DNA of 64,000 bases from Methylophilus methylotrophus DSM 46235 = ATCC 53528. GTDB lineage: Bacteria; Pseudomonadota; Gammaproteobacteria; Burkholderiales; Methylophilaceae. Each line of letters starts with the position of its first letter. The stretch's first letter is position 1. Positions 1 to 64,000 of this stretch are shown piece after piece. The DNA lies in NCBI RefSeq assembly GCF_000378225.1, contig NZ_KB905141.1, forward strand, positions 573,326-637,325, read 5' to 3'. The notes beneath the pieces are model-generated. The model was not told the origin of the DNA, did not search any database, and saw only the letters and a program-made list of their open reading frames with translations. Made by a program: the position numbers and the translations under genes.

Positions 1-696
1 CGCGGCAACAGTCTGTCACTGACACGGGGACAGGAAATTACAGCGATTGGTCACTCCAATGGTGCTCCCGCCCCACTCACTTCCAGAGGGGAAATACAGG
101 GCCTATATTCCACCCCTTCCGGCAATATGATACGTAGTAGCGCAAAGTTCCTGATGGGCGCCAGCGGTAGCGGCTTGTTCGACATGCAAGGCAGACTGGT
201 TGGGATTAATACCTTTAAAACCGCTGGTCGCGGTGGCAGCATACACTTCGCCCTGCCGGTTGAATGGCTGGAAACCTTGGAAAAAATGCCGGCAAGTAGC
301 GATTTTCCTATCACCGGCAAAGCCCTGTGGGAAGAAGATGAGGACAAGAAACCTTTTTATATGCGGGCAGCAGTACCCGAATCGCGCCAGGATTGGGTAA
401 CGCTGGAAAAAATAAGCACGCTGTGGACACAGCAAGAAGTCAGCAGTGCAGACGCGTGGTTTAGCCTGGGCTTGTCACAACAATCGTTAAAACACTTTGA
501 AGCCGCCGCCATCTCTTTTGATAAAGCAGTTGCACTAGACAACCAATTTGTAGAAGCCTGGTTCAGGCGTGGTGAAGTGGCACAACTGCTGGGCGACGTG
601 CAAACCGTACACACGGTAGAAACGCGGCTGCAACAAATTGATCCCTTACTGGTCACGGCTTACCAGGCGTATCTTGGTTGTGGACCAGACTGCTAA
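1..696 (+). CDS. Trypsin-like serine protease with C-terminal TPR repeats (5' partial)
   Basis: The reading frame is open from base 1, so the N-terminus lies outside the window; 231 residues are visible. The motif GASGSG (bases 157-174) fits the nucleophile-serine loop of chymotrypsin-fold proteases, and the following GLFDMQGRLVGINTF is the usual strand after it. From about fragment residue 145 onward two TPR-like helices pairs appear (AWFSLGLSQQSLKHFEAAAISFDKA, shortened here to its pattern of small and aromatic residues, then EAWFRRGEVAQLLGD). Known of the family: such S1/TPR proteins are periplasmic or membrane-linked, but no signal can be seen here. Catalytic His and Asp must lie upstream. 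The substrate is unknown. A degenerate inactive protease is possible but the Ser loop looks intact. Confidence 0.75.
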   Translation, partial: RGNSLSLTRGQEITAIGHSNGAPAPLTSRGEIQGLYSTPSGNMIRSSAKFLMGASGSGLFDMQGRLVGINTFKTAGRGGSIHFALPVEWLETLEKMPASSDFPITGKALWEEDEDKKPFYMRAAVPESRQDWVTLEKISTLWTQQEVSSADAWFSLGLSQQSLKHFEAAAISFDKAVALDNQFVEAWFRRGEVAQLLGDVQTVHTVETRLQQIDPLLVTAYQAYLGCGPDC

Positions 697-723
697 AAAT
701 AACGCTTTCACTGTTGGTCTTGA

Positions 724-760
724 AAAACACTCTTTGCAGCTTCCACAGCCGGGTGTTTTT
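724..760 (+). terminator. Probable intrinsic terminator after the protease gene
   Basis: The arms AAAACACTC (724-732) and GGGTGTTTT (751-759) pair with one G-U, around an 18-base loop, and a T run follows. The loop is long, so this is a moderate call. It lies 28 bases after the protease stop codon and before the aminotransferase leader. Confidence 0.45.
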
Positions 761-849
761 GCGTAGAATATCGCGTTTTTCATTTTTTTGCAGGCTGCAT
801 TCATGCATCGCCTGCCCGAGCAAAATACGACCTCTACAAGGAAGCAATC

Positions 850-2061
850 TTGAGCCAAGCTGCCGCCAGCGTGCTGTCTGCGCGCGTGTTATCGATTAAA
901 GAATCCCCCACTCTGGCCATTACTGCCAAAGCGGCTAAATACAAGTCAGAAGGCCGCCCGATTATTGGCTTGGCCGCCGGCGAGCCTGACTTTGATACGC
1001 CCCAGCATATTAAAGATGCCGCCAAAGCAGCGATTGATGCAGGCTATACCAAATACACACCGGTCAGCGGCATCCCTGCCCTGAAAAAAGCCATCGTCAA
1101 CAAATTCAAGAACGAAAACGGTTTTGACTATGCCGTGAACGAAGTGATTGTCGGCGTCGGCGGCAAGCAGACCATTTTCAACCTTTGTCTGGCCGTGTTG
1201 AATCCTGGCGACGAAGTGATTGTGCCCGCCCCTTACTGGGTCAGCTATGCCGATATCGCCATGGTGGCCGAGGCCAAACCAGTGATTATCGAGTGCGGTA
1301 TTGAGCAAGGCTTCAAACTGTTGCCAGCCCAGCTGGAATCCGCCATCACTGCGAAGACCAAACTGGTGATGTTTAACTCCCCTTCCAACCCCACCGGCGC
1401 CGTATATACCTTGGACGAATTAAAAGCGCTAGGTGAGGTATTGCTAAAACACCCGCACGTACTGGTCGCAACAGACGACATGTACGAGCACGTCAACCTC
1501 ACTGGCGAAAAATTCCATAACATCCTCAATGCTGCCCCGGGCCTTAAAGACCGCTGCATAGTTTTGAATGGCGTTTCCAAAGCCTACTCAATGACAGGCT
1601 GGCGCATTGGTTACGCGGCAGGTCCTGCTTATATCATCAAGGCCATGGAAATCCTGCAAAGCCAGTCAACCAGTAATCCGGCTTCTATTTCACAATATGC
1701 AGCAGAAGCCGCCTTGAGCGGCTCGCAAGACTGTATCAAGCCTATGGTGGCGGCCTTCCGCGAGCGCCACAAATATGTGGTTGACCGCTTTAATGCCATT
1801 CCTGGCTTAAGTTGCCTAATGGCAGGTGGCGCATTTTATGCATTTCCGGATGCACGCCAAGCCATTACCAATCTGCATCAAGCGGGCAAAATCAAGGAGA
1901 TGACAGATATGGCCCTGGCAGAATACCTGCTTGAAGAACACAATGTCGCCGTGGTGCCTGGCTCTGCGTTTGGTGCTGAAGGTTACTTCCGCATCTCGTT
2001 TGCTACCAGCATGGAAAACCTGCGCGAAGCGCTGGACCGCATTGAAAAAGCACTGAGCTGA
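850..2061 (+). CDS. aspC: Pyridoxal-phosphate aminotransferase, aspartate type (class I)
   Basis: A 403-residue fold-type I aminotransferase, probably transferring the amino group between aspartate and 2-oxoglutarate in the cytoplasm. Visible motifs are NPTG (Asn near residue 180), the PLP lysine in SKAYSMTGWRIG (Lys near 244), and the substrate-carboxylate arginine in GYFRISFA (near 381). Length matches the I-gamma subgroup. The start is TTG at 850; AAGGAAG ends six bases upstream, and the nearest upstream ATG (803) is out of frame. Some members of this subgroup also accept prephenate or other amino acids, so the exact substrate is inferred. It is a single-gene unit, convergent with the next gene and separated from it by a strong terminator. 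Confidence 0.88.
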   Translation: MSQAAASVLSARVLSIKESPTLAITAKAAKYKSEGRPIIGLAAGEPDFDTPQHIKDAAKAAIDAGYTKYTPVSGIPALKKAIVNKFKNENGFDYAVNEVIVGVGGKQTIFNLCLAVLNPGDEVIVPAPYWVSYADIAMVAEAKPVIIECGIEQGFKLLPAQLESAITAKTKLVMFNSPSNPTGAVYTLDELKALGEVLLKHPHVLVATDDMYEHVNLTGEKFHNILNAAPGLKDRCIVLNGVSKAYSMTGWRIGYAAGPAYIIKAMEILQSQSTSNPASISQYAAEAALSGSQDCIKPMVAAFRERHKYVVDRFNAIPGLSCLMAGGAFYAFPDARQAITNLHQAGKIKEMTDMALAEYLLEEHNVAVVPGSAFGAEGYFRISFATSMENLREALDRIEKALS

Positions 2062-2090
2062 TTAAACAGCTGATTAAATAAAGTGCCATC

Positions 2091-2126
2091 CCAATAAAAA
2101 AGCGCCGTATGGCGCTTTTTTATTGG
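2091..2126. terminator. Bidirectional intrinsic terminator
   Basis: A perfect inverted repeat with 16-base arms (CCAATAAAAAAGCGCC and its complement) around the four-base loop GTAT. It has an A tract before and a T tract after the GC stem, so it works on both strands, serving the convergent aminotransferase and retention-module genes. Confidence 0.92.
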
Positions 2127-2137
2127 ATTCGTTGCGG

Positions 2138-2692
2138 TTAGGAATCTTTAATCAGGTCATTCAGCAAGCTTTGCTGCAAAGCCACTTCACTCGGCAGGCC
2201 AGTACTTGCCATCAGGTCGGCCATGCCACTCACTTCTGTCGCTAGTACCTGAGCCGTAGCATGATCCTGGATTAAATCCTCAATGTTCAGGCTGGAACCC
2301 TGTTCGGCTTCCAGCAAGACCGTTGCCGAAAAAGCAGAAAAGGTGTTTTCTTCAGGCATTTCACTGAGCAAGGCAGATAAATCCAGCACATCCTGACCAG
2401 ACTGCACTGAAGCCAGCACCTGCTGCAACAACCATGGGTGTATGGCATCGTCACTGGCATCGGCGGCATACTGGCTGGTCAGTTGCGTCGTCATGGTAAT
2501 GGCTTGTTGCCCGCTGAACTGCATCGCGTCACCTGTAATGGTTGCCAGCGATAATACACTTCCGGCAGTTGTCACCACCTGGTCACCTTCACGCAACAGA
2601 TCGCCAACGGCGAGCATGCGATGCTGGCCACGGCCATCAACCACCTCCACTTGACCTTCTATACTCGCTACTGTTCCTATCATGGTTCTCAT
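2138..2692 (-). CDS. Orphan retention-module protein (LapA/BapA adhesin N-terminus type)
   Basis: A 184-residue protein with no signal peptide. The N-terminal part (MRTMIGTVASIEGQVEVVDG, then a VGDLLREGDQVVTTAG segment near residues 30-50) has the V-x-G-x-V...GD-x-L-x-x-GD pattern of the retention module that anchors giant type I-secreted adhesins in the outer membrane. Known: in those proteins the module is followed by thousands of residues of repeats. Seen: here the gene simply stops after an acidic, Leu-rich helical tail. Start chosen at 2692 because AGGAG sits six bases upstream; an in-frame start at 2785 has no such support. No secretion genes are nearby. It could be a relic of an adhesin or a stand-alone regulator; function is not known. 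Confidence 0.6.
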   Translation of the reverse strand: MRTMIGTVASIEGQVEVVDGRGQHRMLAVGDLLREGDQVVTTAGSVLSLATITGDAMQFSGQQAITMTTQLTSQYAADASDDAIHPWLLQQVLASVQSGQDVLDLSALLSEMPEENTFSAFSATVLLEAEQGSSLNIEDLIQDHATAQVLATEVSGMADLMASTGLPSEVALQQSLLNDLIKDS

Positions 2693-2860
2693 ATCCTTCT
2701 CCTGCCCTGCATTATAAGTCAGCACCCTGCTAAAGCCGCGCATGTCAAGAATAATTGCATCCAAAATTACAAATATTTTCCTCAAACTGACTGTTAATGA
2801 GGCATTTTGTTTCGACCATTCGCACCCAGAAAAAAATATAAAATTTTTCGCAAAAAGTAG

Positions 2861-2889
2861 TTGACCAAGGGCCGAGGCATCAGTAATAT
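2861..2889 (+). promoter_or_regulatory. Sigma-70 promoter for tRNA-Asn
   Basis: TTGACC (2861-2866), a 17-base spacer and TAATAT (2884-2889) fit a sigma-70 promoter. The predicted transcription start is about 17 bases before the mature tRNA 5' end. Confidence 0.6.
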
Positions 2890-2913
2890 AGCGCCTTCAA
2901 ACGACGTACCGAT

Positions 2914-2989
2914 TCCTCAATAGCTCAGTCGGTAGAGCGCCGGACTGTTAATCCGTAGGTCCCTGGTTCGAGCCCAGGTTGAGGAGCCA
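2914..2989 (+). tRNA. tRNA-Asn (anticodon GTT)
   Basis: A 76-base cloverleaf: acceptor stem TCCTCAA/TTGAGGA, D arm with AGCTCAGTCGGTAGAGC, anticodon stem CGGAC-TGTTAAT-..., T arm with GGTTCGAGCC, discriminator G and an encoded CCA (2987-2989). The anticodon GTT reads Asn codons. Its 3' end is the insertion site of the mobile element that follows, and the recombinase gene on the opposite strand ends inside this tRNA gene. Confidence 0.97.
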
Positions 2990-4573
2990 ACTTGATGCAA
3001 AAGTGGGCACTGTTAAATCAGTGCCCATTTTTTTCGTCTCAACAATCGCACTTGCCATGGCGTCATAACTTCCTAATATGGTCGCCTCTCCATCTTTAAG
3101 CATTATTTGCTGGATCAGCCCTTTTAAGTATTGTTTGCCGAAATTAGATTTTCGGTCTGCGAGCTTTTCTTTCAGAACTTGCGCAAATACTTTGATGTTC
3201 TTTTGATTCAGTGCATCGACTGGCATATCCTGCTGCCGCTTCATGGCTGCGATCTCAAGCAAAATATCCTGTCGTCTGGTCTGGATGCTTCTTGATCTGG
3301 CTTGCAAGGTTTCATCCATCGGCAAAAAGCCCTTTTCCACCGCTTCAAACAATCGCTCATTGCGCTGGTTTAGTTCTTCCAGTTCCTTTTGTAGCGGTTG
3401 AGCGTGATTGGTTTGCTCTTTGTTGCGCTGGACAACCCGTTTCCGCATCTCTTGCATCATTGTGGAAACTCGCTCCGGCGTGAAAACCTTGTCTGCAAGG
3501 GTGGTCAGTATGAGATTGTCCAGTTTTTCCATTGGAACAGCAGGCATGGTGCATAAATGATTGCCCTTCCCGATGCGTGTATTGCATTTATAGTACCGAT
3601 AGCGCCCTCCTTTACCCGTTGCCAGTGTCATGCCAGCACCACAGATGCCGCATTTCAATATGCCTGTGAGCAGTGTCGGGGAATTGACCAACCTCGGCGG
3701 CACTTTTGCGGGCGCGCGCTCCGCTCTGCGGATGCGTGCGTCCTCAAACGTGCTCGCCTCGATGATGGCAGGTATCTCGACCTTGATCCATTCCTCAGAT
3801 GGTTTAAGCTCGCCTGTCTTGTTGTTCCGTTTGTTAAAGTAATACTCGCCAATGTAGGCTTTATTGCTAAGCACCTCATGCACACGGCCGCGGTTCCATT
3901 TTTGGGTGCGTAAGCGGATATTTTTATCATTTAGATAGGTAGCAATCTCTTTTGCGCCCATGTGACCGTATTCATTGCCAAACAGGTACAAATGAAAAAT
4001 CTTTTTGACGATTTCAGATTCCACGGGATCAATGTCAATTTTCTTTTTCTTTTTGCCCTTGGCGCCCATGATCTCGATTTCAATCGCCCGATAGCCAAAT
4101 GGTGCGCGTGATCCGTTCATAAATCCGCGTTTGGCATTTTCTTTCATGGCGCGGATGGTGTGCTTGCCGTTCTCTTTGCTTTGGTACTCATCAAACAAGC
4201 TGAAAATCTTGCTCGCCATTTCACCGGCTGGATCGTCACTTGTAATCTGAGTAATTGAAACCAGCTTACAATGCGCCCGCTTCAATCTGCGTTCATAGTT
4301 CAAAAACTCAAACATATCGCGAAAAAAGCGTGACCGACTGTGCACAATGATGGCCTCATAAGGTTCGCTATCGCTTGTAGCGTCTGCAATCATTTGTTGA
4401 AAGACTGGACGCCTGTCATCGGTAGCGGATGCACCTGGCTCGATATATTCCATCGCGACAACATAGCCATTTGCCTGACACCAGTCACGCATTTGATTAA
4501 TCTGATCAGGGATAGATAAATCCTTTTCAGCTTGTCTGACTGTGGAAACTCTCGCATAAAGTGCAACCGCCAT
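2948..4573 (-). CDS. Large serine recombinase (site-specific integrase)
   Basis: 541 residues. The N-terminal resolvase domain (about 2-150) has YARVST with the nucleophile Ser10 and SRSRFFRD in the active-site helix. A recombinase domain follows (about 165-290, NGSRAPFGYRA), then a zinc ribbon with CGICG and a CN/C pair (about 305-350), and a coiled-coil region (about 370-440). Its role is integration and excision of the element between att sites via a phosphoserine intermediate. The last 14 codons, including the stop, lie within the complement of tRNA-Asn (tail WLLNLGSNQGPTD), so the C-terminus is specified by the host tRNA. A GGGCGG-like ribosome site lies eight bases before the ATG. It is the gene nearest the left att site. 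Confidence 0.93.
   Translation of the reverse strand: MAVALYARVSTVRQAEKDLSIPDQINQMRDWCQANGYVVAMEYIEPGASATDDRRPVFQQMIADATSDSEPYEAIIVHSRSRFFRDMFEFLNYERRLKRAHCKLVSITQITSDDPAGEMASKIFSLFDEYQSKENGKHTIRAMKENAKRGFMNGSRAPFGYRAIEIEIMGAKGKKKKKIDIDPVESEIVKKIFHLYLFGNEYGHMGAKEIATYLNDKNIRLRTQKWNRGRVHEVLSNKAYIGEYYFNKRNNKTGELKPSEEWIKVEIPAIIEASTFEDARIRRAERAPAKVPPRLVNSPTLLTGILKCGICGAGMTLATGKGGRYRYYKCNTRIGKGNHLCTMPAVPMEKLDNLILTTLADKVFTPERVSTMMQEMRKRVVQRNKEQTNHAQPLQKELEELNQRNERLFEAVEKGFLPMDETLQARSRSIQTRRQDILLEIAAMKRQQDMPVDALNQKNIKVFAQVLKEKLADRKSNFGKQYLKGLIQQIMLKDGEATILGSYDAMASAIVETKKMGTDLTVPTFASSWLLNLGSNQGPTD
2984..2990 (+). repeat. Putative attL core GAGCCAA
   Basis: This seven-base core covers the last bases of tRNA-Asn plus one base. 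It is matched at 7992-7998; the longer contexts TTGAGGAGCCAA and TTGGAGAGCCAA agree at 10 of 12 positions. Serine integrases use short cores, so this length is plausible, but chance cannot be excluded. Confidence 0.5.
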
Positions 4574-4658
4574 TTTATTTACCGCCCTTCCTTAAAAAGT
4601 CAGTCTTAATTCAATAGTCTTACCTGTACAGAATTTAAGAGATACCACAACGATCTGT

Positions 4659-5189
4659 TCATCTTTCAGCAGCCCAAACTTCATTTTCAGGTTTTATTGG
4701 TGGTGTGATCAATTCTGTTTTGATGTTCTCAACGTCTGGTATTGATTTGACATGCCACCTGATTAATTTGATATTTGCAGAAGCTAATACCTGATTTTTC
4801 TTTTGATCTTGCAATTGCCTCGAAGAGCTTTCATGAGTTGAATCATCAAGTTCAATTACCGCCAAAACAGAAGAATCCTTATTACAAATTACAAAATCAG
4901 CACTCATTCTATTTACGCGATTTATCCAAGACTGATAATCGAAGCCCTTCTTAACTCCTAAAAAGCGTGACAACTGCACTTGTGCCAAAACGATCTTGTC
5001 AGGAAGTGCTTCAATTAGTCGAAAATAGAGTATTTGCTCAGGCTGCGATAGTGGTTTTTTTACATAATAAGGCCATACCTGATCATTATCATTTAATTGC
5101 TGATCCTCTAATGGCTGGTCTTTTTTCTTCAACTTAAGCAATAAAATAAAAACTATTAATACGATTGCAAAGACAATAAAAAAACTCAT
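4659..5189 (-). CDS. Membrane-anchored DUF2726 protein
   Basis: 176 residues: one N-terminal transmembrane helix (about 3-19) followed by a Lys-rich stop-transfer, then a DUF2726 domain (about 45-165). Visible are SQPEQILYFRL at the domain start, the FVICNKDSSVLAVIELDDSTH stretch (given only by its VIELDD core), and a late KLIRWH strand. Known: DUF2726 resembles nuclease-like folds of the restriction-endonuclease type and often sits in mobile or defence contexts. The D/E-x-D pattern is compatible with metal binding, but activity is inference. GAGGGG lies five bases before the ATG. It follows the 41-residue ORF in the same direction after 31 bases. Confidence 0.7.
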   Translation of the reverse strand: MSFFIVFAIVLIVFILLLKLKKKDQPLEDQQLNDNDQVWPYYVKKPLSQPEQILYFRLIEALPDKIVLAQVQLSRFLGVKKGFDYQSWINRVNRMSADFVICNKDSSVLAVIELDDSTHESSSRQLQDQKKNQVLASANIKLIRWHVKSIPDVENIKTELITPPIKPENEVWAAER

Positions 5190-5220
5190 AAATACCCCTC
5201 AATCTAATATAAAACTCTTA

Positions 5221-5346
5221 CTACTCATCTTCTTCTATACGTTGTAACAACTCAGCTAAGATTTCTGGAAAAAACGTGCTAATCAACTGAATCTCAATTT
5301 CTTTCAAACTTTCAGATACAAAATTATGATGAATGACCGCTACCAT
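5221..5346 (-). CDS. 41-residue ORF translationally coupled to the Rep-like gene
   Basis: A short reading frame of 41 residues (MVAVIHHNFV... ending ...LLQRIEEDE) whose ATG overlaps the stop codon of the Rep-like gene by seven bases (ATGGTAG), with AGGTGA just upstream. The product is predicted to be helical and acidic at the C-terminus, with no cysteine or membrane segment. The overlap and operon position argue that it is real and made in proportion to the Rep-like protein. Nothing about its function is recognised; a small regulator of replication or copy number is a guess. Confidence 0.45.
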   Translation of the reverse strand: MVAVIHHNFVSESLKEIEIQLISTFFPEILAELLQRIEEDE

Positions 5347-6413
5347 TCACCTAACCTCATTTCATTGGCTCTGCGGTCAACTTCCTGCTGCCATGTCAGT
5401 GGGTCATGTATTTCAGAAACGATATTGAACAAATGCTGAAACGCTTCATCCATGTATGACTTTTGATTGCCTGAATATAAAACGTCTATTGCCGCCACTC
5501 TTTTGACGTAACCATAAACACTCATTGCAATACGTGTTAATCGCTCATCGTACATATCAAGCGGTTTATGCTCACGCTTGACACCTAAACCTTGAAGCTG
5601 GTTTATTTGCGTTAGCAGATCCAACCATAGCGGATGCATATCCCACCGTGATCGGTTGCTGTCATCTGCTTTAACTCTTAAGGTGGTGTGATTGGTTGAA
5701 AGCAATCGCAAAAGGTCTGCTTGACGTTCATCCAATGATTGCATGGATGAAATGCCTATTTTCCGGAGTTGGTCTTTTCTGACTTGCCATTCAATACGCC
5801 AGACATCCTGATCCATACCCCACAGTTTGAAAAGCCAGCTTTTTTGACTTTGCTCATTGATTTCATCGACTTTGTTATAAACCCTGAGCACCACGTTTTC
5901 AGTGCCGAATTTAAAAGTCTGGACTTTGCCATCCTTGCGAAATTGGCTGTCCTTGGTTGATCGGGATACAAAACTGTCCTCGTCAAAATCGACCACTGGC
6001 AGATGGTAGTCCAAAGCATAGTCAACACGCGACAATCGCTCTGGCTGGGCTTGCATTAACCCCACAGATGCAGCCCAGTTCAAGAAACGTTGATGCAAAT
6101 CGAGCAAGCTGTTATGCCATAAAGCAATACTGCGGAATTTAACGAAAAAATTAGGACGGTTAAATTCGCCAAACTGAATGATGAACACATCATTTTCAAT
6201 CAGGAAGGGATAACCGCTTGATGTGCCATGTGAGGCAAGCAAGAAATCTTCACAACCGAGTTTAATTGGCTTGGGCTTGTTAATCTTAGCCTTGATTAAT
6301 GCCTCTTTCTGGGATGCTAAGTCCACAAAATCAAGTCTGGCCTGATCGAGCGGGATCAAGTAATAGGCACACTCAATTGTGTCGAAGCAGGATAGAAGGA
6401 ACTTGAAAGCCAT
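5340..6413 (-). CDS. Replication initiation protein-like (Rep_trans type)
   Basis: 357 residues. The central part has the pattern of rolling-circle replication initiators of the Rep_trans family: RVDYALDYHLP (about 128-138) with acidic residues after a beta strand, FKFGTENVVLRVYNK (about 168-182, fitting the RxYDK-type strand), and VWRIEWQVRKDQLRK (about 205-219). A nicking tyrosine may be the one in RVYNK. Known: such proteins nick one strand at a double-strand origin. Here it would let the element replicate once excised. It follows the RHH-like gene after six bases and overlaps the 41-residue ORF. The family call rests on motif pattern only and may be wrong. Confidence 0.5.
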   Translation of the reverse strand: MAFKFLLSCFDTIECAYYLIPLDQARLDFVDLASQKEALIKAKINKPKPIKLGCEDFLLASHGTSSGYPFLIENDVFIIQFGEFNRPNFFVKFRSIALWHNSLLDLHQRFLNWAASVGLMQAQPERLSRVDYALDYHLPVVDFDEDSFVSRSTKDSQFRKDGKVQTFKFGTENVVLRVYNKVDEINEQSQKSWLFKLWGMDQDVWRIEWQVRKDQLRKIGISSMQSLDERQADLLRLLSTNHTTLRVKADDSNRSRWDMHPLWLDLLTQINQLQGLGVKREHKPLDMYDERLTRIAMSVYGYVKRVAAIDVLYSGNQKSYMDEAFQHLFNIVSEIHDPLTWQQEVDRRANEMRLGEW

Positions 6414-6419
6414 TTAAAA

Positions 6420-6755
6420 TTACTTCTCTTTACCAACGGATTGGTTGAGATTTAACGAAGCTCTTGATAGCTGCTCATCGGAAATAAAATTTATTTTTTT
6501 AATCGTTTCAGGTGAAAGCTCTTTATACATAGCTTCAATACCAACCTGAATAACTTCATTAATCATTGCTGACACACTACAGTCGGCAAGTTTGGACATG
6601 TTTTCAATGATAATGAATTGCTGAAAAGGGAAGCGATGGCTTCGTTGAATTGAGGCTCCAATATAGGAACTGAAACCTCTACCTTCAATAACCGATGCTA
6701 GATGCTCTGCTTTAGTTGGCAATTCATTATCATCAATATCGTACTGATTGCTCAT
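6420..6755 (-). CDS. Putative ribbon-helix-helix regulator of the element
   Basis: 111 residues. The centre (FPFQQFIIIENMSKLADCSV, then INEVIQVGIEAMYKEL, about 43-80) gives a beta strand followed by two amphipathic helices as in ribbon-helix-helix DNA-binding proteins. There is no signal or membrane segment. GGAGAG lies six bases before the ATG. It is the first gene of the leftward operon and starts 13 bases from a perfect 20-base palindrome located just after a strong promoter, the usual layout of an autorepressor. The fold assignment is inference; it could instead be another small element-encoded regulator. Confidence 0.5.
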   Translation of the reverse strand: MSNQYDIDDNELPTKAEHLASVIEGRGFSSYIGASIQRSHRFPFQQFIIIENMSKLADCSVSAMINEVIQVGIEAMYKELSPETIKKINFISDEQLSRASLNLNQSVGKEK

Positions 6756-6768
6756 TTGGGACTCTCCA

Positions 6769-6788
6769 TGTAACTAAATTTAGTTACA
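6769..6788. promoter_or_regulatory. Palindromic operator
   Basis: TGTAACTAAATTTAGTTACA is a perfect 20-base palindrome lying between the -10 box and the start codon of the RHH-like gene, where a bound protein would block initiation. It most likely binds the product of that gene. Confidence 0.65.
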
Positions 6789-6817
6789 AATTTAATCCCA
6801 GGAAAAAAGAAAGTCAA
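6789..6817 (-). promoter_or_regulatory. Promoter of the recombinase/rep operon
   Basis: On the minus strand, TTGACT (6817-6812), exactly 17 bases, then TAAATT (6794-6789). The palindromic operator abuts the -10 box. It would drive the RHH-like, Rep-like, 41-residue, DUF2726 and possibly recombinase genes. Confidence 0.65.
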
Positions 6818-6870
6818 TATTGATGTGTTAGATTTTTTTATAGATTAGTATGTGAATGTATTTTAAGCCC

Positions 6871-6889
6871 CCCGTGTTACATAAACGGG
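6871..6889. repeat. Short inverted repeat between divergent element genes
   Basis: CCCGT and ACGGG around a nine-base AT-rich loop, in the 176-base gap between the two divergent transcription units. It could be a leader hairpin or part of a replication origin; nothing else supports either. Confidence 0.3.
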
Positions 6890-6931
6890 ATAATGATTTA
6901 AACCACTAAGCATTTAAAAAGTAGGTAATAA

Positions 6932-7885
6932 ATGCCACGCAGAAGAAAATCGAAACATACTGGATCTCTTCTAGATACAGCTCTTAATGAAGACTGGAAA
7001 TTTTCATTAGTAGCTAGCGGCCTAATATTTATCATAGCAGGTTCAATTCCCTTATTGTTTCAAGGGACAGTTTTATCCATAACAGCTTTGTTGCTGCAAA
7101 AGCTTGGGTATCTGCTTGGTGTTATGTTTCTAGGCATATCAGTCATCAAAGTTATTGCATTACTTTTACTAGCTAAAAAGTCAAACCTAAACTATGTATC
7201 AAATAACTTAAGACAAGAATCAAGGACAAATCTTTCAAAAGAAATTAATCTAGAGCCCGCTCTGGAGACCATATTCAATCCGAAGATTTCTTCATTTAGA
7301 GAGAATCGAGAATGGAGCCTGAAATTAATTCAAGAGTTGGAATGGAAGCTTTTTGAAGAGCTTTGTGTAAGCCTCTACAAAGAGAATGGATTTAAAGCTG
7401 AAGCTACGCCTCTAGGTGGGGATGGTGGAATCGATATAAAGCTCTTTAAGGGTGTGTCAAATACGCCATTGGCAATTGTTCAGTGCAAATCGTGGAGCCA
7501 AAAAGTTGGCGTGAAGCCTATAAGAGAGTTCTTGGGTGTAATGAAGCACGAAGGAGTATCTCACGGCTTTTATTTAACGACCAGTGACTTCACACCTGAA
7601 GCAGAATACGTGGCAAACCAAAATGGAATCAGGCTAGCAAATGGTCATAAGATCCTTAAAATGATACAAAAACTAAATCAAGAAACACAAAACAAGCTCT
7701 ATAGCAAAATAGCTCACGGTGATTATAAAACTCCAACATGTCCAAGTTGTGGCGTGAAAATGCAACGTAGAAAAAGTGCTAATCGCGAATTCTGGGGATG
7801 TCGTTATTTCCCTAAGTGTAGACAAAGGCTCAAATTAAGATCAGTTGATATCCCAGACAAAAGTCCAAACTATTGGCAGTATTGA
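6932..7885 (+). CDS. Membrane-linked Mrr-type restriction endonuclease with C-terminal zinc finger
   Basis: 317 residues in three parts. Two transmembrane helices (about 24-48 and 55-88); an Mrr_cat nuclease domain (about 135-235) with LSLYKENGFKAE-like entry, GGDGGIDI supplying the catalytic Asp and QCKSW supplying Gln-x-Lys; and a topoisomerase-type zinc ribbon (CPSCG...GCRYFPKC, about 267-298). Known: Mrr proteins cut methylated or foreign DNA, and this TM-Mrr-zinc layout recurs in bacterial genomes. Inferred: a defence or superinfection-exclusion function carried by the element. AGG sits about six bases before the ATG. Transcribed away from the rest of the element; codon use is AT-rich compared with flanking genes. 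Confidence 0.82.
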   Translation: MPRRRKSKHTGSLLDTALNEDWKFSLVASGLIFIIAGSIPLLFQGTVLSITALLLQKLGYLLGVMFLGISVIKVIALLLLAKKSNLNYVSNNLRQESRTNLSKEINLEPALETIFNPKISSFRENREWSLKLIQELEWKLFEELCVSLYKENGFKAEATPLGGDGGIDIKLFKGVSNTPLAIVQCKSWSQKVGVKPIREFLGVMKHEGVSHGFYLTTSDFTPEAEYVANQNGIRLANGHKILKMIQKLNQETQNKLYSKIAHGDYKTPTCPSCGVKMQRRKSANREFWGCRYFPKCRQRLKLRSVDIPDKSPNYWQY

Positions 7886-7991
7886 ACAGCCGTTTACACA
7901 AAATTAAGGACAGCCTCCTGAAAACAAACACCTACAGTACATGTGATATCAAAGTCTTAATCATCCAGTTATGAGTTTTATCTGAATTGGA

Positions 7992-7998
7992 GAGCCAA
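7992..7998 (+). repeat. Putative attR core GAGCCAA
   Basis: This is the second copy of the core present at the tRNA-Asn 3' end. It is followed at once by AAATAAAAAAAGCC and a terminator hairpin, so joining the tRNA to this point would recreate a tRNA gene with its own terminator. Confidence 0.5.
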
Positions 7999-8002
7999 AT
8001 AA

Positions 8003-8032
8003 AAAAAGCCTTGCAGAAATGCAAGGCTTTTT
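8003..8032. terminator. Bidirectional terminator, probably the original tRNA-Asn terminator
   Basis: AAAAAGCCTTGC and GCAAGGCTTTTT (12-base arms) around the loop AGAAAT. It ends the nuclease transcript and that of the stress-type gene on the other strand; its position just after the proposed att site suggests that it once terminated tRNA-Asn. Confidence 0.88.
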
Positions 8033-8082
8033 GCTTTTACGCAGTTGCAAATCCTATTCAGTGATTTTTAAACCTATCGATC

Positions 8083-8589
8083 TCAGGCACCAGCAATCAC
8101 TGGCGTATTCCATTCATTTTGAAATCGACGGGCATCCTCATCATTCTTAGGATTAAGGCCAATGAGAATACCTCCGTCTTTCACCTCCGCTTCGTATTCC
8201 TTCAAAGTATCCTCCGGGATACCCCAGCCAATCAAGGCACCCACCAAGCCAGCGGTTACCCCGCCTGCCCCGGCACCGGCAACACCAGCTGCTAATGGGC
8301 CAGCAATAACCAATCCTAGCCCTGGCAAAGCAAGCACGGTACCTGCAGCTGCGATGGCCGCTGCAATCGCTCCTGCCGTGGCGCCAATCGCGCCACCCAC
8401 AGCCGCGCCTTCGGCCGCTTTATTGCCCACCTCTGTTTCCAATGTGGCATTTTTACCGTAATAACGCTCACGCGTCTCTTCGGACATGATCACGTTAATA
8501 TCATTCGCGCTGTAACCCGCTTGGGTAGCGGCCAGATAGGCGCGCTCTGCACTGTCTTGATCTCTAAATAAACCCGTTACTGTAGCCAT
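8083..8589 (-). CDS. Glycine-zipper membrane protein, general stress protein 17M-like
   Basis: 168 residues. The N-terminal alpha/beta segment (VTGLFRDQDSAERAY..., about 4-45, ending RYYG) resembles the general stress protein 17M-like domain. A long Gly/Ala-rich hydrophobic stretch (about 55-115) forms one or two glycine-zipper helices, and a short mixed domain ends the protein. The start at 8589 is chosen because GGAG lies six bases upstream; upstream TTG and ATG codons are too close to it. Known: relatives are stress-induced, function unclear. The N-terminal 42-residue segment aligns without gaps with the protein encoded at 11833-12390, on the other side of the oxidase operon. Confidence 0.7.
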   Translation of the reverse strand: MATVTGLFRDQDSAERAYLAATQAGYSANDINVIMSEETRERYYGKNATLETEVGNKAAEGAAVGGAIGATAGAIAAAIAAAGTVLALPGLGLVIAGPLAAGVAGAGAGGVTAGLVGALIGWGIPEDTLKEYEAEVKDGGILIGLNPKNDEDARRFQNEWNTPVIAGA

Positions 8590-8692
8590 ATTCATCTCCA
8601 AAAATTGTTTCTTATGTAAGAAGTTTCAGTATATGAAAGGGCGTAAGCGGCGACGAGTGCGATGGCGCTGATATGGTTGTAGGATAAATAAC

Positions 8693-8723
8693 ATCAAATC
8701 ATCATTTTCCTCCTTGATTTGAT
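8693..8723. promoter_or_regulatory. Inverted repeat in the divergent promoter region
   Basis: ATCAAATCA and TGATTTGAT separated by 13 bases, between the stress-type gene and the cbb3-like operon. Each arm contains an FNR-like half site (TTGAT/ATCAA), but the spacing is not that of an FNR box, so another dimeric regulator is more likely. Confidence 0.4.
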
Positions 8724-8839
8724 ACTAGCGTTTGAATTCCTACAAGGCTTTCAGTATCTGCTGATAAGCATCCCAAAAGGGATAGGCTAAGGTAGCAATT
8801 CAATACCTCTCCCACTACGCGCTCAAGCAAAAAAACACC

Positions 8840-9085
8840 ATGTTCGCTAATTCATACATTGTTATTCTGCTAGGGCTGCTAGTCGGCCTACCTACTCTGC
8901 TATTGCTGTTTATGAGTATCCGCGCTGGTCATTTTGATCAGCTGGATCAAGCTGCACATATGCCTTTTGATGAGGAGGACTTGCGGTATTTGCGGCCGTG
9001 GGAATCTGATGCGCAACGCTTTGAACGTGTGCGGCAACATGGGGCGGCACTGGCGCCGAGACGGGAGTGGGCAAGATGGCTGTAA
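8840..9085 (+). CDS. CcoS-like cbb3 oxidase assembly protein
   Basis: 81 residues: one N-terminal transmembrane helix (about 5-27) followed by RAGHFDQLDQAAHMPFDEED, close to the W-x-x-x-x-GQFDDLE...D pattern of CcoS/FixS. The C-terminal tail of about 25 Arg-rich residues is longer than in typical CcoS (45-60 residues). Known role: cofactor (heme and copper) insertion into the catalytic subunit. It is first in an operon with a cbb3-like subunit I, whose start lies within its last codons. A second, canonical ccoS lies at 56743-56880. Confidence 0.65.
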   Translation: MFANSYIVILLGLLVGLPTLLLLFMSIRAGHFDQLDQAAHMPFDEEDLRYLRPWESDAQRFERVRQHGAALAPRREWARWL

Positions 9086-10590
9086 ATCCCAGGCAGGCGG
9101 AGCATGCCATTACCAAAGAGGCCCAGGCCAGCAGCGCAATTGACCATAGCCGAATCGGTCTGAGCGTGGCTGAAACTGCTGCGATTGACCGCTCTTCACG
9201 CGGGCCTGTGCTTTTGTGTTTTTTCCTGTCGATTATCTGGTTGCTGGTGGGTACCGTGTTTGGCGATATCAGCAGTTTTAAGTTTGACCGCCCTGACCTG
9301 CTTACCTCACAACCCTATTTCACTTTTGGCAGGCTCAGACCTGCGCATTTGAATGTCATGGTCTATGGCTGGGCTTCAACGGCCATGTTTGGCGTGTCGT
9401 TATGGCTAATGCCTCGGTTGTGCCGTGTACAGCTCAAAATACCTGCGGTGGCGATGGCGGGTATTGTGTTGTGGACCATAGGCGTGGCTGTGGGTGTCTG
9501 GCTTTTGCTTGACGGGGTGAGCGATGGATTGGAATGGCTGGAATTTGATCATCGTTCGGCAGACCCGCTCATGGCCGCGGGTGCAGCCTTGGTGGGTGCT
9601 TCGGTGTGGAAAACACTGCTTAACCGTCAGGTGAGCCACTTGTATGTGTCCATCTGGTATGTCGCTTCTTCTTACCCCTGGTTTTTGATTATTTTTACGG
9701 CTGGCAATTTGCCGGTGTATCAGGGTGTTGAGTCGGCCGCGGTGAACTGGTTTTTTGCCCACAATGCCCTGGGGCTTTGGCTCACTACCATCAACCTGGG
9801 ACTAATTTATTACCTGATGCCCAAGATCATTGGGCGGCCGGTGTATTCATATTGGTTATCCCTCATAGGCTTTTGGGGGCTGGCGCTGTTTTATGCGCTG
9901 AACGGCATGCATCATTTAATCGGCGGCCCTATTCCATCGTGGATGATTGCCACCTCCATTACCGCCAGCATCATGATGATTATCCCGGTCGTCGCGGTGG
10001 GGATTAACCAGCATATGACAATTGTTGGCCGGTTTGGCGCCATGCGTTACTCTCCTGCCCTGACCTTGCTGGTGCTGGCAGCCATGTCGTATACCGCGGT
10101 GTCTTTGCAGGGGATTTTAACGGCCCTGGTCAGTGTCAACCGCATCACGCACTTTACTCATTGGACCATTGCCCACTCACATCTAGGCCTGTATATGTTT
10201 GTCACGCTGTCATTGTTTGGCGGCATTTATTACATTTTGCCGCGGTTATTGGGCAGGGAATGGCCTAGCCGCAACCTGATTCGCGCGCATATCTTACTGG
10301 TGGGCTTTGGCATGGTGTTGTACGTGGTTGCATTGGGCATCGGCGGAGTACTGCAAGGCCTGCACTTGCTGGATGCCAACAGTTCGTTTGAAGCTTCGGT
10401 CAATGCAACCAAACCCTGGCTACTGATGCGCAGCGTTTCAGCCATCATTATTACACTAGGGCATGTACTGTTTGCGGTGCATATCGCCTGGTTATGGTTA
10501 CTGCGGGATAAAACCGGGCCTGAGCAATCCCCTTTCTTTTATGTACGGCCTATCCTGGTGAAATCACCTACGAAAGTGCCGGGGAGATAA
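9076..10590 (+). CDS. cbb3-like cytochrome oxidase subunit I (second copy, divergent)
   Basis: 504 residues, about 12 transmembrane helices. Conserved histidines of heme-copper oxidases are visible: LRPAHLNVMVYGW (low-spin heme ligand), FAHNALGLW and NGMHHLIGGP (copper-B ligands), and HWTIAHSHLGLYMF (heme ligands). It reduces oxygen to water in the inner membrane. Compared with the canonical ccoN at 55184-56620 it has an N-terminal cytoplasmic extension of about 40 residues and different loops. The ATG at 9076 is preferred (GGGAG eight bases upstream); GTG at 9067 is an alternative. It overlaps the CcoS-like gene by ten bases and precedes the monoheme subunit by three. Oxygen affinity and pumping are not predictable from sequence here. 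Confidence 0.85.
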   Translation: MAVNPRQAEHAITKEAQASSAIDHSRIGLSVAETAAIDRSSRGPVLLCFFLSIIWLLVGTVFGDISSFKFDRPDLLTSQPYFTFGRLRPAHLNVMVYGWASTAMFGVSLWLMPRLCRVQLKIPAVAMAGIVLWTIGVAVGVWLLLDGVSDGLEWLEFDHRSADPLMAAGAALVGASVWKTLLNRQVSHLYVSIWYVASSYPWFLIIFTAGNLPVYQGVESAAVNWFFAHNALGLWLTTINLGLIYYLMPKIIGRPVYSYWLSLIGFWGLALFYALNGMHHLIGGPIPSWMIATSITASIMMIIPVVAVGINQHMTIVGRFGAMRYSPALTLLVLAAMSYTAVSLQGILTALVSVNRITHFTHWTIAHSHLGLYMFVTLSLFGGIYYILPRLLGREWPSRNLIRAHILLVGFGMVLYVVALGIGGVLQGLHLLDANSSFEASVNATKPWLLMRSVSAIIITLGHVLFAVHIAWLWLLRDKTGPEQSPFFYVRPILVKSPTKVPGR

Positions 10591-10593
10591 GGC

Positions 10594-11187
10594 ATGACAC
10601 GGGTCTATATCCTGCTCATGGGAGCGCTTGCCACAGTGATTTTTGCATTGATGGTACTGGTGATTTTGCCTAAAAGCATGTTGTCAGGGGTGCAGCCCCC
10701 CGCGGAACTCAAACCCCTGACAGCCCAGGAGTTGAGAGGCAGGCAGGTGTATATCGAAAACGGCTGCATTTATTGTCATACCCAACAGGTCAGGGACACC
10801 AATTTCACGCAGGATGTTGCCAAAGGCATGGGTAACCGACCGTCTGTCCCGGCAGATTATGTGTATGACCAGCCGCATTTGCTAGGCACCATGCGTACCG
10901 GGCCGGATTTATTCAACGTAGGTAGCAGATTGCCAGACAAAAAATGGCATTTATTGCATTTATACCAACCCAGATCACTGGTGCCGTGGTCCATCATGCC
11001 TGCTTTTCCTTTTTTATTCGAGCATAAGGACACCCCTGCACCGGACGATGTGGTGATTGAAACCGGACAGGCAGAGGCTGGCGCTATTATCGCCACAGAA
11101 GATGCCAAAGCGCTCGTGGCTTACCTGCTTGCACTCAAGCATGACTATGCCATGCCTAATATTCAAAAGGAGGCCGCAGATGAGTGA
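10594..11187 (+). CDS. CcoO-like monoheme cytochrome c subunit
   Basis: 197 residues: an N-terminal membrane anchor (about 4-27) and one periplasmic cytochrome c domain with CIYCHTQQVR (heme binding) and SIMPAFPF (Met ligand), plus GPDLFNVGSR and YQPRSLVPWSIMP segments typical of CcoO. It passes electrons to subunit I. It is slightly shorter than the canonical CcoO at 54547-55173 and has a QQ instead of SQM after the heme motif. Three bases after subunit I; overlaps the next gene by eight bases, so the operon is translationally tight. Confidence 0.85.
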   Translation: MTRVYILLMGALATVIFALMVLVILPKSMLSGVQPPAELKPLTAQELRGRQVYIENGCIYCHTQQVRDTNFTQDVAKGMGNRPSVPADYVYDQPHLLGTMRTGPDLFNVGSRLPDKKWHLLHLYQPRSLVPWSIMPAFPFLFEHKDTPAPDDVVIETGQAEAGAIIATEDAKALVAYLLALKHDYAMPNIQKEAADE

Positions 11188-11836
11188 TGCCCACCTCAAA
11201 AATAGCCATCAGCAACCGGTGCAAAACGAGATATCAGAGCTGGCTTTGCATGACAAAGAGATGCGTGAGATTGCTGAGCCCTATGAAGCCCCAACCACTG
11301 GCCCAAAATGGTTTTATTTATTTATGGTAATCAGCCTGGCCATTGGGTCATTTTACCTGGGCCGCCATATGGGCAAGTTGGATGCCAGCATCCATATTGG
11401 TTTTTTTGAAAAAAACAAACCGGCGGACACCTCGGCAGTCACTGCTGCACAATCCCCTGCCTCCGGGGCCTCCCTGTTTACCAGCAAATGTGCCAGTTGC
11501 CATCAGGCGGATGGCAAGGGCTTGCCTGGGGCTTTTCCGCCGCTGGCTGAGTCGGAATTTGTGCTGGGAAATCCTGAGCGGCTGATCAGTATTGTGCTCA
11601 AGGGATTGACCGGGCCGCTCGAAGTGGAAGGTCAATCTTTCAATGGCACCATGCCTGCCTGGGAGGACCAGATGAGTGACCAGGAGCTGGTGGCAGTGAT
11701 TAATCATATCCGCAACAAACTGGGCAATAACCAGGCAAGTGAAATCCAGCTGCAAGACGTGCAAAAAGTGCGCGAGCAAACCGCCAGCCGCACCCAGCCC
11801 TGGCAGGCAGATGAACTCGAGGTGGCTTATCCATGA
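11180..11836 (+). CDS. Membrane-anchored monoheme cytochrome c (CcoP-like position)
   Basis: 218 residues: a soluble N-terminal tail (about 1-45), one transmembrane helix (about 46-63), and one cytochrome c domain (about 95-180) with CASCHQADGKG and the Met ligand in GTMPAWEDQMSD. Known: canonical CcoP has two heme domains, so this subunit lacks one. AAGGAGG six bases before ATG 11180 decides the start; a longer frame reaches upstream but lacks a ribosome site. Its ATG overlaps the end of the CcoO-like gene and its stop overlaps the start of the next gene (ATGA). Likely the electron entry subunit of this oxidase. Confidence 0.82.
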   Translation: MSDAHLKNSHQQPVQNEISELALHDKEMREIAEPYEAPTTGPKWFYLFMVISLAIGSFYLGRHMGKLDASIHIGFFEKNKPADTSAVTAAQSPASGASLFTSKCASCHQADGKGLPGAFPPLAESEFVLGNPERLISIVLKGLTGPLEVEGQSFNGTMPAWEDQMSDQELVAVINHIRNKLGNNQASEIQLQDVQKVREQTASRTQPWQADELEVAYP

Positions 11837-12390
11837 ACGCCCAATCGCCAGTTGCACCTCGTACCGAATCATTTACCGTGTCTGCTTTTTTCATTACCGA
11901 GCAAGCGATTAACCACGCCATCATGGCGTGCCTGCATCGCGGTATTCCGCGCGACCTGATTGATGTTGCGGTCTCCAGTAAAGCCTCTTCGAAATTTTAC
12001 GGTGGCGCCGCAGGCCCCAACCGTGATGGCTGGTTTTCCTGGACCGGACGCGGCGCGCTGGCCGGTTTGTTAATCTCTTCTGCCATGGCATTGGTGATTT
12101 TGCTGTTCGCCGGGTATGAGGCATCAAAACCCATGGCGATCATCCAGTTATTGGGGCCAGACCTTGGCATCCTGATCGGTGCTGCACTTGGCGCATTATA
12201 TGGCTGGCTAAAACCTGGGGATACCCGGCCACAGATGCAGCGTGCGCTAAACCGGGGAGATGCGGCCCTGGTGCTGGTGCATCTGCAACCTGCCCCTGAA
12301 GCCGACGAGGTGAAGAAAGTACTGGAACAACATGGCGGCGAACAGGTGCTAGTGGAAAAAGATCATCTTAAAGTGGTGGGAGCTGAGTAA
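11833..12390 (+). CDS. Membrane protein related to the 17M-like stress protein, in the oxidase operon
   Basis: 185 residues. The N-terminal 42-residue segment from VSAFF to FYG matches, without gaps, the segment from VTGLF to YYG of the protein encoded at 8083-8589 (conserved V, F, A, G, I, V, S, Y, G at equivalent places). Two hydrophobic helices (about 65-90 and 103-127) follow, then a mixed C-terminal domain. The four-base ATGA overlap with the cytochrome gene indicates coupled translation. Its function is unknown; position argues for a role in assembly, stability or sensing of the oxidase. Its 3' end overlaps the convergent copD by 23 bases. Confidence 0.6.
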   Translation: MNAQSPVAPRTESFTVSAFFITEQAINHAIMACLHRGIPRDLIDVAVSSKASSKFYGGAAGPNRDGWFSWTGRGALAGLLISSAMALVILLFAGYEASKPMAIIQLLGPDLGILIGAALGALYGWLKPGDTRPQMQRALNRGDAALVLVHLQPAPEADEVKKVLEQHGGEQVLVEKDHLKVVGAE

Positions 12391-13198
12391 GCATGGCCGC
12401 AGCCAGCAATAGCAGCACCGCAAAAAAGAACTCCAGACTCAAGCCATCATCGTAGCGTTTACCGTCAAACTGTATTTGTGGCAGTAATTGCCGCAATCGC
12501 CAGGCGCACAGCATGACCGCCAGGAGCAGGCCACCTTTCACTGCTACCAGCGCCCCGTAAACCAGGCTTAAGCCAGCATTCTCAAAAAAGGCACTCGCCA
12601 AGCGCAATCCTCCGGTTGCCAGTCCAAGCAAAAAAACGGGCAGAATCAAGGTAGAGAATGCCTGCAAGGTGGGCTGTTCAACCAAGCCTGGGTGGGCAAA
12701 TCTGCCCAGCATAATCATCACTAGGCCACCCCACCACAGCAGCACACAACTTATATGCACCATATGCAGTACCCAGGTCACCATATTCCCTGCATCTGCA
12801 GCATGGCTATTCATCGTGAGGCAGGTCACCATTCCGAGGATATTCAACAGCATCCAGCGGCCATGATGGATAGTACGTATGGCAAGTATTAATAATAAGC
12901 TAAATACCAGCCAGTAGCGGCCGTAACTGGTTTGCAGCAGCAAAGGCACAATATCTTGCCAGGCAAGCGACAAGGCTTCGCCATCCGCGTCCGCCAACTG
13001 GAAAAACGTGCTATTGAGGCTCAATGCCACACCCGCCAGGCCAATCAACACCAGACTGCCTATCATCCTGTGCAATTTGGGCATCTTCAAGCGGAAATAA
13101 TAGCGCCATAGATAAATACCACTAAGCATGGCCACCGCCACCAGCGCAAAGGCACGGCCTAGCATGCCATCAAGCAAATGTGAAGAAAGCGGCAACAT
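12368..13198 (-). CDS. copD: CopD-family copper transport membrane protein
   Basis: 276 residues with about eight transmembrane helices and the CopD domain near the C-terminus (HMVHISCVLLWWGGL, about 140-155, containing the His and Trp typical of the family). Known: CopD works with periplasmic CopC in copper uptake or resistance. The ATG at 13198 lies three bases after the copC stop; longer frames into copC exist but have no better ribosome site. Next to an oxidase operon, a role in copper supply for copper-B is likely. Convergent overlap with the upstream oxidase operon gene. Confidence 0.8.
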   Translation of the reverse strand: MLPLSSHLLDGMLGRAFALVAVAMLSGIYLWRYYFRLKMPKLHRMIGSLVLIGLAGVALSLNSTFFQLADADGEALSLAWQDIVPLLLQTSYGRYWLVFSLLLILAIRTIHHGRWMLLNILGMVTCLTMNSHAADAGNMVTWVLHMVHISCVLLWWGGLVMIMLGRFAHPGLVEQPTLQAFSTLILPVFLLGLATGGLRLASAFFENAGLSLVYGALVAVKGGLLLAVMLCAWRLRQLLPQIQFDGKRYDDGLSLEFFFAVLLLLAAAMLTQLPPL

Positions 13199-13200
13199 CC

Positions 13201-13551
13201 TCAGCGCAACTCGAACCGGAATTGACCGCGCTGTGCGTGCCCATCGCGTGCAAGCACCCGCCAACGGACAACATACGTGCCTGGCAACAGTTTGGGTAAG
13301 TCACCATGCACGGTCTTGCCATCCACCCTGACTTTCAAAACCTGCCAAGCCTGGTCCTTTTCTTTGACTAACTCTATCCTGCTAAACTCAGACTCAACAG
13401 GCGCAGAAAATGTGAGGGTAAGATGACCGGGAGAATGTCCCAAGACCTGGTCACGCGCAGGGTTGGAAGAGATCAACCTGGTGTGGCACTCGGCCACAGA
13501 GGAAAACAGGCTCAGCCCTATCAGGCACATGCACCACCATAAACGGACCAT
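13201..13551 (-). CDS. copC: CopC periplasmic copper-binding protein
   Basis: 116 residues: a signal peptide (about 1-22, cleavage near AEC/H) and a CopC beta-sandwich. The histidine next to the mature N-terminus (CHTRLISSNPARDQ) and the late DGH motif (about 104-106) are the usual Cu(II) ligands. It carries copper in the periplasm and hands it to CopD, which is encoded immediately downstream. The two genes form a short operon facing the cbb3-like oxidase genes. Confidence 0.85.
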   Translation of the reverse strand: MVRLWWCMCLIGLSLFSSVAECHTRLISSNPARDQVLGHSPGHLTLTFSAPVESEFSRIELVKEKDQAWQVLKVRVDGKTVHGDLPKLLPGTYVVRWRVLARDGHAQRGQFRFELR

Positions 13552-13754
13552 CCCTCTTCTCCATCAAACCCATCGTATGATTGATTAGACGCGCTCAGTC
13601 ATAAATGTTCAGTAGTACACCACAACCTCCTACATATCTATCGGAGCCATCCCCCTTATTGCCGCCTGCCCGCCTGCATACAATACAATTTTATATTTAT
13701 ACCAATGATCTGGCGAGAGATCCCGCTTGCTCATCGGTCCTGAGAAGGGAAATT

Positions 13755-14948
13755 ATGCGCGCACTTACCTATCATGGTAGTAAAGATGTCCGGGTCGAGA
13801 CTGTGCCTGACCCAGTGATCCAATATGCCGACGATGTGATTCTCAGGGTAACGGCAACGGCCATCTGTGGCTCAGACCTGCATCTGTATCGTGGCAAAAT
13901 TCCAATGGTCAAGGATGGCGATATTCTTGGCCATGAATTTATGGGTGTTATCGAAGAAGTCGGTTCTGCTGTGGATCAAGTCCAAAAAGGAGACCGTGTC
14001 ATTATCCCGTTTGTGATTGCCTGTGGACACTGCTTTTTTTGCGAAAAAAGCCTGTACGCCGCCTGCGAGAACACCAATCCTGGCCGTGGTGCCAGCCTCA
14101 ACAAAAAATCCGTCAAACCGCCAGCGGCCTTGTTTGGTTACAGCCATTTATATGGCGGCGTGCCAGGGGGACAGGCTGAGCTGGTACGCGTGCCACGTGG
14201 CAATGCCGGGCCATTTAAAGTGCCAGGATCGCTAGCGGATGAACAGGTATTGTTCCTGACAGATATCTTGCCTACCGGTTACCAGGCCGTTTTAAATGCT
14301 GACGTCGTGCCAGGCTCCACCATTGCGATTTTTGGCGCCGGGCCGGTAGGCCTGATGGCAGCCGCCTGTGCCCGCATGCTGGGTGCCGAAACCATTTTCA
14401 TGATAGATCACCATCAATACCGCCTGGATTATGCCTCACAGGTATACGACACTATCGGCATTAATTTTGACGAGGTGGAAGACCCGGCGGAGTTCATTCT
14501 CCAGCACACCCAGCATCGCGGCGTGGATGCCAGCATTGATGCTGTCGGTTTTGAAGCCAAGGGGAGCATGGTTGAAACGGCGCTCACCACCTTGAAACTC
14601 GAAACCAGCAGTGGCGAGACCCTGCGCCAGTGTATTGCCGCCACCCGTCGCGGCGGAATTATCAGCATTCCAGGCGTTTATGCCGGTTTTATCCATGCTT
14701 TCCTGCTAGGTGATGCCTTTGACAAGGGCCTCACTTTCAAAATGGGGCAAACTCATGTGCATGGTTATCTCTCAGAATTACTGCGCTATATTGAGGAGGA
14801 TAAATTGCGTCCTGCGGATATTATCACTCACCGCATGTCACTCGAAGATGCTGCAAAAGGCTATGAAATTTTCAATAATAAAGAGGAAGATTGCCGCAAA
14901 GTGGTCCTGACGCCAGGCATAGACGTTTCCGCTGCCCCCAGACATTAA
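13755..14948 (+). CDS. Zinc-dependent alcohol dehydrogenase family protein
   Basis: 397 residues of the medium-chain dehydrogenase superfamily. Catalytic zinc ligands are visible in [12 protein letters not shown] (Cys near 38) and [12 protein letters not shown] (His-Glu near 60); structural zinc cysteines in [16 protein letters not shown] (about 90-106); and the nucleotide-binding loop [12 protein letters not shown] (about 190-201). The architecture matches the formaldehyde dehydrogenase-like subgroup, which in a methylotroph could act in C1 or aldehyde oxidation, but substrate is not determined. GAGAAGGGA lies just upstream of the ATG chosen; the frame extends 50 codons further without a ribosome site. 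Monocistronic by position. Confidence 0.85.
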
Positions 14949-14992
14949 ACGCCCAAATTCACACAGGCAGGCATCTCAGGCAAACTTAATGT

Positions 14993-15006
14993 GACCAATC
15001 ATGGTC
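14993..15006. promoter_or_regulatory. Small inverted repeat upstream of the bd oxidase operon
   Basis: GACCA-ATCA-TGGTC lies 81 bases before cioA. It is a candidate operator; no regulator can be named. Confidence 0.3.
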
Positions 15007-15086
15007 AATGCTGATAGTATTTGCGCGGAAGTCGCCTCCATCCGGCTGAAGCACGCAATGGGTCGCAAGTGATGTAAAGGACAAAC

Positions 15087-16517
15087 ATGTCTGAATTGGC
15101 ATTGACGTTATCAAGAATCCAGTTTGGGTTCACCATCTCGTTTCACATCGTGTTTCCGGCAATCACCATCGGTTTGGCAAGCTATCTTGCGGTGTTAGAA
15201 GCCAGCTGGTTAAAAACCAGACAAACGGTTTATCTCGATTTATACCATTTCTGGGTCAAATTATTTTCATTGTGTTTTGGCATGGGCGTGGTTTCGGGGC
15301 TGGTCATGGCTTATCAATTTGGCACCAACTGGTCAGGCTTTTCCAATGTCGCAGGTAGCGTGACCGGCCCATTGCTGGCTTATGAAGTGTTGACAGCTTT
15401 TTTCCTCGAAGCCGGGTTTCTGGGCGTCATGCTGTTTGGCTGGAACAAGGTTGGGCCCGGATTGCACTTTACTGCCACGTTGATGGTAGCTATAGGCACG
15501 CTGGTGTCGGCCACCTGGATACTTGCATCCAACAGCTGGATGCAAACGCCGCAAGGCTTTGAGCTGGTCAATGGCAAAGTCATCCCCGTCGATTGGTTAA
15601 AAATCATCTTCAATCCCTCCTTCCCTTATCGCCTGTTGCATATGGTGATTGCCGCCTATCTGGCGACAGCGCTCTTTGTTTCTGCGGCAGCTGCCTGGCA
15701 ACTCTTGCGGGGAAAAGATAATGCAGCCGTACGCAAAATGATGTCCATGGGCTTGTGGCTCATTTTATTGATAGCCCCACTGCAAGTGGTGATAGGCGAC
15801 ATGCACGGGCTCAATACCCTTCAACACCAGCCTGCTAAAATTGCAGCCATAGAAGGACACTGGGAAAACCGGGCCAATGAACCTACCCCCTTGATCCTGA
15901 TGGCCTGGCCAGACATGGCCCGGGAAAAAAACCATTTCGCGCTGGAAATCCCCGTGCTGGGCAGCCTGATCCTGCGTCACTCGTTGACCGAGCAGATTCC
16001 TGCGCTCAAGGAGTTTCCTGCCGATGAAAGGCCGAATGCAACCATTGTGTTCTGGACCTTCCGTATCATGGTAGGCCTGGGCTTGCTCATGATCCTGCTG
16101 GCCGTGACTTCACTCTGGTTACGCTATAAAAATCAGTTGTACCAGCATAAAGCCTTCCTGCGGTTTGCAGTCGCCATGGGACCGGCGGGCGTCATTGCCA
16201 TCCTGGCAGGCTGGTTCACCACTGAAATCGGCCGCCAGCCCTGGGTGGTGTATGGTGTATTGCGCACCGCCGATGCCGTGACGCCGCACACGACCAGTGA
16301 AGTGGCTGTGACATTAACACTTTTTGTCTTGATTTACCTGGCGGTATTCGGCATGGGGACCATGTATGTGCTAAGGTTAATCAATACCGGTCCCAAAACC
16401 GGCGAAGCCTTGCAAGGGGATGCCATCTCCATTAATCCCAGTGATGTGGATGAGTTTGCCCTGGCACCTGAGTTTCACCCCGATGCCAAGACACCTTCTG
16501 CCGGAAAGGATCAATAA
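15087..16517 (+). CDS. cioA: Cytochrome bd oxidase subunit I, CIO type
   Basis: 476 residues, about nine transmembrane helices. SFHIVFP (His20, heme b595 ligand), LHMVIAAY (His near 186, heme b558) and GRQPWVVYG (about 385) identify CydA/CioA. The quinol-binding Q loop between helices 6 and 7 is short, the mark of the cyanide-insensitive CioA group as opposed to E. coli CydA. It oxidises quinol and reduces oxygen without pumping protons. The ATG follows AAAGGAC by six bases. It is directly joined to cioB and a small third gene; cydC/D-type maturation genes are not in the window. Confidence 0.9.
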   Translation: MSELALTLSRIQFGFTISFHIVFPAITIGLASYLAVLEASWLKTRQTVYLDLYHFWVKLFSLCFGMGVVSGLVMAYQFGTNWSGFSNVAGSVTGPLLAYEVLTAFFLEAGFLGVMLFGWNKVGPGLHFTATLMVAIGTLVSATWILASNSWMQTPQGFELVNGKVIPVDWLKIIFNPSFPYRLLHMVIAAYLATALFVSAAAAWQLLRGKDNAAVRKMMSMGLWLILLIAPLQVVIGDMHGLNTLQHQPAKIAAIEGHWENRANEPTPLILMAWPDMAREKNHFALEIPVLGSLILRHSLTEQIPALKEFPADERPNATIVFWTFRIMVGLGLLMILLAVTSLWLRYKNQLYQHKAFLRFAVAMGPAGVIAILAGWFTTEIGRQPWVVYGVLRTADAVTPHTTSEVAVTLTLFVLIYLAVFGMGTMYVLRLINTGPKTGEALQGDAISINPSDVDEFALAPEFHPDAKTPSAGKDQ

Positions 16518-17519
16518 ATGGACTTATCACTGGTATGGGCAATCATTATATTGTTTGGCATCATGATGTACATCATCATGGATGGCTTTGATCTCGGCAT
16601 CGGCATCCTGTACCCCTTTTTCCAGGAAAAAGATGACAGGGACTTAATGATGAATACTGTGGCCCCGATCTGGGACGGTAACGAAACCTGGCTGGTGCTT
16701 GGTGGCGCAGGCCTGCTGGCGGCGTTTCCGCTGGCTTATTCGGTGATTTTAAGTGCCCTTTCGCTGCCTTTACTGTTTATGCTCATGGCGCTCATTTTCC
16801 GCGGGGTGGCCTTTGAGTTCAGGTTCCGCGCCACGGATACGGAGCGGCACTTCTGGGACAAGGCTTTTCTGGGCGGCTCGATTGCAGCTACCTTTTTCCA
16901 GGGCATAACGCTGGGTGCTTACCTGCAAGGCATTAAAATGGCGAATCAGGCCTATGCTGGCGGGCCGCTGGACTGGATTTCGCCCTTTTCGCTGTTTACC
17001 GGCTTAGGCCTGCTGGTGACTTACGCGCTGTTAGGCAGTACCTGGCTGATTTTTAAAACCACTGGCGAACTGCAAGCCACGTGCTACAAACTCTCGCAAC
17101 GTATTTCCATAGTGCTGTTCGCCATTATCATCATTATTAGCATCTGGACCCCCCTGATGGACAGCCGCATTGCGGAGCGCTGGTTCACGCTGCCCAACCT
17201 ACTCTGGCTGTCACCTGTGCCCTTGCTGGTCGCATTGGTTTTTTACAAGCTACAAGCCGCCCTCAAGGCCAAGGCCGAAACCAGCCCATTCATCTATACG
17301 CTGTGTCTGGTTCTGCTTGGGTATGCAGGTTTAGGTATCAGCATCTGGCCCAATATTATCCCGCCAGAAATGACCATACAGGCCGCCGCCGCACCGCCAC
17401 AAAGCCAAGCCTTCGCGCTGGTAGGTGCTGTCATCATTATCCCGATTATCCTGATCTATACCGCCTGGGGTTATTATGTGTTCCGCGGCAAGGTCAAACC
17501 AGGTGAGGCCTACCATTAA
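16518..17519 (+). CDS. cioB: Cytochrome bd oxidase subunit II, CIO type
   Basis: 333 residues with about eight transmembrane helices. MDGFDLGIGILYPF (about 20-33) and WDGNETWLVLGGAGLLAAFP (about 53-72) are the conserved CydB segments. It forms the heterodimer with CioA. There are no intervening bases between the cioA stop and this ATG, and its TAA overlaps the ATG of the next small gene by one base, so the three are one translationally linked unit. Confidence 0.92.
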   Translation: MDLSLVWAIIILFGIMMYIIMDGFDLGIGILYPFFQEKDDRDLMMNTVAPIWDGNETWLVLGGAGLLAAFPLAYSVILSALSLPLLFMLMALIFRGVAFEFRFRATDTERHFWDKAFLGGSIAATFFQGITLGAYLQGIKMANQAYAGGPLDWISPFSLFTGLGLLVTYALLGSTWLIFKTTGELQATCYKLSQRISIVLFAIIIIISIWTPLMDSRIAERWFTLPNLLWLSPVPLLVALVFYKLQAALKAKAETSPFIYTLCLVLLGYAGLGISIWPNIIPPEMTIQAAAAPPQSQAFALVGAVIIIPIILIYTAWGYYVFRGKVKPGEAYH

Positions 17520-17671
17520 TGCAGCAAGCCCCTAAACGCGACACAACCAAAAGCAGTCTGGCTAAACGGCTAGGATGGATGATCCTGATCTGGTTGGCCA
17601 GCATTGCTACGCTGGCCGCCATGAGTCTGCTCATGAAACTATTAATGAAGGCAGCAGGGTTTAACAGTTAA
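17519..17671 (+). CDS. 50-residue DUF2474-type small subunit of the bd oxidase
   Basis: A reading frame of 50 residues starting in a TAATG overlap with cioB. Basic N-terminus (KRDTTKSSLAKRLGW), then one transmembrane helix (MILIWLASIATLAAMSLLMK) and a short end LLMKAAGFNS. The LGW-x-x-LIWLAS pattern fits DUF2474 proteins, which accompany CioAB operons much as CydX accompanies CydAB. Known for CydX: it stabilises the oxidase. Inferred: the same role here. Short enough to be missed by automatic calling. Confidence 0.78.
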   Translation: MQQAPKRDTTKSSLAKRLGWMILIWLASIATLAAMSLLMKLLMKAAGFNS

Positions 17672-17736
17672 ATTGCCGACTTGGCAAAGCCTTTCATTAA
17701 GAAAATACCTGAAAATAATTGGAAGGGAGTTGAGAA

Positions 17737-18189
17737 ATGATCACGCTGAATGTGAATGGAAAAGAGCACGCACTTGATGTCACGGACGACACACCCATAT
17801 TGTGGGCATTGCGTGATGTCATCGGGCTGACGGGCACCAAGTTTGGCTGCGGCAAGGCGTTGTGCGGTGCCTGTACTATCCATCTGGATGGCCAGGCTAC
17901 GCGTTCCTGTATCACGCCGGTTTCATTGGCGAGTGGCAAGAAAATCACCACTATAGAATCCATAGGCGAGACTGAAGTCGGCAAACGTGTACAAGACGCC
18001 TGGCTGGCGCTCGATGTGGTGCAATGCGGCTACTGCCAGTCTGGTCAGATCATGAGTGCATCGGCCCTGTTGGCGCAAACACCCAATCCCTCTGATGAAG
18101 ATATTGATAATGCGATGTCAGGTAATATTTGCCGCTGCGGCACCTATCCGCGGATCAAGGCTGCCATCAAAAATGCCGCCAAGGCCTGA
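17737..18189 (+). CDS. iorA: Two [2Fe-2S] cluster subunit of a molybdenum hydroxylase (IorA type)
   Basis: 150 residues. The N-terminal plant-type ferredoxin cluster ([13 protein letters not shown], about 43-55, with the fourth Cys in ATRSC) and the C-terminal cluster (CGYCQSGQ and NICRCGTY, about 97-133) are complete. It transfers electrons from the molybdopterin subunit encoded next. Known: in isoquinoline oxidoreductase and related aldehyde oxidases this two-gene form lacks a FAD subunit and gives electrons to a cytochrome or the respiratory chain. GGAAGGGAG precedes the ATG. Spacing to the next gene is 22 bases. Confidence 0.85.
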
Positions 18190-18211
18190 GGCCGAGAAAG
18201 GATAAAATCGC

Positions 18212-20440
18212 ATGAGCACCCCCGACAAAACACCAGCAAAGTCTGAAACCCTTTCTGAGCATGGCATGAAACGTCGTAATTTCATCATTGCCGGCGCTGC
18301 TGCAGGCGGCGGCCTGCTCATAGGGTTTGCGCTACCCAAAATGTTTGAAGACAAAGGCGGCCACTCCACCCCGGCAAACAGTGAGAAGGCGGCCAGGGAG
18401 GCATTTAGCCCGAATGCCTTTATCCGCATTGATAAAGAAGGCCTGGTCACCCTCGTCATGTCCAAGGTAGAGATGGGGCAAGGGACGTTTACCTCCATTA
18501 CCATGCTGATTGCCGAAGAGCTGGGTGTAGACCCGGCACAGGTCAAGTTGGCACAAGCCCCTGCAGATGAAAAGAAATACGCTGATCCACTATTGGGCGG
18601 ACAGGTCACTGGCGGGTCAACTTCTATCCGTGGCGCCTGGGAACCGATGCGTAAGGCCGGTGCCGTCGCAAGGACCATGCTGGTCAGTGCAGCCTGCCAG
18701 GACTGGAATGTAGATGCCAAAGAATGCCGTGTAGAAAACGGGTATGTGTTGCACAGCGGCTCAGAAAAAAAAATAGGCTATGGCGAGTTGGTTGAAAAAG
18801 CGGCAACCCTCCCCGTGCCGCAAGAAGTCACCCTTAAAGAAGCCAAAGAGTTCACCCTCATAGGCAAGCCCATCAAACGGCTGGATTCCCCACAGAAAGT
18901 AAATGGTCAAGCCGTGTATGGCATTGATGTGAGGCAGCCCAACATGAAAATCGCTACCGTGGCCATGAGTCCGGTATTAGGAGGAAAAGTCGTCTCCGTC
19001 GATGACTCAAAAGCGCGCAATATCAAAGGCGTGCGCAAGATCGTGAAACTGGACGATGCCGTCGCCGTGATTGCCGACCATATGTGGGCAGCCAAGCAAG
19101 GGTTGGCCGCGCTCGACATCAAATGGGATGGCGGCCGTAATGAAACGCTGATGATGAAGGATATTATCGGGCAGCTTGACCAAGCTTCTAGCGACAAAGG
19201 TCGGGCCGCTCCTGGAGCCGTTGCCACGTCAGAAGGCGATTTTAAAGCAGCCTTTGCCAAGGCCGATGTAAAGTTTGAAGCGGTGTATCAATTGCCTTTC
19301 CTGTCTCATGCCGCCATTGAACCCATGAATGCCACCGTACATGTGCAAAAAGACCGTTGCGATGTGTGGGTGGGCACCCAGGTCCCGGCCATGGCACAGG
19401 CAGGTGCGGTCGGCATTACCAAACTGCCACCGGAAAAAGTCTTTATCCATAACCACCATATCGGTGGCGGCTTTGGCCGCCGTCTGGATGTGGATTTCAT
19501 CAACCAGGCCGTGGCGATTGCCAAGACCGTGGATTACCCGGTCAAACTGATGTGGACGCGCGAGGAAGACATGCAGCACGGGATTTACCGCCCTTATTAT
19601 TACGACCGTCTCTCTGCCGGACTGGATAAAGACGGCAATATCACGGCCTGGAAACACCAGGTCACGGGTTCTTCCATCATGTCACGCTGGATTCCGCAAT
19701 TTGTCAAAAACGGGCTGGATTCCGATGCCGTAGAAGTCGCCAGGGAACCCTTGTATGCCCCGGCCAATATTTTTGTGGAATATATCCGGCAAGAACCGCC
19801 AGGCATGCTCACCGGCTGGTGGCGGGGCGTAGGCGCCACGCATAATACGTTTATGGTGGAAAGCTTTATTGATGAGCTGGCACACAAAGTTGGCAAGGAT
19901 CCTTTGCAGTATCGCCTGGCCAACATGAAAAACTCCCCGCGTGCCAAACATGTGCTTGAAGTGGCGGCCAAAGAAGCCGGATGGGGCCAACCTTTATCCA
20001 AAGGCTCAGGACGAGGATTGTCAGTACAGTATGCTTTCGGCACCTATGTGGCGCAGGTGGCAGAGCTGGAGGTCAAAGAGGATGAGGTACACATCAAACG
20101 CGTGGTCTGTGTGGTGGACTGCGGCATGGTGGTGAACCCTGACCATGTCAAAGCGCAGATGGAAGGCGGCATCAATTTCGGTATTTCCGGTGCCTTATGG
20201 GGTGAAATCACCGTCAATAATGGCAAGGTGGAACAAAGTAATTATGACAACTACCGCGTCATGCGTATGCGTGAATCTCCTGTCATTGAAGTACACCTTG
20301 TACAAAGCAGCGAAGCGCCAGGAGGAATTGGTGAACCAGGCACCGCGGCCATTGCGCCTGCGCTCACGAATGCGATTTTTGCCGCGACCGGCAAGCGCAT
20401 ACGCAACCTGCCCATTAAAAACAGTCTGACTGCAGCCTGA
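18212..20440 (+). CDS. iorB: Molybdopterin-binding subunit of a xanthine dehydrogenase-family hydroxylase (IorB type)
   Basis: 742 residues. A Tat-like signal (MKRRNFIIAGAAAGGGLL, about 19-36) means export as a folded complex with IorA, consistent with periplasmic IorB relatives. Then aldehyde oxidase a/b hammerhead (about 220-310) and molybdenum-binding domains with GGGFGRRLD (about 420) and GGIGEPGTAAIAP (about 705-717), the latter carrying the catalytic glutamate. It hydroxylates an aldehyde or N-heterocycle; the substrate is unknown. No XdhC-type chaperone or cytochrome gene follows, which is unusual. In-frame ATG 18266 immediately before the RR motif is an alternative start. Confidence 0.85.
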   Translation: MSTPDKTPAKSETLSEHGMKRRNFIIAGAAAGGGLLIGFALPKMFEDKGGHSTPANSEKAAREAFSPNAFIRIDKEGLVTLVMSKVEMGQGTFTSITMLIAEELGVDPAQVKLAQAPADEKKYADPLLGGQVTGGSTSIRGAWEPMRKAGAVARTMLVSAACQDWNVDAKECRVENGYVLHSGSEKKIGYGELVEKAATLPVPQEVTLKEAKEFTLIGKPIKRLDSPQKVNGQAVYGIDVRQPNMKIATVAMSPVLGGKVVSVDDSKARNIKGVRKIVKLDDAVAVIADHMWAAKQGLAALDIKWDGGRNETLMMKDIIGQLDQASSDKGRAAPGAVATSEGDFKAAFAKADVKFEAVYQLPFLSHAAIEPMNATVHVQKDRCDVWVGTQVPAMAQAGAVGITKLPPEKVFIHNHHIGGGFGRRLDVDFINQAVAIAKTVDYPVKLMWTREEDMQHGIYRPYYYDRLSAGLDKDGNITAWKHQVTGSSIMSRWIPQFVKNGLDSDAVEVAREPLYAPANIFVEYIRQEPPGMLTGWWRGVGATHNTFMVESFIDELAHKVGKDPLQYRLANMKNSPRAKHVLEVAAKEAGWGQPLSKGSGRGLSVQYAFGTYVAQVAELEVKEDEVHIKRVVCVVDCGMVVNPDHVKAQMEGGINFGISGALWGEITVNNGKVEQSNYDNYRVMRMRESPVIEVHLVQSSEAPGGIGEPGTAAIAPALTNAIFAATGKRIRNLPIKNSLTAA

Positions 20441-20476
20441 CGCAATCAAACATAGGCATTTCCAAACCAGTCCGCA

Positions 20477-20503
20477 AAAAAAGGAGCTTCACGCTCCTTT
20501 TTT
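20477..20503. terminator. Bidirectional intrinsic terminator
   Basis: AAAAAAGGAGC and GCTCCTTTTTT around loop TTCAC. It separates the convergent iorB and hemerythrin genes. Confidence 0.9.
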
Positions 20504-20517
20504 GTGGCTGAACACAC

Positions 20518-21129
20518 TTAATGTTTAGCGCTCATGTCGATCTTAACCTGTAATTGCTGCGGATCAATCTCACCCTCCACGTCACAGAACTCTTCCATGA
20601 TTTCCGCTTTGCGGGAAGTGATCATTGCTCCCATTTCCTTAAGGTCTACCTTTTTAGATTCGCGCACCATAGGAAACATTTCTGTCTCTTCTTCTTCCAC
20701 ATGATGTGTAATGTATTCGCCCAGTACGGTGACTTTGGCATCGTACATGGGATCCTCAGGACTCATGCTCACTATTTGTGCAATCAATTCTTTGGCGCTG
20801 TCATGCTCTACTTTGGCCTCATTCAGCATGTCGTCATCGTCAATGGCTTCACGGGTAGCTGGATAAAAGATTTCCTCTTCGGCTATCGTATGCGCAATCA
20901 GCTCCGCACAGATTTTGTTGGCAATCTGTGTTTTGCCTTCTATGTCTTGTTTTTCGGCTAACTTATCAAACTGTTTGAACATCTTTTTCACTTCGGCATG
21001 ATCTTGCTTGAGCAGGACAATGGCGTCGTGTTTGACGGAATTTGAATTCTTGGGGCTTGACTGTTTGTTGCCGATCGCTTCTTTGCCAGTGGCTGGTTTG
21101 CTGGACTTTATGTTTGCTTCTGTTCTCAT
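20518..21129 (-). CDS. Hemerythrin HHE-domain protein
   Basis: 203 residues: a basic, Ser/Lys-rich N-terminal tail (about 1-30), then a four-helix hemerythrin/HHE domain. Iron ligands are visible in LLKQDHAEVKKMF (about 40), LIAHTIAEEEIFYP (about 77-90), EHDSAKELI (about 108) and ITHHVEEEETEMFP (about 139-152). Soluble, no signal peptide. Known: such proteins bind oxygen or nitric oxide or help repair iron centres. Neighbouring terminal oxidase genes fit oxygen sensing or storage, but this is inference. Single-gene unit. Confidence 0.85.
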   Translation of the reverse strand: MRTEANIKSSKPATGKEAIGNKQSSPKNSNSVKHDAIVLLKQDHAEVKKMFKQFDKLAEKQDIEGKTQIANKICAELIAHTIAEEEIFYPATREAIDDDDMLNEAKVEHDSAKELIAQIVSMSPEDPMYDAKVTVLGEYITHHVEEEETEMFPMVRESKKVDLKEMGAMITSRKAEIMEEFCDVEGEIDPQQLQVKIDMSAKH

Positions 21130-21328
21130 GCTACTCTCCTAACGTCGTAGTTAAAATAATGTGGTAGAGCGCAAATCTTGCCTTTAAGTCATTAAGATCA
21201 ATAGGCTGGATTAACTGATCTTTTTGTCAGATTTGCTTTACAAGGTCAAAAGAGATCCGCTTGCAATTTTTTCGGGCTAAGAATACCCAAGGAATTTTTC
21301 TTGCTTATTCAAATCCAACCCATTTACC

Positions 21329-22654
21329 ATGCCAGTGAAAAGGCAGGTAACTTCACCACCGACCCCTATCCGAATGACGACCGAGAAAAAAACAAAATGG
21401 CGGCGTTTGCGGGCTTGTAGCGCCTGCGACCTGGTCAGTGCCATCCCCCTTCTGCGCCCCGGCGAACATGCCTGCTGTCCGCGCTGTGGTCATGTGTTGG
21501 CCAGACGGCACTTGCATCCCGTGCAACGCAGCATTGCGCTCGCCATCAGTGCATTACTCAGTTTGTTGATTGCCATTGCGTTCCCGTTTATCAGCATGGA
21601 TACCAATGGCCTGGATACGCAGATTGAGCTACCGCAGACAGCCCTGACCCTGGTCAACGTGCATCAACCGATTGTTGCGCTGATTGTGAGTTGTACCGCC
21701 ATTTTCTTGCCCGCTTTGTACCTGATAGGGGTGATTCTCATGCAGGCCAATGGGTTACGGCGCGTACCGCGCGCCTATAGCGACGTGATTGCCCGCCTTT
21801 TTTCGCGCCTGCATCCGTGGATGATGGCCGATGTATTCATGATCGCCGCGCTGGTCAGCCTGGTGAAACTCACCGAGATTGGTGAGGTTCAACTGGGCGT
21901 TTCATTCTGGGCCTACTGCGTGTTTGCGTTTTTATTACTGATGACCACTCGCTCTGTGGATATCGACTGGTTATGGTTCAGGCTGGCCGGGGAGCCGCCT
22001 CCCGATACGCGACTGCGTTGCGGCACGAGTGCTGCCGAACAGCATGCCATCGGTTGCACCACTTGTGGCCTGGTTAACATGCTCCCGGCCACCGCATCTG
22101 ACAGAGGCCATACTTGCAGCCGCTGCGGCAGCAACCTGCATATGCGCAAACCCAATAGCCTGGAATACACCTGGGCCTTATTGCTGACGGCGGTCATTTT
22201 ATATGTCCCGGCCAATGCCTACCCGATGATGATTACCACTTCGCTGGGCCAAACACATGCCTCAACGATTATTGGCGGCATGCTGGAATTATGGCAACAT
22301 GGCTCAGAACCGATTGCCGTGGTCATTTTTGTGGCCAGCGTGCTGGTGCCGATTTTCAAAGTACTGATATTGGTACTATTGTCATGGCTGGCACGACACC
22401 CCGGCCCCTTGAACGCAAAGCAGAAAACCGGGCTTTACCGCCTGACCGAATTGATAGGCCGCTGGTCCATGGTCGATGTGTTTGTCGTCGCCATCATGGT
22501 GGCCTTGATACAATCGGGCAACCTGATGTCGGTTTTTCCAGGCCCGGCTGCCCTTGCCTTTTGCGCGGTGGTGATCACCACCATGCTGGCAGCCATGACA
22601 TTTGATCCACGCCTGCTATGGGATACCCAGGAAAATACGCATGACAGAGAATAA
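21329..22654 (+). CDS. pqiA: Paraquat-inducible protein A (PqiA)
   Basis: 441 residues: two repeats, each a zinc ribbon followed by four transmembrane helices. Ribbon one is CSACDL...CPRCGH (about 32-52), ribbon two CTTCGLV...CSRCGS (about 240-262). Known: PqiABC forms a lipid transport bridge between the inner and outer membranes, and PqiA is the inner membrane part. The start is uncertain: the frame opens at 21329, and ATG 21374 would also keep all domains; neither has a clear ribosome site. It overlaps pqiB by 14 bases. Confidence 0.9.
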   Translation: MPVKRQVTSPPTPIRMTTEKKTKWRRLRACSACDLVSAIPLLRPGEHACCPRCGHVLARRHLHPVQRSIALAISALLSLLIAIAFPFISMDTNGLDTQIELPQTALTLVNVHQPIVALIVSCTAIFLPALYLIGVILMQANGLRRVPRAYSDVIARLFSRLHPWMMADVFMIAALVSLVKLTEIGEVQLGVSFWAYCVFAFLLLMTTRSVDIDWLWFRLAGEPPPDTRLRCGTSAAEQHAIGCTTCGLVNMLPATASDRGHTCSRCGSNLHMRKPNSLEYTWALLLTAVILYVPANAYPMMITTSLGQTHASTIIGGMLELWQHGSEPIAVVIFVASVLVPIFKVLILVLLSWLARHPGPLNAKQKTGLYRLTELIGRWSMVDVFVVAIMVALIQSGNLMSVFPGPAALAFCAVVITTMLAAMTFDPRLLWDTQENTHDRE

Positions 22655-24311
22655 CCATATGCTGGCTAACGTCAGCAAACAAGCAAGAATTTCACCGATC
22701 TGGATTGTGCCTATTGTGGCCCTGCTGATCGGGCTGTGGCTGATTTATGACAACTACACCAAGGCCGGCAAGCAAATTACCTTATCCATGACCAATGCCG
22801 AGGGCATAGAGGCCGGCAAGACAAAAATCAAGGTACACAGCGTGGACATCGGACAGGTGGAACAAGTCACCTTATCAGAAGATCTGGGACATATAGAAGT
22901 CATCGCGCGCATTACGCCAAAAGCTGAACCCATGCTAGTCAAGGATACCCAGCTCTGGGTGGTCAAACCGCGTATCGGGCTGGAAGGCATCAGTGGTCTT
23001 AATACCGTCATCTCTGGCGCATATATTGAATTGCAACCTGGCAAAAGCGAAGAAGAGACAGACCAGTTTAATGTGCTGGACCAGCCACCCATTTCACTTA
23101 ACGGCGCCAAGGGCGTGCATGTCAACCTTATCGGCAAAGTCGGCAATGCGTTGCGTGTGGGCGACCCGGTCACTTACCAGGGCTTGCGCGTGGGGCGCGT
23201 CGTCAGCGCGGTATTCGACCCCAAGCAGCGCCAGATGAAGCACGAAGTGTTTATCGAACATCCTTATGATGTCTTGGTCACCGAAAACTCACGTTTTTGG
23301 ACCACGGTAGGTATTGATGTCAAACTGGATTCCGAAGGCTTCAAGGCCAATATTCCTACGGTTGAATCACTGATCGCAGGCGGGGTCAGTTTTGGTCATG
23401 CTGATGACCGCCCTATGGGCAAACCAGTCGTCTCCGAAACCACATTTGAGCTGTATACCAATGAAGACGCTGCACGCCAGCAAACCTACGACCAGTTCAT
23501 AGAGTATGTCTTGTTGGTAAATGATACCGTGCGCGGATTATCCAAAGGTGCCCCCGTGGAGTTCAGGGGCTTGCGTATAGGCACCGTTATCAGCGTACCT
23601 TGGAAATTCAATTCGCCTGAGCGCAAAAAGGATTTCCGTTATGCGATTCCGGTCCTCATCCATTTGGAGCCTGGCCGTCTGGCAGAGAATGGCAAGGCTG
23701 ACCTCCAGGAATGGAAAGACAGGATGCATCATATGTTGCAGCGTGGCCTGCATGCCACCCTTAAATCCGGCAACCTGATTACCGGCTCGGTCTTTGTTGA
23801 CCTGAATATGGACCAGCATGTCCACAAAACCTACCGCACCCAACGCTTTGAAGGTCTCCCAGTGATGCCCACCACGGCTACCAACCTGGCGCAAATTGAG
23901 CAGAAACTGTCTGACCTGCTGGATAAACTGAACCGGCTCAATGTGGAGCCAGTCCTTTCCGGCCTGGATAAAAACCTGCAGCAATCTGAAAAAACCATGC
24001 AGGAAATCCGCACCCTGAGCCAACAGGTCAACCAGTTGCTGAACCAGCCTGACGTGCAACAAATGCCGTCCAATATCAACCAGACCATGCAGGATATGCG
24101 CGCCACCATGCAAGAGTTACGCGGCACCTTGCAAGGCCTTTCGCCTGAGTCTACTGCCTACCAGGAGCTCACTACCACCTTGCAGCGCCTGGATAAGGCT
24201 TTGCGCGATATCCAGCCATTGGCACGAACCTTGAACGAGCAGCCCAATGCCATCCTGTTTGACCGTAAACCCGGCAATGACCCTGTGCCATTGGCCCCTG
24301 CCAAACCGTAA
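22641..24311 (+). CDS. pqiB: PqiB MCE-domain lipid transport protein
   Basis: 556 residues: one N-terminal transmembrane helix (ISPIWIVPIVALLIGLWLIY, about 17-36), three MCE domains (about 45-125, 155-260, 285-390) and a long coiled coil (about 410-545) predicted to form the tube reaching the outer membrane. The ATG at 22641, inside the end of pqiA, is supported by AGGA eight bases upstream; a longer frame from 22602 has no such site. Known partners PqiA and PqiC are encoded on either side. Confidence 0.92.
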   Translation: MTENNHMLANVSKQARISPIWIVPIVALLIGLWLIYDNYTKAGKQITLSMTNAEGIEAGKTKIKVHSVDIGQVEQVTLSEDLGHIEVIARITPKAEPMLVKDTQLWVVKPRIGLEGISGLNTVISGAYIELQPGKSEEETDQFNVLDQPPISLNGAKGVHVNLIGKVGNALRVGDPVTYQGLRVGRVVSAVFDPKQRQMKHEVFIEHPYDVLVTENSRFWTTVGIDVKLDSEGFKANIPTVESLIAGGVSFGHADDRPMGKPVVSETTFELYTNEDAARQQTYDQFIEYVLLVNDTVRGLSKGAPVEFRGLRIGTVISVPWKFNSPERKKDFRYAIPVLIHLEPGRLAENGKADLQEWKDRMHHMLQRGLHATLKSGNLITGSVFVDLNMDQHVHKTYRTQRFEGLPVMPTTATNLAQIEQKLSDLLDKLNRLNVEPVLSGLDKNLQQSEKTMQEIRTLSQQVNQLLNQPDVQQMPSNINQTMQDMRATMQELRGTLQGLSPESTAYQELTTTLQRLDKALRDIQPLARTLNEQPNAILFDRKPGNDPVPLAPAKP

Positions 24312-24325
24312 GGAATTGATGGCTT

Positions 24326-24937
24326 ATGACAATCTCTACAATGACCTCAACAAAACATTTCCGGTTTGGCATGCTGCTGATGCTGACCCTCAGTCTCAGC
24401 GCGTGCTTTCAATCCAACCCGCCGGTTAAAACCGAGCGCTACAGCCTGCCGGAAGTCAGCGCTCCACAACAAGCCAGCCCTTCGGTAAGCACAACGACCC
24501 ACACGTTGCTATTAAACCGTATCCAGCTGGCCGACTACCTGGATACTGACCGCATCGTGATACAGCTCGATGACATTACCATGCGCCCAGCACGTGATCA
24601 CTTGTGGATAGACAACCTGTCGCAGGAATTACGCCGTGGGCTACGTACACGCCTGGCCAGTCGGCTGGGCCATGTCACCGTGGTCGACCCACAGCCGGGC
24701 CTGACGGCTTCTTCCAACAGCCTGAATATCACCATTGACCAGTTCCACGGTCATATGCAGGGCTATGCTGTGCTCAGTGGACAATGGCAATCAGGAGGCT
24801 CATCCTTGCCGCCCCAATCATTCAGGTTCACGACCCCGCTGGCTGAGGATGGCTATCCTGCCCTGGTGCGCGCCCTGGGGCATAACCTGGACTTGCTGTG
24901 TGACCAGATTGCCAGGCAATGGCAACCCTCTCCATAA
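24326..24937 (+). CDS. pqiC: PqiC outer-membrane lipoprotein
   Basis: 203 residues: a lipoprotein signal peptide ending in LSLSAC (lipobox, Cys near 30) and an ABC-transport auxiliary (DUF330) domain with RYSLPE and IQLDDITMRPARDHLW segments. Known: PqiC interacts with the PqiB needle at the outer membrane. Fourteen bases after pqiB; completes the pqiABC operon. Confidence 0.88.
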   Translation: MTISTMTSTKHFRFGMLLMLTLSLSACFQSNPPVKTERYSLPEVSAPQQASPSVSTTTHTLLLNRIQLADYLDTDRIVIQLDDITMRPARDHLWIDNLSQELRRGLRTRLASRLGHVTVVDPQPGLTASSNSLNITIDQFHGHMQGYAVLSGQWQSGGSSLPPQSFRFTTPLAEDGYPALVRALGHNLDLLCDQIARQWQPSP

Positions 24938-25115
24938 CCATGCTAAAACCCGCGGCTGAGAAATCAACTGATACGCTAATAGCAGTTACTCTCCCCCCCT
25001 AACAATCACACGTTAGTTAGTAATTCTTTGCGTTTTTTAATACTTTGGCCCTGCCGTCTCGCAGGAACTTTTCATGTACACTCCGTCGTGAATTGACTCT
25101 TTTCGGACAATAGGC

Positions 25116-26684
25116 TTGCAACGTTTTCTCTTCTGGATGCTGATGGCCTCATGGGTTGTGCTGATGCCTCAGGCCTCAGCTGACCCAACGCTGCTGGGCA
25201 CTACTTGCATGAACAGCAAGGGGGTTGTCATCGCCAGCATTCCCTTGCAAGGCGGTAAATTTGTCTGCCAGAGTGTGCTCACCATCACGCAAGCCAATCA
25301 GTATGTGATTGATTTCAAAAACACTTCAACCATTGCCCATTATCAGCACGAAATTACTGATAGCAATCAGCAGACCAAAATCATTCAGGGCGGCTTAAGT
25401 AGCCAGGCAAAAGATTCTTTCCTGCTCAGGCATGGCCACATTGTTCACCTGGTACCAGGTACTTACCGCCTGGTCACCTGGTTGCAATCCCCTTATTATC
25501 TGGCGCAACCTGAACTCTTTGTGACCGACCTGGCTTCCTACCAGCAACAAACCAACTTCACCACGGCGGTCAGCCTGTTATTGCTAGGCGTTTTATTGGG
25601 CATATTCACCTATTATTTTGCCATTGGCGCCACCCCAGGCCATCCGACCGAGCGCATGTATGCCTTGTTTATCCTCGGTAACCTGATTTTTCAAAGTGCG
25701 GCGCTAGGCGTTTTCAAGCAATTATTTGAATGGCACTGGTTTTACCTGACCAGTTTGCCTATCCTGTTTTCCAACCTTGCTTATATCAGCTTTGTCTGCC
25801 ATTTGCTGGGCATCAACCAGTTCCATCATCCCAAGCTTTACCACCTGTCGCTGTTAGTACGTCTTGCACTGGTCGCATTAATTGTGATTGCCATGATCTC
25901 CCCCAACTGGATGCTGGAAATGGACCGGTATGGCGTGGCGATTTTCCTGGTGTTTGGTCTCATCTGCGGCTTAAGCCTCAGTTTGCAAAAACACCGTGTT
26001 GCCCAACTCTACCTGATTGCTGTCGCTGTCTTTGGTGTGCTGGGGGGGCTTTCAATCACCGCACAACGACTCAGCTCAGATGCGTGGACGATAGAACAGC
26101 TAGGGCTGGTCGCAGTTGCCGTGGAAGCCATCATGCTTTCGCTGGTGGTGGCCTACCAGATCAACCGCCTGCATCACGAAAAAGAGCATATGCTGGGTGA
26201 GTTACAGAGTACACGTTCTTTGGCCATGACAGACCGGCTGACAGGCGTGCCCAACCGCCATGCCCTTGAAAACCAGATGCTGCAATTCCCTGAGCATGGC
26301 TGCCTCATGTTCCTTGACATTGATAACCTCAAACACGTCAATGATCATTTTGGTCATGAAGCGGGTGATCACCTGCTTAAAAGCTTTGCCCAGATCCTGT
26401 TAAAAAAACTGGATACGAGTGGCCAGCTGTATAGGCTGGGAGGAGACGAGTTTGCTGTGATCTGCCATGAAGATGACATCGAATGGTGCCAGCATCAACT
26501 TGAATACACGCACCTGGAAATAGCAAAAGAAGGCTTTATTGGTGTAGGTGCCAGTGTAGGCGTGGTGTTTAGCCATGAAGCCGATAGTACGGAAGAGCTC
26601 ATGCGTATTGCAGACAAGCGCATGTATGCCAACAAGCGCACGCGCAAAAACCGCAAGGAAATGATGCAGGTATTGGCCAACTAA
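25116..26684 (+). CDS. 7TM-DISM diguanylate cyclase
   Basis: About 522 residues: signal peptide or first helix, a periplasmic beta-rich domain (about 25-135), seven transmembrane helices (about 147-350) and a C-terminal GGDEF domain (about 365-520) with MTDRLTGVPNRHALE, FLDIDNLKHVND and an intact RLGGDEF. It makes cyclic di-GMP in response to an unknown periplasmic ligand. The start is doubtful: TTG 25116 has a poorly spaced AGG, and ATG 25137 would still leave a short signal peptide. No I-site RxxD is seen five residues before GGDEF, so product inhibition may be absent. Confidence 0.85.
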   Translation: MQRFLFWMLMASWVVLMPQASADPTLLGTTCMNSKGVVIASIPLQGGKFVCQSVLTITQANQYVIDFKNTSTIAHYQHEITDSNQQTKIIQGGLSSQAKDSFLLRHGHIVHLVPGTYRLVTWLQSPYYLAQPELFVTDLASYQQQTNFTTAVSLLLLGVLLGIFTYYFAIGATPGHPTERMYALFILGNLIFQSAALGVFKQLFEWHWFYLTSLPILFSNLAYISFVCHLLGINQFHHPKLYHLSLLVRLALVALIVIAMISPNWMLEMDRYGVAIFLVFGLICGLSLSLQKHRVAQLYLIAVAVFGVLGGLSITAQRLSSDAWTIEQLGLVAVAVEAIMLSLVVAYQINRLHHEKEHMLGELQSTRSLAMTDRLTGVPNRHALENQMLQFPEHGCLMFLDIDNLKHVNDHFGHEAGDHLLKSFAQILLKKLDTSGQLYRLGGDEFAVICHEDDIEWCQHQLEYTHLEIAKEGFIGVGASVGVVFSHEADSTEELMRIADKRMYANKRTRKNRKEMMQVLAN

Positions 26685-26802
26685 ACCTGACTGACAACTT
26701 TCTTCAATCAGCAGCTATTTTATAAGTCAGGCATGCCACTGCCTGCATAAATGATTTACACTCAAAGTCGCATGATCGAAGCTGTATTTCAAACACCCGC
26801 AC

Positions 26803-26836
26803 ACACCCTGCAGAACCATCCATCACGGCAGGGTGT
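26803..26836. repeat. Hairpin in the leader of the antiporter gene
   Basis: ACACCCTGC and GCAGGGTGT around a 16-base loop, 26 bases before the ATG. No T run follows, so it is not a standard terminator; it may be a leader structure. Confidence 0.3.
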
Positions 26837-26861
26837 CTTGTAAGAAAACAAAGAGAACAGC

Positions 26862-28103
26862 ATGCCTTTTCTGACTACCCTGCTTATCCTCATTGTCACC
26901 GCGCGCCTGCTGGGTCAATTATTCAGCCGCATTAACCAGCCTGCCATCATAGGCGAAATGCTGGCAGGTGTGATTCTTGGCCCCAGCCTGTTCAACCTGA
27001 TTTCGCCTACACCAGCACTGTCCGGCATTTCTGAATTTGCAGTGTTTCTGATCGTGCTGTCTGCCGGCCTGGAAATGAACTTCAAGGAAGTCATCGACTC
27101 CATGCGCGGCAAAGGCGCCGTGATCGCGCTCCTGGGTTTTTTGCTACCACTTTCAGGCGGCATCCTGGTGGGGGTTGGTTTTGGCCTGGATGTCAGCCGT
27201 ACCATCTTTCTGGGCTTGTGTGTTTCCATCACGGCACTGCCGGTCACCATTAGCATCCTGCAAAGCTTCAAGCTGCTGGATTCCACGATTGCGCGTTTCT
27301 CAATAGCCACTGCGATTTTTAACGATATCGCCGCATTGCTGGTCCTGGGGGTGATTCTTAACCTGCCGGAACAAAAATCTTACCAGGCAGTGGGCAGTGC
27401 CATTTTCCATGCCAGCTGGAAGCTGATCTTGCTCATGGCATTGATCCTGGCGGTCAGCCTGCTGATCAAAAAGGCGATAGAAAAAGGCATCCATATCGAC
27501 CTGCTGTCAGAAAAACTGGTCCATTTCATTGGCAATGAAGCCTTGTTTGGCCTATTACTGCTGCTGGTGCTGGTATTTGGCTCCGTCAGTTCAGCCCTTG
27601 GTTTCCATTTTGTGATCGGCGCTTTTTTTGGTGCGCTGCTCATAGACCGTACGTTTTTCCTGCCTTCGCGCTACAAAGAACTTGAGCTGACTTTAAGCTC
27701 AATTACAGGCGGTTTTTTGGCCCCCGTATTTTTTGCCTACCTTGGCCTTGAATTCAAGGTACAGATCATAGACTCGTTCTGGTTTGTGGCTGTGGTACTG
27801 GCCGTGTCTATTGCCACCAAAATCCTGGCAGGCTGGCTGGGCGGACGCTTGATCGGCCTCTCTAAAAGTGATGCGCTGGGGATCGGTTTTATCCTCAATG
27901 GCCGCGGCGTCATGGAACTGGTCATCGCCAGCATTGCTTATGAACGTGGCTTTATCGGCCAGGACCTGTTTTCCGTGCTGGTACTGATGGGTGTAGTCAC
28001 GACCTTGATCACCCCGCTGATGTTCCGTAAATGGGTACTCCCTCATCTGGCACACCCAGCCAGGACTATTGGCATCAATGTACAAAAGGATAACACTGAT
28101 TAA
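26862..28103 (+). CDS. CPA2-family cation:proton antiporter
   Basis: 413 residues, about 12 transmembrane helices from start to end, of the Na/H exchanger domain. Conserved patterns include NQPAIIGEMLAGVILGPS (about 25-42), TAIFNDIAALLVL (Asn-Asp pair, the ion site, about 150-162) and LGIGFILNGRGVMELVI (about 343-359). No TrkA-N/RCK domain follows, so it is not a KefB/KefC-type gated potassium channel. It exchanges Na or K for protons in the inner membrane; the ion is not determined. It is followed after 32 bases by the decayed GGDEF-EAL gene. Confidence 0.85.
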   Translation: MPFLTTLLILIVTARLLGQLFSRINQPAIIGEMLAGVILGPSLFNLISPTPALSGISEFAVFLIVLSAGLEMNFKEVIDSMRGKGAVIALLGFLLPLSGGILVGVGFGLDVSRTIFLGLCVSITALPVTISILQSFKLLDSTIARFSIATAIFNDIAALLVLGVILNLPEQKSYQAVGSAIFHASWKLILLMALILAVSLLIKKAIEKGIHIDLLSEKLVHFIGNEALFGLLLLLVLVFGSVSSALGFHFVIGAFFGALLIDRTFFLPSRYKELELTLSSITGGFLAPVFFAYLGLEFKVQIIDSFWFVAVVLAVSIATKILAGWLGGRLIGLSKSDALGIGFILNGRGVMELVIASIAYERGFIGQDLFSVLVLMGVVTTLITPLMFRKWVLPHLAHPARTIGINVQKDNTD

Positions 28104-28135
28104 CACACCACTCTCCTACAAGACTGGATACTCTT

Positions 28136-30388
28136 TTGAGCGCCCAACATACGACAGCGTCATCGGTATCACATCAGAGCGTTTCGCACAGCGGCGCACT
28201 GTCTATCGAAGAGCAAACACAGCTGCTCAACTTGCAGCGCGCCATCCTCAAGTCAATTGCCCAGGGCGCAGAGCATCTGGAGGTCATCAAGCAAACCTGC
28301 CTGCTGGCAGAAAGCCTGCTGGCCAATTCATTCAGCTCAGTCATGCTCATGGACGACCATTACCAGCACCTCAATGTCTATGTGGCACCCAGCCTCACCC
28401 CAGAACAAATCCAGAAATCAACGGCTTGCGCCCCGAGGTGGGGGTACCTGCGGCAATGTCATCTACCAGAAGACGGTACAATATGTCAGCAATACCTTTA
28501 CCGATGAACGCTGGGAAGACATCCGTCACCTGGCACATGAGTTTGATATCAGGGCCTCTTGGTCCATCCCTATTTTTTCTGCCGAAAACAAAGTCATCGG
28601 CACGTTTGCCCTCTCCAGTTTTGAACATCGAGAACCCAGCCTGTTTCACCGCATGCTGCTGGAAATCGGCTCCTCGATTATTGGGATAGCGCTCAACCGC
28701 AACCACTACCAGGAGTCGCTACGCCAATTTGAAAAAGTCTTTGAAGGCAGCGAACAAGGCATTATAGTGACCGATACCGACCTTAAAATTCTTTCGGTGA
28801 ACCCTGCCTTTACCAAGATGCTCGGCTACAGCATTGACGATGTCAAAGGCAAAACACCCAAATGCTTTCTTCAGGCCTGCATGACCAGCATTTTTACCGC
28901 ACCATGTGGGAAAGCATCACGCATTTCGGTCATTGGCGCGGCGAAGTCTGGAACCGTCGCAAAAATGGCGAAATATTTCCCGAATGGTTGTCCGTCAGCG
29001 AGGTCAGAAACGAGCTAGACGATATTACCCACTACGTGGGCACCTTCAGCGATATCAGTGACCTCAAGTCGGCGCAAAAAGAAATCCAGTATCTGTCCTC
29101 GCATGATGCCCTGACTGGCCTGCCCGACATTGCGCTATTCAAGGACAGACTGGAAACCGCAATCTCCATATAGCCACACCAAGCAATAGCAAAAATCGGC
29201 CTGCTGGCACTCAACCTTGATAACTTCAAATTCCTCAATGACTCACTGGGCTATGCCTCAGGCGACAAACTACTCAAGCTATTTGCCGAGCGGCTCAAAG
29301 GCTGTTTGCACGAAACAGACGCCATGAGCCGCCACGGCGGGGATGTGTTTATTATCTTGCTCAACAATATCCACGATGATGATTCCATCAACTATATGGT
29401 GGATATGCTGCTGACTGAAGTGTCCTCGCCATTTGCTTTTGCGGGCAGAAACATTTCCACCTCATGTTCTATAGGCGTTGCCGTTTACCCCACCGATGGT
29501 CATGACTTTGAAAAACTGTTTGGCCGCGCATGCAAAGCCATGTCTCAAGCCAAGGAAGAAGGCCGTAACACCGCCCGCTTCTTTACCGAAAAACTGAATA
29601 CCGATAGCTTGCACTACCTCAATATTGCCTATGGCCTGCGTGAAGCGCTTGCCCATCACCAGTTTGAGCTGCATTACCAACCGCAGATCAGCCTCAAGGA
29701 TGCACAGGTTATTGGCGCAGAAGCACTTATCCGCTGGCACCATCCGCAAAATGGCATGCAGCCACCGGCACAATTTATCAGCATTGCCGAACAAACCGGC
29801 CTCATTGTAGAAATGGGGGGATGGATTATCGAAGAAGCCTGCCGCCAGGGCATGCAATGGCAAAAGAATGGCCTGCCACCGCTAAGTGTTGCCGTCAACG
29901 TCTCCGCGGTACAATTCCGCCGTGGCAACCTGGATAAAGTGATTATCAAAGCCCTGGAAAAAACCGGCCTCAACCCACAACTGCTAGAGCTGGAACTCAC
30001 CGAATCCATTTTGCTTGAAGACATAGACCACCTGCTCGCCCAGCTCGATGGACTCAAAAAACTGGGGGTCAAACTCGCCATCGACGACTTCGGTACAGGC
30101 TACTTCAGCCTGGCCTACCTCAAAAAATTCAATATCGACCGACTTAAAATCGACCAGTCTTTTGTGCGAGACATCAACACTGACCCCAACGATGCCGCCA
30201 TTGTCCGCGCCATTGTGCAAATGGCACACACCCTGAATCTGGAAGTAATTGCCGAGGGCGTGGAAGACGAAGCCATGCTCAAGCATTTGCGTGAATCAGG
30301 CTGTGATGAAGTACAAGGCTATTTATTCTCAAAGCCATTGCCTGCGGATGCGTTTGAAGCATTTATCAAAAACATGTACTCCATGTAG
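28136..30388 (+). pseudogene. GAF-PAS-GGDEF-EAL cyclic-di-GMP gene, broken by three frameshifts and a stop
   Basis: The original product starts at TTG 28136 and reads GAF, PAS, GGDEF and EAL domains in order. Three single-base losses break it, all in homopolymers: AAA at 28415-28417, GGGGG at 28440-28444 and AAA at 28860-28862. Adding one base at each restores one continuous frame. An in-frame TAG then follows at 29171-29173. The cyclase motif is degenerate (HGGDVF in place of GGDEF), whereas the phosphodiesterase part (29306-30388) has intact EALIRW, ELTES, DDFGTGY, KIDQSFV and EGVE. The EAL part might still be made from an internal start. All three shifts being homopolymer losses also leaves sequencing error as an alternative. 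Confidence 0.8.
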
Positions 30389-30441
30389 TTGAGGTTTGCT
30401 CCCGATTTAAGCTGTTACCGCCTAATACACCTAATGGCAAA

Positions 30442-31440
30442 TTAATAACAAGGCTCGCATGCCTGTATCATTTCCCGCGCTAACTGATAACCACTCATCC
30501 AGGCGCTTTCCACCTTGCCACCGTTGAGCCAGTCACCACACAACCCCAGTTGCTGAGCGGCATCCCAGGCATAGCCTTGATGCAGGTATTGGGCGCAATC
30601 CGCATAGCGCCAGCGGTGCACGCTATGTTCCATGGGCACCTCACCGCCCAAGGCCTTAAATGCTGCTAACAGCTCTAACGCGACATCTTCTGGCGCACCT
30701 TCAATATTCGCCTCAGACCATTCAGCGCTTGCATGCAACACCCAGACCTCTTTAACCACACTGCCCTCATGCAGGCGACCCGGCTTGCTGCTATCCCTCG
30801 CCACCCAGCTCAGCGGCCCAATGTTCACAAACAAGCCATCAAAAGGCAAGTCCAGTGTGTGCGCATAACGCCCCATCAAAGCCCAGCAGCCGCGCATTTT
30901 CACACTGGCTGCCAGTGTTTGCATCTCCAAATTAAAACCTAGCAGCGCCTGTGCCTGCGGTGCCGGAATCGCCAGCACCACCTTATCGAACACTTGCGGA
31001 TACACGCCGTGCTCTTTAGTCTTCACACGCCATTTACCTTCGGCAAAAGTGATCTCCTGAACCGTCTGCTCCAGCTCTACGGTTAAAGACTGCGCCATCT
31101 GCCGCGCAGGGCAAGTATTACGTGGCACGCCCACATAGCGTTTTTTATCTGATTGCTTGGGGTTGATACCAGAATGATCCGCCTCATACAAGCGGCCTTG
31201 CCACTCGGCCACCAAACCCAGCTGCAACCACTTTTGCACCTGCGCCTCAAACGCTGGCTGGCTTACCGTAAAATACTGCGCACCATGGTCACACTGCCAT
31301 CCCTCGCCCTGGCGGGTAGACACACGTCCAGAGGGCCCACGGCTCTTCTCAAACACCGTCACCAGAAAACCCGCCTGCTGCAACGCCTGGCTGCAAGCCA
31401 AGCCAGCCATACCTGCACCAATTACCGCAATATTCTTCAC
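30442..31440 (-). CDS. FAD-dependent oxidoreductase, renalase-like amine oxidase family
   Basis: 332 residues. The N-terminal Rossmann loop IAVIGAGMAGLACSQAL (about 3-19), FEKSRGPSGRVSTR (about 35-48) and a late GLCGDWLNGGKVESAWMSG (about 300-318) mark a flavin amine-oxidase fold as in the bacterial renalase-like NAD(P)/FAD proteins. The start GTG at 31440 overlaps the upstream stop codon as GTGA, so it is preferred over in-frame GTG codons at 31449 and 31461. Soluble and cytoplasmic. The substrate is unknown. It forms a two-gene operon with a Trp-rich small protein. Confidence 0.8.
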   Translation of the reverse strand: MKNIAVIGAGMAGLACSQALQQAGFLVTVFEKSRGPSGRVSTRQGEGWQCDHGAQYFTVSQPAFEAQVQKWLQLGLVAEWQGRLYEADHSGINPKQSDKKRYVGVPRNTCPARQMAQSLTVELEQTVQEITFAEGKWRVKTKEHGVYPQVFDKVVLAIPAPQAQALLGFNLEMQTLAASVKMRGCWALMGRYAHTLDLPFDGLFVNIGPLSWVARDSSKPGRLHEGSVVKEVWVLHASAEWSEANIEGAPEDVALELLAAFKALGGEVPMEHSVHRWRYADCAQYLHQGYAWDAAQQLGLCGDWLNGGKVESAWMSGYQLAREMIQACEPCY

Positions 31441-31673
31441 GCCACCCACCCCTGCTTCCACACTGCGCGGTCTTGCAACGCATGCCAGTCAATCACCTGC
31501 ACGCGCCAGGTCATCACGGCCTCAATCTCCACTGCCTCTATCACTTGCGTTTCCTCGTCTCGAAAGATCAGCTTGGTCACCATAAAATGTTTTTCTTTAT
31601 TCACAGGCTTCACAGCTGTCCACTTTGAATGTAACAGTTTTTTAGGGTTTAGTTTGAATGGTTTTGTCTGCAT
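31437..31673 (-). CDS. TIGR02450-family Trp-rich small protein
   Basis: 78 residues. LNPKKLLHSKWTAVKPVNKE, the KHFMVTKL segment and the terminal IDWHALQDRAVWKQGW match the tryptophan-rich family TIGR02450. The ATG at 31673 is chosen because family similarity begins there; 26 further in-frame upstream codons have no support. Its stop overlaps the GTG of the oxidoreductase. Function of the family is unknown. Confidence 0.78.
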   Translation of the reverse strand: MQTKPFKLNPKKLLHSKWTAVKPVNKEKHFMVTKLIFRDEETQVIEAVEIEAVMTWRVQVIDWHALQDRAVWKQGWVA

Positions 31674-31746
31674 ATTGCTACGACAATAAATGCCGAGAAA
31701 ATTCTCCAACATGTTCTTTTTAATACGGATCAACGAATAAACACAT

Positions 31747-32044
31747 ATCAATGGCCGTGCTTATTGCTTGGGCATTCACGCCAAATCACTGCGCGCTGCT
31801 GGCGAAAGCAACTCGCGTATTGATCAATCAGGCGGCTGGCAAGTGAGTGACCAATATACCGAGAAAGAACGCGCAGCCCTAGCCTGGGACAGATGCCGTG
31901 ACCAACATCATCACCTCAGGCACACCAGATGATGTTTTCAACGCGTTAAAAGCGCATTTCACTGATCAAGAAATCTCAGACTTGACGTTTGCGAGTATTA
32001 CTATGAATGCGCTGAATAGATTGGGTATTAGTATGCGTAAATAA
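31747..32044 (+). pseudogene. Relic of an AhpD/carboxymuconolactone decarboxylase-family gene
   Basis: Translation of this stretch gives INGRAYCLGIHAK, then YTEKERAALAW and, after a frameshift, TDAVTNIITSG to ALNRLGISMRK and a stop. This is the C-terminal two-thirds of an AhpD-like protein. The N-terminal part is missing, the first Cys of the Cys-x-x-Cys site is Arg, and one extra G in the run at 31886-31888 shifts the frame. It cannot make an active peroxidase. It lies upstream of and codirectional with the COG0523 GTPase. Confidence 0.72.
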
Positions 32045-32074
32045 AACCTATGCCTAAGAAGTCCAAAACCTTGA

Positions 32075-32108
32075 GAAAAGCTTTAAGAAATAAAGCTTTT
32101 CTTTATTT
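32075..32108 (+). terminator. Intrinsic terminator after the AhpD relic
   Basis: GAAAAGCTTT and AAAGCTTTTC around AAGAAAT, followed by TTTATTT. It is placed 31 bases after the relic's stop codon, as in a once-functional gene. Confidence 0.6.
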
Positions 32109-32263
32109 ATTTTGATGCTATCAGAACCATCGCCGCATCCATCAACCTTGTCGAATGTTTTAAGGTGACCATCGGCATGATACTCATTCATAAATTAGGA
32201 TTATTTTGGGAAACAATTGAAAGGTGAATCGCCACTAATTGAATCCTTGCAGTAGATTATTTG

Positions 32264-32289
32264 AAAGCCTCAACTTTTTGAGGCTTTTT
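32264..32289. terminator. Second intrinsic terminator, no gene in front of it
   Basis: AAAGCCTCAA and TTGAGGCTTT with loop CTTT, then a T run. Between it and the previous terminator no gene is visible, which suggests that another small gene was lost here or an undetected short transcript ends here. Confidence 0.7.
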
Positions 32290-32402
32290 ATTGCAGTATC
32301 TATTGTGTTTAGGCTCGACACCACCATATAAGTCGAAACACTTAGCAACCACAACAATCATCCGCGTTAAAATACTGCCACACTCGTTTTATTAGAATTG
32401 TT

Positions 32403-33440
32403 ATGGATAAACGTATCCCCGTTACGCTGCTCACAGGCTTTTTAGGCAGCGGCAAAACCACTCTGCTCAACAAGCTGCTGCATAACCCGGCGATGAAAGA
32501 CACCGCAGTCATCATCAATGAGCTCGGCGAAGCAGGTTTGGACCAGATTTTTGCCAATAGCCAGATTTCGCAAACCATTGAGAGCGAACATATTGCCGAT
32601 AACACGGTGTTGTTGAGTTCTGGCTGTTTGTGCTGCTCACTTAAGAACGAGCTGGCGGACACCATGCGCGATTTGTTCTTCAAACGCAGTTTGCAGGCGG
32701 TGCCGGAGTTTAACCGCCTGGTGATTGAAACCACAGGCATGGCTGACCCTGGCCCGATTTTGGCTAACCTGATGAATGAGCCGGTGATTGAGTCGGTTTA
32801 CCGATTAGACGCGGTGGTGGTGACGATTGATGCCGCTTATGGTTTGCAGCAGATTACAGAGCAGAAAGAAGCGCTTAAACAAGCTGCGGTGGCGGATGTG
32901 TTGCTGATTACCAAGCGTGATACGGCAACGCCAGAACAGATTGAAGCCTTGCAGGCCAAGCTGAGCGAGATCAACCCGAATGCGACGCAGCAGTTTGTGT
33001 TGCATGGCGAGATAGACCCGATGCAGATTATTGATGTAGGCTTGTTTGACTTTGCCAGCAAGCAGGCCAACCCTCAGCGCTGGTTGCGGGCGCCTGCCAG
33101 TGGCTTTAGTGCGGCAAAAAAAAGCACCTTGCCCAAGGCGCCTGCGCATGATGATGTGAATACGTTTACCGTCTACCTGCCAAAACCAATGGCGTGGTCT
33201 AACTTTAAAAGTGTGATTTTAAAACTCTGCCAAACGCATGGTGAAAAACTATTGCGCATGAAAGGCATTTTGCACGTAGAAGATGCGCCTGCCCCACTGG
33301 CGATACACGCGGTGCACTTTACGCCCTACCCGCCTACGCTGCTGGAAGGCTGGGATGAGGATGAGCCAATTAGCCGTATTGTGATTATCGGCAAGGGAAT
33401 TGATGAAAACGCTGTGCGCGATATGCTCACTCAGTTTTAA
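32403..33440 (+). CDS. COG0523 GTPase (CobW/YjiA family metallochaperone)
   Basis: 345 residues. The P-loop TGFLGSGKTTLL (about 11-22), the metal motif GCLCC (about 76-80), ETTGMADPGP (Walker B, about 111-120) and TKRD (guanine recognition, about 170-173) are complete, followed by a CobW C-terminal domain (about 250-340). Known: these GTPases deliver zinc or other metals to enzymes, often under zinc starvation. No convincing Zur operator is seen in front, so the metal remains open. The ATG at 32403 is separated from the AhpD relic by two terminators. Confidence 0.88.
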   Translation: MDKRIPVTLLTGFLGSGKTTLLNKLLHNPAMKDTAVIINELGEAGLDQIFANSQISQTIESEHIADNTVLLSSGCLCCSLKNELADTMRDLFFKRSLQAVPEFNRLVIETTGMADPGPILANLMNEPVIESVYRLDAVVVTIDAAYGLQQITEQKEALKQAAVADVLLITKRDTATPEQIEALQAKLSEINPNATQQFVLHGEIDPMQIIDVGLFDFASKQANPQRWLRAPASGFSAAKKSTLPKAPAHDDVNTFTVYLPKPMAWSNFKSVILKLCQTHGEKLLRMKGILHVEDAPAPLAIHAVHFTPYPPTLLEGWDEDEPISRIVIIGKGIDENAVRDMLTQF

Positions 33441-33596
33441 GAATAAATAACTGCGCGGGCGAATTGCGGTGTTACGCCGTTTTTTAGTTTCGACTAATCT
33501 AGAGGTAAGTCTTCACTGAAACTGCGTTTTCGAAATCCTCATGTACTGCATGTACACTGCGGTTTCTGTGCTCCGGGTGCCTTGCACTTCATCCCG

Positions 33597-33614
33597 CTCG
33601 AATATTTATTCGAG
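33597..33614. repeat. Hairpin within a 212-base gene-free stretch
   Basis: CTCGAATA and TATTCGAG with a two-base loop. The surrounding stretch 33441-33652 has no credible gene; it contains overlapping short repeats of ATGTAC/TGTACA near 33541 and looks like a dispersed intergenic repeat rather than a simple promoter. Confidence 0.4.
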
Positions 33615-33652
33615 ATATCTTATAAGTAGTAACAGTAAAAAATGGAGTTTTC

Positions 33653-34177
33653 ATGGCGAAGTTATTGGAAAGAATTTTAGAGCAGTTGATTTTTAGCAGC
33701 CGTTGGCTGATGGCACCGATGTATCTCGGCCTGGTTGGCGGGCTGGTCATTTTGCTGGTGAAGTTTGGCCAGGAGTTTGCGCATATTGCCGGGCACCTGG
33801 GTTCGCTCACAGAGCAGGAAACGGTTCTCTCGCTGCTGGCGCTGGTGGATATCACACTGGTGGGTAACTTGCTGATTATGGTGATTTTTAGCGGCTATGA
33901 AAACTTTGTCTCCCGCATTGATACCGCTGATAGCGAGGACCGCCCTGAGTGGATGGGTAAAGTGGATTATTCCGGCCTGAAAATCAAGCTGATCGGTTCC
34001 ATCGTCGCCATTTCTGCCATCGACCTGCTGAAAGCCTTTGTGCACCAAAGCTCTGGCACCGCCAGCTTCACCACTGAGCAAATGGCCTGGCTGGTCGGCA
34101 TCCACCTGACTTTTATTATCACCGGCGTGTTGTTTGCCTGGATGGACAAAATTGCCGGACACGGTGCCGATCACTAA
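33653..34177 (+). CDS. YqhA-family (UPF0114) membrane protein
   Basis: 174 residues, four transmembrane helices (about 15-37, 58-80, 110-130, 140-160). LLERILEQLIFSSRWLMAPMYLGL at the N-terminus (cited by its SRWLMAPMYLGL core) and LVDITLVGNLLIMVIFSGYENFVSRID mid-protein (core VGNLLIMVIFSGYENFVS) are diagnostic of UPF0114/TIGR00645. Function unknown in all members. Single gene ended by a terminator. Confidence 0.85.
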   Translation: MAKLLERILEQLIFSSRWLMAPMYLGLVGGLVILLVKFGQEFAHIAGHLGSLTEQETVLSLLALVDITLVGNLLIMVIFSGYENFVSRIDTADSEDRPEWMGKVDYSGLKIKLIGSIVAISAIDLLKAFVHQSSGTASFTTEQMAWLVGIHLTFIITGVLFAWMDKIAGHGADH

Positions 34178-34194
34178 AGCCAGCTAATATCTTC

Positions 34195-34221
34195 AAAGCC
34201 CGCCTTTTGGCGGGCTTTTTT
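34195..34221 (+). terminator. Intrinsic terminator after yqhA-like gene
   Basis: AAAGCCCGCC and GGCGGGCTTT with loop TTTT, followed by TTT. Confidence 0.9.
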
Positions 34222-34425
34222 GTGCCCTATTGCATATGGCTCATCACCACAGATCACTGCTGAAATAAACGCCAGGACTAAGGAATTTTTCCCCGCTTAT
34301 TTCGCTAATTGCACTATTAATCCATGCTTTATCCACATATACCCTTATAAGTTTTAGGGGTTTAATAGAGGAAATGATGTCACGATAATAATTCTTAAAT
34401 TAATTTATATAAATGGAGTGGTCAG

Positions 34426-36990
34426 ATGGGTCTAAATATATTGGGAAAATTAGTCAAGCAGCCTTCATTAGAACAACTACATACACAGCTAGATCAAGAT
34501 GGGCAAATCCGCGCCATTGATAAAGTGATGGGCGTGATTGAGTTTGACTTAAAGGGAAATATTACTGCGGTCAACGACAATTTTGCCGCTGTAACGGGTT
34601 ACAGCAAGCAGGAGATTGTTGGTCAGCACCATAGCATGTTTGTTGATGCTGCTTATAAAGCCAGTGCAGAATATAAGACCTTTTGGGAGAAACTAGCGCG
34701 CGGTGAGGCTGATGAAGGCCAGTATTTGCGTAAAGGCAAAGGTGGCAAAGATATCTGGCTACAAGCCAGTTACAACCCGATTCTGGACGCTAATGGCAAG
34801 CCATTTAAAGTGGTGAAATATGCCACTGACATCACGGCAGATAAACTGAAAAGTGCAGACTTTTCCGGGCAGATGGCGGCCATCAGCAAAGTGATGGGCG
34901 TGATTGAATTTGACCTGAAAGGTAACATTACCGACGTCAATCCTAATTTTGCTGCGGTGACGGGCTATAGCCAGCAGGAAATCATCGGCCAGCACCATAG
35001 TATGTTTGTTGAAGCCGCTTACAAGAACAGCGCAGAATACAAACAGTTCTGGGAAAAACTGGCGCGAGGTGAAGCCGATAACGGCCAATATAAACGCATG
35101 GGCAAAGGTGGTAAGGAAATCTGGTTGCAGGCCAGTTACAACCCTATTTTTGACGCCTCGGGCAAGCCATTTAAAGTGGTGAAATATGCCACCGACATCA
35201 CTGCCGATAAACTCAAGAATGCAGATTTTTCCGGGCAGATTGATGCCATCGGTAAAGTCATGGGCGTGATTGAATTTGACTTGAAAGGTAACATTACTGA
35301 CGTCAACCCCAACTTTGCGGCAGTAACCGGCTATAGCCGACAGGAAATCATTGGCAATCATCACAGCATGTTTGTCGAAGCCACTTATAAAAACAGCGCT
35401 GAATACAGACAGTTCTGGGAGAAACTGGCACGGGGTGAAGCGGATAACGGTCAATACAAACGCATTGGTAAAGGCGGCAAGGAAATCTGGTTGCAGGCTA
35501 GCTACAACCCTATTTTTGATGCCTCAGGCAAACCATTCAAAGTGGTGAAATATGCCACCGATATCACCGCCGAGAAACTAAAGAACGCAGATTTTGCCGG
35601 GCAAATTGCTGCCATTAGCAAAGTCATGGGTGTGATTGAGTTTGACCTCAAAGGTAACATCACCAACGTTAATCCTAACTTTGCTGCGGTGACGGGTTAT
35701 ACCCAGCACGAAATCATCGGCAATCACCATAGCATGTTTGTCGATTCGGGCTATAAAAACAGCCAGGAATACAAACAGTTCTGGGAGAAATTGGCACGAG
35801 GCGAACCTGATAATGGCCAGTACCAACGCGTAGGTAAAGGTGGCAAGGTCGTCTGGTTGCAAGCCAGTTACAACCCTATTCTGGATGCAGAAGGTAATGC
35901 CTTTAAGGTGGTGAAATATGCCACAGATATTACGGCTAAAGTGAATGAAGCCAATGCCATGAAAAACGCCGTGCATGAAACCGGTGACGTGGTGGCATTA
36001 GTGCAAAATGGCGACTTAACCCAGCGCATTACGACAAATGACAAACAAGGTGAGATCAAGGAGCTGTGTGAAGGTGTCAACAGCATTATAGACACCATGA
36101 CAGATATCCTCGCTTCTATCAAAGTGGCTGGCGAAACGATTAACACTGCGGCCAACGAGATTTCAGTGGGCAACAATAACCTGTCACAACGCACGGAAGA
36201 ACAAGCGAGCTCACTGGAAGAAACCGCGGCCAGCATGGAGGAAATTTCCTCTACCGTGAAACAGAATGCGTCTAATGCCAAACAGGCGAATACCATGACC
36301 TTTAAGGCCAGCGAAATTGCTGCCCGTGGCGGTGAGGTGTTTGGCAAGGTAGTGACGACGATGTCTGAAATTACTGAAAGCTCCTCACGCATTGAAGAAA
36401 TCATTACGGTGATTGACAGCATTGCCTTCCAGACCAATATCCTGGCGCTGAATGCGGCGGTAGAAGCTGCCCGTGCCGGTGAACAAGGCCGTGGTTTTGC
36501 GGTGGTGGCCAGTGAAGTACGTAACTTGGCGCAACGCTCAGCCAGTGCGGCCAAGGAAATCAAGCAACTGATTGTGGACTCTTCCGAAAAAGTTGCCAAT
36601 GGTTCTCAATATGTTGACCAGGCCAATGGCACAATGGATGAAATCATCATTGCGATTCAGCAGATTTCGGATTTAATCGGCGAAATCACGACCGCATCAC
36701 AAGAGCAAAGCACTGGCATTGACCAAGTGAATACGGCTGTCACTCAGCTGGATGAAGTCACCCAGCAAAACGCTGCATTGGTTGAGGAAGCCGCAGCTGC
36801 AGCCATGTCGCTGGTGGATCAGGCTGCACAGCTAAATGAAAAAGTGAGCCATTATCGATTAGCTGGCACTGGAGGCTCAAGAAAGAATTATCCTGCCAGC
36901 CGAGCAGAGAGTAGCATTTCGCCGGTTTCTAGTGCTGTAAGTCGCTCGATGCGTACAGGAACAGATAATCAGGAGTGGGAATCTTTTTGA
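34426..36990 (+). CDS. Cytoplasmic chemotaxis receptor with four tandem near-identical PAS domains
   Basis: 854 residues with no transmembrane segment. Four PAS domains of exactly 122 residues each (KVMGVIEFDLKGNIT near 33, 155, 277 and 399; each with GHHSMF-type and KPFKVVKYATDIT segments), a HAMP-like linker (about 515-560) and an MCP signalling domain whose tip reads IDSIAFQTNILALNAAVEAA (about 660-679). The C-terminus EWESF resembles the W-x-x-F pentapeptide that tethers CheR/CheB. Known: PAS-bearing soluble receptors sense redox, heme or flavin state and steer flagellar motors. Ligand or cofactor is unknown; a HisHis pair in each PAS could bind heme. No chemotaxis genes are adjacent. A terminator follows. 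Confidence 0.92.
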   Translation: MGLNILGKLVKQPSLEQLHTQLDQDGQIRAIDKVMGVIEFDLKGNITAVNDNFAAVTGYSKQEIVGQHHSMFVDAAYKASAEYKTFWEKLARGEADEGQYLRKGKGGKDIWLQASYNPILDANGKPFKVVKYATDITADKLKSADFSGQMAAISKVMGVIEFDLKGNITDVNPNFAAVTGYSQQEIIGQHHSMFVEAAYKNSAEYKQFWEKLARGEADNGQYKRMGKGGKEIWLQASYNPIFDASGKPFKVVKYATDITADKLKNADFSGQIDAIGKVMGVIEFDLKGNITDVNPNFAAVTGYSRQEIIGNHHSMFVEATYKNSAEYRQFWEKLARGEADNGQYKRIGKGGKEIWLQASYNPIFDASGKPFKVVKYATDITAEKLKNADFAGQIAAISKVMGVIEFDLKGNITNVNPNFAAVTGYTQHEIIGNHHSMFVDSGYKNSQEYKQFWEKLARGEPDNGQYQRVGKGGKVVWLQASYNPILDAEGNAFKVVKYATDITAKVNEANAMKNAVHETGDVVALVQNGDLTQRITTNDKQGEIKELCEGVNSIIDTMTDILASIKVAGETINTAANEISVGNNNLSQRTEEQASSLEETAASMEEISSTVKQNASNAKQANTMTFKASEIAARGGEVFGKVVTTMSEITESSSRIEEIITVIDSIAFQTNILALNAAVEAARAGEQGRGFAVVASEVRNLAQRSASAAKEIKQLIVDSSEKVANGSQYVDQANGTMDEIIIAIQQISDLIGEITTASQEQSTGIDQVNTAVTQLDEVTQQNAALVEEAAAAAMSLVDQAAQLNEKVSHYRLAGTGGSRKNYPASRAESSISPVSSAVSRSMRTGTDNQEWESF
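34499..35937 (+). repeat. Four 366-bp tandem repeats inside the chemotaxis receptor gene
   Basis: The segment AAAGTSATGGGYGTGATTGA recurs at 34522, 34888, 35254 and 35620, exactly 366 bases apart, and the units stay similar at DNA level throughout. Units 2 and 3 are nearest to each other. Similarity stops near 35937. Confidence 0.9.
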
Positions 36991-37006
36991 TATATGTATG
37001 CTCTGC

Positions 37007-37035
37007 ACACCCCGCGATGCGGGGTGTTTTTTTTT
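37007..37035 (+). terminator. Intrinsic terminator after the chemotaxis receptor gene
   Basis: ACACCCCGC and GCGGGGTGT with loop GAT, followed by a run of eight or more T. Confidence 0.93.
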
Positions 37036-37145
37036 ATTTAACTTACAAATAGTTCTATTAAAAAGAATTTTTTTGTCTAATTTTTATATTATTCAGAACA
37101 CTTACAAGTACGCATAATAACGTTATATCAACTTGGAAAAACGTT

Positions 37146-38117
37146 ATGCAGTTGCAAAGCTTACTTATGCCGTCAGTATTATTTTTTCTGCTCGGCATGC
37201 TGGCACAATTAGTTCGCTCTGACTTGAAAATGCCGCCAGAGCTGGTTAAATCATTGACTGTTTATTTGCTGATCGGCATTGGCATTCACGGTGGCCAACA
37301 GCTCTCTCATGCCTCTTTTGGTGAAGCTGTGCCTGCATTAATGGTGGCATTGGGTTTAGGTGTGATCGTTCCTGTTATTGCTTATCAATTAATCTGGCGC
37401 CTAAGCCAGCTGGATAAGCTGAATGCCGTGGCAATTGCGGCACATTATGGTTCCGTCAGTGCCGGAACCTTTCTCACCGCTATTGCTTTTCTTGAGTCTC
37501 TCAATATTGATTACGAAAAATACCCGGTGATGATGCTGGCAGTGATGGAGTCGCCTGCCATTCTGATTGGCCTTTATCTGGCAAACAATGTCAGGAACAG
37601 TATCAATGCCGAAACAAAAGGAAGTGTCTCACAACGCTGGTCTATGCTACATGAGTCCCTGACCAATGGCAGCATTGTATTGCTGTTAGGGAGCATGCTG
37701 ATCGGAGATGTAGTCCCCGAAAAAAACCTGCAGTCCGTGCTGCCATTTTTTCAGCAAATGTTCATGGGTGTGTTGTCACTCTTTTTATTGGCCATGGGTA
37801 TTGAGGCTGGCAAAAAATTATCTGATTTTAAAAAAACAGGCTTGTTCCTGATCAGTTTTGGCATCCTGGTACCACTATTGTTGGGCGCCATCGGGGTGAC
37901 ATTGGGACGAGAATTATTAGGCTATTCAATCGGTGGATCAGTTCTTGTAGGGGTACTCGCGGCCAGTGCCTCTTATATTGCCGTACCACCTGCCATGCGT
38001 ATCGCTATCCCAGAAGCCAATCCATCGCTCTACCTCACATTATCACTGGGTATCACCTTTCCTTTTAATGTGGTGTTGGGGATTCCTATTTATTTGTATT
38101 TTGCTCAACAATTGTGA
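37146..38117 (+). CDS. sbtA: Sodium-dependent bicarbonate transporter SbtA family
   Basis: 323 residues with about ten transmembrane helices. The fold repeats, the SVSAGTFLTAIAFLE segment (about 101-115) and the VLAASASYIAVPPAMRIAIPEANPSLYL region (core ASYIAVPPAMRIAIPEA, about 275-291) match SbtA. Known: SbtA imports bicarbonate with sodium and is controlled by the PII-like SbtB. The gene immediately downstream encodes an SbtB-like protein, which strengthens the call. In a heterotrophic methylotroph the bicarbonate would serve carboxylating enzymes rather than a carboxysome; that is inference. Confidence 0.88.
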   Translation: MQLQSLLMPSVLFFLLGMLAQLVRSDLKMPPELVKSLTVYLLIGIGIHGGQQLSHASFGEAVPALMVALGLGVIVPVIAYQLIWRLSQLDKLNAVAIAAHYGSVSAGTFLTAIAFLESLNIDYEKYPVMMLAVMESPAILIGLYLANNVRNSINAETKGSVSQRWSMLHESLTNGSIVLLLGSMLIGDVVPEKNLQSVLPFFQQMFMGVLSLFLLAMGIEAGKKLSDFKKTGLFLISFGILVPLLLGAIGVTLGRELLGYSIGGSVLVGVLAASASYIAVPPAMRIAIPEANPSLYLTLSLGITFPFNVVLGIPIYLYFAQQL

Positions 38118-38127
38118 ATAAAAAGTT

Positions 38128-38436
38128 ATGGAAGATAAAGAAATGATCGGCGTAAAACGAATTGAACTGGTCGTGGAATCGATAGAAAAAAATGAAGTCA
38201 TTCAACAACTGGAACGCATCAATATCAGAAGCTACACCATTTATCATCATGTTGGCGGCAGTGGTGAACGTGGACTCAGGGATGGGAGTGCCTTTGGTGA
38301 AAAGTTTGAAAACATCACGTTTGTGATCGCTTGTGCGGAGAATCAGCTTAAAAGTGTGATTGAAACTCTAAGGCCAATTCTCAAGCGCTATGGTGGAATG
38401 TGTCTGATTTCTGATGCGCATTGGCTACTACATTAA
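38128..38436 (+). CDS. sbtB: SbtB-like PII-family regulator
   Basis: 102 residues with a ferredoxin-like PII fold: VKRIELVVESIEKNEVIQQL at the start, a T-loop region YHHVGGSGERGLRDG (about 48-62) and ENITFVIACAENQLKSVIETL later. Known: SbtB binds adenine nucleotides (cAMP, AMP, ADP, ATP) and blocks SbtA. Ten bases separate it from sbtA; no tight ribosome site but the spacing implies an operon. The C-terminal Cys-pair redox switch of cyanobacterial SbtB is not present (a single Cys occurs near the end). Confidence 0.85.
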   Translation: MEDKEMIGVKRIELVVESIEKNEVIQQLERINIRSYTIYHHVGGSGERGLRDGSAFGEKFENITFVIACAENQLKSVIETLRPILKRYGGMCLISDAHWLLH

Positions 38437-38447
38437 AAGGTAAATGA

Positions 38448-38621
38448 ATGCGTGATTTGCTCTATTCGATTTATGTGCTTGTGATCATTTATTGCGCACT
38501 CACCATTATTTATGAGCTGATTTGGGATGACCCTCCAGTGCTGGCAGTTAAGCCGGTTAGCATAGAAACAGATCACGTTCGAGGTATACCAGCGACATCG
38601 ACAATGAAGTTTTGCTTTTAA
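38448..38621 (+). CDS. 57-residue single-pass membrane protein downstream of sbtAB
   Basis: Reading frame MRDLLYSIYVLVIIYCALTI..., 57 residues, with one transmembrane helix (about 4-22) followed by a hydrophilic tail. AAAGG lies seven bases before the ATG and the gene starts 12 bases after sbtB. No family recognised. Position suggests a partner of the transporter, for example an accessory subunit; nothing else supports this. Confidence 0.5.
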   Translation: MRDLLYSIYVLVIIYCALTIIYELIWDDPPVLAVKPVSIETDHVRGIPATSTMKFCF

Positions 38622-38676
38622 AAGTATTGATTAAAAAAGAAGCACGTTTGGTGCGTGCATAATTTCAGTTCATTTC

Positions 38677-40287
38677 ATGGAAAAATTCATCAAAAAAATA
38701 AAGTTACCCTTCCCGCTCATCAGTCAGGCAAGTGGATCGCTTATCACATTTTTATGGTGGTCAACGGTTTTGTTATGGCTGATATTATCTATCGGCTGGA
38801 GACCACTTAAAAGTCCTGATGAGGCCAGATATGTCAGCGTGGCTTGGGAAATGCTTAATATTGGCCAGTGGTGGTTACCAACTATCAATGGTATGCCTTT
38901 TTTCCATAAACCACCTCTGTATTACTGGTTGACGGAGTTAAGCCTTTACGGCTGCGGCATCAATGCCTTCTGTCTCCGTTTGGTACCGGTTAGTGCTGCT
39001 TTTGCGACATGCCTGGTCTTGTTTTTTTTCATCAGAAGATATTTCTCGACCACCCTTGCCTACGTCACCATTCTGGTTTTAGTGACCCTGCCCTTTTTCT
39101 ATTTCGCGGCACAGTTTTCCAACCCAGATATGTTGGTGTCTACATTCACCACTTTGACAATCCTGGCCACTGCACACGCCATTTATCTAAAAGAGTCTGA
39201 TAGACCTCACCAGAAAATGCTAATCCTTGCCTATATCTCGGCCGCACTCGGTATCCTTTCCAAAGGGCTGATAGCCATCATACTTCCCGGATTAGTGATT
39301 GTGAGCTGGATGCTGTTAACAAACAGAGCCAAACAAATAGTTACCTTGTTTTCCTGGCGTGGATTTGCGGGACTGTTATTGATTGCCGTGCCGTGGGTTC
39401 TATGGGTCGAATTCCACTATCCAGGCTTTACCAAGTATTTTGTCATCCATCATCACTTTGAACGATATACTCAGGTTAACTTCAACAACAAACAACCCTT
39501 CTGGTTTTTCTTTGTATTGCTTCCGCTCCTTTCAATACCATGGAGCTTATGCTTATTAAAGAGTGGTCGCTCTATCATGAGCAGCATGTCTGACAAGCAA
39601 AAAGACATCATGACACTCATGATCACCTGGGTCAGCATCATTTTGTTGTTTTTCTCATGGCCTCTTTCAAAGCCACCCGGTTATATCTTGCCAGTACTAC
39701 CTGCATTTGCAGCACTCATCGCCATGATCATCGTGCAAAAATTACCCGGGGAGAGGCTTTTTAAAGTGCTCAACATACTGTTATTGCTGGCAGCAGTATT
39801 GTGCCTCTGTGCAATCAAAATAACGCAAATTCATGATACACAGAAATCAGGTGCCCTTCTGTCCAACTATTTGAAACAGCAGGTCAATCCGGAAGACAAG
39901 GTAATTCTTCTGGATAAATACCAGTATGACTTACGCTCATCACTTGGCTTGCATAATCCTGTTGGAGTGGTCGACGCATGGGATGCGAATAATGTTGACC
40001 GTTATGACAACTGGCGCCGGGAATTACATGAAGCGGGTCAATTTGCACAATTCCCAACCAGTGACATTCTGATTCTTCCACAACACCTGGATCGTGCCAT
40101 ATGTACGCAAGCTGTTGGGCAAATATGGATCATTGGTCATCAATGGCAGGAGCGATCAGTGATCTTGTCTCAGATTAAACCCATATACATACTTGGTGAC
40201 CTACCTATATGGCAAATCACGCAGAAAACAAACTCTCGAGCATGTCAGCACATTATGGAAAACCATTTATTAAAAGCGCCAGATTAA
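38677..40287 (+). CDS. Glycosyltransferase family 39 (ArnT/PMT-like) membrane protein
   Basis: 536 residues with about 11-12 transmembrane helices and a C-terminal soluble domain (about 400-535). The first loop has KSPDEARYVSVAWEM (Asp-Glu catalytic pair, about 48-62), W-x-x-P and FHKPPLYYWLTEL (about 82-94), characteristic of GT39/ArnT enzymes that use undecaprenyl-phosphate sugars. It likely modifies lipid A, protein or another envelope acceptor; the sugar and acceptor are unknown, and no arnBCAD genes are present. The ATG at 38677 has a weak upstream ribosome site. Confidence 0.82.
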   Translation: MEKFIKKIKLPFPLISQASGSLITFLWWSTVLLWLILSIGWRPLKSPDEARYVSVAWEMLNIGQWWLPTINGMPFFHKPPLYYWLTELSLYGCGINAFCLRLVPVSAAFATCLVLFFFIRRYFSTTLAYVTILVLVTLPFFYFAAQFSNPDMLVSTFTTLTILATAHAIYLKESDRPHQKMLILAYISAALGILSKGLIAIILPGLVIVSWMLLTNRAKQIVTLFSWRGFAGLLLIAVPWVLWVEFHYPGFTKYFVIHHHFERYTQVNFNNKQPFWFFFVLLPLLSIPWSLCLLKSGRSIMSSMSDKQKDIMTLMITWVSIILLFFSWPLSKPPGYILPVLPAFAALIAMIIVQKLPGERLFKVLNILLLLAAVLCLCAIKITQIHDTQKSGALLSNYLKQQVNPEDKVILLDKYQYDLRSSLGLHNPVGVVDAWDANNVDRYDNWRRELHEAGQFAQFPTSDILILPQHLDRAICTQAVGQIWIIGHQWQERSVILSQIKPIYILGDLPIWQITQKTNSRACQHIMENHLLKAPD

Positions 40288-40464
40288 AGTCAATCTGCAC
40301 TTACAAGAGTGAGTATGTGTCTGCCAAAATCAAATTCACATTCATATGCAAATACACCATCCGTTTTAAATTGCCATGCTGAACATAGTAAAATTCAAAT
40401 TCCATGAAGGAAGCCGATTAGCTATCGCAACAATCATATATACAATTGTTTTGAGTTTTGCGTG

Positions 40465-40771
40465 ATGAAATTTTCTACCTTGCCGATGATTGTTTTTTCA
40501 TTCCTTTGGTTTACCAGAACGAGTGAACAAGACAACATGCGAGGCTGCCATAACTTTCGTCGAGCTTCTGCATCAGTTAGCTGGATGATAATTCGATCAT
40601 GTGATTACACTAAATGAGTATTTGCAAGGCGATCCTGGCCATCAGAAAAAATGCTTGAGCATTATAGATGCCAACAATAATAGTGTATTAGACCAAGATG
40701 AACAAAAACAAGTAAAGCAGGTTTACGAACTCATGCATGAAGAGCATGCAGCGGACGGGCAAAAAACCTGA
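40465..40771 (+). pseudogene. Possible frameshifted secreted EF-hand protein
   Basis: Frame one from ATG 40465 gives a signal-like start (MKFSTLPMIVFSFLWFT) and ends at a TGA at 40615. A second frame, usable from GTG 40601 to TGA 40771, contains DANNNSVLDQDE, which meets the EF-hand loop at positions 1, 3, 5, 8, 9 and 12. Together they look like one short secreted calcium-binding protein broken by a single frameshift. The remainder of the 40288-40822 gap (before 40465 and after 40771) shows nothing recognisable. Confidence 0.4.
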
Positions 40772-40822
40772 GCAGTTATTGATTGAGATTGCAGACCAAC
40801 GCATCCCTTCAGGCTGCGTTTG

Positions 40823-41740
40823 CTAACGCCCGTATACATCCAGATTTTTGTAATTATTGCCAAAGAATTCCTTCATGAGGAAATCTTCAAGCGCCGCGTT
40901 GTCTGCGGGCCGGGCTGACAAGGTGACCGTGCGGCCCAGGCGATTGGATATCCAGTCAAAATCGCCATCATAGTGCTCGCGAACAATGGCAATCATGCGG
41001 CGTATCATCACCAGGCGGATATCTTCACCGCTACGCGCCTCCACCTCGTAATACTGCGTATTGGCTGAGGTGTAATCATTGACCCAGCCCTTGAAACTGA
41101 AGGTGGCATTGTATGGGTCCATGCGGCGGATCTGGAACAAGCCGTTGGTGCCAAACTTGAGGTTGTTCATGATGTTTTTCATGCGGCGCTCATCTTCCGA
41201 GGGACCGCGCTCAGCCGCTGCTGCCGCATCATTAATCTGCTTGGCCGCCATTTCATCTGCATTGCGGTCTGTCTGCTTGCGCTTGATAAAGCTTGAAAAA
41301 TCTTCAGCCGGTGGCGCAGGCATCGGCTGCGGCTGCTCAGGCCTTGGTTGTGGCTTAGGCTCAGGCACTTTGAAGGGACTATCCGGCCGTTGCGACTGAA
41401 TGATTTTTTTCGGTAGCTTGGGCTCCGCTTTTGGCGGTGGTTTGGGTTTAGGCTGCGGGACAGGCTCCGGCTCGGGCATTTCTTGTGGCGGTGGCGGTGT
41501 CACCTTGGGCGTCGGTGGTACCGGCAAGCCTAAATCCAGCACAATATTTAGTGGCGCCTGTGTCGGCTCTTCTGTTGGCTTAAGCAAATCCAGCAAAAAT
41601 CCCCAGAATATAATCGCGTGAAAAATTAGCGACAGCAATAGTGCCCACATCAGGCGAGCCGGGATACGCAATACACGGTCGCGTTGCTTGGGCTTCAGCC
41701 AATTAGGCGTGCTAAAGGGTTCAAAAGGAGATGGCTGCAT
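40823..41740 (-). CDS. TonB-like proline-rich inner-membrane protein with an unusual C-terminus
   Basis: 305 residues: one transmembrane helix (about 30-50), a periplasmic spacer very rich in Pro, Glu and Lys (about 60-145), then a folded C-terminal domain (about 190-300). The first two parts look like TonB. The C-terminal part (FSFKGWVNDYTSANTQYYEV core, then IRRMIAIVREHYDGDFDWI) is not a standard TonB_C domain. No ExbB/ExbD is nearby. It sits 39 bases after hrpA in the same direction. The role is unknown; energising a receptor or bridging the periplasm are both possible. Confidence 0.6.
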   Translation of the reverse strand: MQPSPFEPFSTPNWLKPKQRDRVLRIPARLMWALLLSLIFHAIIFWGFLLDLLKPTEEPTQAPLNIVLDLGLPVPPTPKVTPPPPQEMPEPEPVPQPKPKPPPKAEPKLPKKIIQSQRPDSPFKVPEPKPQPRPEQPQPMPAPPAEDFSSFIKRKQTDRNADEMAAKQINDAAAAAERGPSEDERRMKNIMNNLKFGTNGLFQIRRMDPYNATFSFKGWVNDYTSANTQYYEVEARSGEDIRLVMIRRMIAIVREHYDGDFDWISNRLGRTVTLSARPADNAALEDFLMKEFFGNNYKNLDVYGR

Positions 41741-41779
41741 GTACGGGATTAATCACATGTTAGCGGGTGTCGCGCATGA

Positions 41780-44700
41780 CTATTGCATTTCTTGCCAGAG
41801 TTTTTCAAGACGTTTGATTGAGACAGGATAAGGGGTTCTTAATTCCTGCGCAAATAATGATACACGTAACTCCTGCAACTGCCACGCAAACTCTTGTAAC
41901 TGGGTTGTTACAGGCAAGTGCGCTTTTCGCAATTGCTCGACTTTCTGCTGCCAGCGCTGCTCAATCTGAGCTAAGGCTTGTGCATGGCGGCTATCACGCT
42001 CTATGCTGGTCGGATATTTATCGATGCGCATTTTAATGGCCTTGAGGTAGCGCGGCAGATGCGGCAACTGCTCCCACGGGGTGCGGCTGAAAAAACCAGA
42101 GTAAAGCAAGCCTTGCAATTGCTGCTCACACTCACGTTTGATTTTCTGCGTCACTGGCGTCATCTTTTGCAATTGCGCCGTGAGTACCTGGTATTCATTC
42201 GCAATCAATTGTGCCTGACGGGTCAAGGCCTCAGTCACCGCGGGCAAGCGTGTACGCGAACGGGTTTTGAGCTGCATAAACTCGGCATTGGTGCGCGGCA
42301 ACTCATCCTCGGCAATAAAGGCCCGGTCGGCAATGGCTTGTAGCATATCTTCGCGCAACTGGTCAGGATTCATGATCGCACGCAATAACAAGGCATACTG
42401 GTTAAAACCAGGCAAGCCTTTTTCCAGTTGTTTCATCTGCTCTTTGAGTTCAAAACGCATCAATCGGCACACGCCTTTGCGATGTGAAATGGCAGCGGCT
42501 TCCGGCGTATCAAACAGTTTAATGGCAACACTGTCATTATTGTCTTCGAGGCCGGGATAACCAGTCAGCTGGCGGCCATCCTTGCTAAAAGTCAGTGTTT
42601 GCGGCAAATCGCCGAAATCCCATTGCTTAAGGCCAGACTTTTCAATGCCAGGCGAACCTGTCCTGAAGGTCAGCTGCGCGGCAGAACCTAACTGTTTCTT
42701 GAGCAAATTCCAGTCACGGCCCATGCCCAGTTCGCGGCCCTTTTCATCCACCACACTAAAATTCATCAGGTGGTGGGCTTCCAGTCCGGCCAAGTCAAAT
42801 TCTTCCGGCTTGAGCTTGAGTCCGGTTTTGTGCTGGATAAACTCGGCCAGGGCTGGCAATAATGGCTCTTGCAGGTTTTTGGCCTCTAAAAAACCGGTCA
42901 CAAAGTCAGGCACCGGCACGCACACGCGTCGCAACGTCTTGGGCAAGGCCTTGATCAGGGCGGTGACTTTGTCACGTATCATGCCGGGCACCAGCCATTC
43001 TGTGACAGTCGCATCCAGCTGGTTGAGTAATGCCAACGGAATCGTCGCCGAGACGCCATCCAGCACATGACCAGGCTCAAAACGGTATTTGAGCGGCACA
43101 GTTTCACCATCTATGGTCATCTGTTCGGGAAACTGCACCTCGGTAATAGCACTGGCGCCGTGCCGCATGAGCGATTCACGTGTCAGGTACAACACTTTTG
43201 GATTGGCTTTTTCCGCATCCTGGCGCCATTTTTCAAAGGCGGCACCGTTATAAATGCGATACGCCTGTGGCTGACCAGGCTCGGCAATCGGCGGCACCAC
43301 TTTGTCGTAAAACGCGAACAACTGATACTCATCGACCAGCACGTCCTGGCGGCGCGCCTTGTGTTCCAGCGCTTCCACTTCGGTAATCAGGCGGCGGTTG
43401 GCTTCAAAGAATGGCGCCCGCGTGTCAAATTCCATATTGGCCAGTGCTTCGCGGATAAAAATTTCACGCGCTTCAGCCGGGTTGATCGGCCCATAATGCA
43501 CACGCCGCTTTGGCACAATGGTCAGGCCGTACAGGCTCACGCGCTCCCAGGCCACCACTTGCGCGGTTTTACGATCCCAGCGCGGGTCACTATAATGACT
43601 TTGCGTGAGGTCACGGCTGCCGCCTTCATTGGCAATCGGCTCTATCCAGTCCGGGTCAATTTTCGCGACCACGCGCGCGTACAGCTTGGTGGTATCCACC
43701 AGCTCGGCTGCCATCACCCATTTGGGACGGTTCTTCTTAAGGGCAGAGCCCGGGGCTATGGTAAAGCGGATGCCCCGTGCACCGGCATAAGTCTCGCTAT
43801 CTCCATCCTTGAAGCCGATATTGCCTAGCAGACCAGACAGCAAGGCACGGTGCACCTGCTCGTAACTGGCTTCCTTGTCGCTACGCTTGAAGTCCATTTC
43901 CTCAACCATCTCCAGCAATTGCTGATGCAGCTCGCGCCACTCTTTCAGACGCAAGAAAGAAAGGAAGTTCTGGTGGCACTGGTTCAGCAGGTCACGGTTG
44001 GATTTTTTGGTCTTGAGCGCCTGTTCATACCAGTCCCAAAGCTTCAGATAACTCATAAAGTCGGAGTCATCAGCCTTAAACTTGGCATGTGCGCTATCTG
44101 CCGCTTCGCGCTTGTCCATAGGCCGCTCACGCGGATCCTGGATACTCAGCACGCTGGCAATAATCAAAATCTCGCGTAAACAGCCTTCTTTTTTGGCGGC
44201 AATAATCATGCGCGCCACGCGTGGATCCAACGGCAAACGCGCCATCTGGCGGCCCAGCTCGGTAATTTCGCGGCGCTCAGTCACGGCGCCCAGCTCTTGC
44301 AGCAACTGGTACCCATCGCTGATCAAGCGTGAGGAAGGTGCCTCGATAAACGGGAATTCAGCGACATCGCCCAGGCGCAAATCGGCCATGCGCAAAATCA
44401 CGCTGGCCAATGAGCTGCGCAGGATTTCAGGATCAGTAAAGGCTGGACGCAGGTTAAAATCTTCTTCTGAATACAGGCGTACGCAGAGACCGTTCGATAC
44501 CCGGCCGCAACGCCCTGCCCGCTGCTTGGCCGCGGCCTGTGAGATTTTTTCAATCTGCAACTGCTCAACCTTGGCCCGCGGACTATAGCGGTTTACGCGT
44601 GCCAGGCCGGCATCAATGACATACTTGATGCCTGGCACCGTTAGCGAGGTCTCGGCGACATTGGTGGCAAGCACAATACGGCGCTGTCCACCCGGGCGGA

Positions 44701-45847
44701 AAATCTTCTGCTGGTCTTCTATGCTCAGGCGCGCAAACAGCGGCAAAATCTCAATCGATTTGAGCTTGGGCGAGCGGCCCTGATATTTACGCAAATGGTC
44801 AGCGGTATCGCGAATTTCACGCTCGCCTGGTAAAAACACCAGGATATCGCCGTCCCCTAGCCGCAATAAATCCTCAGCCGTATCGAGGATGGCATCTTCC
44901 ATCACCTCTTCTTCGTCATCTTCTTCCAGCCAGCGCGTTTCGGTACGCGGTGGCTTGCGCTTGATACCCATCAGGTCCTGCGCAAAACGGTCTATATCGT
45001 CCAGCCCATCATCAATCGGCACTTCGACCGCGACCATAGTGGTTTTATTACCCAACGGACGGTAACGGATTTCGACAGGATACGTCCGGCCACTAACCTC
45101 AATCACCGGCGCGCCATCAAAATGGTTGGAAAATCGATCGGCATCAATCGTCGCTGAGGTGACGATGATTTTCAAATCTGGCCGTTTGGGTAGTAACTGC
45201 TTGAGATAACCAAGCAGGAAATCAATATTCAGGCTGCGCTCGTGCGCCTCATCAATGATGATGGTGTCATAGCCATTCAGGAATTTATCGCTCTGCGTCT
45301 CGGCTAGCAAAATGCCGTCAGTCATGAGCTTGACATAGCTGCTCTCGGACAGCTTGTCGTTAAACCGCACCTTGTAACCCACCGCCTCGCCCAGGGGGGA
45401 TTTAAGCTCCTGCGCAATACGGGATGCCACCGAGCGCGCAGCGATCCTGCGCGGCTGCGTATGCCCGATCAGGCCGCTGACGCCACGACCCAGCTCCAGG
45501 CAAATCTTGGGCAACTGCGTGGTTTTACCGGAGCCGGTTTCACCGCAGACAATCACCACCTGGTGCTTTTGGATGGCTGAGGCGATCTCGTCTTTTTTGC
45601 CACTGACTGGCAACTCAGGGGGGTATTCTGGCTTGGGTAAAGCACTTAATCGGGCCTGCAAACGCTGCTGCGATGCCTGGACTTTGTGGGCAATATCGAC
45701 CAGGGATTTATCGACAGGTTTGTTTTGTTTTAACGCATCGCGCAACTGGTTCAAACGACGCTTTAACGGGAAGCGGTCGGCCAGCATGCACTGGGGGAGT
45801 TGTTTTTCTAATTGGGTGATGAGTTGTGTGGGAGAGACGGCAGTCAT
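41780..45847 (-). CDS. hrpA: ATP-dependent RNA helicase HrpA
   Basis: 1355 residues, full length for HrpA. P-loop GETGSGKTTQLPK (near 100), DEAHERSLNIDFLL (near 200), SATIDADRFSNHF (near 230), the helicase C motif QRAGRCGRV (near 460), HA2 domain, OB fold and the long DUF3418 C-terminal domain. Known: a DExH-box helicase that rescues stalled translation and processes RNA. The ATG at 45847 opens a well-conserved N-terminus. Probably cotranscribed with the TonB-like gene. Long frames on the opposite strand are not genes. Confidence 0.95.
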   Translation of the reverse strand: MTAVSPTQLITQLEKQLPQCMLADRFPLKRRLNQLRDALKQNKPVDKSLVDIAHKVQASQQRLQARLSALPKPEYPPELPVSGKKDEIASAIQKHQVVIVCGETGSGKTTQLPKICLELGRGVSGLIGHTQPRRIAARSVASRIAQELKSPLGEAVGYKVRFNDKLSESSYVKLMTDGILLAETQSDKFLNGYDTIIIDEAHERSLNIDFLLGYLKQLLPKRPDLKIIVTSATIDADRFSNHFDGAPVIEVSGRTYPVEIRYRPLGNKTTMVAVEVPIDDGLDDIDRFAQDLMGIKRKPPRTETRWLEEDDEEEVMEDAILDTAEDLLRLGDGDILVFLPGEREIRDTADHLRKYQGRSPKLKSIEILPLFARLSIEDQQKIFRPGGQRRIVLATNVAETSLTVPGIKYVIDAGLARVNRYSPRAKVEQLQIEKISQAAAKQRAGRCGRVSNGLCVRLYSEEDFNLRPAFTDPEILRSSLASVILRMADLRLGDVAEFPFIEAPSSRLISDGYQLLQELGAVTERREITELGRQMARLPLDPRVARMIIAAKKEGCLREILIIASVLSIQDPRERPMDKREAADSAHAKFKADDSDFMSYLKLWDWYEQALKTKKSNRDLLNQCHQNFLSFLRLKEWRELHQQLLEMVEEMDFKRSDKEASYEQVHRALLSGLLGNIGFKDGDSETYAGARGIRFTIAPGSALKKNRPKWVMAAELVDTTKLYARVVAKIDPDWIEPIANEGGSRDLTQSHYSDPRWDRKTAQVVAWERVSLYGLTIVPKRRVHYGPINPAEAREIFIREALANMEFDTRAPFFEANRRLITEVEALEHKARRQDVLVDEYQLFAFYDKVVPPIAEPGQPQAYRIYNGAAFEKWRQDAEKANPKVLYLTRESLMRHGASAITEVQFPEQMTIDGETVPLKYRFEPGHVLDGVSATIPLALLNQLDATVTEWLVPGMIRDKVTALIKALPKTLRRVCVPVPDFVTGFLEAKNLQEPLLPALAEFIQHKTGLKLKPEEFDLAGLEAHHLMNFSVVDEKGRELGMGRDWNLLKKQLGSAAQLTFRTGSPGIEKSGLKQWDFGDLPQTLTFSKDGRQLTGYPGLEDNNDSVAIKLFDTPEAAAISHRKGVCRLMRFELKEQMKQLEKGLPGFNQYALLLRAIMNPDQLREDMLQAIADRAFIAEDELPRTNAEFMQLKTRSRTRLPAVTEALTRQAQLIANEYQVLTAQLQKMTPVTQKIKRECEQQLQGLLYSGFFSRTPWEQLPHLPRYLKAIKMRIDKYPTSIERDSRHAQALAQIEQRWQQKVEQLRKAHLPVTTQLQEFAWQLQELRVSLFAQELRTPYPVSIKRLEKLWQEMQ

Positions 45848-45949
45848 AGGGATGGGATTTTAACATGGCATGTGTGATGGCATGCAGTACGGCGGCTTAC
45901 ATGTGACTTAAGATTGAAACGGATATAGAAATTCATTCAGCTTTTTTGC

Positions 45950-46300
45950 TTGTATATTTCGTTTTGTCTTTCGAGAGCGAAGCAGAGGGATGACTGATTT
46001 CTTTCGCCTTTAGGCGACCATTCTTTCTTATGCTTGTCCATAAGAAAGAAGGCAAAGAACAAGACACCCTAGCTTCCGCTTGTTCCCTGCGTTGCTCAAC
46101 AAAGTAAGCGGTCACGAAACTCAACCTGGCAACTCACAAAATACGTGAGCTGCCAGGTTGAGTTTCGTGACCGCTTACTTTGTTGAGCAACGCAAGGGAG
46201 CCGTAGGCCGTGATGGCTGGGTGCCCTCTTCTTTGGTTACTTTCTGTGGGGCAAGCAACAGAAAGTAACTCGCCTAGAGGCGAAACCAACGCTAAAGAAA
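45950..46300. repeat. Hairpin-rich intergenic repeat cluster
   Basis: A 350-base stretch without a credible gene, built from several inverted repeats: CTTTCTTATG...CATAAGAAAG near 46021, the long palindrome at 46083-46200, and ACTTTCTGT...ACAGAAAGT near 46239-46270, with GCCTTTAGGCG-type ends. Translated frames of about 63 residues here are of the kind produced by dispersed repeats. The composition suggests a mobile, non-autonomous repeat cluster found at many sites; only sequence searching would show that. Confidence 0.6.
46083..46200. repeat. Long inverted repeat (about 55-base arms)
   Basis: The left arm (46083-46137, from TTCCCTGCGTTGCTCAAC to CCTGGCAACTCAC) is nearly the exact complement of 46145-46200, with one mismatch and a one-base insertion near the outer ends. 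The loop is AAAATAC. It could extrude a cruciform or form a very stable RNA hairpin. Confidence 0.9.
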
Positions 46301-46325
46301 ATACTTTAGCCTTAAAACAAAACAA

Positions 46326-46745
46326 CTACTTTCTAACACACTCCTCCACACCAGTATTCCCACCCTTAAACGCTGGTTCAAAATAAAACTTTCTGAAACT
46401 CAACTGCCCTTTGGCATTTTTCTTGAACTCAGCAATCCCTGTTCCATAATCATGTGTTTTACCACCATACTCACCATTTTCCATCGGTAAGGTAAAGTGC
46501 ATGGCCGCATGCATGCCATGTACCGCAGCGTGGCCTTTATAAACACCATAGTCAGGTACTTCCAGCTGAAAGTCATAGCTGGCATCTGCCCCTTTGCTAT
46601 GCTCTGGGCGCAACTTCATGGTCACGGTGCCTGTGTATTTGCCTTCATGCGCATCATCACCGCTACAGGCATACACACCACTCAAATCGAGTGCATACGC
46701 GTTCACTGTCATCAAACTAAATAACAACCCTGCCAACCACTTCAT
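46326..46745 (-). CDS. Conserved-looking secreted protein of unknown function
   Basis: 139 residues. A signal peptide (about 1-19, MKWLAGLLFSLMTVNAYA) and a small beta-rich domain: DLSGVYACSGDD, YTGTVTMKLRP, GVYKGHAA, KTHDYGTG and a terminal Cys. Two Cys (about 26 and 136) could form a disulfide. AAGGAAG five bases before ATG supports the start. Follows ligE after 21 bases in the same direction. No function recognised. Confidence 0.6.
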   Translation of the reverse strand: MKWLAGLLFSLMTVNAYALDLSGVYACSGDDAHEGKYTGTVTMKLRPEHSKGADASYDFQLEVPDYGVYKGHAAVHGMHAAMHFTLPMENGEYGGKTHDYGTGIAEFKKNAKGQLSFRKFYFEPAFKGGNTGVEECVRK

Positions 46746-46766
46746 TTATCTTCCTTTAGTCATTGA

Positions 46767-47606
46767 TTATTCGGGCGGGCGTACCCGCAAAAAACTTGCA
46801 AATTTGGGTTTGCCGTTTTTAGTCACATCCCGGTAAGTATACGTGACCAGGCTGCCTATCGGCGGCGGATGGGCACGTTCGGCATCTGTGAAACCAGTGC
46901 CTAGCTTGAACTGTATCCCATCTAGCGTTTCCACCAGTAATGCACCCATTTTACCTTGATATTTGCCTTTGCCGGGGACATAGGCAATGACTTTGGCTTC
47001 TGCATCCAGTTGTGGTTTGAGCTTGATTAACACATGGCTGCGCCCGGTGAGGTATGGCGCATCGGCTCGGTGCAGCATCAGGCCCTCGCCTCGCTTGGCG
47101 ACAATGCTGTCTAGCGTACGCTTAAGTGTTGCCCTGTCGCTTACGCGGAACTGTGGCAGAGGTTTGAGATAGGGGCTATGCACATGCCGGGCGATCTCCG
47201 CAATCTGCTGCACGCGCTGGGAGAAATCCCCTTCGGCCTCTGGCAATTCAAAGACATAATAGGCAACTTGCCGCCAGGCCGCATCATCGGGATTCGACTG
47301 CCGGACTGCAGAAGAAAGCTGTTCAAAATGGCCGCGTGCAATCCACAGTTCGCCATCTAGCACTCGCGGTGGAAAGTCTTTGGTAAACCATGCCGGGGCA
47401 TGGATGGGATGTCCCTGCCGGCTGATCAGTTGCTGCCCATCCCAAATTGCCCTGATACCATCCAGTTTTTCGCTAACCAGGTAATCTTGTACCGGGATAT
47501 CCTCGTGATAAATCTGCGCCAGCAAAATGGCAGGCACTTTTGCATCAGCGTGCACAGCCCATAAAAAACAACATAGAAGCAGGAAATGACCGATTAGCCG
47601 TGGCAT
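46767..47606 (-). CDS. Periplasmic ATP-dependent DNA ligase (LigE/Lig B type)
   Basis: 279 residues. Signal peptide (about 1-22), then a minimal adenylation domain with the ligase motif SEKLDGIRA (nucleophile Lys47), LDGELW (motif III, about 95), GEGLMLH (motif IV, about 170-180), LIKLKP (motif V) and a C-terminal OB fold. Known: such small ligases seal nicks, are exported in several proteobacteria and are suggested to assist uptake or repair of extracellular DNA. GGAG five bases before ATG 47606 sets the start; a GTG at 47609 is in frame. No competence genes are visible nearby. Likely operon with the secreted protein downstream. Confidence 0.85.
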   Translation of the reverse strand: MPRLIGHFLLLCCFLWAVHADAKVPAILLAQIYHEDIPVQDYLVSEKLDGIRAIWDGQQLISRQGHPIHAPAWFTKDFPPRVLDGELWIARGHFEQLSSAVRQSNPDDAAWRQVAYYVFELPEAEGDFSQRVQQIAEIARHVHSPYLKPLPQFRVSDRATLKRTLDSIVAKRGEGLMLHRADAPYLTGRSHVLIKLKPQLDAEAKVIAYVPGKGKYQGKMGALLVETLDGIQFKLGTGFTDAERAHPPPIGSLVTYTYRDVTKNGKPKFASFLRVRPPE

Positions 47607-47693
47607 CACAACTCCAATTATTAAAATAAATTAACAATCGTAAGTTACAGAATGCTGGCAATAAAGGCAAGGATGCTGAAAAGCGCGCAACCC

Positions 47694-48410
47694 CTAAATT
47701 AACTGGCACCACAACTTGTCGTGATGCATGACATCCATCCACAATGCGACCAGACTGAGCCCAATCAATACCACGCCACTTAAGCGCATACCGGTGGACT
47801 CTTTAAACCAGGCTGGCAAGGATTGCTGGCTTGCACGCCAGATAAGGGGAGCGATGGCGAGAATCAGTGCTGAGCCACAGGCAAATGCCATCATCACCAG
47901 GGCACCCTGCAACCATTGCGACTGCAAGGAGGCCAGCATGACTGCTGAATACAGCAAGCCACAAGGGAGCAAGGCCCAGACCATGCCTGTCAGCAAATAT
48001 CCCAGCCTGGCATGCTCGGTACGTTGCCTGATCCATGCCCAGACCTGTTGCGCGCGCTGCACCGCCCATTGCGGCTGTTGCCCGGTAATGAGCAACAACA
48101 CACCCCAGGCAAAAATCAGGGTATGGGAAAAGGTCCATAAAGGTTGAAAAACATGACTCTGGTTAGAAAGCCAGGCCAGGCCGCGCAGGGTTTCTGCTGC
48201 CAACGCGCCCAACAGGCCGTAACCGAGCATCCGCCCCAGGTAAAAGCTCCAGGGGATGGTTTTAACCACTCGCAATGGGATGGAACGAAACTGGCTGGTC
48301 GTTTGAGAGGAGGACTGCATGGCGCCGCAAGCGGCGCCACACATGGCAATACAATGCGGGCCGCCTGCCAGCCCCATGACGAAGGCCGTCAGGAGTAAGC
48401 TGGCTAACAT
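47694..48410 (-). CDS. DsbD_2/TauE-like membrane protein of the cbb3 locus
   Basis: 238 residues, six transmembrane helices. The N-terminal GGPHCIAMCGAACGAMQ (about 16-32) with two Cys, and PCGLLYSAVMLASLQS (about 148-163), define the sulfite exporter TauE/SafE or DsbD_2 subfamily that accompanies cbb3 oxidase genes. Known or proposed roles: copper or thiol transport for oxidase maturation. It lies eight bases after hemN in the same direction, and close to fnr and the cco genes, which supports a maturation role. Confidence 0.8.
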   Translation of the reverse strand: MLASLLLTAFVMGLAGGPHCIAMCGAACGAMQSSSQTTSQFRSIPLRVVKTIPWSFYLGRMLGYGLLGALAAETLRGLAWLSNQSHVFQPLWTFSHTLIFAWGVLLLITGQQPQWAVQRAQQVWAWIRQRTEHARLGYLLTGMVWALLPCGLLYSAVMLASLQSQWLQGALVMMAFACGSALILAIAPLIWRASQQSLPAWFKESTGMRLSGVVLIGLSLVALWMDVMHHDKLWCQLI

Positions 48411-48419
48411 GCCGGCAGT

Positions 48420-49805
<1,386 letters not shown>

Positions 49806-49898
49806 GGTTTCTAGCAAATTCTTTCCTGTCAGCACAGTGGGGGCGAGCAGCCCCGGGATCATTGGATGCCACTTTGCCATAAAGCAATAGATGACTTC

Positions 49899-49912
49899 TT
49901 GATGCAAATCAA
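49899..49912. promoter_or_regulatory. FNR box between hemN and fnr
   Basis: TTGATGCAAATCAA matches the consensus TTGAT-N4-ATCAA in every position. It lies in the divergent region, so it can act on hemN, fnr or both. Confidence 0.88.
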
Positions 49913-50044
49913 ACGCTGTCTAGGCCGTCCCATGCATAATGCAACGCAATATAAAAGGGAAGATAGATCACCATGTTCAATGAAACCATCTCTGAAGAGG
50001 CGTATAATCCTTCGCATGTTCAACGACAGACAAGGACACCTCCC

Positions 50045-50764
50045 ATGCAAGCCGAATCCAGCTTCAAGGTCGCTTGTTCTAATTGCAACCTGCGTGAGCT
50101 GTGCCTCCCCATCGGTTTAAGTACCGATGAAATGAAGCAGCTGGATGGGATGGTTGCCACCCGCAAGAAAGTGAAACAAGGCGGCCACCTGTATAGTAGC
50201 GGCGACCCATTTACAACCTTGTATGCCATCCGCACCGGTTTCTTTAAAACCTGTGTCGTGTCGGAAGATGGCCGTGAGCAAGTCACGGGTTTTCAGATGG
50301 CTGGTGAAATCATGGGCCTGGATGGGATTGTCAGCGACAAACACAACTGCCACGCGATTGCACTTGAGGACGCTGAGGTCTGTGTGATGCCGTTTAACCA
50401 TGTCGAAGACCTGTCCCGTGAAATCCCCATGCTGCAGCGCCATGTACACAAAATCATGAGCCGTGAAATCGTGCGTGAAAATGGCGTGATGATGTTACTG
50501 GCCAATATGCGCGCGGAAGAACGCCTGGCAGCTTTCTTGCTCAATTTATTGCAACGTTTGCATGCCAGGGGCTACTCAAAAAGTGAGCTGATTTTACGCA
50601 TGACACGTGAAGAAATTGGCAGCTACCTGGGCATGAAACTGGAAACTGTCAGCCGCACCTTTTCCAAGTTCAGTGAAGACGGCATCATTGAAGTCAAACA
50701 GAAAAATATCCGCATCCTGGACCACGAAAAACTGAAAACTATTTTCAACGCCAGCATCTGCTAA
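50045..50764 (+). CDS. fnr: FNR-family oxygen-sensing transcription regulator
   Basis: 239 residues. CSNCNLRELC at the N-terminus (Cys11, Cys14, Cys20) with a fourth Cys near 102 (KHNCHA) gives the full [4Fe-4S] ligand set. Then a CRP-like sensor, dimer helix and a winged helix-turn-helix ending ETVSRTFSKFSEDGII (about 200-215), with E-x-x-S-R as in FNR. Known: the cluster is lost in oxygen. ATG 50045 is preferred because AAGGA lies eight bases before it; an in-frame ATG at 49973 would add 24 residues. The FNR box upstream makes autoregulation likely. Confidence 0.92.
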   Translation: MQAESSFKVACSNCNLRELCLPIGLSTDEMKQLDGMVATRKKVKQGGHLYSSGDPFTTLYAIRTGFFKTCVVSEDGREQVTGFQMAGEIMGLDGIVSDKHNCHAIALEDAEVCVMPFNHVEDLSREIPMLQRHVHKIMSREIVRENGVMMLLANMRAEERLAAFLLNLLQRLHARGYSKSELILRMTREEIGSYLGMKLETVSRTFSKFSEDGIIEVKQKNIRILDHEKLKTIFNASIC

Positions 50765-50796
50765 AAACTACTTTTTTCTGGCAATCGGTTCAGGGT

Positions 50797-51642
50797 ATGG
50801 AGCCTTCTCCCCTTTTTACAGCCCTGACCGGGTATGCCGGTAGTCGTCACTGGCAATATATTTACCCGGTATGGTCACGTCGCGCTGGCGGTCTTTCCAT
50901 AGGCATTAACCTGCACCCTAATCACTGCTGTAATTGGCATTGCCTGTATTGTCAGGTGCCCGGATTGCAGCGCGGTCCATCTCCAACGATTGATAGCCGC
51001 CAGCTTATTCAGGAACTCACTGATTGCCTCAACTGGCTCAGTCAACACTGCGCCCCACTCACGCTAAAAGACTGCGTGCAAGATGTTGCTTTCGCTGGGG
51101 ATGGCGAACCGACCACTTCACCACAGTTTGCCGAGGTACTCTGCAAACTGATCGAGTTATTAAGTCAGCGCCGCCCAGACGAACGCCCTGCACATGTCCG
51201 GCTAATTACCAATGGTAGTCAGCTTCAACACGCCAATGTGCAACATGCGCTCAAATTACTGGATGAGATAGAGGGCGAAGTCTGGTTCAAACTGGATGCA
51301 GGGAGTGATGGTGAAATGCTCGCCATTAATGACACGCATCTGCCGCTATCCTTGCATTTGCAGCGCCTGCAGACTTGTTGCACACTTTGTAAAACATGGG
51401 TACAAACTGCCGTTGTTAGTAGAATAACGGACGGAGAGCTGACTACGACCCCTAGCTTGCCAGGCTATATTGACGCCTTGCAATCGGTGAAAGAAGAGAT
51501 TAGCGGAATTTTGCTTTATGGTATTGCCAGGCAAAGCCAGCAGGATACCAAAGGCTGCCTCCATGCCACCCCAGCTGAAGTACTGGAGGAATATGCAGAA
51601 AGGTTGCGCACGCTGGGCGTTTGCGTGCGCGTGTTTCAGTAA
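50797..51642 (+). CDS. Radical SAM protein of unknown substrate, next to fnr
   Basis: 281 residues. CNWHCLYC (CxxxCxxC, about 45-52) with GLSIGINLHPNHC before it and AGDGEPTT after (a GDGEP motif near 102-107) define a radical SAM enzyme without an obvious C-terminal cluster domain. It starts 33 bases after fnr, codirectional, with AGGG just before the ATG; so it may be coexpressed. Similar proteins appear as wybutosine-type or anaerobic enzymes, but no specific function can be assigned. It is convergent with ccoH. Confidence 0.78.
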   Translation: MEPSPLFTALTGYAGSRHWQYIYPVWSRRAGGLSIGINLHPNHCCNWHCLYCQVPGLQRGPSPTIDSRQLIQELTDCLNWLSQHCAPLTLKDCVQDVAFAGDGEPTTSPQFAEVLCKLIELLSQRRPDERPAHVRLITNGSQLQHANVQHALKLLDEIEGEVWFKLDAGSDGEMLAINDTHLPLSLHLQRLQTCCTLCKTWVQTAVVSRITDGELTTTPSLPGYIDALQSVKEEISGILLYGIARQSQQDTKGCLHATPAEVLEEYAERLRTLGVCVRVFQ

Positions 51643-51660
51643 ATCAAGAAAATTACAAAA

Positions 51661-51960
51661 TTACTCTTCAGCCGGTTTTAAGCCGGTTTGGGCGTGGTTG
51701 CGTGCCTGGATGGCAGGCGCCATGGATTCACTCAGTGACTCTTGGCCTTGCGCATCCAGTGTCTTGTTGATTTCAATGCCCTTGCGATAGTAATCATCAA
51801 TGGCTGGATCAGGATGCGTAATGGCCAGGTACAGGGTAATAAAAGAAGCGACAACCACCAATAAAGGCCCGCCAATAATCAACCAGACGAACGGGTTCTG
51901 GTACCACTTCTGGTCACCCTTGATAGACGCTCCATTAGCGATTGCTTGCGTATTGCTCAT
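51661..51960 (-). CDS. ccoH: CcoH/FixH-like cbb3 assembly protein, short form
   Basis: 99 residues: WYQNPFVWLIIGGPLLVVVASFITLYLA (core NPFVWLIIGGPLLVVVAS, about 22-39) is the FixH/CcoH transmembrane helix, followed by HPDPAIDDYYRKGIEIN as in the family. Known CcoH is about 150 residues with a longer periplasmic domain, so this one is truncated or a natural short version. GGAG lies nine bases before the ATG. It lies 44 bases after ccoG, as in many cco operons. Confidence 0.75.
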   Translation of the reverse strand: MSNTQAIANGASIKGDQKWYQNPFVWLIIGGPLLVVVASFITLYLAITHPDPAIDDYYRKGIEINKTLDAQGQESLSESMAPAIQARNHAQTGLKPAEE

Positions 51961-52004
51961 TATGTGTAACTCCGTTCATTTCTGGCGCATTTGTTTCTGA
52001 TGCG

Positions 52005-53462
52005 TTAATTGCTTGGCACGATAAACACCGATTTCTCTTTGATCGTGTCTTTGGATGCAATATCCATCATTTCAAAATAAATTTTGTGCGATCCGGCGCT
52101 GGTCACGCCATCTGGTAATTGCAATTCCACAATGACATTGCGTGTTTCAAAAGGTTTAAGGCCTTTGAATGGCTGGCCATTATTATCTGAAATATGCACA
52201 GCTATGTCAGGCAACCCGGTCACTTTCAAGGTGTAATCGCGTGATGACTCGGTGTCGTTTTCCAATTTCAGGTTATACACGTTCTCAATCTTGCCTTCAT
52301 TCGTGTAGCGCGCCATCATGGCACGGTCACGAAGTACGTCTAGCCTGAAGTCAGGTTTGAAATAAAGACTGACCACCATCCCAATGGTTAACGCAGACAG
52401 AATTGCAGTGTAAACCAGCACACGTGGCCGCAACAGACGACGCCACATTTGCTGACGGGTCCAACGATTTTCCAAGCCATTCTGCGTCGTGTACTTGATC
52501 AGGCCCTTGGCATAACCCATTTTATCCATCACGTCGTCACAGGCATCAATACAGGCACCGCAACCTATACATTCATATTGCAGGCCATTGCGGATATCGA
52601 TACCGGTCGGGCACACTTGCACACAAATACTGCAATCAATACAGCTACCCAGCCCGTTGGCATTTTCGCCCGCTTTTTTGGAGCGTGCACCACGTGGCTC
52701 GCCACGTGCCTCATCATAAGTAACGGTCATGGTGTCACCGTCAAACATGGCGCTCTGGAAACGCGCGTATGGGCACATGTATTTGCAGACCTGCTCACGC
52801 ATGTAGCCTGCATTGCCATAGGTCGCAAAACCGTAGAAGCAGATCCAGAAGGTTTCCCAGCCCCCCAATTGCCATTCAAAAATGGCAGGGACCAGCTCAC
52901 GGATGGGTGAGAAGTAGCCGACAAAGGTGACGCCGGTCCACAAGCCAAACGTGATCCAGGCAAACTGCTTGAGCGACTTGCGGGTAATCTTGTTGAGATT
53001 CCACTTACTGTCGTCAAGCCGCATTCTTGCTATACGATCCCCTTCTATCTTCTGTTCCATCCACATATAGATTTCGGTATAAACCGTTTGTGGACAGGTG
53101 TAGCCACACCATAACCGCCCGGCCACCGCTGTAAACAGGAACAGTGCCAGCGCGGAAACAATCAGCAGGAAGGACAGGTAAATCAGGTCCTGCGGATGAA
53201 AGATCAGGCCGAAGATATAAAACCGCTTGGCCTCCAGGTCAAACAGCATGGCCTGGCGGCCATCCCATTGCAACCATGGCACGCCATAGAAAAACAGCTG
53301 CGTGGCCCATACCATGACCCAACGCCATTTATGAAAGATCCCAGATACGCTGCGGGCATAAATTTTATCTGCGGACTTATAAAGTGACAAAACCACCTCC
53401 TGTTCAGGGATGGTGGTTTTGGTCACAGCGCTTTCTTTAATATCGCTCATTGTGTTTTGCAT
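52005..53462 (-). CDS. ccoG: CcoG (FixG) oxidase accessory ferredoxin-type protein
   Basis: 485 residues: about five transmembrane helices, two [4Fe-4S] motifs (CIDCSICVQVCPTG and CIGCGACIDACDDVM, about 270-310), a C-terminal Ig-like periplasmic domain (FixG_C, about 360-480). Known: CcoG reduces Cu(II) for copper-B insertion. The start at 53462 has AGGTG four bases upstream; ATG 53450 is an alternative. It follows ccoP after four bases, so translation is probably coupled. Confidence 0.92.
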   Translation of the reverse strand: MQNTMSDIKESAVTKTTIPEQEVVLSLYKSADKIYARSVSGIFHKWRWVMVWATQLFFYGVPWLQWDGRQAMLFDLEAKRFYIFGLIFHPQDLIYLSFLLIVSALALFLFTAVAGRLWCGYTCPQTVYTEIYMWMEQKIEGDRIARMRLDDSKWNLNKITRKSLKQFAWITFGLWTGVTFVGYFSPIRELVPAIFEWQLGGWETFWICFYGFATYGNAGYMREQVCKYMCPYARFQSAMFDGDTMTVTYDEARGEPRGARSKKAGENANGLGSCIDCSICVQVCPTGIDIRNGLQYECIGCGACIDACDDVMDKMGYAKGLIKYTTQNGLENRWTRQQMWRRLLRPRVLVYTAILSALTIGMVVSLYFKPDFRLDVLRDRAMMARYTNEGKIENVYNLKLENDTESSRDYTLKVTGLPDIAVHISDNNGQPFKGLKPFETRNVIVELQLPDGVTSAGSHKIYFEMMDIASKDTIKEKSVFIVPSN

Positions 53463-53466
53463 TCAC

Positions 53467-54363
53467 CTATTTGTTGGAAAGGCCCCAAACATAAGCGGTC
53501 AGCAAATGAATTTGCTCTGGCGTGAATTTCTCTTGCCATGCTGGCATCACGTTATTTTTACCTTCGTGAATACGCTTGATAATTGCAGCCTCACCCTGGC
53601 CATGTAACCAGATGTTATCTGTCAGGTTAGGTGCACCAATTGCCTGGTTACCTTTACCTTCTGGACCATGACAAGCTGCACAGACGGCAAATTTTTCTTT
53701 ACCGGCATTGGCACGACCAGAGTCATGAATGCTGCCAGACAAACTCAGTACGTAGTTAGCCACATTTTTGACATCTTCTTCAGAGCCTACGGCAGCGGCC
53801 ATCTGAGGCATGATGCCGTTACGGCCATTGTTGATGGTCAGCTTGATCGTGTCAGGTGCACCGCCATATAACCAGTCATTGTCAGTCAGGTTAGGGAAAC
53901 CACGGCTACCCTTCGCATCTGAACCATGACAGGCGGCACAGTTATTGAGGAAAATACGTTTACCAATATCACGTGCTTCAGGGATCTTGGCCACTTCTTC
54001 CACTGGCATTGCCGCATATTTGGCATACAAAGGGGCAATCTTTTCGTTGTTTTTGGCAACTTCCGCTTCGTACTGTTTTACTTCTGTCCAGCCAAACTTA
54101 CCGTTGTAAGTACCCAGACCAGGGAACAGGAAGAGGTAAGCCAAACCGAAAATGATGGTGATCACAAACAAACCTACCCACCACATTGGCAGCGGATTGT
54201 TCATTTCTTTAATGCCATCCCATTCGTGACCATTGGTGTTGTCACTTTGCACATTCACTTTAATGCGGCTGGCGAAAATCAGTAAGCCAACACAAAAAGC
54301 AATCCCACCCAAGGTAATGGTCGAAATCCAGATCGGCCAAAATCCATTTATAAAATCATTCAT
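53467..54363 (-). CDS. ccoP: CcoP diheme cytochrome c subunit of cbb3 oxidase
   Basis: 298 residues. One N-terminal transmembrane helix (about 9-29), a second hydrophobic segment (about 55-80) and two heme sites, CAACHGSDAKG (about 130) and CAACHGPEGKG (about 225), each with a Met ligand in a later MPxxxxK/W segment. It accepts electrons from soluble cytochrome c. ATG 54363 has AAGGAAAA upstream; a longer frame to 54477 lacks one. Confidence 0.93.
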   Translation of the reverse strand: MNDFINGFWPIWISTITLGGIAFCVGLLIFASRIKVNVQSDNTNGHEWDGIKEMNNPLPMWWVGLFVITIIFGLAYLFLFPGLGTYNGKFGWTEVKQYEAEVAKNNEKIAPLYAKYAAMPVEEVAKIPEARDIGKRIFLNNCAACHGSDAKGSRGFPNLTDNDWLYGGAPDTIKLTINNGRNGIMPQMAAAVGSEEDVKNVANYVLSLSGSIHDSGRANAGKEKFAVCAACHGPEGKGNQAIGAPNLTDNIWLHGQGEAAIIKRIHEGKNNVMPAWQEKFTPEQIHLLTAYVWGLSNK

Positions 54364-54394
54364 GATGTTTTCCTTAACTTGTCCGCACAAATAT

Positions 54395-54535
54395 TTAGTC
54401 TTGATCGAACGGCAAGTGCTGCGCGTCTTTAAATTGTGCGGAGTGACGATTGCGCCATGCCCACACCACGATTGCAATAAACAGGACGAAACTCAGTACT
54501 GTAAACAATATGCGTAATAGGTTGATTGTGTCCAT
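54395..54535 (-). CDS. ccoQ: CcoQ small subunit of cbb3 oxidase
   Basis: 46 residues, too short for default gene callers. One transmembrane helix (about 6-28) then WAWRNRHSAQFKDAQHLPFDQD, the FxxA-xxLPF-x-D tail being diagnostic of CcoQ. It sits between ccoO and ccoP in the standard order. Known role: stabilising the oxidase, especially CcoP association. Confidence 0.92.
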   Translation of the reverse strand: MDTINLLRILFTVLSFVLFIAIVVWAWRNRHSAQFKDAQHLPFDQD

Positions 54536-54546
54536 GGCGCGTCTCC

Positions 54547-55173
54547 TTATTTCAGGTGGGTACCCAATACCTGCAGGTATGCAACCAGTGCGTCCATCTC
54601 GGTTTTACCCTTGATTTCTTCGCCGGCAGCTTTGATCTGCTCATCAGTGTATGGCACACCTACTTTACGCAAGGCAGCCATATGGTCACCGATGGTGGCA
54701 TCGTCTACCAGGTTTTCGTTCAACCATGGGTAGGCTGGCATGATGGACTCAGGAACCACATCGCGAGGCTGGTTCAGGTGAACACGATGCCAGTCATCAG
54801 AGTATTTACCACCCACACGATGCAGGTCAGGACCGGTACGCTTGCTACCCCACTGGAACGGGTGGTCATACACGTATTCACCTGCAACAGAGTAATGACC
54901 GTAACGCAGTGTTTCAGCGTGGAACGGACGAATCATCTGTGAGTGGCAGTTGTAGCAGCCTTCACGCAGGTAGATATCACGGCCTGCCAGTTGCAGCGGT
55001 GTATAAGGCTGCAAACCACGGATAGGCTCAGTCAAGGATTTCTGGAAGAAAAGCGGCACGATTTCAACCAGACCACCAAAGGAGATCGTGATAAAAGTCA
55101 GCACGATCAGCAGGAAGTTGTTGGTTTCAATCTTTTCGTGCAGATTGCCACTATTGTTTTGATGAGTTGCCAT
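54547..55173 (-). CDS. ccoO: CcoO monoheme subunit of cbb3 oxidase
   Basis: 208 residues. One transmembrane helix (about 17-40), a [12 protein letters not shown] heme motif (about 73-84) and [11 protein letters not shown] Met ligand segment (about 145-155). AAGGAAA precedes the chosen ATG 55173; an upstream in-frame ATG at 55200 does not have one. It transmits electrons from CcoP to the catalytic subunit. Confidence 0.94.
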
Positions 55174-55183
55174 AGTGATTTCC

Positions 55184-56620
55184 TTAAGCGTGTGCAACAA
55201 CAGCTGGTACTTCTACCGTCGCTGGTTTGCCGCTAGTTGCTGTTTTATATGTATTCCACAACATGATGATCAGGCCGCTCATGTACAGGAAGCCACCCAA
55301 TGCACGTGTGAAGTAGTATGGGAACTTAGCTTTCACACTTTCAACGAAGGTGTAGGCCAAAGTACCGTCAGCGTTCATCGCACGCCACATCAAACCTTCC
55401 ATCACGCCGGAAATCCACAATGCAGCGATGTACAACACCACGCCGATGGTTGCCATCCAGAAGTGCACTTCAATCGCTTTCACGCTATACATTTGTTTCT
55501 GGCCAAACAGGCGAGGAATCAGGAAGTACAGGGAACCGATAGAGATGAAACCAACCCAGCCCAGCGCACCAGAGTGCACGTGACCAACAGTCCAGTCAGT
55601 GTAGTGAGACAATGCGTTCACGGTCTTGATCGCCATCATCGGACCTTCAAACGTACTCATGCCGTAGAAAGACAGGGAAACGATCAGGAAGCGCAAGATA
55701 GGGTCTGTGCGCAGCTTATGCCATGCGCCGGACAGGGTCATGATACCGTTGATCATACCCCCCCAGCTTGGGGCAAACAGGATTAAGGACAACACCATAC
55801 CCAGGGACTGAGTCCAGTCAGGCAAAGCGGTGTAATGCAGGTGGTGAGGACCCGCCCACATGTAAGTGAAGATCAGTGCCCAGAAGTGCACGATAGACAG
55901 GCTGTAAGAGTACACTGGACGCTCAGCTTGCTTAGGCACAAAGTAGTACATCATGCCCAGGAAGCCGGCTGTCAGGAAGAAACCTACCGCATTGTGACCA
56001 TACCACCACTGTACCATCGCATCTTGCACACCAGCATAAGCAGAGTAAGACTTGAACATGCCAGCAGGGATGGCAGCACTCTCAACGATGTGCAACAAAG
56101 CCACTGCCAGAATGAAGGCACCGTAGAACCAGTTAGCCACATAAATGTGTTTTACCTTGCGGATACCGATAGTACCGAAGAACACGATGGCATAAGAAAT
56201 CCATACCACTGCAATAAGGATATCGATTGGCCACTCCAGTTCACCGTACTCTTTACCCTGGGTGTAACCCAGTGGCAGAGAAATGGCAGCGGCAACAATG
56301 ACAGTTTGCCAGCCCCAGAAAGTAAAACTGGCCAGCTTGTCGCTAAACAAACGGGTCTGGCAGGTACGTTGCACGACATAGTATGAGGTAGCAAATAAAG
56401 CACTGCCCCCAAACGCAAAAATCACTGCATTGGTATGCAGTGGTCGTAAACGGCCAAAAGAAGTAAATGGCAAGCCCAGGTTAAGCTCTGGCCACACCAG
56501 CTGGGACGCGACAATCACGCCCATCAATGTACCAACAACACCCCAGACCACTGCCATGATTGCGAACTGGCGGACCACGGTATCGTTGTAGGTCGCAGCC
56601 TTCACGGTTGCATTTTGCAT
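55184..56620 (-). CDS. ccoN: CcoN catalytic subunit I of cbb3 oxidase
   Basis: 478 residues, about 12 transmembrane helices. Ligand histidines are in [37 protein letters not shown] and [19 protein letters not shown] sits six bases before ATG 56620, so 56620 is used and not the in-frame ATG 56656. Known role: high-affinity oxygen reduction with proton pumping. A perfect FNR box lies about 100 bases upstream, as expected for microaerobic induction. It differs clearly in sequence from the copy at 9076-10590. Confidence 0.95.
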
Positions 56621-56712
56621 GGATTTCTCCCAATGATTAAAACAAACACCCAACACTAAACAAACTGCTTATTGTTCATCGCTGATAATCTCAGAGATGT
56701 CACAAATCTGAT

Positions 56713-56726
56713 TTGATACACATCAA
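56713..56726. promoter_or_regulatory. FNR box upstream of ccoN
   Basis: TTGATACACATCAA matches TTGAT-N4-ATCAA exactly. Its centre lies about 100 bases before the ccoN ATG, suitable for class II activation with a leader of about 55-60 bases. Confidence 0.9.
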
Positions 56727-56742
56727 TCGTGTTCAAGAATCC

Positions 56743-56880
56743 TCAATCATGCTCAAGAATCCTGGACCCTTCTTCTTCCAGGTCCTCAAACTGACCCGTC
56801 TGGATCGCCCACCACAGACCACCCAGAATCACAAACACCAGCATCACTGCCAGCGGGATCAATAAGTATGCTATTTCCAT
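56743..56880 (-). CDS. ccoS: CcoS cbb3 oxidase assembly protein
   Basis: 45 residues: MEIAYLLIPLAVMLVFVILGG transmembrane helix (cited as its core LLIPLAVMLVFVILGG) and WWAIQTGQFEDLEEEGSRIL, a standard CcoS tail. It begins one base after the ccoI stop. Known role: cofactor insertion. The FNR box of ccoN lies just after this gene on the minus strand, so ccoS ends before the ccoN promoter. Confidence 0.9.
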   Translation of the reverse strand: MEIAYLLIPLAVMLVFVILGGLWWAIQTGQFEDLEEEGSRILEHD

Positions 56881-56881
56881 G

Positions 56882-59176
56882 CTATGCCTGACCTTTCTGC
56901 CAACCGGACTTATCCCAGTCCGTGAGACGCAATGCATTCAGCAACACCAATAACGAACTGGCCGCCATGCCCAACCCGGCCAACCAGGCAGGCAAAAGAC
57001 CCAAAATCGCCAAAGGCACTCCGGCCGCGTTATACAACGCCGCCCATAACAAATTCTGTTTTACGATGAGGATGGTTTTTTTACAATGCGAAATGAGCGA
57101 AACCAGCACACCGATATCATTGCCCAATACCACCATATCGGCCTGCGCCTGCGTCAAAGGGACGCCGGAACCCATTGCAATAGAAGTATGCGCTGCTGCA
57201 ATGACAGGGCCGTCATTCAAACCATCACCGACCATTAAAACTTTCCGCCCCTGTTGTTGCAGCAACTTTACGTGCTGCAGCTTATCTTCTGCTTTTTGTA
57301 ACCCGGACGCGTTCTGGATGCCCAGTTGCGCCGCAAGGTTTTTAACGGGCGCTATTCTATCACCAGATAACAGCTGAATATCAAGGCCCTGTGAAATTAA
57401 TTGTGAAATTGCCGCCCTGGCATGTGGTTTGACTTGCTCGGTCAAAGACAGTCTTGCCAGCATGATTTCACCTGCAGTGACATAGACCTGGCGTAGCGCT
57501 TCGCTCTCGGCCTCACGGCTCACACCACAAAAGTCTGCATTCCCTAGCTTAACCGGCAGTAACGCCCCGTTTGGGGTAGTAAATGTAGCAGACATGCCGC
57601 CACCGACAATTTCCTGCCAGCCCTGCATTTCCAGCTTATCTTGTGCATCTTGATGCAAAGCAAATTCATGTAAAGCTTTTGCTACAGGGTGCAGTGAATC
57701 ACGGCTCATGGTGGCAATCACATCTAGTATCCACTGACGATCCCAGGCAGCATGACTCTCTTCAAGCGTCACCTGTTGCAGGTTTTCGGTCAGGGTGCCA
57801 GTTTTATCAAACACAATGGTATCCACTTCACTGATGACCTGTATTGCCTGCAAACGGCGGATCAACACACCTCCTTTGGCAAACGTACCGGCACTGGCCA
57901 GCATGGCAGCCGGGGTAGCCAAAGACAAGGCACACGGGCAAGTCACCACCAGCACTGCCACGGCAGACATCACAGCTTTCGCAGGGTCTTTGGTCCACCA
58001 GAAGATGAGCGCATACAAGGCGGCCAGCAATACGCCCCATAAGAAGGGTTGCGCCACCTTATCAGCCAGCAAGGCAATGCCAGGTTTTTCAGTGGAAGCC
58101 GATGCCATCAGGTTAACCAGCGCATGGTATTGTGTCCCCTCGCCCACCTGCTCCACTTGCATTTCAATGGCTGAGGTTAAGTTACCTGAACCAGCAATCA
58201 CGGTGGCGCCCATGGGCTTCATGACCGGCTCAGACTCCCCAGTGAGCATGGATTCATCAGCACTGGTACTCCCGACAAGCACTTTGCCATCGGCTGCAAA
58301 TACTTCGCCTGGACGCACAAACAAAATATCGCCTGCATTGATATTACTTGCCGCTATTTGCACCCACTCGCCAACGTCGTTTTTCTTGAGCACCGCATTC
58401 GGCAAACGGCGCATCATGTTCTCCAGCGCACCAGCGGTACGGTTACGCAGCTTGACATCCAGCCAGCGGCCAATCAGCAGAAAACTCACAAACATGGTCA
58501 GGGAATCGTAGTAAACGACGTCGCCCCACCAGCCGCCGGGCGCAAAGGTTGCCAGCGTACTCATGACAAATGCAGCCACAATCCCCAGCGACACCGGCAC
58601 ATCCATGCCTAGCTGGCGCTGCTTGATACTGGCCCAAGCCTGGGATAAAAATGGGGTGGCGGAAAACAGCATGACGGGCAACGTCAGCACCCATGAAGCC
58701 CATTTCATGAGTTGCACCATGTCAGGTGCCATATCATTGCTGCCAACCCAATAGGTCGGGTAGGCGTACATCATGACTTGCATCATGCAGAAGACAGCCA
58801 CCACCAGGCGCCACAACATTTTGCGCTGCTGAATGGTTCTATCCGAAATGGCGTTGTATTCGTTGAGCGGTAAGGCGGGATAGCCAATGTCGTTCAGATT
58901 GGCAAACCATTGTGAAGGAGATGTTTTTTGGGCATCCCAAACGACTCGAACACGTTTGGAGGCGGCACTGGCGTGCACAGAAAGAATGCCAGGAAGAGAT
59001 TTGATCGAATGCTCAATACGTCCGCTGCAGGCTGCGCAATGCATGTGGTCTACCCAAACATGCGAGATCCAAACATGAGGTAATGATGTTTCACGCTGAC
59101 TAAAACGCTCCCACTCAGACTGGATATCCAGGCCCTGCCAGGGGTTGGCGTTGCTAATTGATTGCGTGTTTGACAT
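56882..59176 (-). CDS. ccoI: CcoI/CopA-like copper-exporting P1B-type ATPase for cbb3 assembly
   Basis: 764 residues. A metal-binding domain with HCAACSGRIEH (about 43-53), the transmembrane CPC motif (VTCPCALSLATP, about 415), the phosphorylation site DKTGTLTE (about 460) and GDGLNDGP (about 650). Known: CcoI/FixI exports copper to the periplasm for the cbb3 copper-B site. Start 59176 chosen because an AAGG sequence precedes it; the frame reaches upstream to 59212. It is the first gene of the ccoIS unit, immediately 5' of the ccoN promoter. Confidence 0.92.
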   Translation of the reverse strand: MSNTQSISNANPWQGLDIQSEWERFSQRETSLPHVWISHVWVDHMHCAACSGRIEHSIKSLPGILSVHASAASKRVRVVWDAQKTSPSQWFANLNDIGYPALPLNEYNAISDRTIQQRKMLWRLVVAVFCMMQVMMYAYPTYWVGSNDMAPDMVQLMKWASWVLTLPVMLFSATPFLSQAWASIKQRQLGMDVPVSLGIVAAFVMSTLATFAPGGWWGDVVYYDSLTMFVSFLLIGRWLDVKLRNRTAGALENMMRRLPNAVLKKNDVGEWVQIAASNINAGDILFVRPGEVFAADGKVLVGSTSADESMLTGESEPVMKPMGATVIAGSGNLTSAIEMQVEQVGEGTQYHALVNLMASASTEKPGIALLADKVAQPFLWGVLLAALYALIFWWTKDPAKAVMSAVAVLVVTCPCALSLATPAAMLASAGTFAKGGVLIRRLQAIQVISEVDTIVFDKTGTLTENLQQVTLEESHAAWDRQWILDVIATMSRDSLHPVAKALHEFALHQDAQDKLEMQGWQEIVGGGMSATFTTPNGALLPVKLGNADFCGVSREAESEALRQVYVTAGEIMLARLSLTEQVKPHARAAISQLISQGLDIQLLSGDRIAPVKNLAAQLGIQNASGLQKAEDKLQHVKLLQQQGRKVLMVGDGLNDGPVIAAAHTSIAMGSGVPLTQAQADMVVLGNDIGVLVSLISHCKKTILIVKQNLLWAALYNAAGVPLAILGLLPAWLAGLGMAASSLLVLLNALRLTDWDKSGWQKGQA

Positions 59177-59302
59177 TACCTTAGGTGTATCCCCTCCCGG
59201 GACGATATACAACTTTATATTATATGATTCAATATAATATAAATCAAGACCTTAGCCGGTTATTTCAAGCGTAGATTAAAGCAGCAAAACCCTTTTATTT
59301 TC

Positions 59303-59316
59303 TTGATTTAGCGCAA
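59303..59316. promoter_or_regulatory. Degenerate FNR-like box upstream of ccoI
   Basis: TTGATTTAGCGCAA matches TTGAT-N4-ATCAA at 8 of 10 informative positions. It lies about 130 bases before ccoI. Weak candidate only. A very AT-rich stretch (59215-59245) closer to the gene probably carries the -10 box. Confidence 0.35.
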
Positions 59317-59383
59317 TGAAACAACACATCAACACCTGCAAAATTAGCGAATGACACTGTATAGCCAGCGTTGCAGGCCTGGG

Positions 59384-61435
59384 TTACTTCACGCGCATAC
59401 CCGCCTGTGCTCCACTGTCTGGCGACAGGATATAAGGACCGCCGCGTTCATCACTGGCAGCCAGCACCATGCCTTCGCTCATGCCAAACTTCATCTTGCG
59501 GGGTGCCAGGTTGGCAACCATGACGGTTAAACGCCCAACCAGCGTAGCAGGATCATAGGCAGACTTAATGCCAGCAAATACCTGACGTGGTTTTTCTTCA
59601 CCAATATCCAGTAATAATTTAAGCAGCTTCTCAGCGCCTTCCACATGCTCTGCACTGACGATTTTCGCAATCCGCAAATCGACCTTGGCAAAGTCATCAA
59701 TCGAAATATAGTCTCCCTCTTCGGCAGGCTTGGTTTCGGCTTTCACTTCAACCTTGGCTTCAGTTTTGGTGGGCGCTGCCGCTTGCAGGCTTTCCTTATT
59801 CGCTTCAACCATAGCTTCGATCTGCTTGCCTTCGAGACGCGTCACCATGTGGTTATATGGTTGTATTGTTTGCGCATCTAAGCCTTGCGCCACATCCGCC
59901 CATTGTAAAGGCTGCACATTGAGGAACGCTTCTACTGCAGCGGCAATATTCGGCAATACCGGTTTCAGGTAAATGGTCAGCAAGCGGAACATTTCCAGCG
60001 CGTTGCTGCAAATTGCGTGCAATTCTGCTGCCTTGCTGTCGTCTTTTGCCACTATCCAAGGCGCAGCTTCTGCCACATAGGCATTTGCCGCATCAGTCAG
60101 CTTCATGATCTCACGCAAAGCCCGTGCAAAGTCACGTGCAGCAAACGCTTCCGCAATGGCAGGTGCCGCAGCGCGCATATCGTCAATGACAGCATGTTTG
60201 GCAGCAATCAGTTTATTATCAAACTTCTTGGCAATAAACCCTGCCGTACGGCTAGCAATATTGATATATTTACCCACCAAGTCGCTGTTTACACGCGCAA
60301 CAAAATCTTCCAGGTTGAGGTCGATATCTTCCATGCTGCCATTCAGTTTCGCGGCATAGTAATAGCGCAAGTATTCAGGATTTTTGACATGATCCAGGTA
60401 ACTACGTGCCGTGATAAATGTCCCGCGTGACTTGGACATTTTCTCGCCATTCACGGTCAGGAAACCATGCGCGAATACTTGTGTCGGTGTGCGATGACCG
60501 GAATACTCCAAAGTCGCTGGCCAGAACAAGGCATGAAAATACAAGATATCCTTGCCAATAAAATGGTACAACTCAGTGGAAGAATCCTTTTTCCAATATT
60601 CATCAAAATTCAGTCCAGCCTTGGCACACAGATTTTTAAAACTGGCCATGTAACCAATCGGCGCATCCAGCCAGACATAGAAATACTTGCCCGGCGCATC
60701 GGGGATTTCAAAACCAAAATAAGGTGCATCACGCGAAATATCCCAGTCAGACAGTTTATTCTCGCCAACCTCGCCCACCCACTCGCTCATTTTGTTGGCA
60801 GCTTCGGCCTGCAAAGTGCCGGAACGTGTCCATTTGCGCAAAAAGTCCACGCACTCACTGAGTTTAAAGAAATAGTGTTCCGTCTCTTTGCGAACAGGGG
60901 TTGCGCCAGACACGGCTGAATAAGGATTCAGCAAATCCGTCGGGCTGTAGGTGGAGCCGCACACTTCACAGTTATCGCCATACTGGTCTTTGGCATGGCA
61001 CTTAGGACACTCGCCCTTGATAAAGCGGTCGGGCAAAAACATGCTTTTGACCGGGTCAAAATACTGCTCAATGGTTTTAGTGGCAATTTTGCCGTTGGCT
61101 TTGAGTGCGCGGTAAATATTGCCGGATAGCTGACGGTTCTCTTCCGAATTGGTGGAATAGTAGTTATCAAACTGCACCAGAAAATCCGCAAAGTCCTGGC
61201 TGTGCTCGGCATGCACTTTCTCAATGAGCGCTTCGGGTGTGATGCCCTCTTTTTCCGCACGCAGCATAATAGGCGTGCCATGGGTGTCGTCCGCACACAC
61301 GTAATGCACTGTATGTCCCTGCATCTTCTGGAAACGCACCCAGATATCGGTTTGGATATACTCTACCAAATGACCTAAATGAATACTGCCATTGGCATAA
61401 GGGAGTGCAGAAGTGACCAGAATTTTGCGTGTCAT
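59384..61435 (-). CDS. metG: Methionyl-tRNA synthetase
   Basis: 683 residues: class I catalytic core with [11 protein letters not shown] (HIGH, about 14-24), a zinc-binding [18 protein letters not shown] knot (about 145-162), KMSKSRG (about 335), an anticodon-binding helical region and a C-terminal EMAPII-like tRNA-binding domain ([14 protein letters not shown], about 580-593). Charges tRNA-Met in the cytoplasm. Length and domain set are standard. Two convergence-free neighbours: it is transcribed divergently from the FecI-like gene. Confidence 0.96.
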
Positions 61436-61722
61436 GACAACATGGGTTTCAAGTAAAAGCGCTATTTTAGCAAACCATAAGACACTTCAGCGATTCCTGG
61501 CTAGATATTTGATACAAGCCAACACCCCCGCCCACACCAGATTGGTTTATTAAAGCCAACCTGGCTGATTACAACCAAATTAAAATTATTCCCATCTTCT
61601 GACGACTATCGTTAAATTTGCAGGCGAAACAAGTAGTTACCGCCAGCAGCCTACACAATATTTATTTAGGAACAATCTTTGCGTGTGTTTTGCAGTTTAT
61701 TAAACCCCTTATCGCTTATCGC

Positions 61723-62214
61723 ATGTTCTGGCATGGCATCAATCTACATTGGGCATATACGACGTTGCTTCCTGGCATCCGTCGCAAAACGCTTTGCCCG
61801 CATCATGCAAAAGATATTTTGCATGATGGGTTTTTACGTTTTGCCCTGACCACTAGCCCACACCGTAACCAGGAACCACATGCCTACCTGCGCACCATCG
61901 TGCAAAACCTGATTCTGGAGCAATACCGCAAAGACAGCTACTTTGCTGACTACCAGCAACAGGCAGAGCTTGAAGAGCCTGTCACGGTGTCAGCTGAGCA
62001 CTTGGCTGATATCAAACAACGCCTGGAACTTGTGACCCAAATCATTCAAGACCTGCCGCCTAAATGCCGCCAGGTATTTATCATGTACCGCATTGAGGGC
62101 CATGCACAAAAAGACATTGCCGAGCAGCTGAAAATCAGCCTGAACATGGTCGAACGCCACCTGATCCGCGCCTTGCTAGACCTGCGTGCGGCGCGTGAGC
62201 AGTTTCTCAAATAA
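61723..62214 (+). CDS. FecI-like ECF sigma factor
   Basis: 163 residues: sigma region 2 (AYTTLLPGIRRKT to FLRFALTTSPHRN, about 10-60) and region 4 with a helix-turn-helix (LPPKCRQVFIMYRIEG then DIAEQLKISLNMVERH, about 110-145). ATG 61723 is chosen because region 2 begins right after it; the frame continues upstream to TTG 61618. No clear ribosome site is seen. Known partners FecR and a TonB-dependent receptor follow at once. It redirects RNA polymerase to the receptor operon when the receptor binds its ligand. Confidence 0.82.
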   Translation: MFWHGINLHWAYTTLLPGIRRKTLCPHHAKDILHDGFLRFALTTSPHRNQEPHAYLRTIVQNLILEQYRKDSYFADYQQQAELEEPVTVSAEHLADIKQRLELVTQIIQDLPPKCRQVFIMYRIEGHAQKDIAEQLKISLNMVERHLIRALLDLRAAREQFLK

Positions 62215-62218
62215 GCGC

Positions 62219-63202
62219 ATGTCAGCCCACAAAAAAATATCGGAAACAGCCGCACGGTGGTTTATCCGCATGCAAGAAGCAGCACCGGACGCACCTGAGC
62301 GTAGCCAGTTTGAGGCCTGGCTCATGAAGAGCCCACTACATCAACAAGAATACCGCAGCATCAGCGACGCCTGGCAAGGCATAGACTCGGTCTCGGAACT
62401 GGAATTGCTGGCGCAGGCCAAACAAGCCGACACTTTTTTCAAACAGAACGAGCGCAAAAAATCGCGGCAGAAACTGGCGGGTACCGTTGCAGGCGTGGTG
62501 GCTGCACTTTGCATCGGCTGGGCTGGCTTGCATCAATACCAAGTTTGGCAAAGCACACCCACGCTACAACTCGCCGCGCACACAACTACCGCCCAACTGA
62601 CCACCCAAACACTGGACGATGGCAGCCGCGTCACGCTCAACGCCAACTCGCGCATCGAGATCAAGTACTACCGCAACCAGCGCCACATTGACCTACTGCA
62701 AGGCGAAGCCGTGTTTGAAGTGCAACCTGACCGCGACCGCCCCTTTGTGGTAGAAACCCAGCGCCTGAAAGTCACCGTGCTAGGCACACGCTTTGCCGTT
62801 AACAAACTCAAACAGCTTGAGCGTGTGAGTGTCGATCACGGCAAGGTACAGGTGCTCAACAAGCAAAACCAGCAAGGGCTGATTCTGCAAAATAACGAGG
62901 TCGCTGAAATCAACCAGCACGGCCTGCAAGCTCGCCCACAAGTGAGTGCCCAAGACTACTTCCGCTTTATTAGCGGCACTTTGGTATTTAATCAGGCATC
63001 GCTGTCAGAAATCGCCGAAACCCTCTCGCGCTACCAGCAACAACCAGTCACCAGCGATGATCGTTCCAGCGAAAAAATCAGCGCCGTGGTCGCCATTAAA
63101 GACAGCAACAGCTTTATCGCCACCCTTCCCCGCATCGCTAATGTCCGCGTGCACCGCAGCCCCGAAGGTATTCAACTAGAAACTTACCCCGCTGCTAAAT
63201 AA
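62219..63202 (+). CDS. FecR-like anti-sigma factor/sigma regulator
   Basis: 327 residues: an N-terminal DUF4880/anti-sigma segment (AARWFIRMQEAAPD, about 10-23, FEAWLMKSPLHQQEY, about 32-46), one transmembrane helix (about 85-105), and a periplasmic FecR domain (about 125-225, LDDGSRVTLNANSRIEI and LQGEAVFEV) with a C-terminal part resembling STN (about 245-325). Known: relays the signal from the outer membrane receptor to the sigma factor. Starts four bases after the sigma gene. Confidence 0.88.
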   Translation: MSAHKKISETAARWFIRMQEAAPDAPERSQFEAWLMKSPLHQQEYRSISDAWQGIDSVSELELLAQAKQADTFFKQNERKKSRQKLAGTVAGVVAALCIGWAGLHQYQVWQSTPTLQLAAHTTTAQLTTQTLDDGSRVTLNANSRIEIKYYRNQRHIDLLQGEAVFEVQPDRDRPFVVETQRLKVTVLGTRFAVNKLKQLERVSVDHGKVQVLNKQNQQGLILQNNEVAEINQHGLQARPQVSAQDYFRFISGTLVFNQASLSEIAETLSRYQQQPVTSDDRSSEKISAVVAIKDSNSFIATLPRIANVRVHRSPEGIQLETYPAAK

Positions 63203-63303
63203 GCCAAGCGCACATCATTACATTTTTTTGCAATCAAGATATCAGGGTTTTGACTCCCCATGCATTAAGGCAATAACAAGCCAAAAAGTAACGGGGAAGT
63301 CAG

Positions 63304-64000
63304 ATGCATACACCAAAAAAACTGATTCTGGGCGCAGCCATTGCTGCCTGCTTTAGCAGCCAGCCTGCCTGGATCAACCCTTTATGGGCAGCAGAACTTA
63401 ACACTAAGTTGCCGCAACCGGAAGAAGAGATACTTTTTACGCGCACAATCTCCATAGACCTGCCTAGCCAGCCACTAGCAACATCTTTAAAAGCCATCAG
63501 CACAAAACTGGGTATCAACATCACATTCAATGACGCTTTAGTCAACAGTAAAAAGGCACCTGCCATCAGCGGTACCATGCTGACAAAAGAGCTATTTAAA
63601 AAATTGCTGGCGAACAGCAATCTTGAAGCCAAATTGAATCAATCAACCCTTTATATTCAACCCGCAGCTAAAACAGCCAAAGAGCTAAAAGACGAAAAAA
63701 CCACCCTTGATTTAGATAAAGTCGAAGTCCGTGCCAAGAAGTTCTACGAGGTAGGCCCCATGCCTGGTCTCGCGCTCACAAAAGAGGAAATTCCTGGCAA
63801 TGTGCAATCTCTTACGGCCAAGGATATTAAAGAGGCACACACGCTCACAATTACTGATTTGATGAACCAGAAGCTTCAATCAGTCACAGTCAATGACTAT
63901 CAAAGCAATCCATTTCAGATGGACTTGCAATATCGTGGTTTTACGGCTTCACCACAGTTGGGCACGGCACAAGGTATCTCAGTATTTTTAGATGGCATTC
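63304..64000 (+). CDS. TonB-dependent receptor with STN signalling domain (3' partial)
   Basis: The 5' 232 codons are in the window: a signal peptide (about 1-29, ending near AWINPLWAA), an STN domain (about 45-120, SIDLPSQPLATSLKAIS) and the start of the plug (about 160 onward, EIPGNVQSLTAKDIKEAHT, then YRGFTASP). Known: FecA-type transducers bind an iron complex at the surface and signal via STN to FecR. The ligand is unknown. GGGGAAG lies about ten bases before the ATG. It runs off the end of the window. Confidence 0.88.
   Translation, partial: MHTPKKLILGAAIAACFSSQPAWINPLWAAELNTKLPQPEEEILFTRTISIDLPSQPLATSLKAISTKLGINITFNDALVNSKKAPAISGTMLTKELFKKLLANSNLEAKLNQSTLYIQPAAKTAKELKDEKTTLDLDKVEVRAKKFYEVGPMPGLALTKEEIPGNVQSLTAKDIKEAHTLTITDLMNQKLQSVTVNDYQSNPFQMDLQYRGFTASPQLGTAQGISVFLDGI

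Follow-up and report, generated by a model that had tools for sequence, protein, structure and literature searches.

A cbb3 gene is commonly taken to indicate respiration at low oxygen with high affinity. The stretch of DNA analysed here (the window, 64,000 nucleotides from Methylophilus methylotrophus) encodes a canonical cbb3 set and also a second operon with cbb3-like products, which raises the question of what kind of enzyme this second operon would encode. Based on sequence comparisons, we assign a probability of about three in four to a compact cytochrome c:oxygen oxidoreductase belonging to a separate C-family (cbb3-like) subfamily, with its own CcoS and CopC/CopD helpers and no FNR box. 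The features involved are the following.

8602 to 8839, no strand: intergenic region before the operon, with no FNR box up to one mismatch and a 9-bp inverted repeat.
8840 to 9085, plus strand: CcoS/FixS-like heme-insertion factor (PF03597, FixS, 24.6 bits, cut-off 23.1).
9067 to 10590, plus strand: subunit I of a non-canonical C-family oxidase (Pfam COX1, 2.7e-75; trees; signature residues).
9868 to 9870, plus strand: codon of Gly268, the position of Pseudomonas stutzeri CcoN His243 (alignment).
9892 to 9894, plus strand: codon of Tyr276, the position of the cross-link Tyr251 (alignment).
10108 to 10110, plus strand: codon of Gln348, the position of CcoN Glu323 (alignment).
10594 to 11187, plus strand: CcoO-like membrane-anchored monoheme cytochrome c (PF02433, FixO, 1.2e-34; ccoO model, 115 bits).
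11174 to 11836, plus strand: anchored monoheme cytochrome c in place of the diheme CcoP (PF13442, Cytochrome_CBB3, 2e-11).
11833 to 12390, plus strand: fifth gene, a membrane protein with two transmembrane helices, DUF1269-like by sequence and ActD-like by predicted fold.
12368 to 13264, minus strand: CopD-like membrane protein, convergent with the operon, 30-33% identical to CopD-like genes in the same place in relatives.
13201 to 13551, minus strand: CopC (PF04234, 9.1e-22).

The five open reading frames fill the whole span 8840-12390 as a tight operon and, together with the Pfam matches, confirm the gene order proposed in the first-pass annotation, namely a CcoS-like gene, subunit I, a monoheme CcoO-like protein, a monoheme anchored cytochrome and a membrane protein. 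The CcoS-like gene, with tblastn matches of 41-52% in six close relatives, shares 19 bases with the subunit I gene, and the ATG of the anchored cytochrome c at 11174 lies inside a longer reading frame beginning at 11057. The CcoO-like and cytochrome c reading frames overlap, leaving no room for CcoQ, and no CcoQ, CcoG or CcoH gene was found in the operon (8840-12390). The absence of these genes and of the second CcoP heme, also claimed at first sight of the sequence, agrees with the presence of one CXXCH in each of the two cytochromes and with the alignment of the anchored one to positions 107-206 of the ccoP model. Moreover, the NCBIfam scores of the three subunits are far under the canonical cut-offs, being 222 against 583 bits for ccoN, 115 against 201 for ccoO and 46 against 180 for ccoP. 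The contrast drawn with a canonical set at 51.7-59.2 kb holds as well. This set occupies 51661-59212 on the minus strand, with a CcoN of 777 bits; its CcoP and CcoS are recognized by model matches, and CcoG, CcoH, CcoO and CcoI were assigned from reading the open reading frames.

The subunit I sequence is no single-locus oddity, a view rejected by the at least 562 stretches that encode a relative of it. These relatives form a clade set apart from canonical CcoN, with members in nine phyla, many of them from metagenome-assembled genomes. In a tree of 95 rows (50 clade and 32 CcoN rows among them, fewer than the 96 and 67 of the residue alignment), the clade is separate with a support of 98, against 100 for CcoN, and in a second tree of 56 of these rows the values are 99 and 100. 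The AU test against the clade siding with CcoN gives a p of 0.044, which is moderate only, and the root of the tree is not fixed. The suggestion of a second, divergent C-type oxidase is supported by the trees, and the refuting condition named with it, a subunit I placed among ordinary CcoN, fails, the subunit falling outside CcoN in each of them. The 95-row tree also puts L190, a catalytically broken paralogue, within the clade, where its branch is long.

The residues at the active site are in line with this separation. All six histidines that bind heme b, heme b3 and CuB occupy C-family positions in 96/96 clade rows, that of the window included, and the cross-link tyrosine (Tyr251 in P. stutzeri) is present by sequence in the same 96. 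By comparison, Glu323 of P. stutzeri CcoN is replaced by glutamine in 94/96 clade rows, being glutamate in 67/67 CcoN rows, and His243 by glycine in 96/96, being histidine in 64 of the 67. (The alignment leaves aside L002-L005, L007, L010, L013, L078, L084, L121, L181, L185 and L191, which are near copies, duplicates, fragments and one poor outgroup.) An ordinary CcoN paralogue is rejected by both trees and these signature residues. Compared with the cbb3 enzyme of P. stutzeri (CcoNOQP, PDB code: 3MK7), at an identity of about 31-33%, the ligands, the cross-link tyrosine, most K-path residues, the CcoO-like subunit and CcoS are common, whereas E323 and H243 are exchanged, the third subunit has one heme, CcoQ, CcoG and CcoH are missing from the window operon, and no FNR box precedes it.

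Gene content follows the same pattern across the clade. Heme counts were taken in 73 of 80 loci (five end early and two are fragments): a single heme was counted in the third subunit of 72/73, and the hemes c behind subunit I total two in 67/73, with a multiheme reading frame following as well in five. Many clade members carry CcoS and subunit I as one fused protein, a further difference from cbb3; in the window they are two overlapping genes. CcoG adjoins none of the 80 clade loci, compared with 31/35 canonical loci. When the genomes of 50 of the 80 were surveyed, ccoN scores fell into two groups with a clean gap, divergent copies at 213-285 bits and canonical ones at 614 or more; two matches lie outside both, a 147-bit CcoN piece (G330) and the 94-bit paralogue L190. 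Canonical CcoN also occurs in 35 of these 50 genomes and CcoN over the cut-off is absent from 15, perhaps 14 given the piece in G330; CcoG is over its cut-off in 34/35 of the former and 0/15 of the latter. For example, Burkholderia sp. Nafp2/4-1b (G338) has the clade copy with no CcoN over the cut-off and no CcoG.

FNR boxes also set the two operons of the window apart. Perfect FNR boxes stand upstream of the canonical ccoN (56713-56726) and of an fnr-like gene (49899-49912), whereas a scan allowing up to one mismatch found none between 6736 and 14404, in agreement with the FNR-less operon described in the first-pass annotation. The operon would then not be controlled by a recognizable FNR box, and for this reason the oxidase would probably serve conditions other than simple oxygen limitation. 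Searches for other signals gave little: the inverted repeat at 8693-8723 was not found in relatives, no k-mer of 9-12 bases was common to at least four of the upstream regions in the seven relatives, and promoter and terminator scans returned 2 and 7 hits against 5.6 and 5.4 in shuffled sequences.

The proposed tie to copC/copD held in part. The block of CcoS, N, O, c and fifth gene with convergent copD/copC is found in the window and in all six close relatives examined (7/7), and so the tie stands for this sublineage. Clade-wide it does not, since CopC/CopD adjoins only 3/80 loci (CopD matched in 3/120 downstream neighbours), the others having a P-type ATPase or SCO instead. These counts reject a system specific to CopC/CopD throughout the clade, although copper genes of one of these kinds usually adjoin clade loci. 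The CopD-like protein of the window has no Pfam match at 1e-3, and the SCO-linked protein C3 has none at 0.01 and no PDB match with E < 1. The CopC/CopD pair could also handle copper for purposes apart from the oxidase.

The fifth protein is made of two transmembrane helices flanked by two alpha-beta halves. Its DUF1269 match (8.2e-5, Pfam) is below the family cut-off, and nothing among PDB sequences matches under E 0.1. Its predicted fold (pLDDT 75) has ActD chains of alternative complex III as the three best Foldseek matches, at E 1.5e-3 with none at 1e-3 or better, and superposition on 6btm_D by VIA-align gives a Z of 8.6 and an rmsd of 7.3 over 141, PII-type folds lying within 1-2 of this. 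By sequence profile, a kinship with ActD is not supported (hhalign, 1.3% and 16.6%), and the DUF1269-like protein at 8083-8601 is favoured (96%; a 100% match between profiles built from the same sequences is circular and was left aside). ActB-type genes adjoin 12/80 clade loci, as in gene clusters of alternative complex III and oxidase.

In the enzyme that we propose, electrons would enter at the monoheme cytochrome c from a cytochrome c donor and move on through the CcoO heme and heme b to heme b3-CuB, where O2 would be reduced to water. Heme insertion would be the dedicated task of CcoS, and the adjoining CopC/CopD pair would supply copper for CuB. With E323 and H243 exchanged, proton delivery or pumping would differ in detail from cbb3, and an oxygen affinity or electron donor unlike that of cbb3 is possible. 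A separate subfamily is suggested by the trees, the residue signatures, the score gap, the heme counts, the coupling of CcoS, the absence of CcoG and the 7/7 block.

Among other readings, the one that survives best, although we consider it doubtful, is an oxidase for respiration amid heme-copper poisons (sulfide, NO, perhaps cyanide) or an electron drain from the oxidation of sulfur compounds, with E323Q and H243G changing the chemistry in or around the active site. Neighbouring genes hint at this: counted as unions over marker families, sulfur genes (SQR, persulfide dioxygenase, TauE, SLAC1/TDT, sulfite oxidase, TsdA) adjoin 17/80 clade against 1/35 control loci, and NnrS, flavohemoglobin or truncated globin 5/80 against 1/35, a comparison biased by the choice of markers from clade neighbours. 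Also, the close relative Massilia alkalitolerans has SQR-, TsdA- and TauE-like genes and cydAB round the same block, and genes of a bd-type oxidase come after the operon in the window. Nonetheless, most markers taken singly do not differ significantly from controls, neighbours vary by lineage, and no sulfur marker adjoins the operon in the window.

A nitric oxide reductase in place of an oxygen reductase is very unlikely. NO reductases (NorBC) are not known to have the cross-link tyrosine, which every clade row has, and among the first 25 neighbour families listed in each tally none of NorQ/NorD type was seen; in its favour are the NO-defence genes at five loci and the reported reduction of NO by cbb3 enzymes (PMC8780969). 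Even less probable is an accessory role, in which subunit I and its partners would only alter the canonical cbb3 complex in the manner of the orphan CcoN subunits of Pseudomonas: a canonical set does share the window, and canonical CcoN most host genomes, but the operon encodes O, c and CcoS of its own, and genomes such as G338 carry the clade copy with no CcoN over the cut-off. Finally, a drifted ordinary CcoN with no separate function is hardly credible, for although the ccoN model still recognizes the subunit, the signature residues common to 96 rows, the separate clade and the operon partners kept in many phyla argue against it.

Turning back to the proposed subfamily, no description of the clade as such was found in the literature searched, outside which most subscription journals fell. 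Of two reviews, one describes the C-family as compact (PMC6431628) and the other reports only cbb3 enzymes in it (PMC8780969). The clade is possibly the "unknown group" that Muntyan et al. named among heme-copper oxidases in 2015, as mentioned in a figure legend of PMC5492636; the latter paper requires of an authentic cbb3 a Glu in its active centre, which we take to mean Glu323. In Acidobacteria, "cbb3" operons made up of N, O and a single further gene resemble the N-O-c arrangement in gene content, and their transcripts were not detected below 10 µmol/l O2 (PMC8407424).

Database annotation labels the clade genes cbb3-type. Since the invariant CcoN glutamate is exchanged and CcoG, CcoP and, in the window, the FNR context are missing, a low-oxygen reading of this label is unsafe. 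More tentatively, the clade may be a second functional C-type subfamily, present in many phyla, in which CcoS is part of subunit I or coupled to it, electrons enter through one heme, copper-loading modules are exchangeable and Glu323 is missing, and which would keep respiration going when sulfide or NO poisons ordinary heme-copper oxidases; genomes scored as micro-oxic by such a "cbb3" gene would then be misread. The operon would represent a widespread branch related to, and separate from, the high-affinity cbb3 oxidases, not simply readable as a low-oxygen oxidase, and the clade would offer a natural experiment on the roles of E323, H243, the second CcoP heme, CcoQ, CcoG and a free-standing CcoS.

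The clade, the non-canonical C-family (cbb3-like) subunit I group to which the operon at 8840-12390 belongs, is a genuine subfamily of C-type oxidases present across many phyla, for which no published description as a subfamily was found in the literature searched. The first-pass annotation had regarded this subunit I as divergent from ordinary CcoN, and the phylogeny agrees. A 95-row tree splits the clade (50 rows) from canonical CcoN (32 rows) with SH-aLRT values of 98 and 100, and in a 56-row tree without long-branch rows the values are 99 for the clade and 100 for CcoN; the root position is not settled by these trees. A constrained 56-row tree with the window sublineage on the CcoN side is 25.8 log units worse (p-AU 0.044), which rejects that placement moderately. 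In 50 clade-bearing genomes, the ccoN model gives 213-285 bits for divergent copies and at least 614 bits for canonical ones, the exceptions being a 147-bit CcoN piece (G330) and a 94-bit paralogue, L190 (G332:C262:14226-15395). The latter lies inside the clade on a long branch of the 95-row tree. Heme ligands, a histidine position of CuB and the cross-link tyrosine are lost in it, and it is probably not catalytic. A further CcoN-like group scoring below the ccoN cut-off (L135-L138, L140-L143, L149) shows E323 to Q and Y317 to A but retains H243; at L137 and L138, part of a second subunit I is present in addition.

Residues H60, H207, H257, H258, H345 and H347, together with Y251, Y223, N289 and Y317 (numbering of P. 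stutzeri CcoN, 3mk7_A), are retained in 96/96 clade rows. The set for O2 chemistry is therefore complete, with two positions swapped in concert. The position of H243, which we take to be a proton-path residue, is G in 96/96 clade rows and H in 64/67 CcoN, whereas that of E323 is Q in 94/96 (H once, T once) and E in 67/67 CcoN. E122 is kept in 93/96 and S240 in 92/96 clade rows. A passage of PMC5492636, citing Muntyan 2015, describes a Glu in the active centre as mandatory for authentic cbb3; this Glu would be E323. Judged from these residues, function of the clade as an O2 reductase appears well supported.

A scan of genome contigs found at least 562 stretches encoding a subunit I relative, from which 80 clade loci were kept. 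These, many of them from MAGs, include Pseudomonadota, Gemmatimonadota, Verrucomicrobiota, Bacteroidota, Ignavibacteriota, Myxococcota, Bdellovibrionota, Thermodesulfobacteriota (Dadabacteria) and Omnitrophota. A canonical CcoN copy also occurs in 35/50 clade-bearing genomes (ccoN model), and some genomes, such as that of Alcaligenes faecalis (G325), carry two or three divergent copies. Close relatives of the window protein (70-77% identity) are found in Methylobacillus and further Methylophilaceae genomes as well as in Massilia alkalitolerans; those in Cupriavidus, Azoarcus, Paracoccus and Paraburkholderia share 44-48%. Within the family, 13/150 genomes have a match of at least 400 bits; among the 22 genomes listed for the genus, only the window's own does.

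In the window, ORFs and Pfam and NCBIfam matches bear out the gene order and single-heme cytochromes first described for the operon, as well as the canonical cbb3 set elsewhere. The claimed difference in FNR boxes between them also holds: allowing up to one mismatch, there is no FNR box within 6736-14404, whereas the canonical set has a perfect one.

Features of the window
2948-7885: CcrB-like serine recombinase (136 bits, below cut-off) and genes of 38-41% GC without NCBIfam match, adjoining the operon
8083-8601: divergent gene upstream of the operon
8840-12390: operon of five overlapping or abutting genes, in order CcoS-like, subunit I, CcoO-like monoheme cytochrome, anchored monoheme cytochrome c, two-TM protein (the fifth protein, 11833-12390)
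Opposite strand, convergent with the operon: CopC and CopD-like gene
13605-20440: alcohol dehydrogenase (top model formaldehyde dehydrogenase, below cut-off), cydAB (bd-type oxidase), two-subunit molybdenum hydroxylase, downstream of the operon
49899: perfect FNR box upstream of an fnr-like gene
51.7-59.2 kb: canonical ccoN-ccoO-ccoP with CcoG-, CcoH-, CcoI- and CcoS-like genes
56713: perfect FNR box upstream of the canonical set

The recombinase and the genes without NCBIfam match at 2948-7885 suggest an integrated mobile element; the operon occurs in 1/22 listed genus genomes. In Massilia alkalitolerans, cydAB likewise adjoins the conserved oxidase block.

Exactly two hemes c are encoded within 2.1 kb downstream of subunit I at 67/73 evaluable loci, two plus those of the next multiheme ORF at 5/73, and a diheme third subunit at one (L091); therefore, one-heme entry is the rule in the sample. 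CcoS is a separate gene in the window, overlapping subunit I by 19 bases. Across 84 loci, counting from the first possible start, the low-spin histidine is preceded by a median of 138 residues, versus 60 in 3mk7_A, and by at least 115 in 62/84. Several columns of these 62 extensions are conserved in at least 90% of rows, and a TM stretch with a CcoS-like motif is seen in 20 of the 21 aligned rows listed (L026 being without). Pfam FixS matches 29/62 at E ≤0.1 (best 2.1e-5). A profile built from canonical-cluster CcoS only reaches at least 5 bits for 30/62, and no shuffled copy among the 50 listed and no internal segment among 285 scores that high; the remaining members are assigned as CcoS-like by alignment with profile-matched extensions.

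In the AlphaFold model of the fifth protein (6 sequences, mean pLDDT 75), an alpha-beta half lies on either side of two TM helices. Foldseek ranks three ActD chains first, at E 1.5e-3 to 3.6e-2, and no match reaches E ≤1e-3. VIA-align gives Z 8.6 and rmsd 7.3 over 141 against the ActD chain 6btm_D, and Z 8-9.9 over about 80 residues against PII-type and other folds. In sequence, the protein is closer to the 8083-8601 product (hhalign 96%) than to ActD (1.3-16.6%). Its predicted resemblance to ActD is one of fold and worth noting, but the sequence profiles do not support kinship; part of PMC7856521 describes a dormancy protein with an ActD-like fold.

Sulfur genes adjoin 17/80 clade versus 1/35 control loci, and NnrS, flavohemoglobin or truncated globin 5/80 versus 1/35 (unions of marker lists), comparisons biased by choosing markers among clade neighbours; taken one at a time, most markers do not differ significantly. 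Among 117 upstream and 120 downstream neighbours, Pfam families Rrf2, SQR-type, BLH, TauE, NnrS, SCO, SLAC1 and sulfite-oxidase are represented by 3-8 proteins each. On two Paraburkholderia plasmids, subunit I, CcoO-like and monoheme cytochrome c genes are followed by a P-type ATPase, molybdopterin oxidoreductase and cytochrome c. In part of PMC8407424, 'cbb3' operons from acidobacteria comprising N, O and one further gene, which may belong to the clade, are described as not expressed at low oxygen.

Neighbours of clade (80) and canonical control (35) loci, markers mostly picked from clade loci
SCO: 41/80 clade, 0/35 canonical
C3 (SCO-linked membrane protein): 40/80 clade, 0/35 canonical
P-type ATPase: 20/80 clade, 29/35 canonical (CcoI usual there)
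CopC: 3/80 clade, 0/35 canonical
CcoG: 0/80 clade, 31/35 canonical
ActB (alternative complex III, ACIII): 12/80 clade, 0/35 canonical

The proposed tie to copC/copD stands for the window sublineage, where 7/7 genomes retain the block together with its convergent CopC/CopD while flanks vary, and fails clade-wide. The copper module of clade oxidases would thus seem exchangeable. Family C3, encoded at L061:5853-6464 and some 40 further loci, in many operons beside SCO, is a membrane protein of several helices in which Met and His residues are conserved; it has no match in Pfam or PDB and is a candidate copper-insertion factor. CcoG is above cut-off in 34/35 CcoN-bearing genomes (G336 has a CcoG piece) and in 0/15 clade genomes without CcoN; it may be dispensable for the clade oxidase. 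Finally, ACIII genes adjoin the clade oxidase at L030, L042, L046, L052, L054, L065, L067, L070, L073, L077, L083 and L097. Because they adjoin a divergent C-type oxidase, ACIII-oxidase supercomplexes with a C-type partner are suggested.
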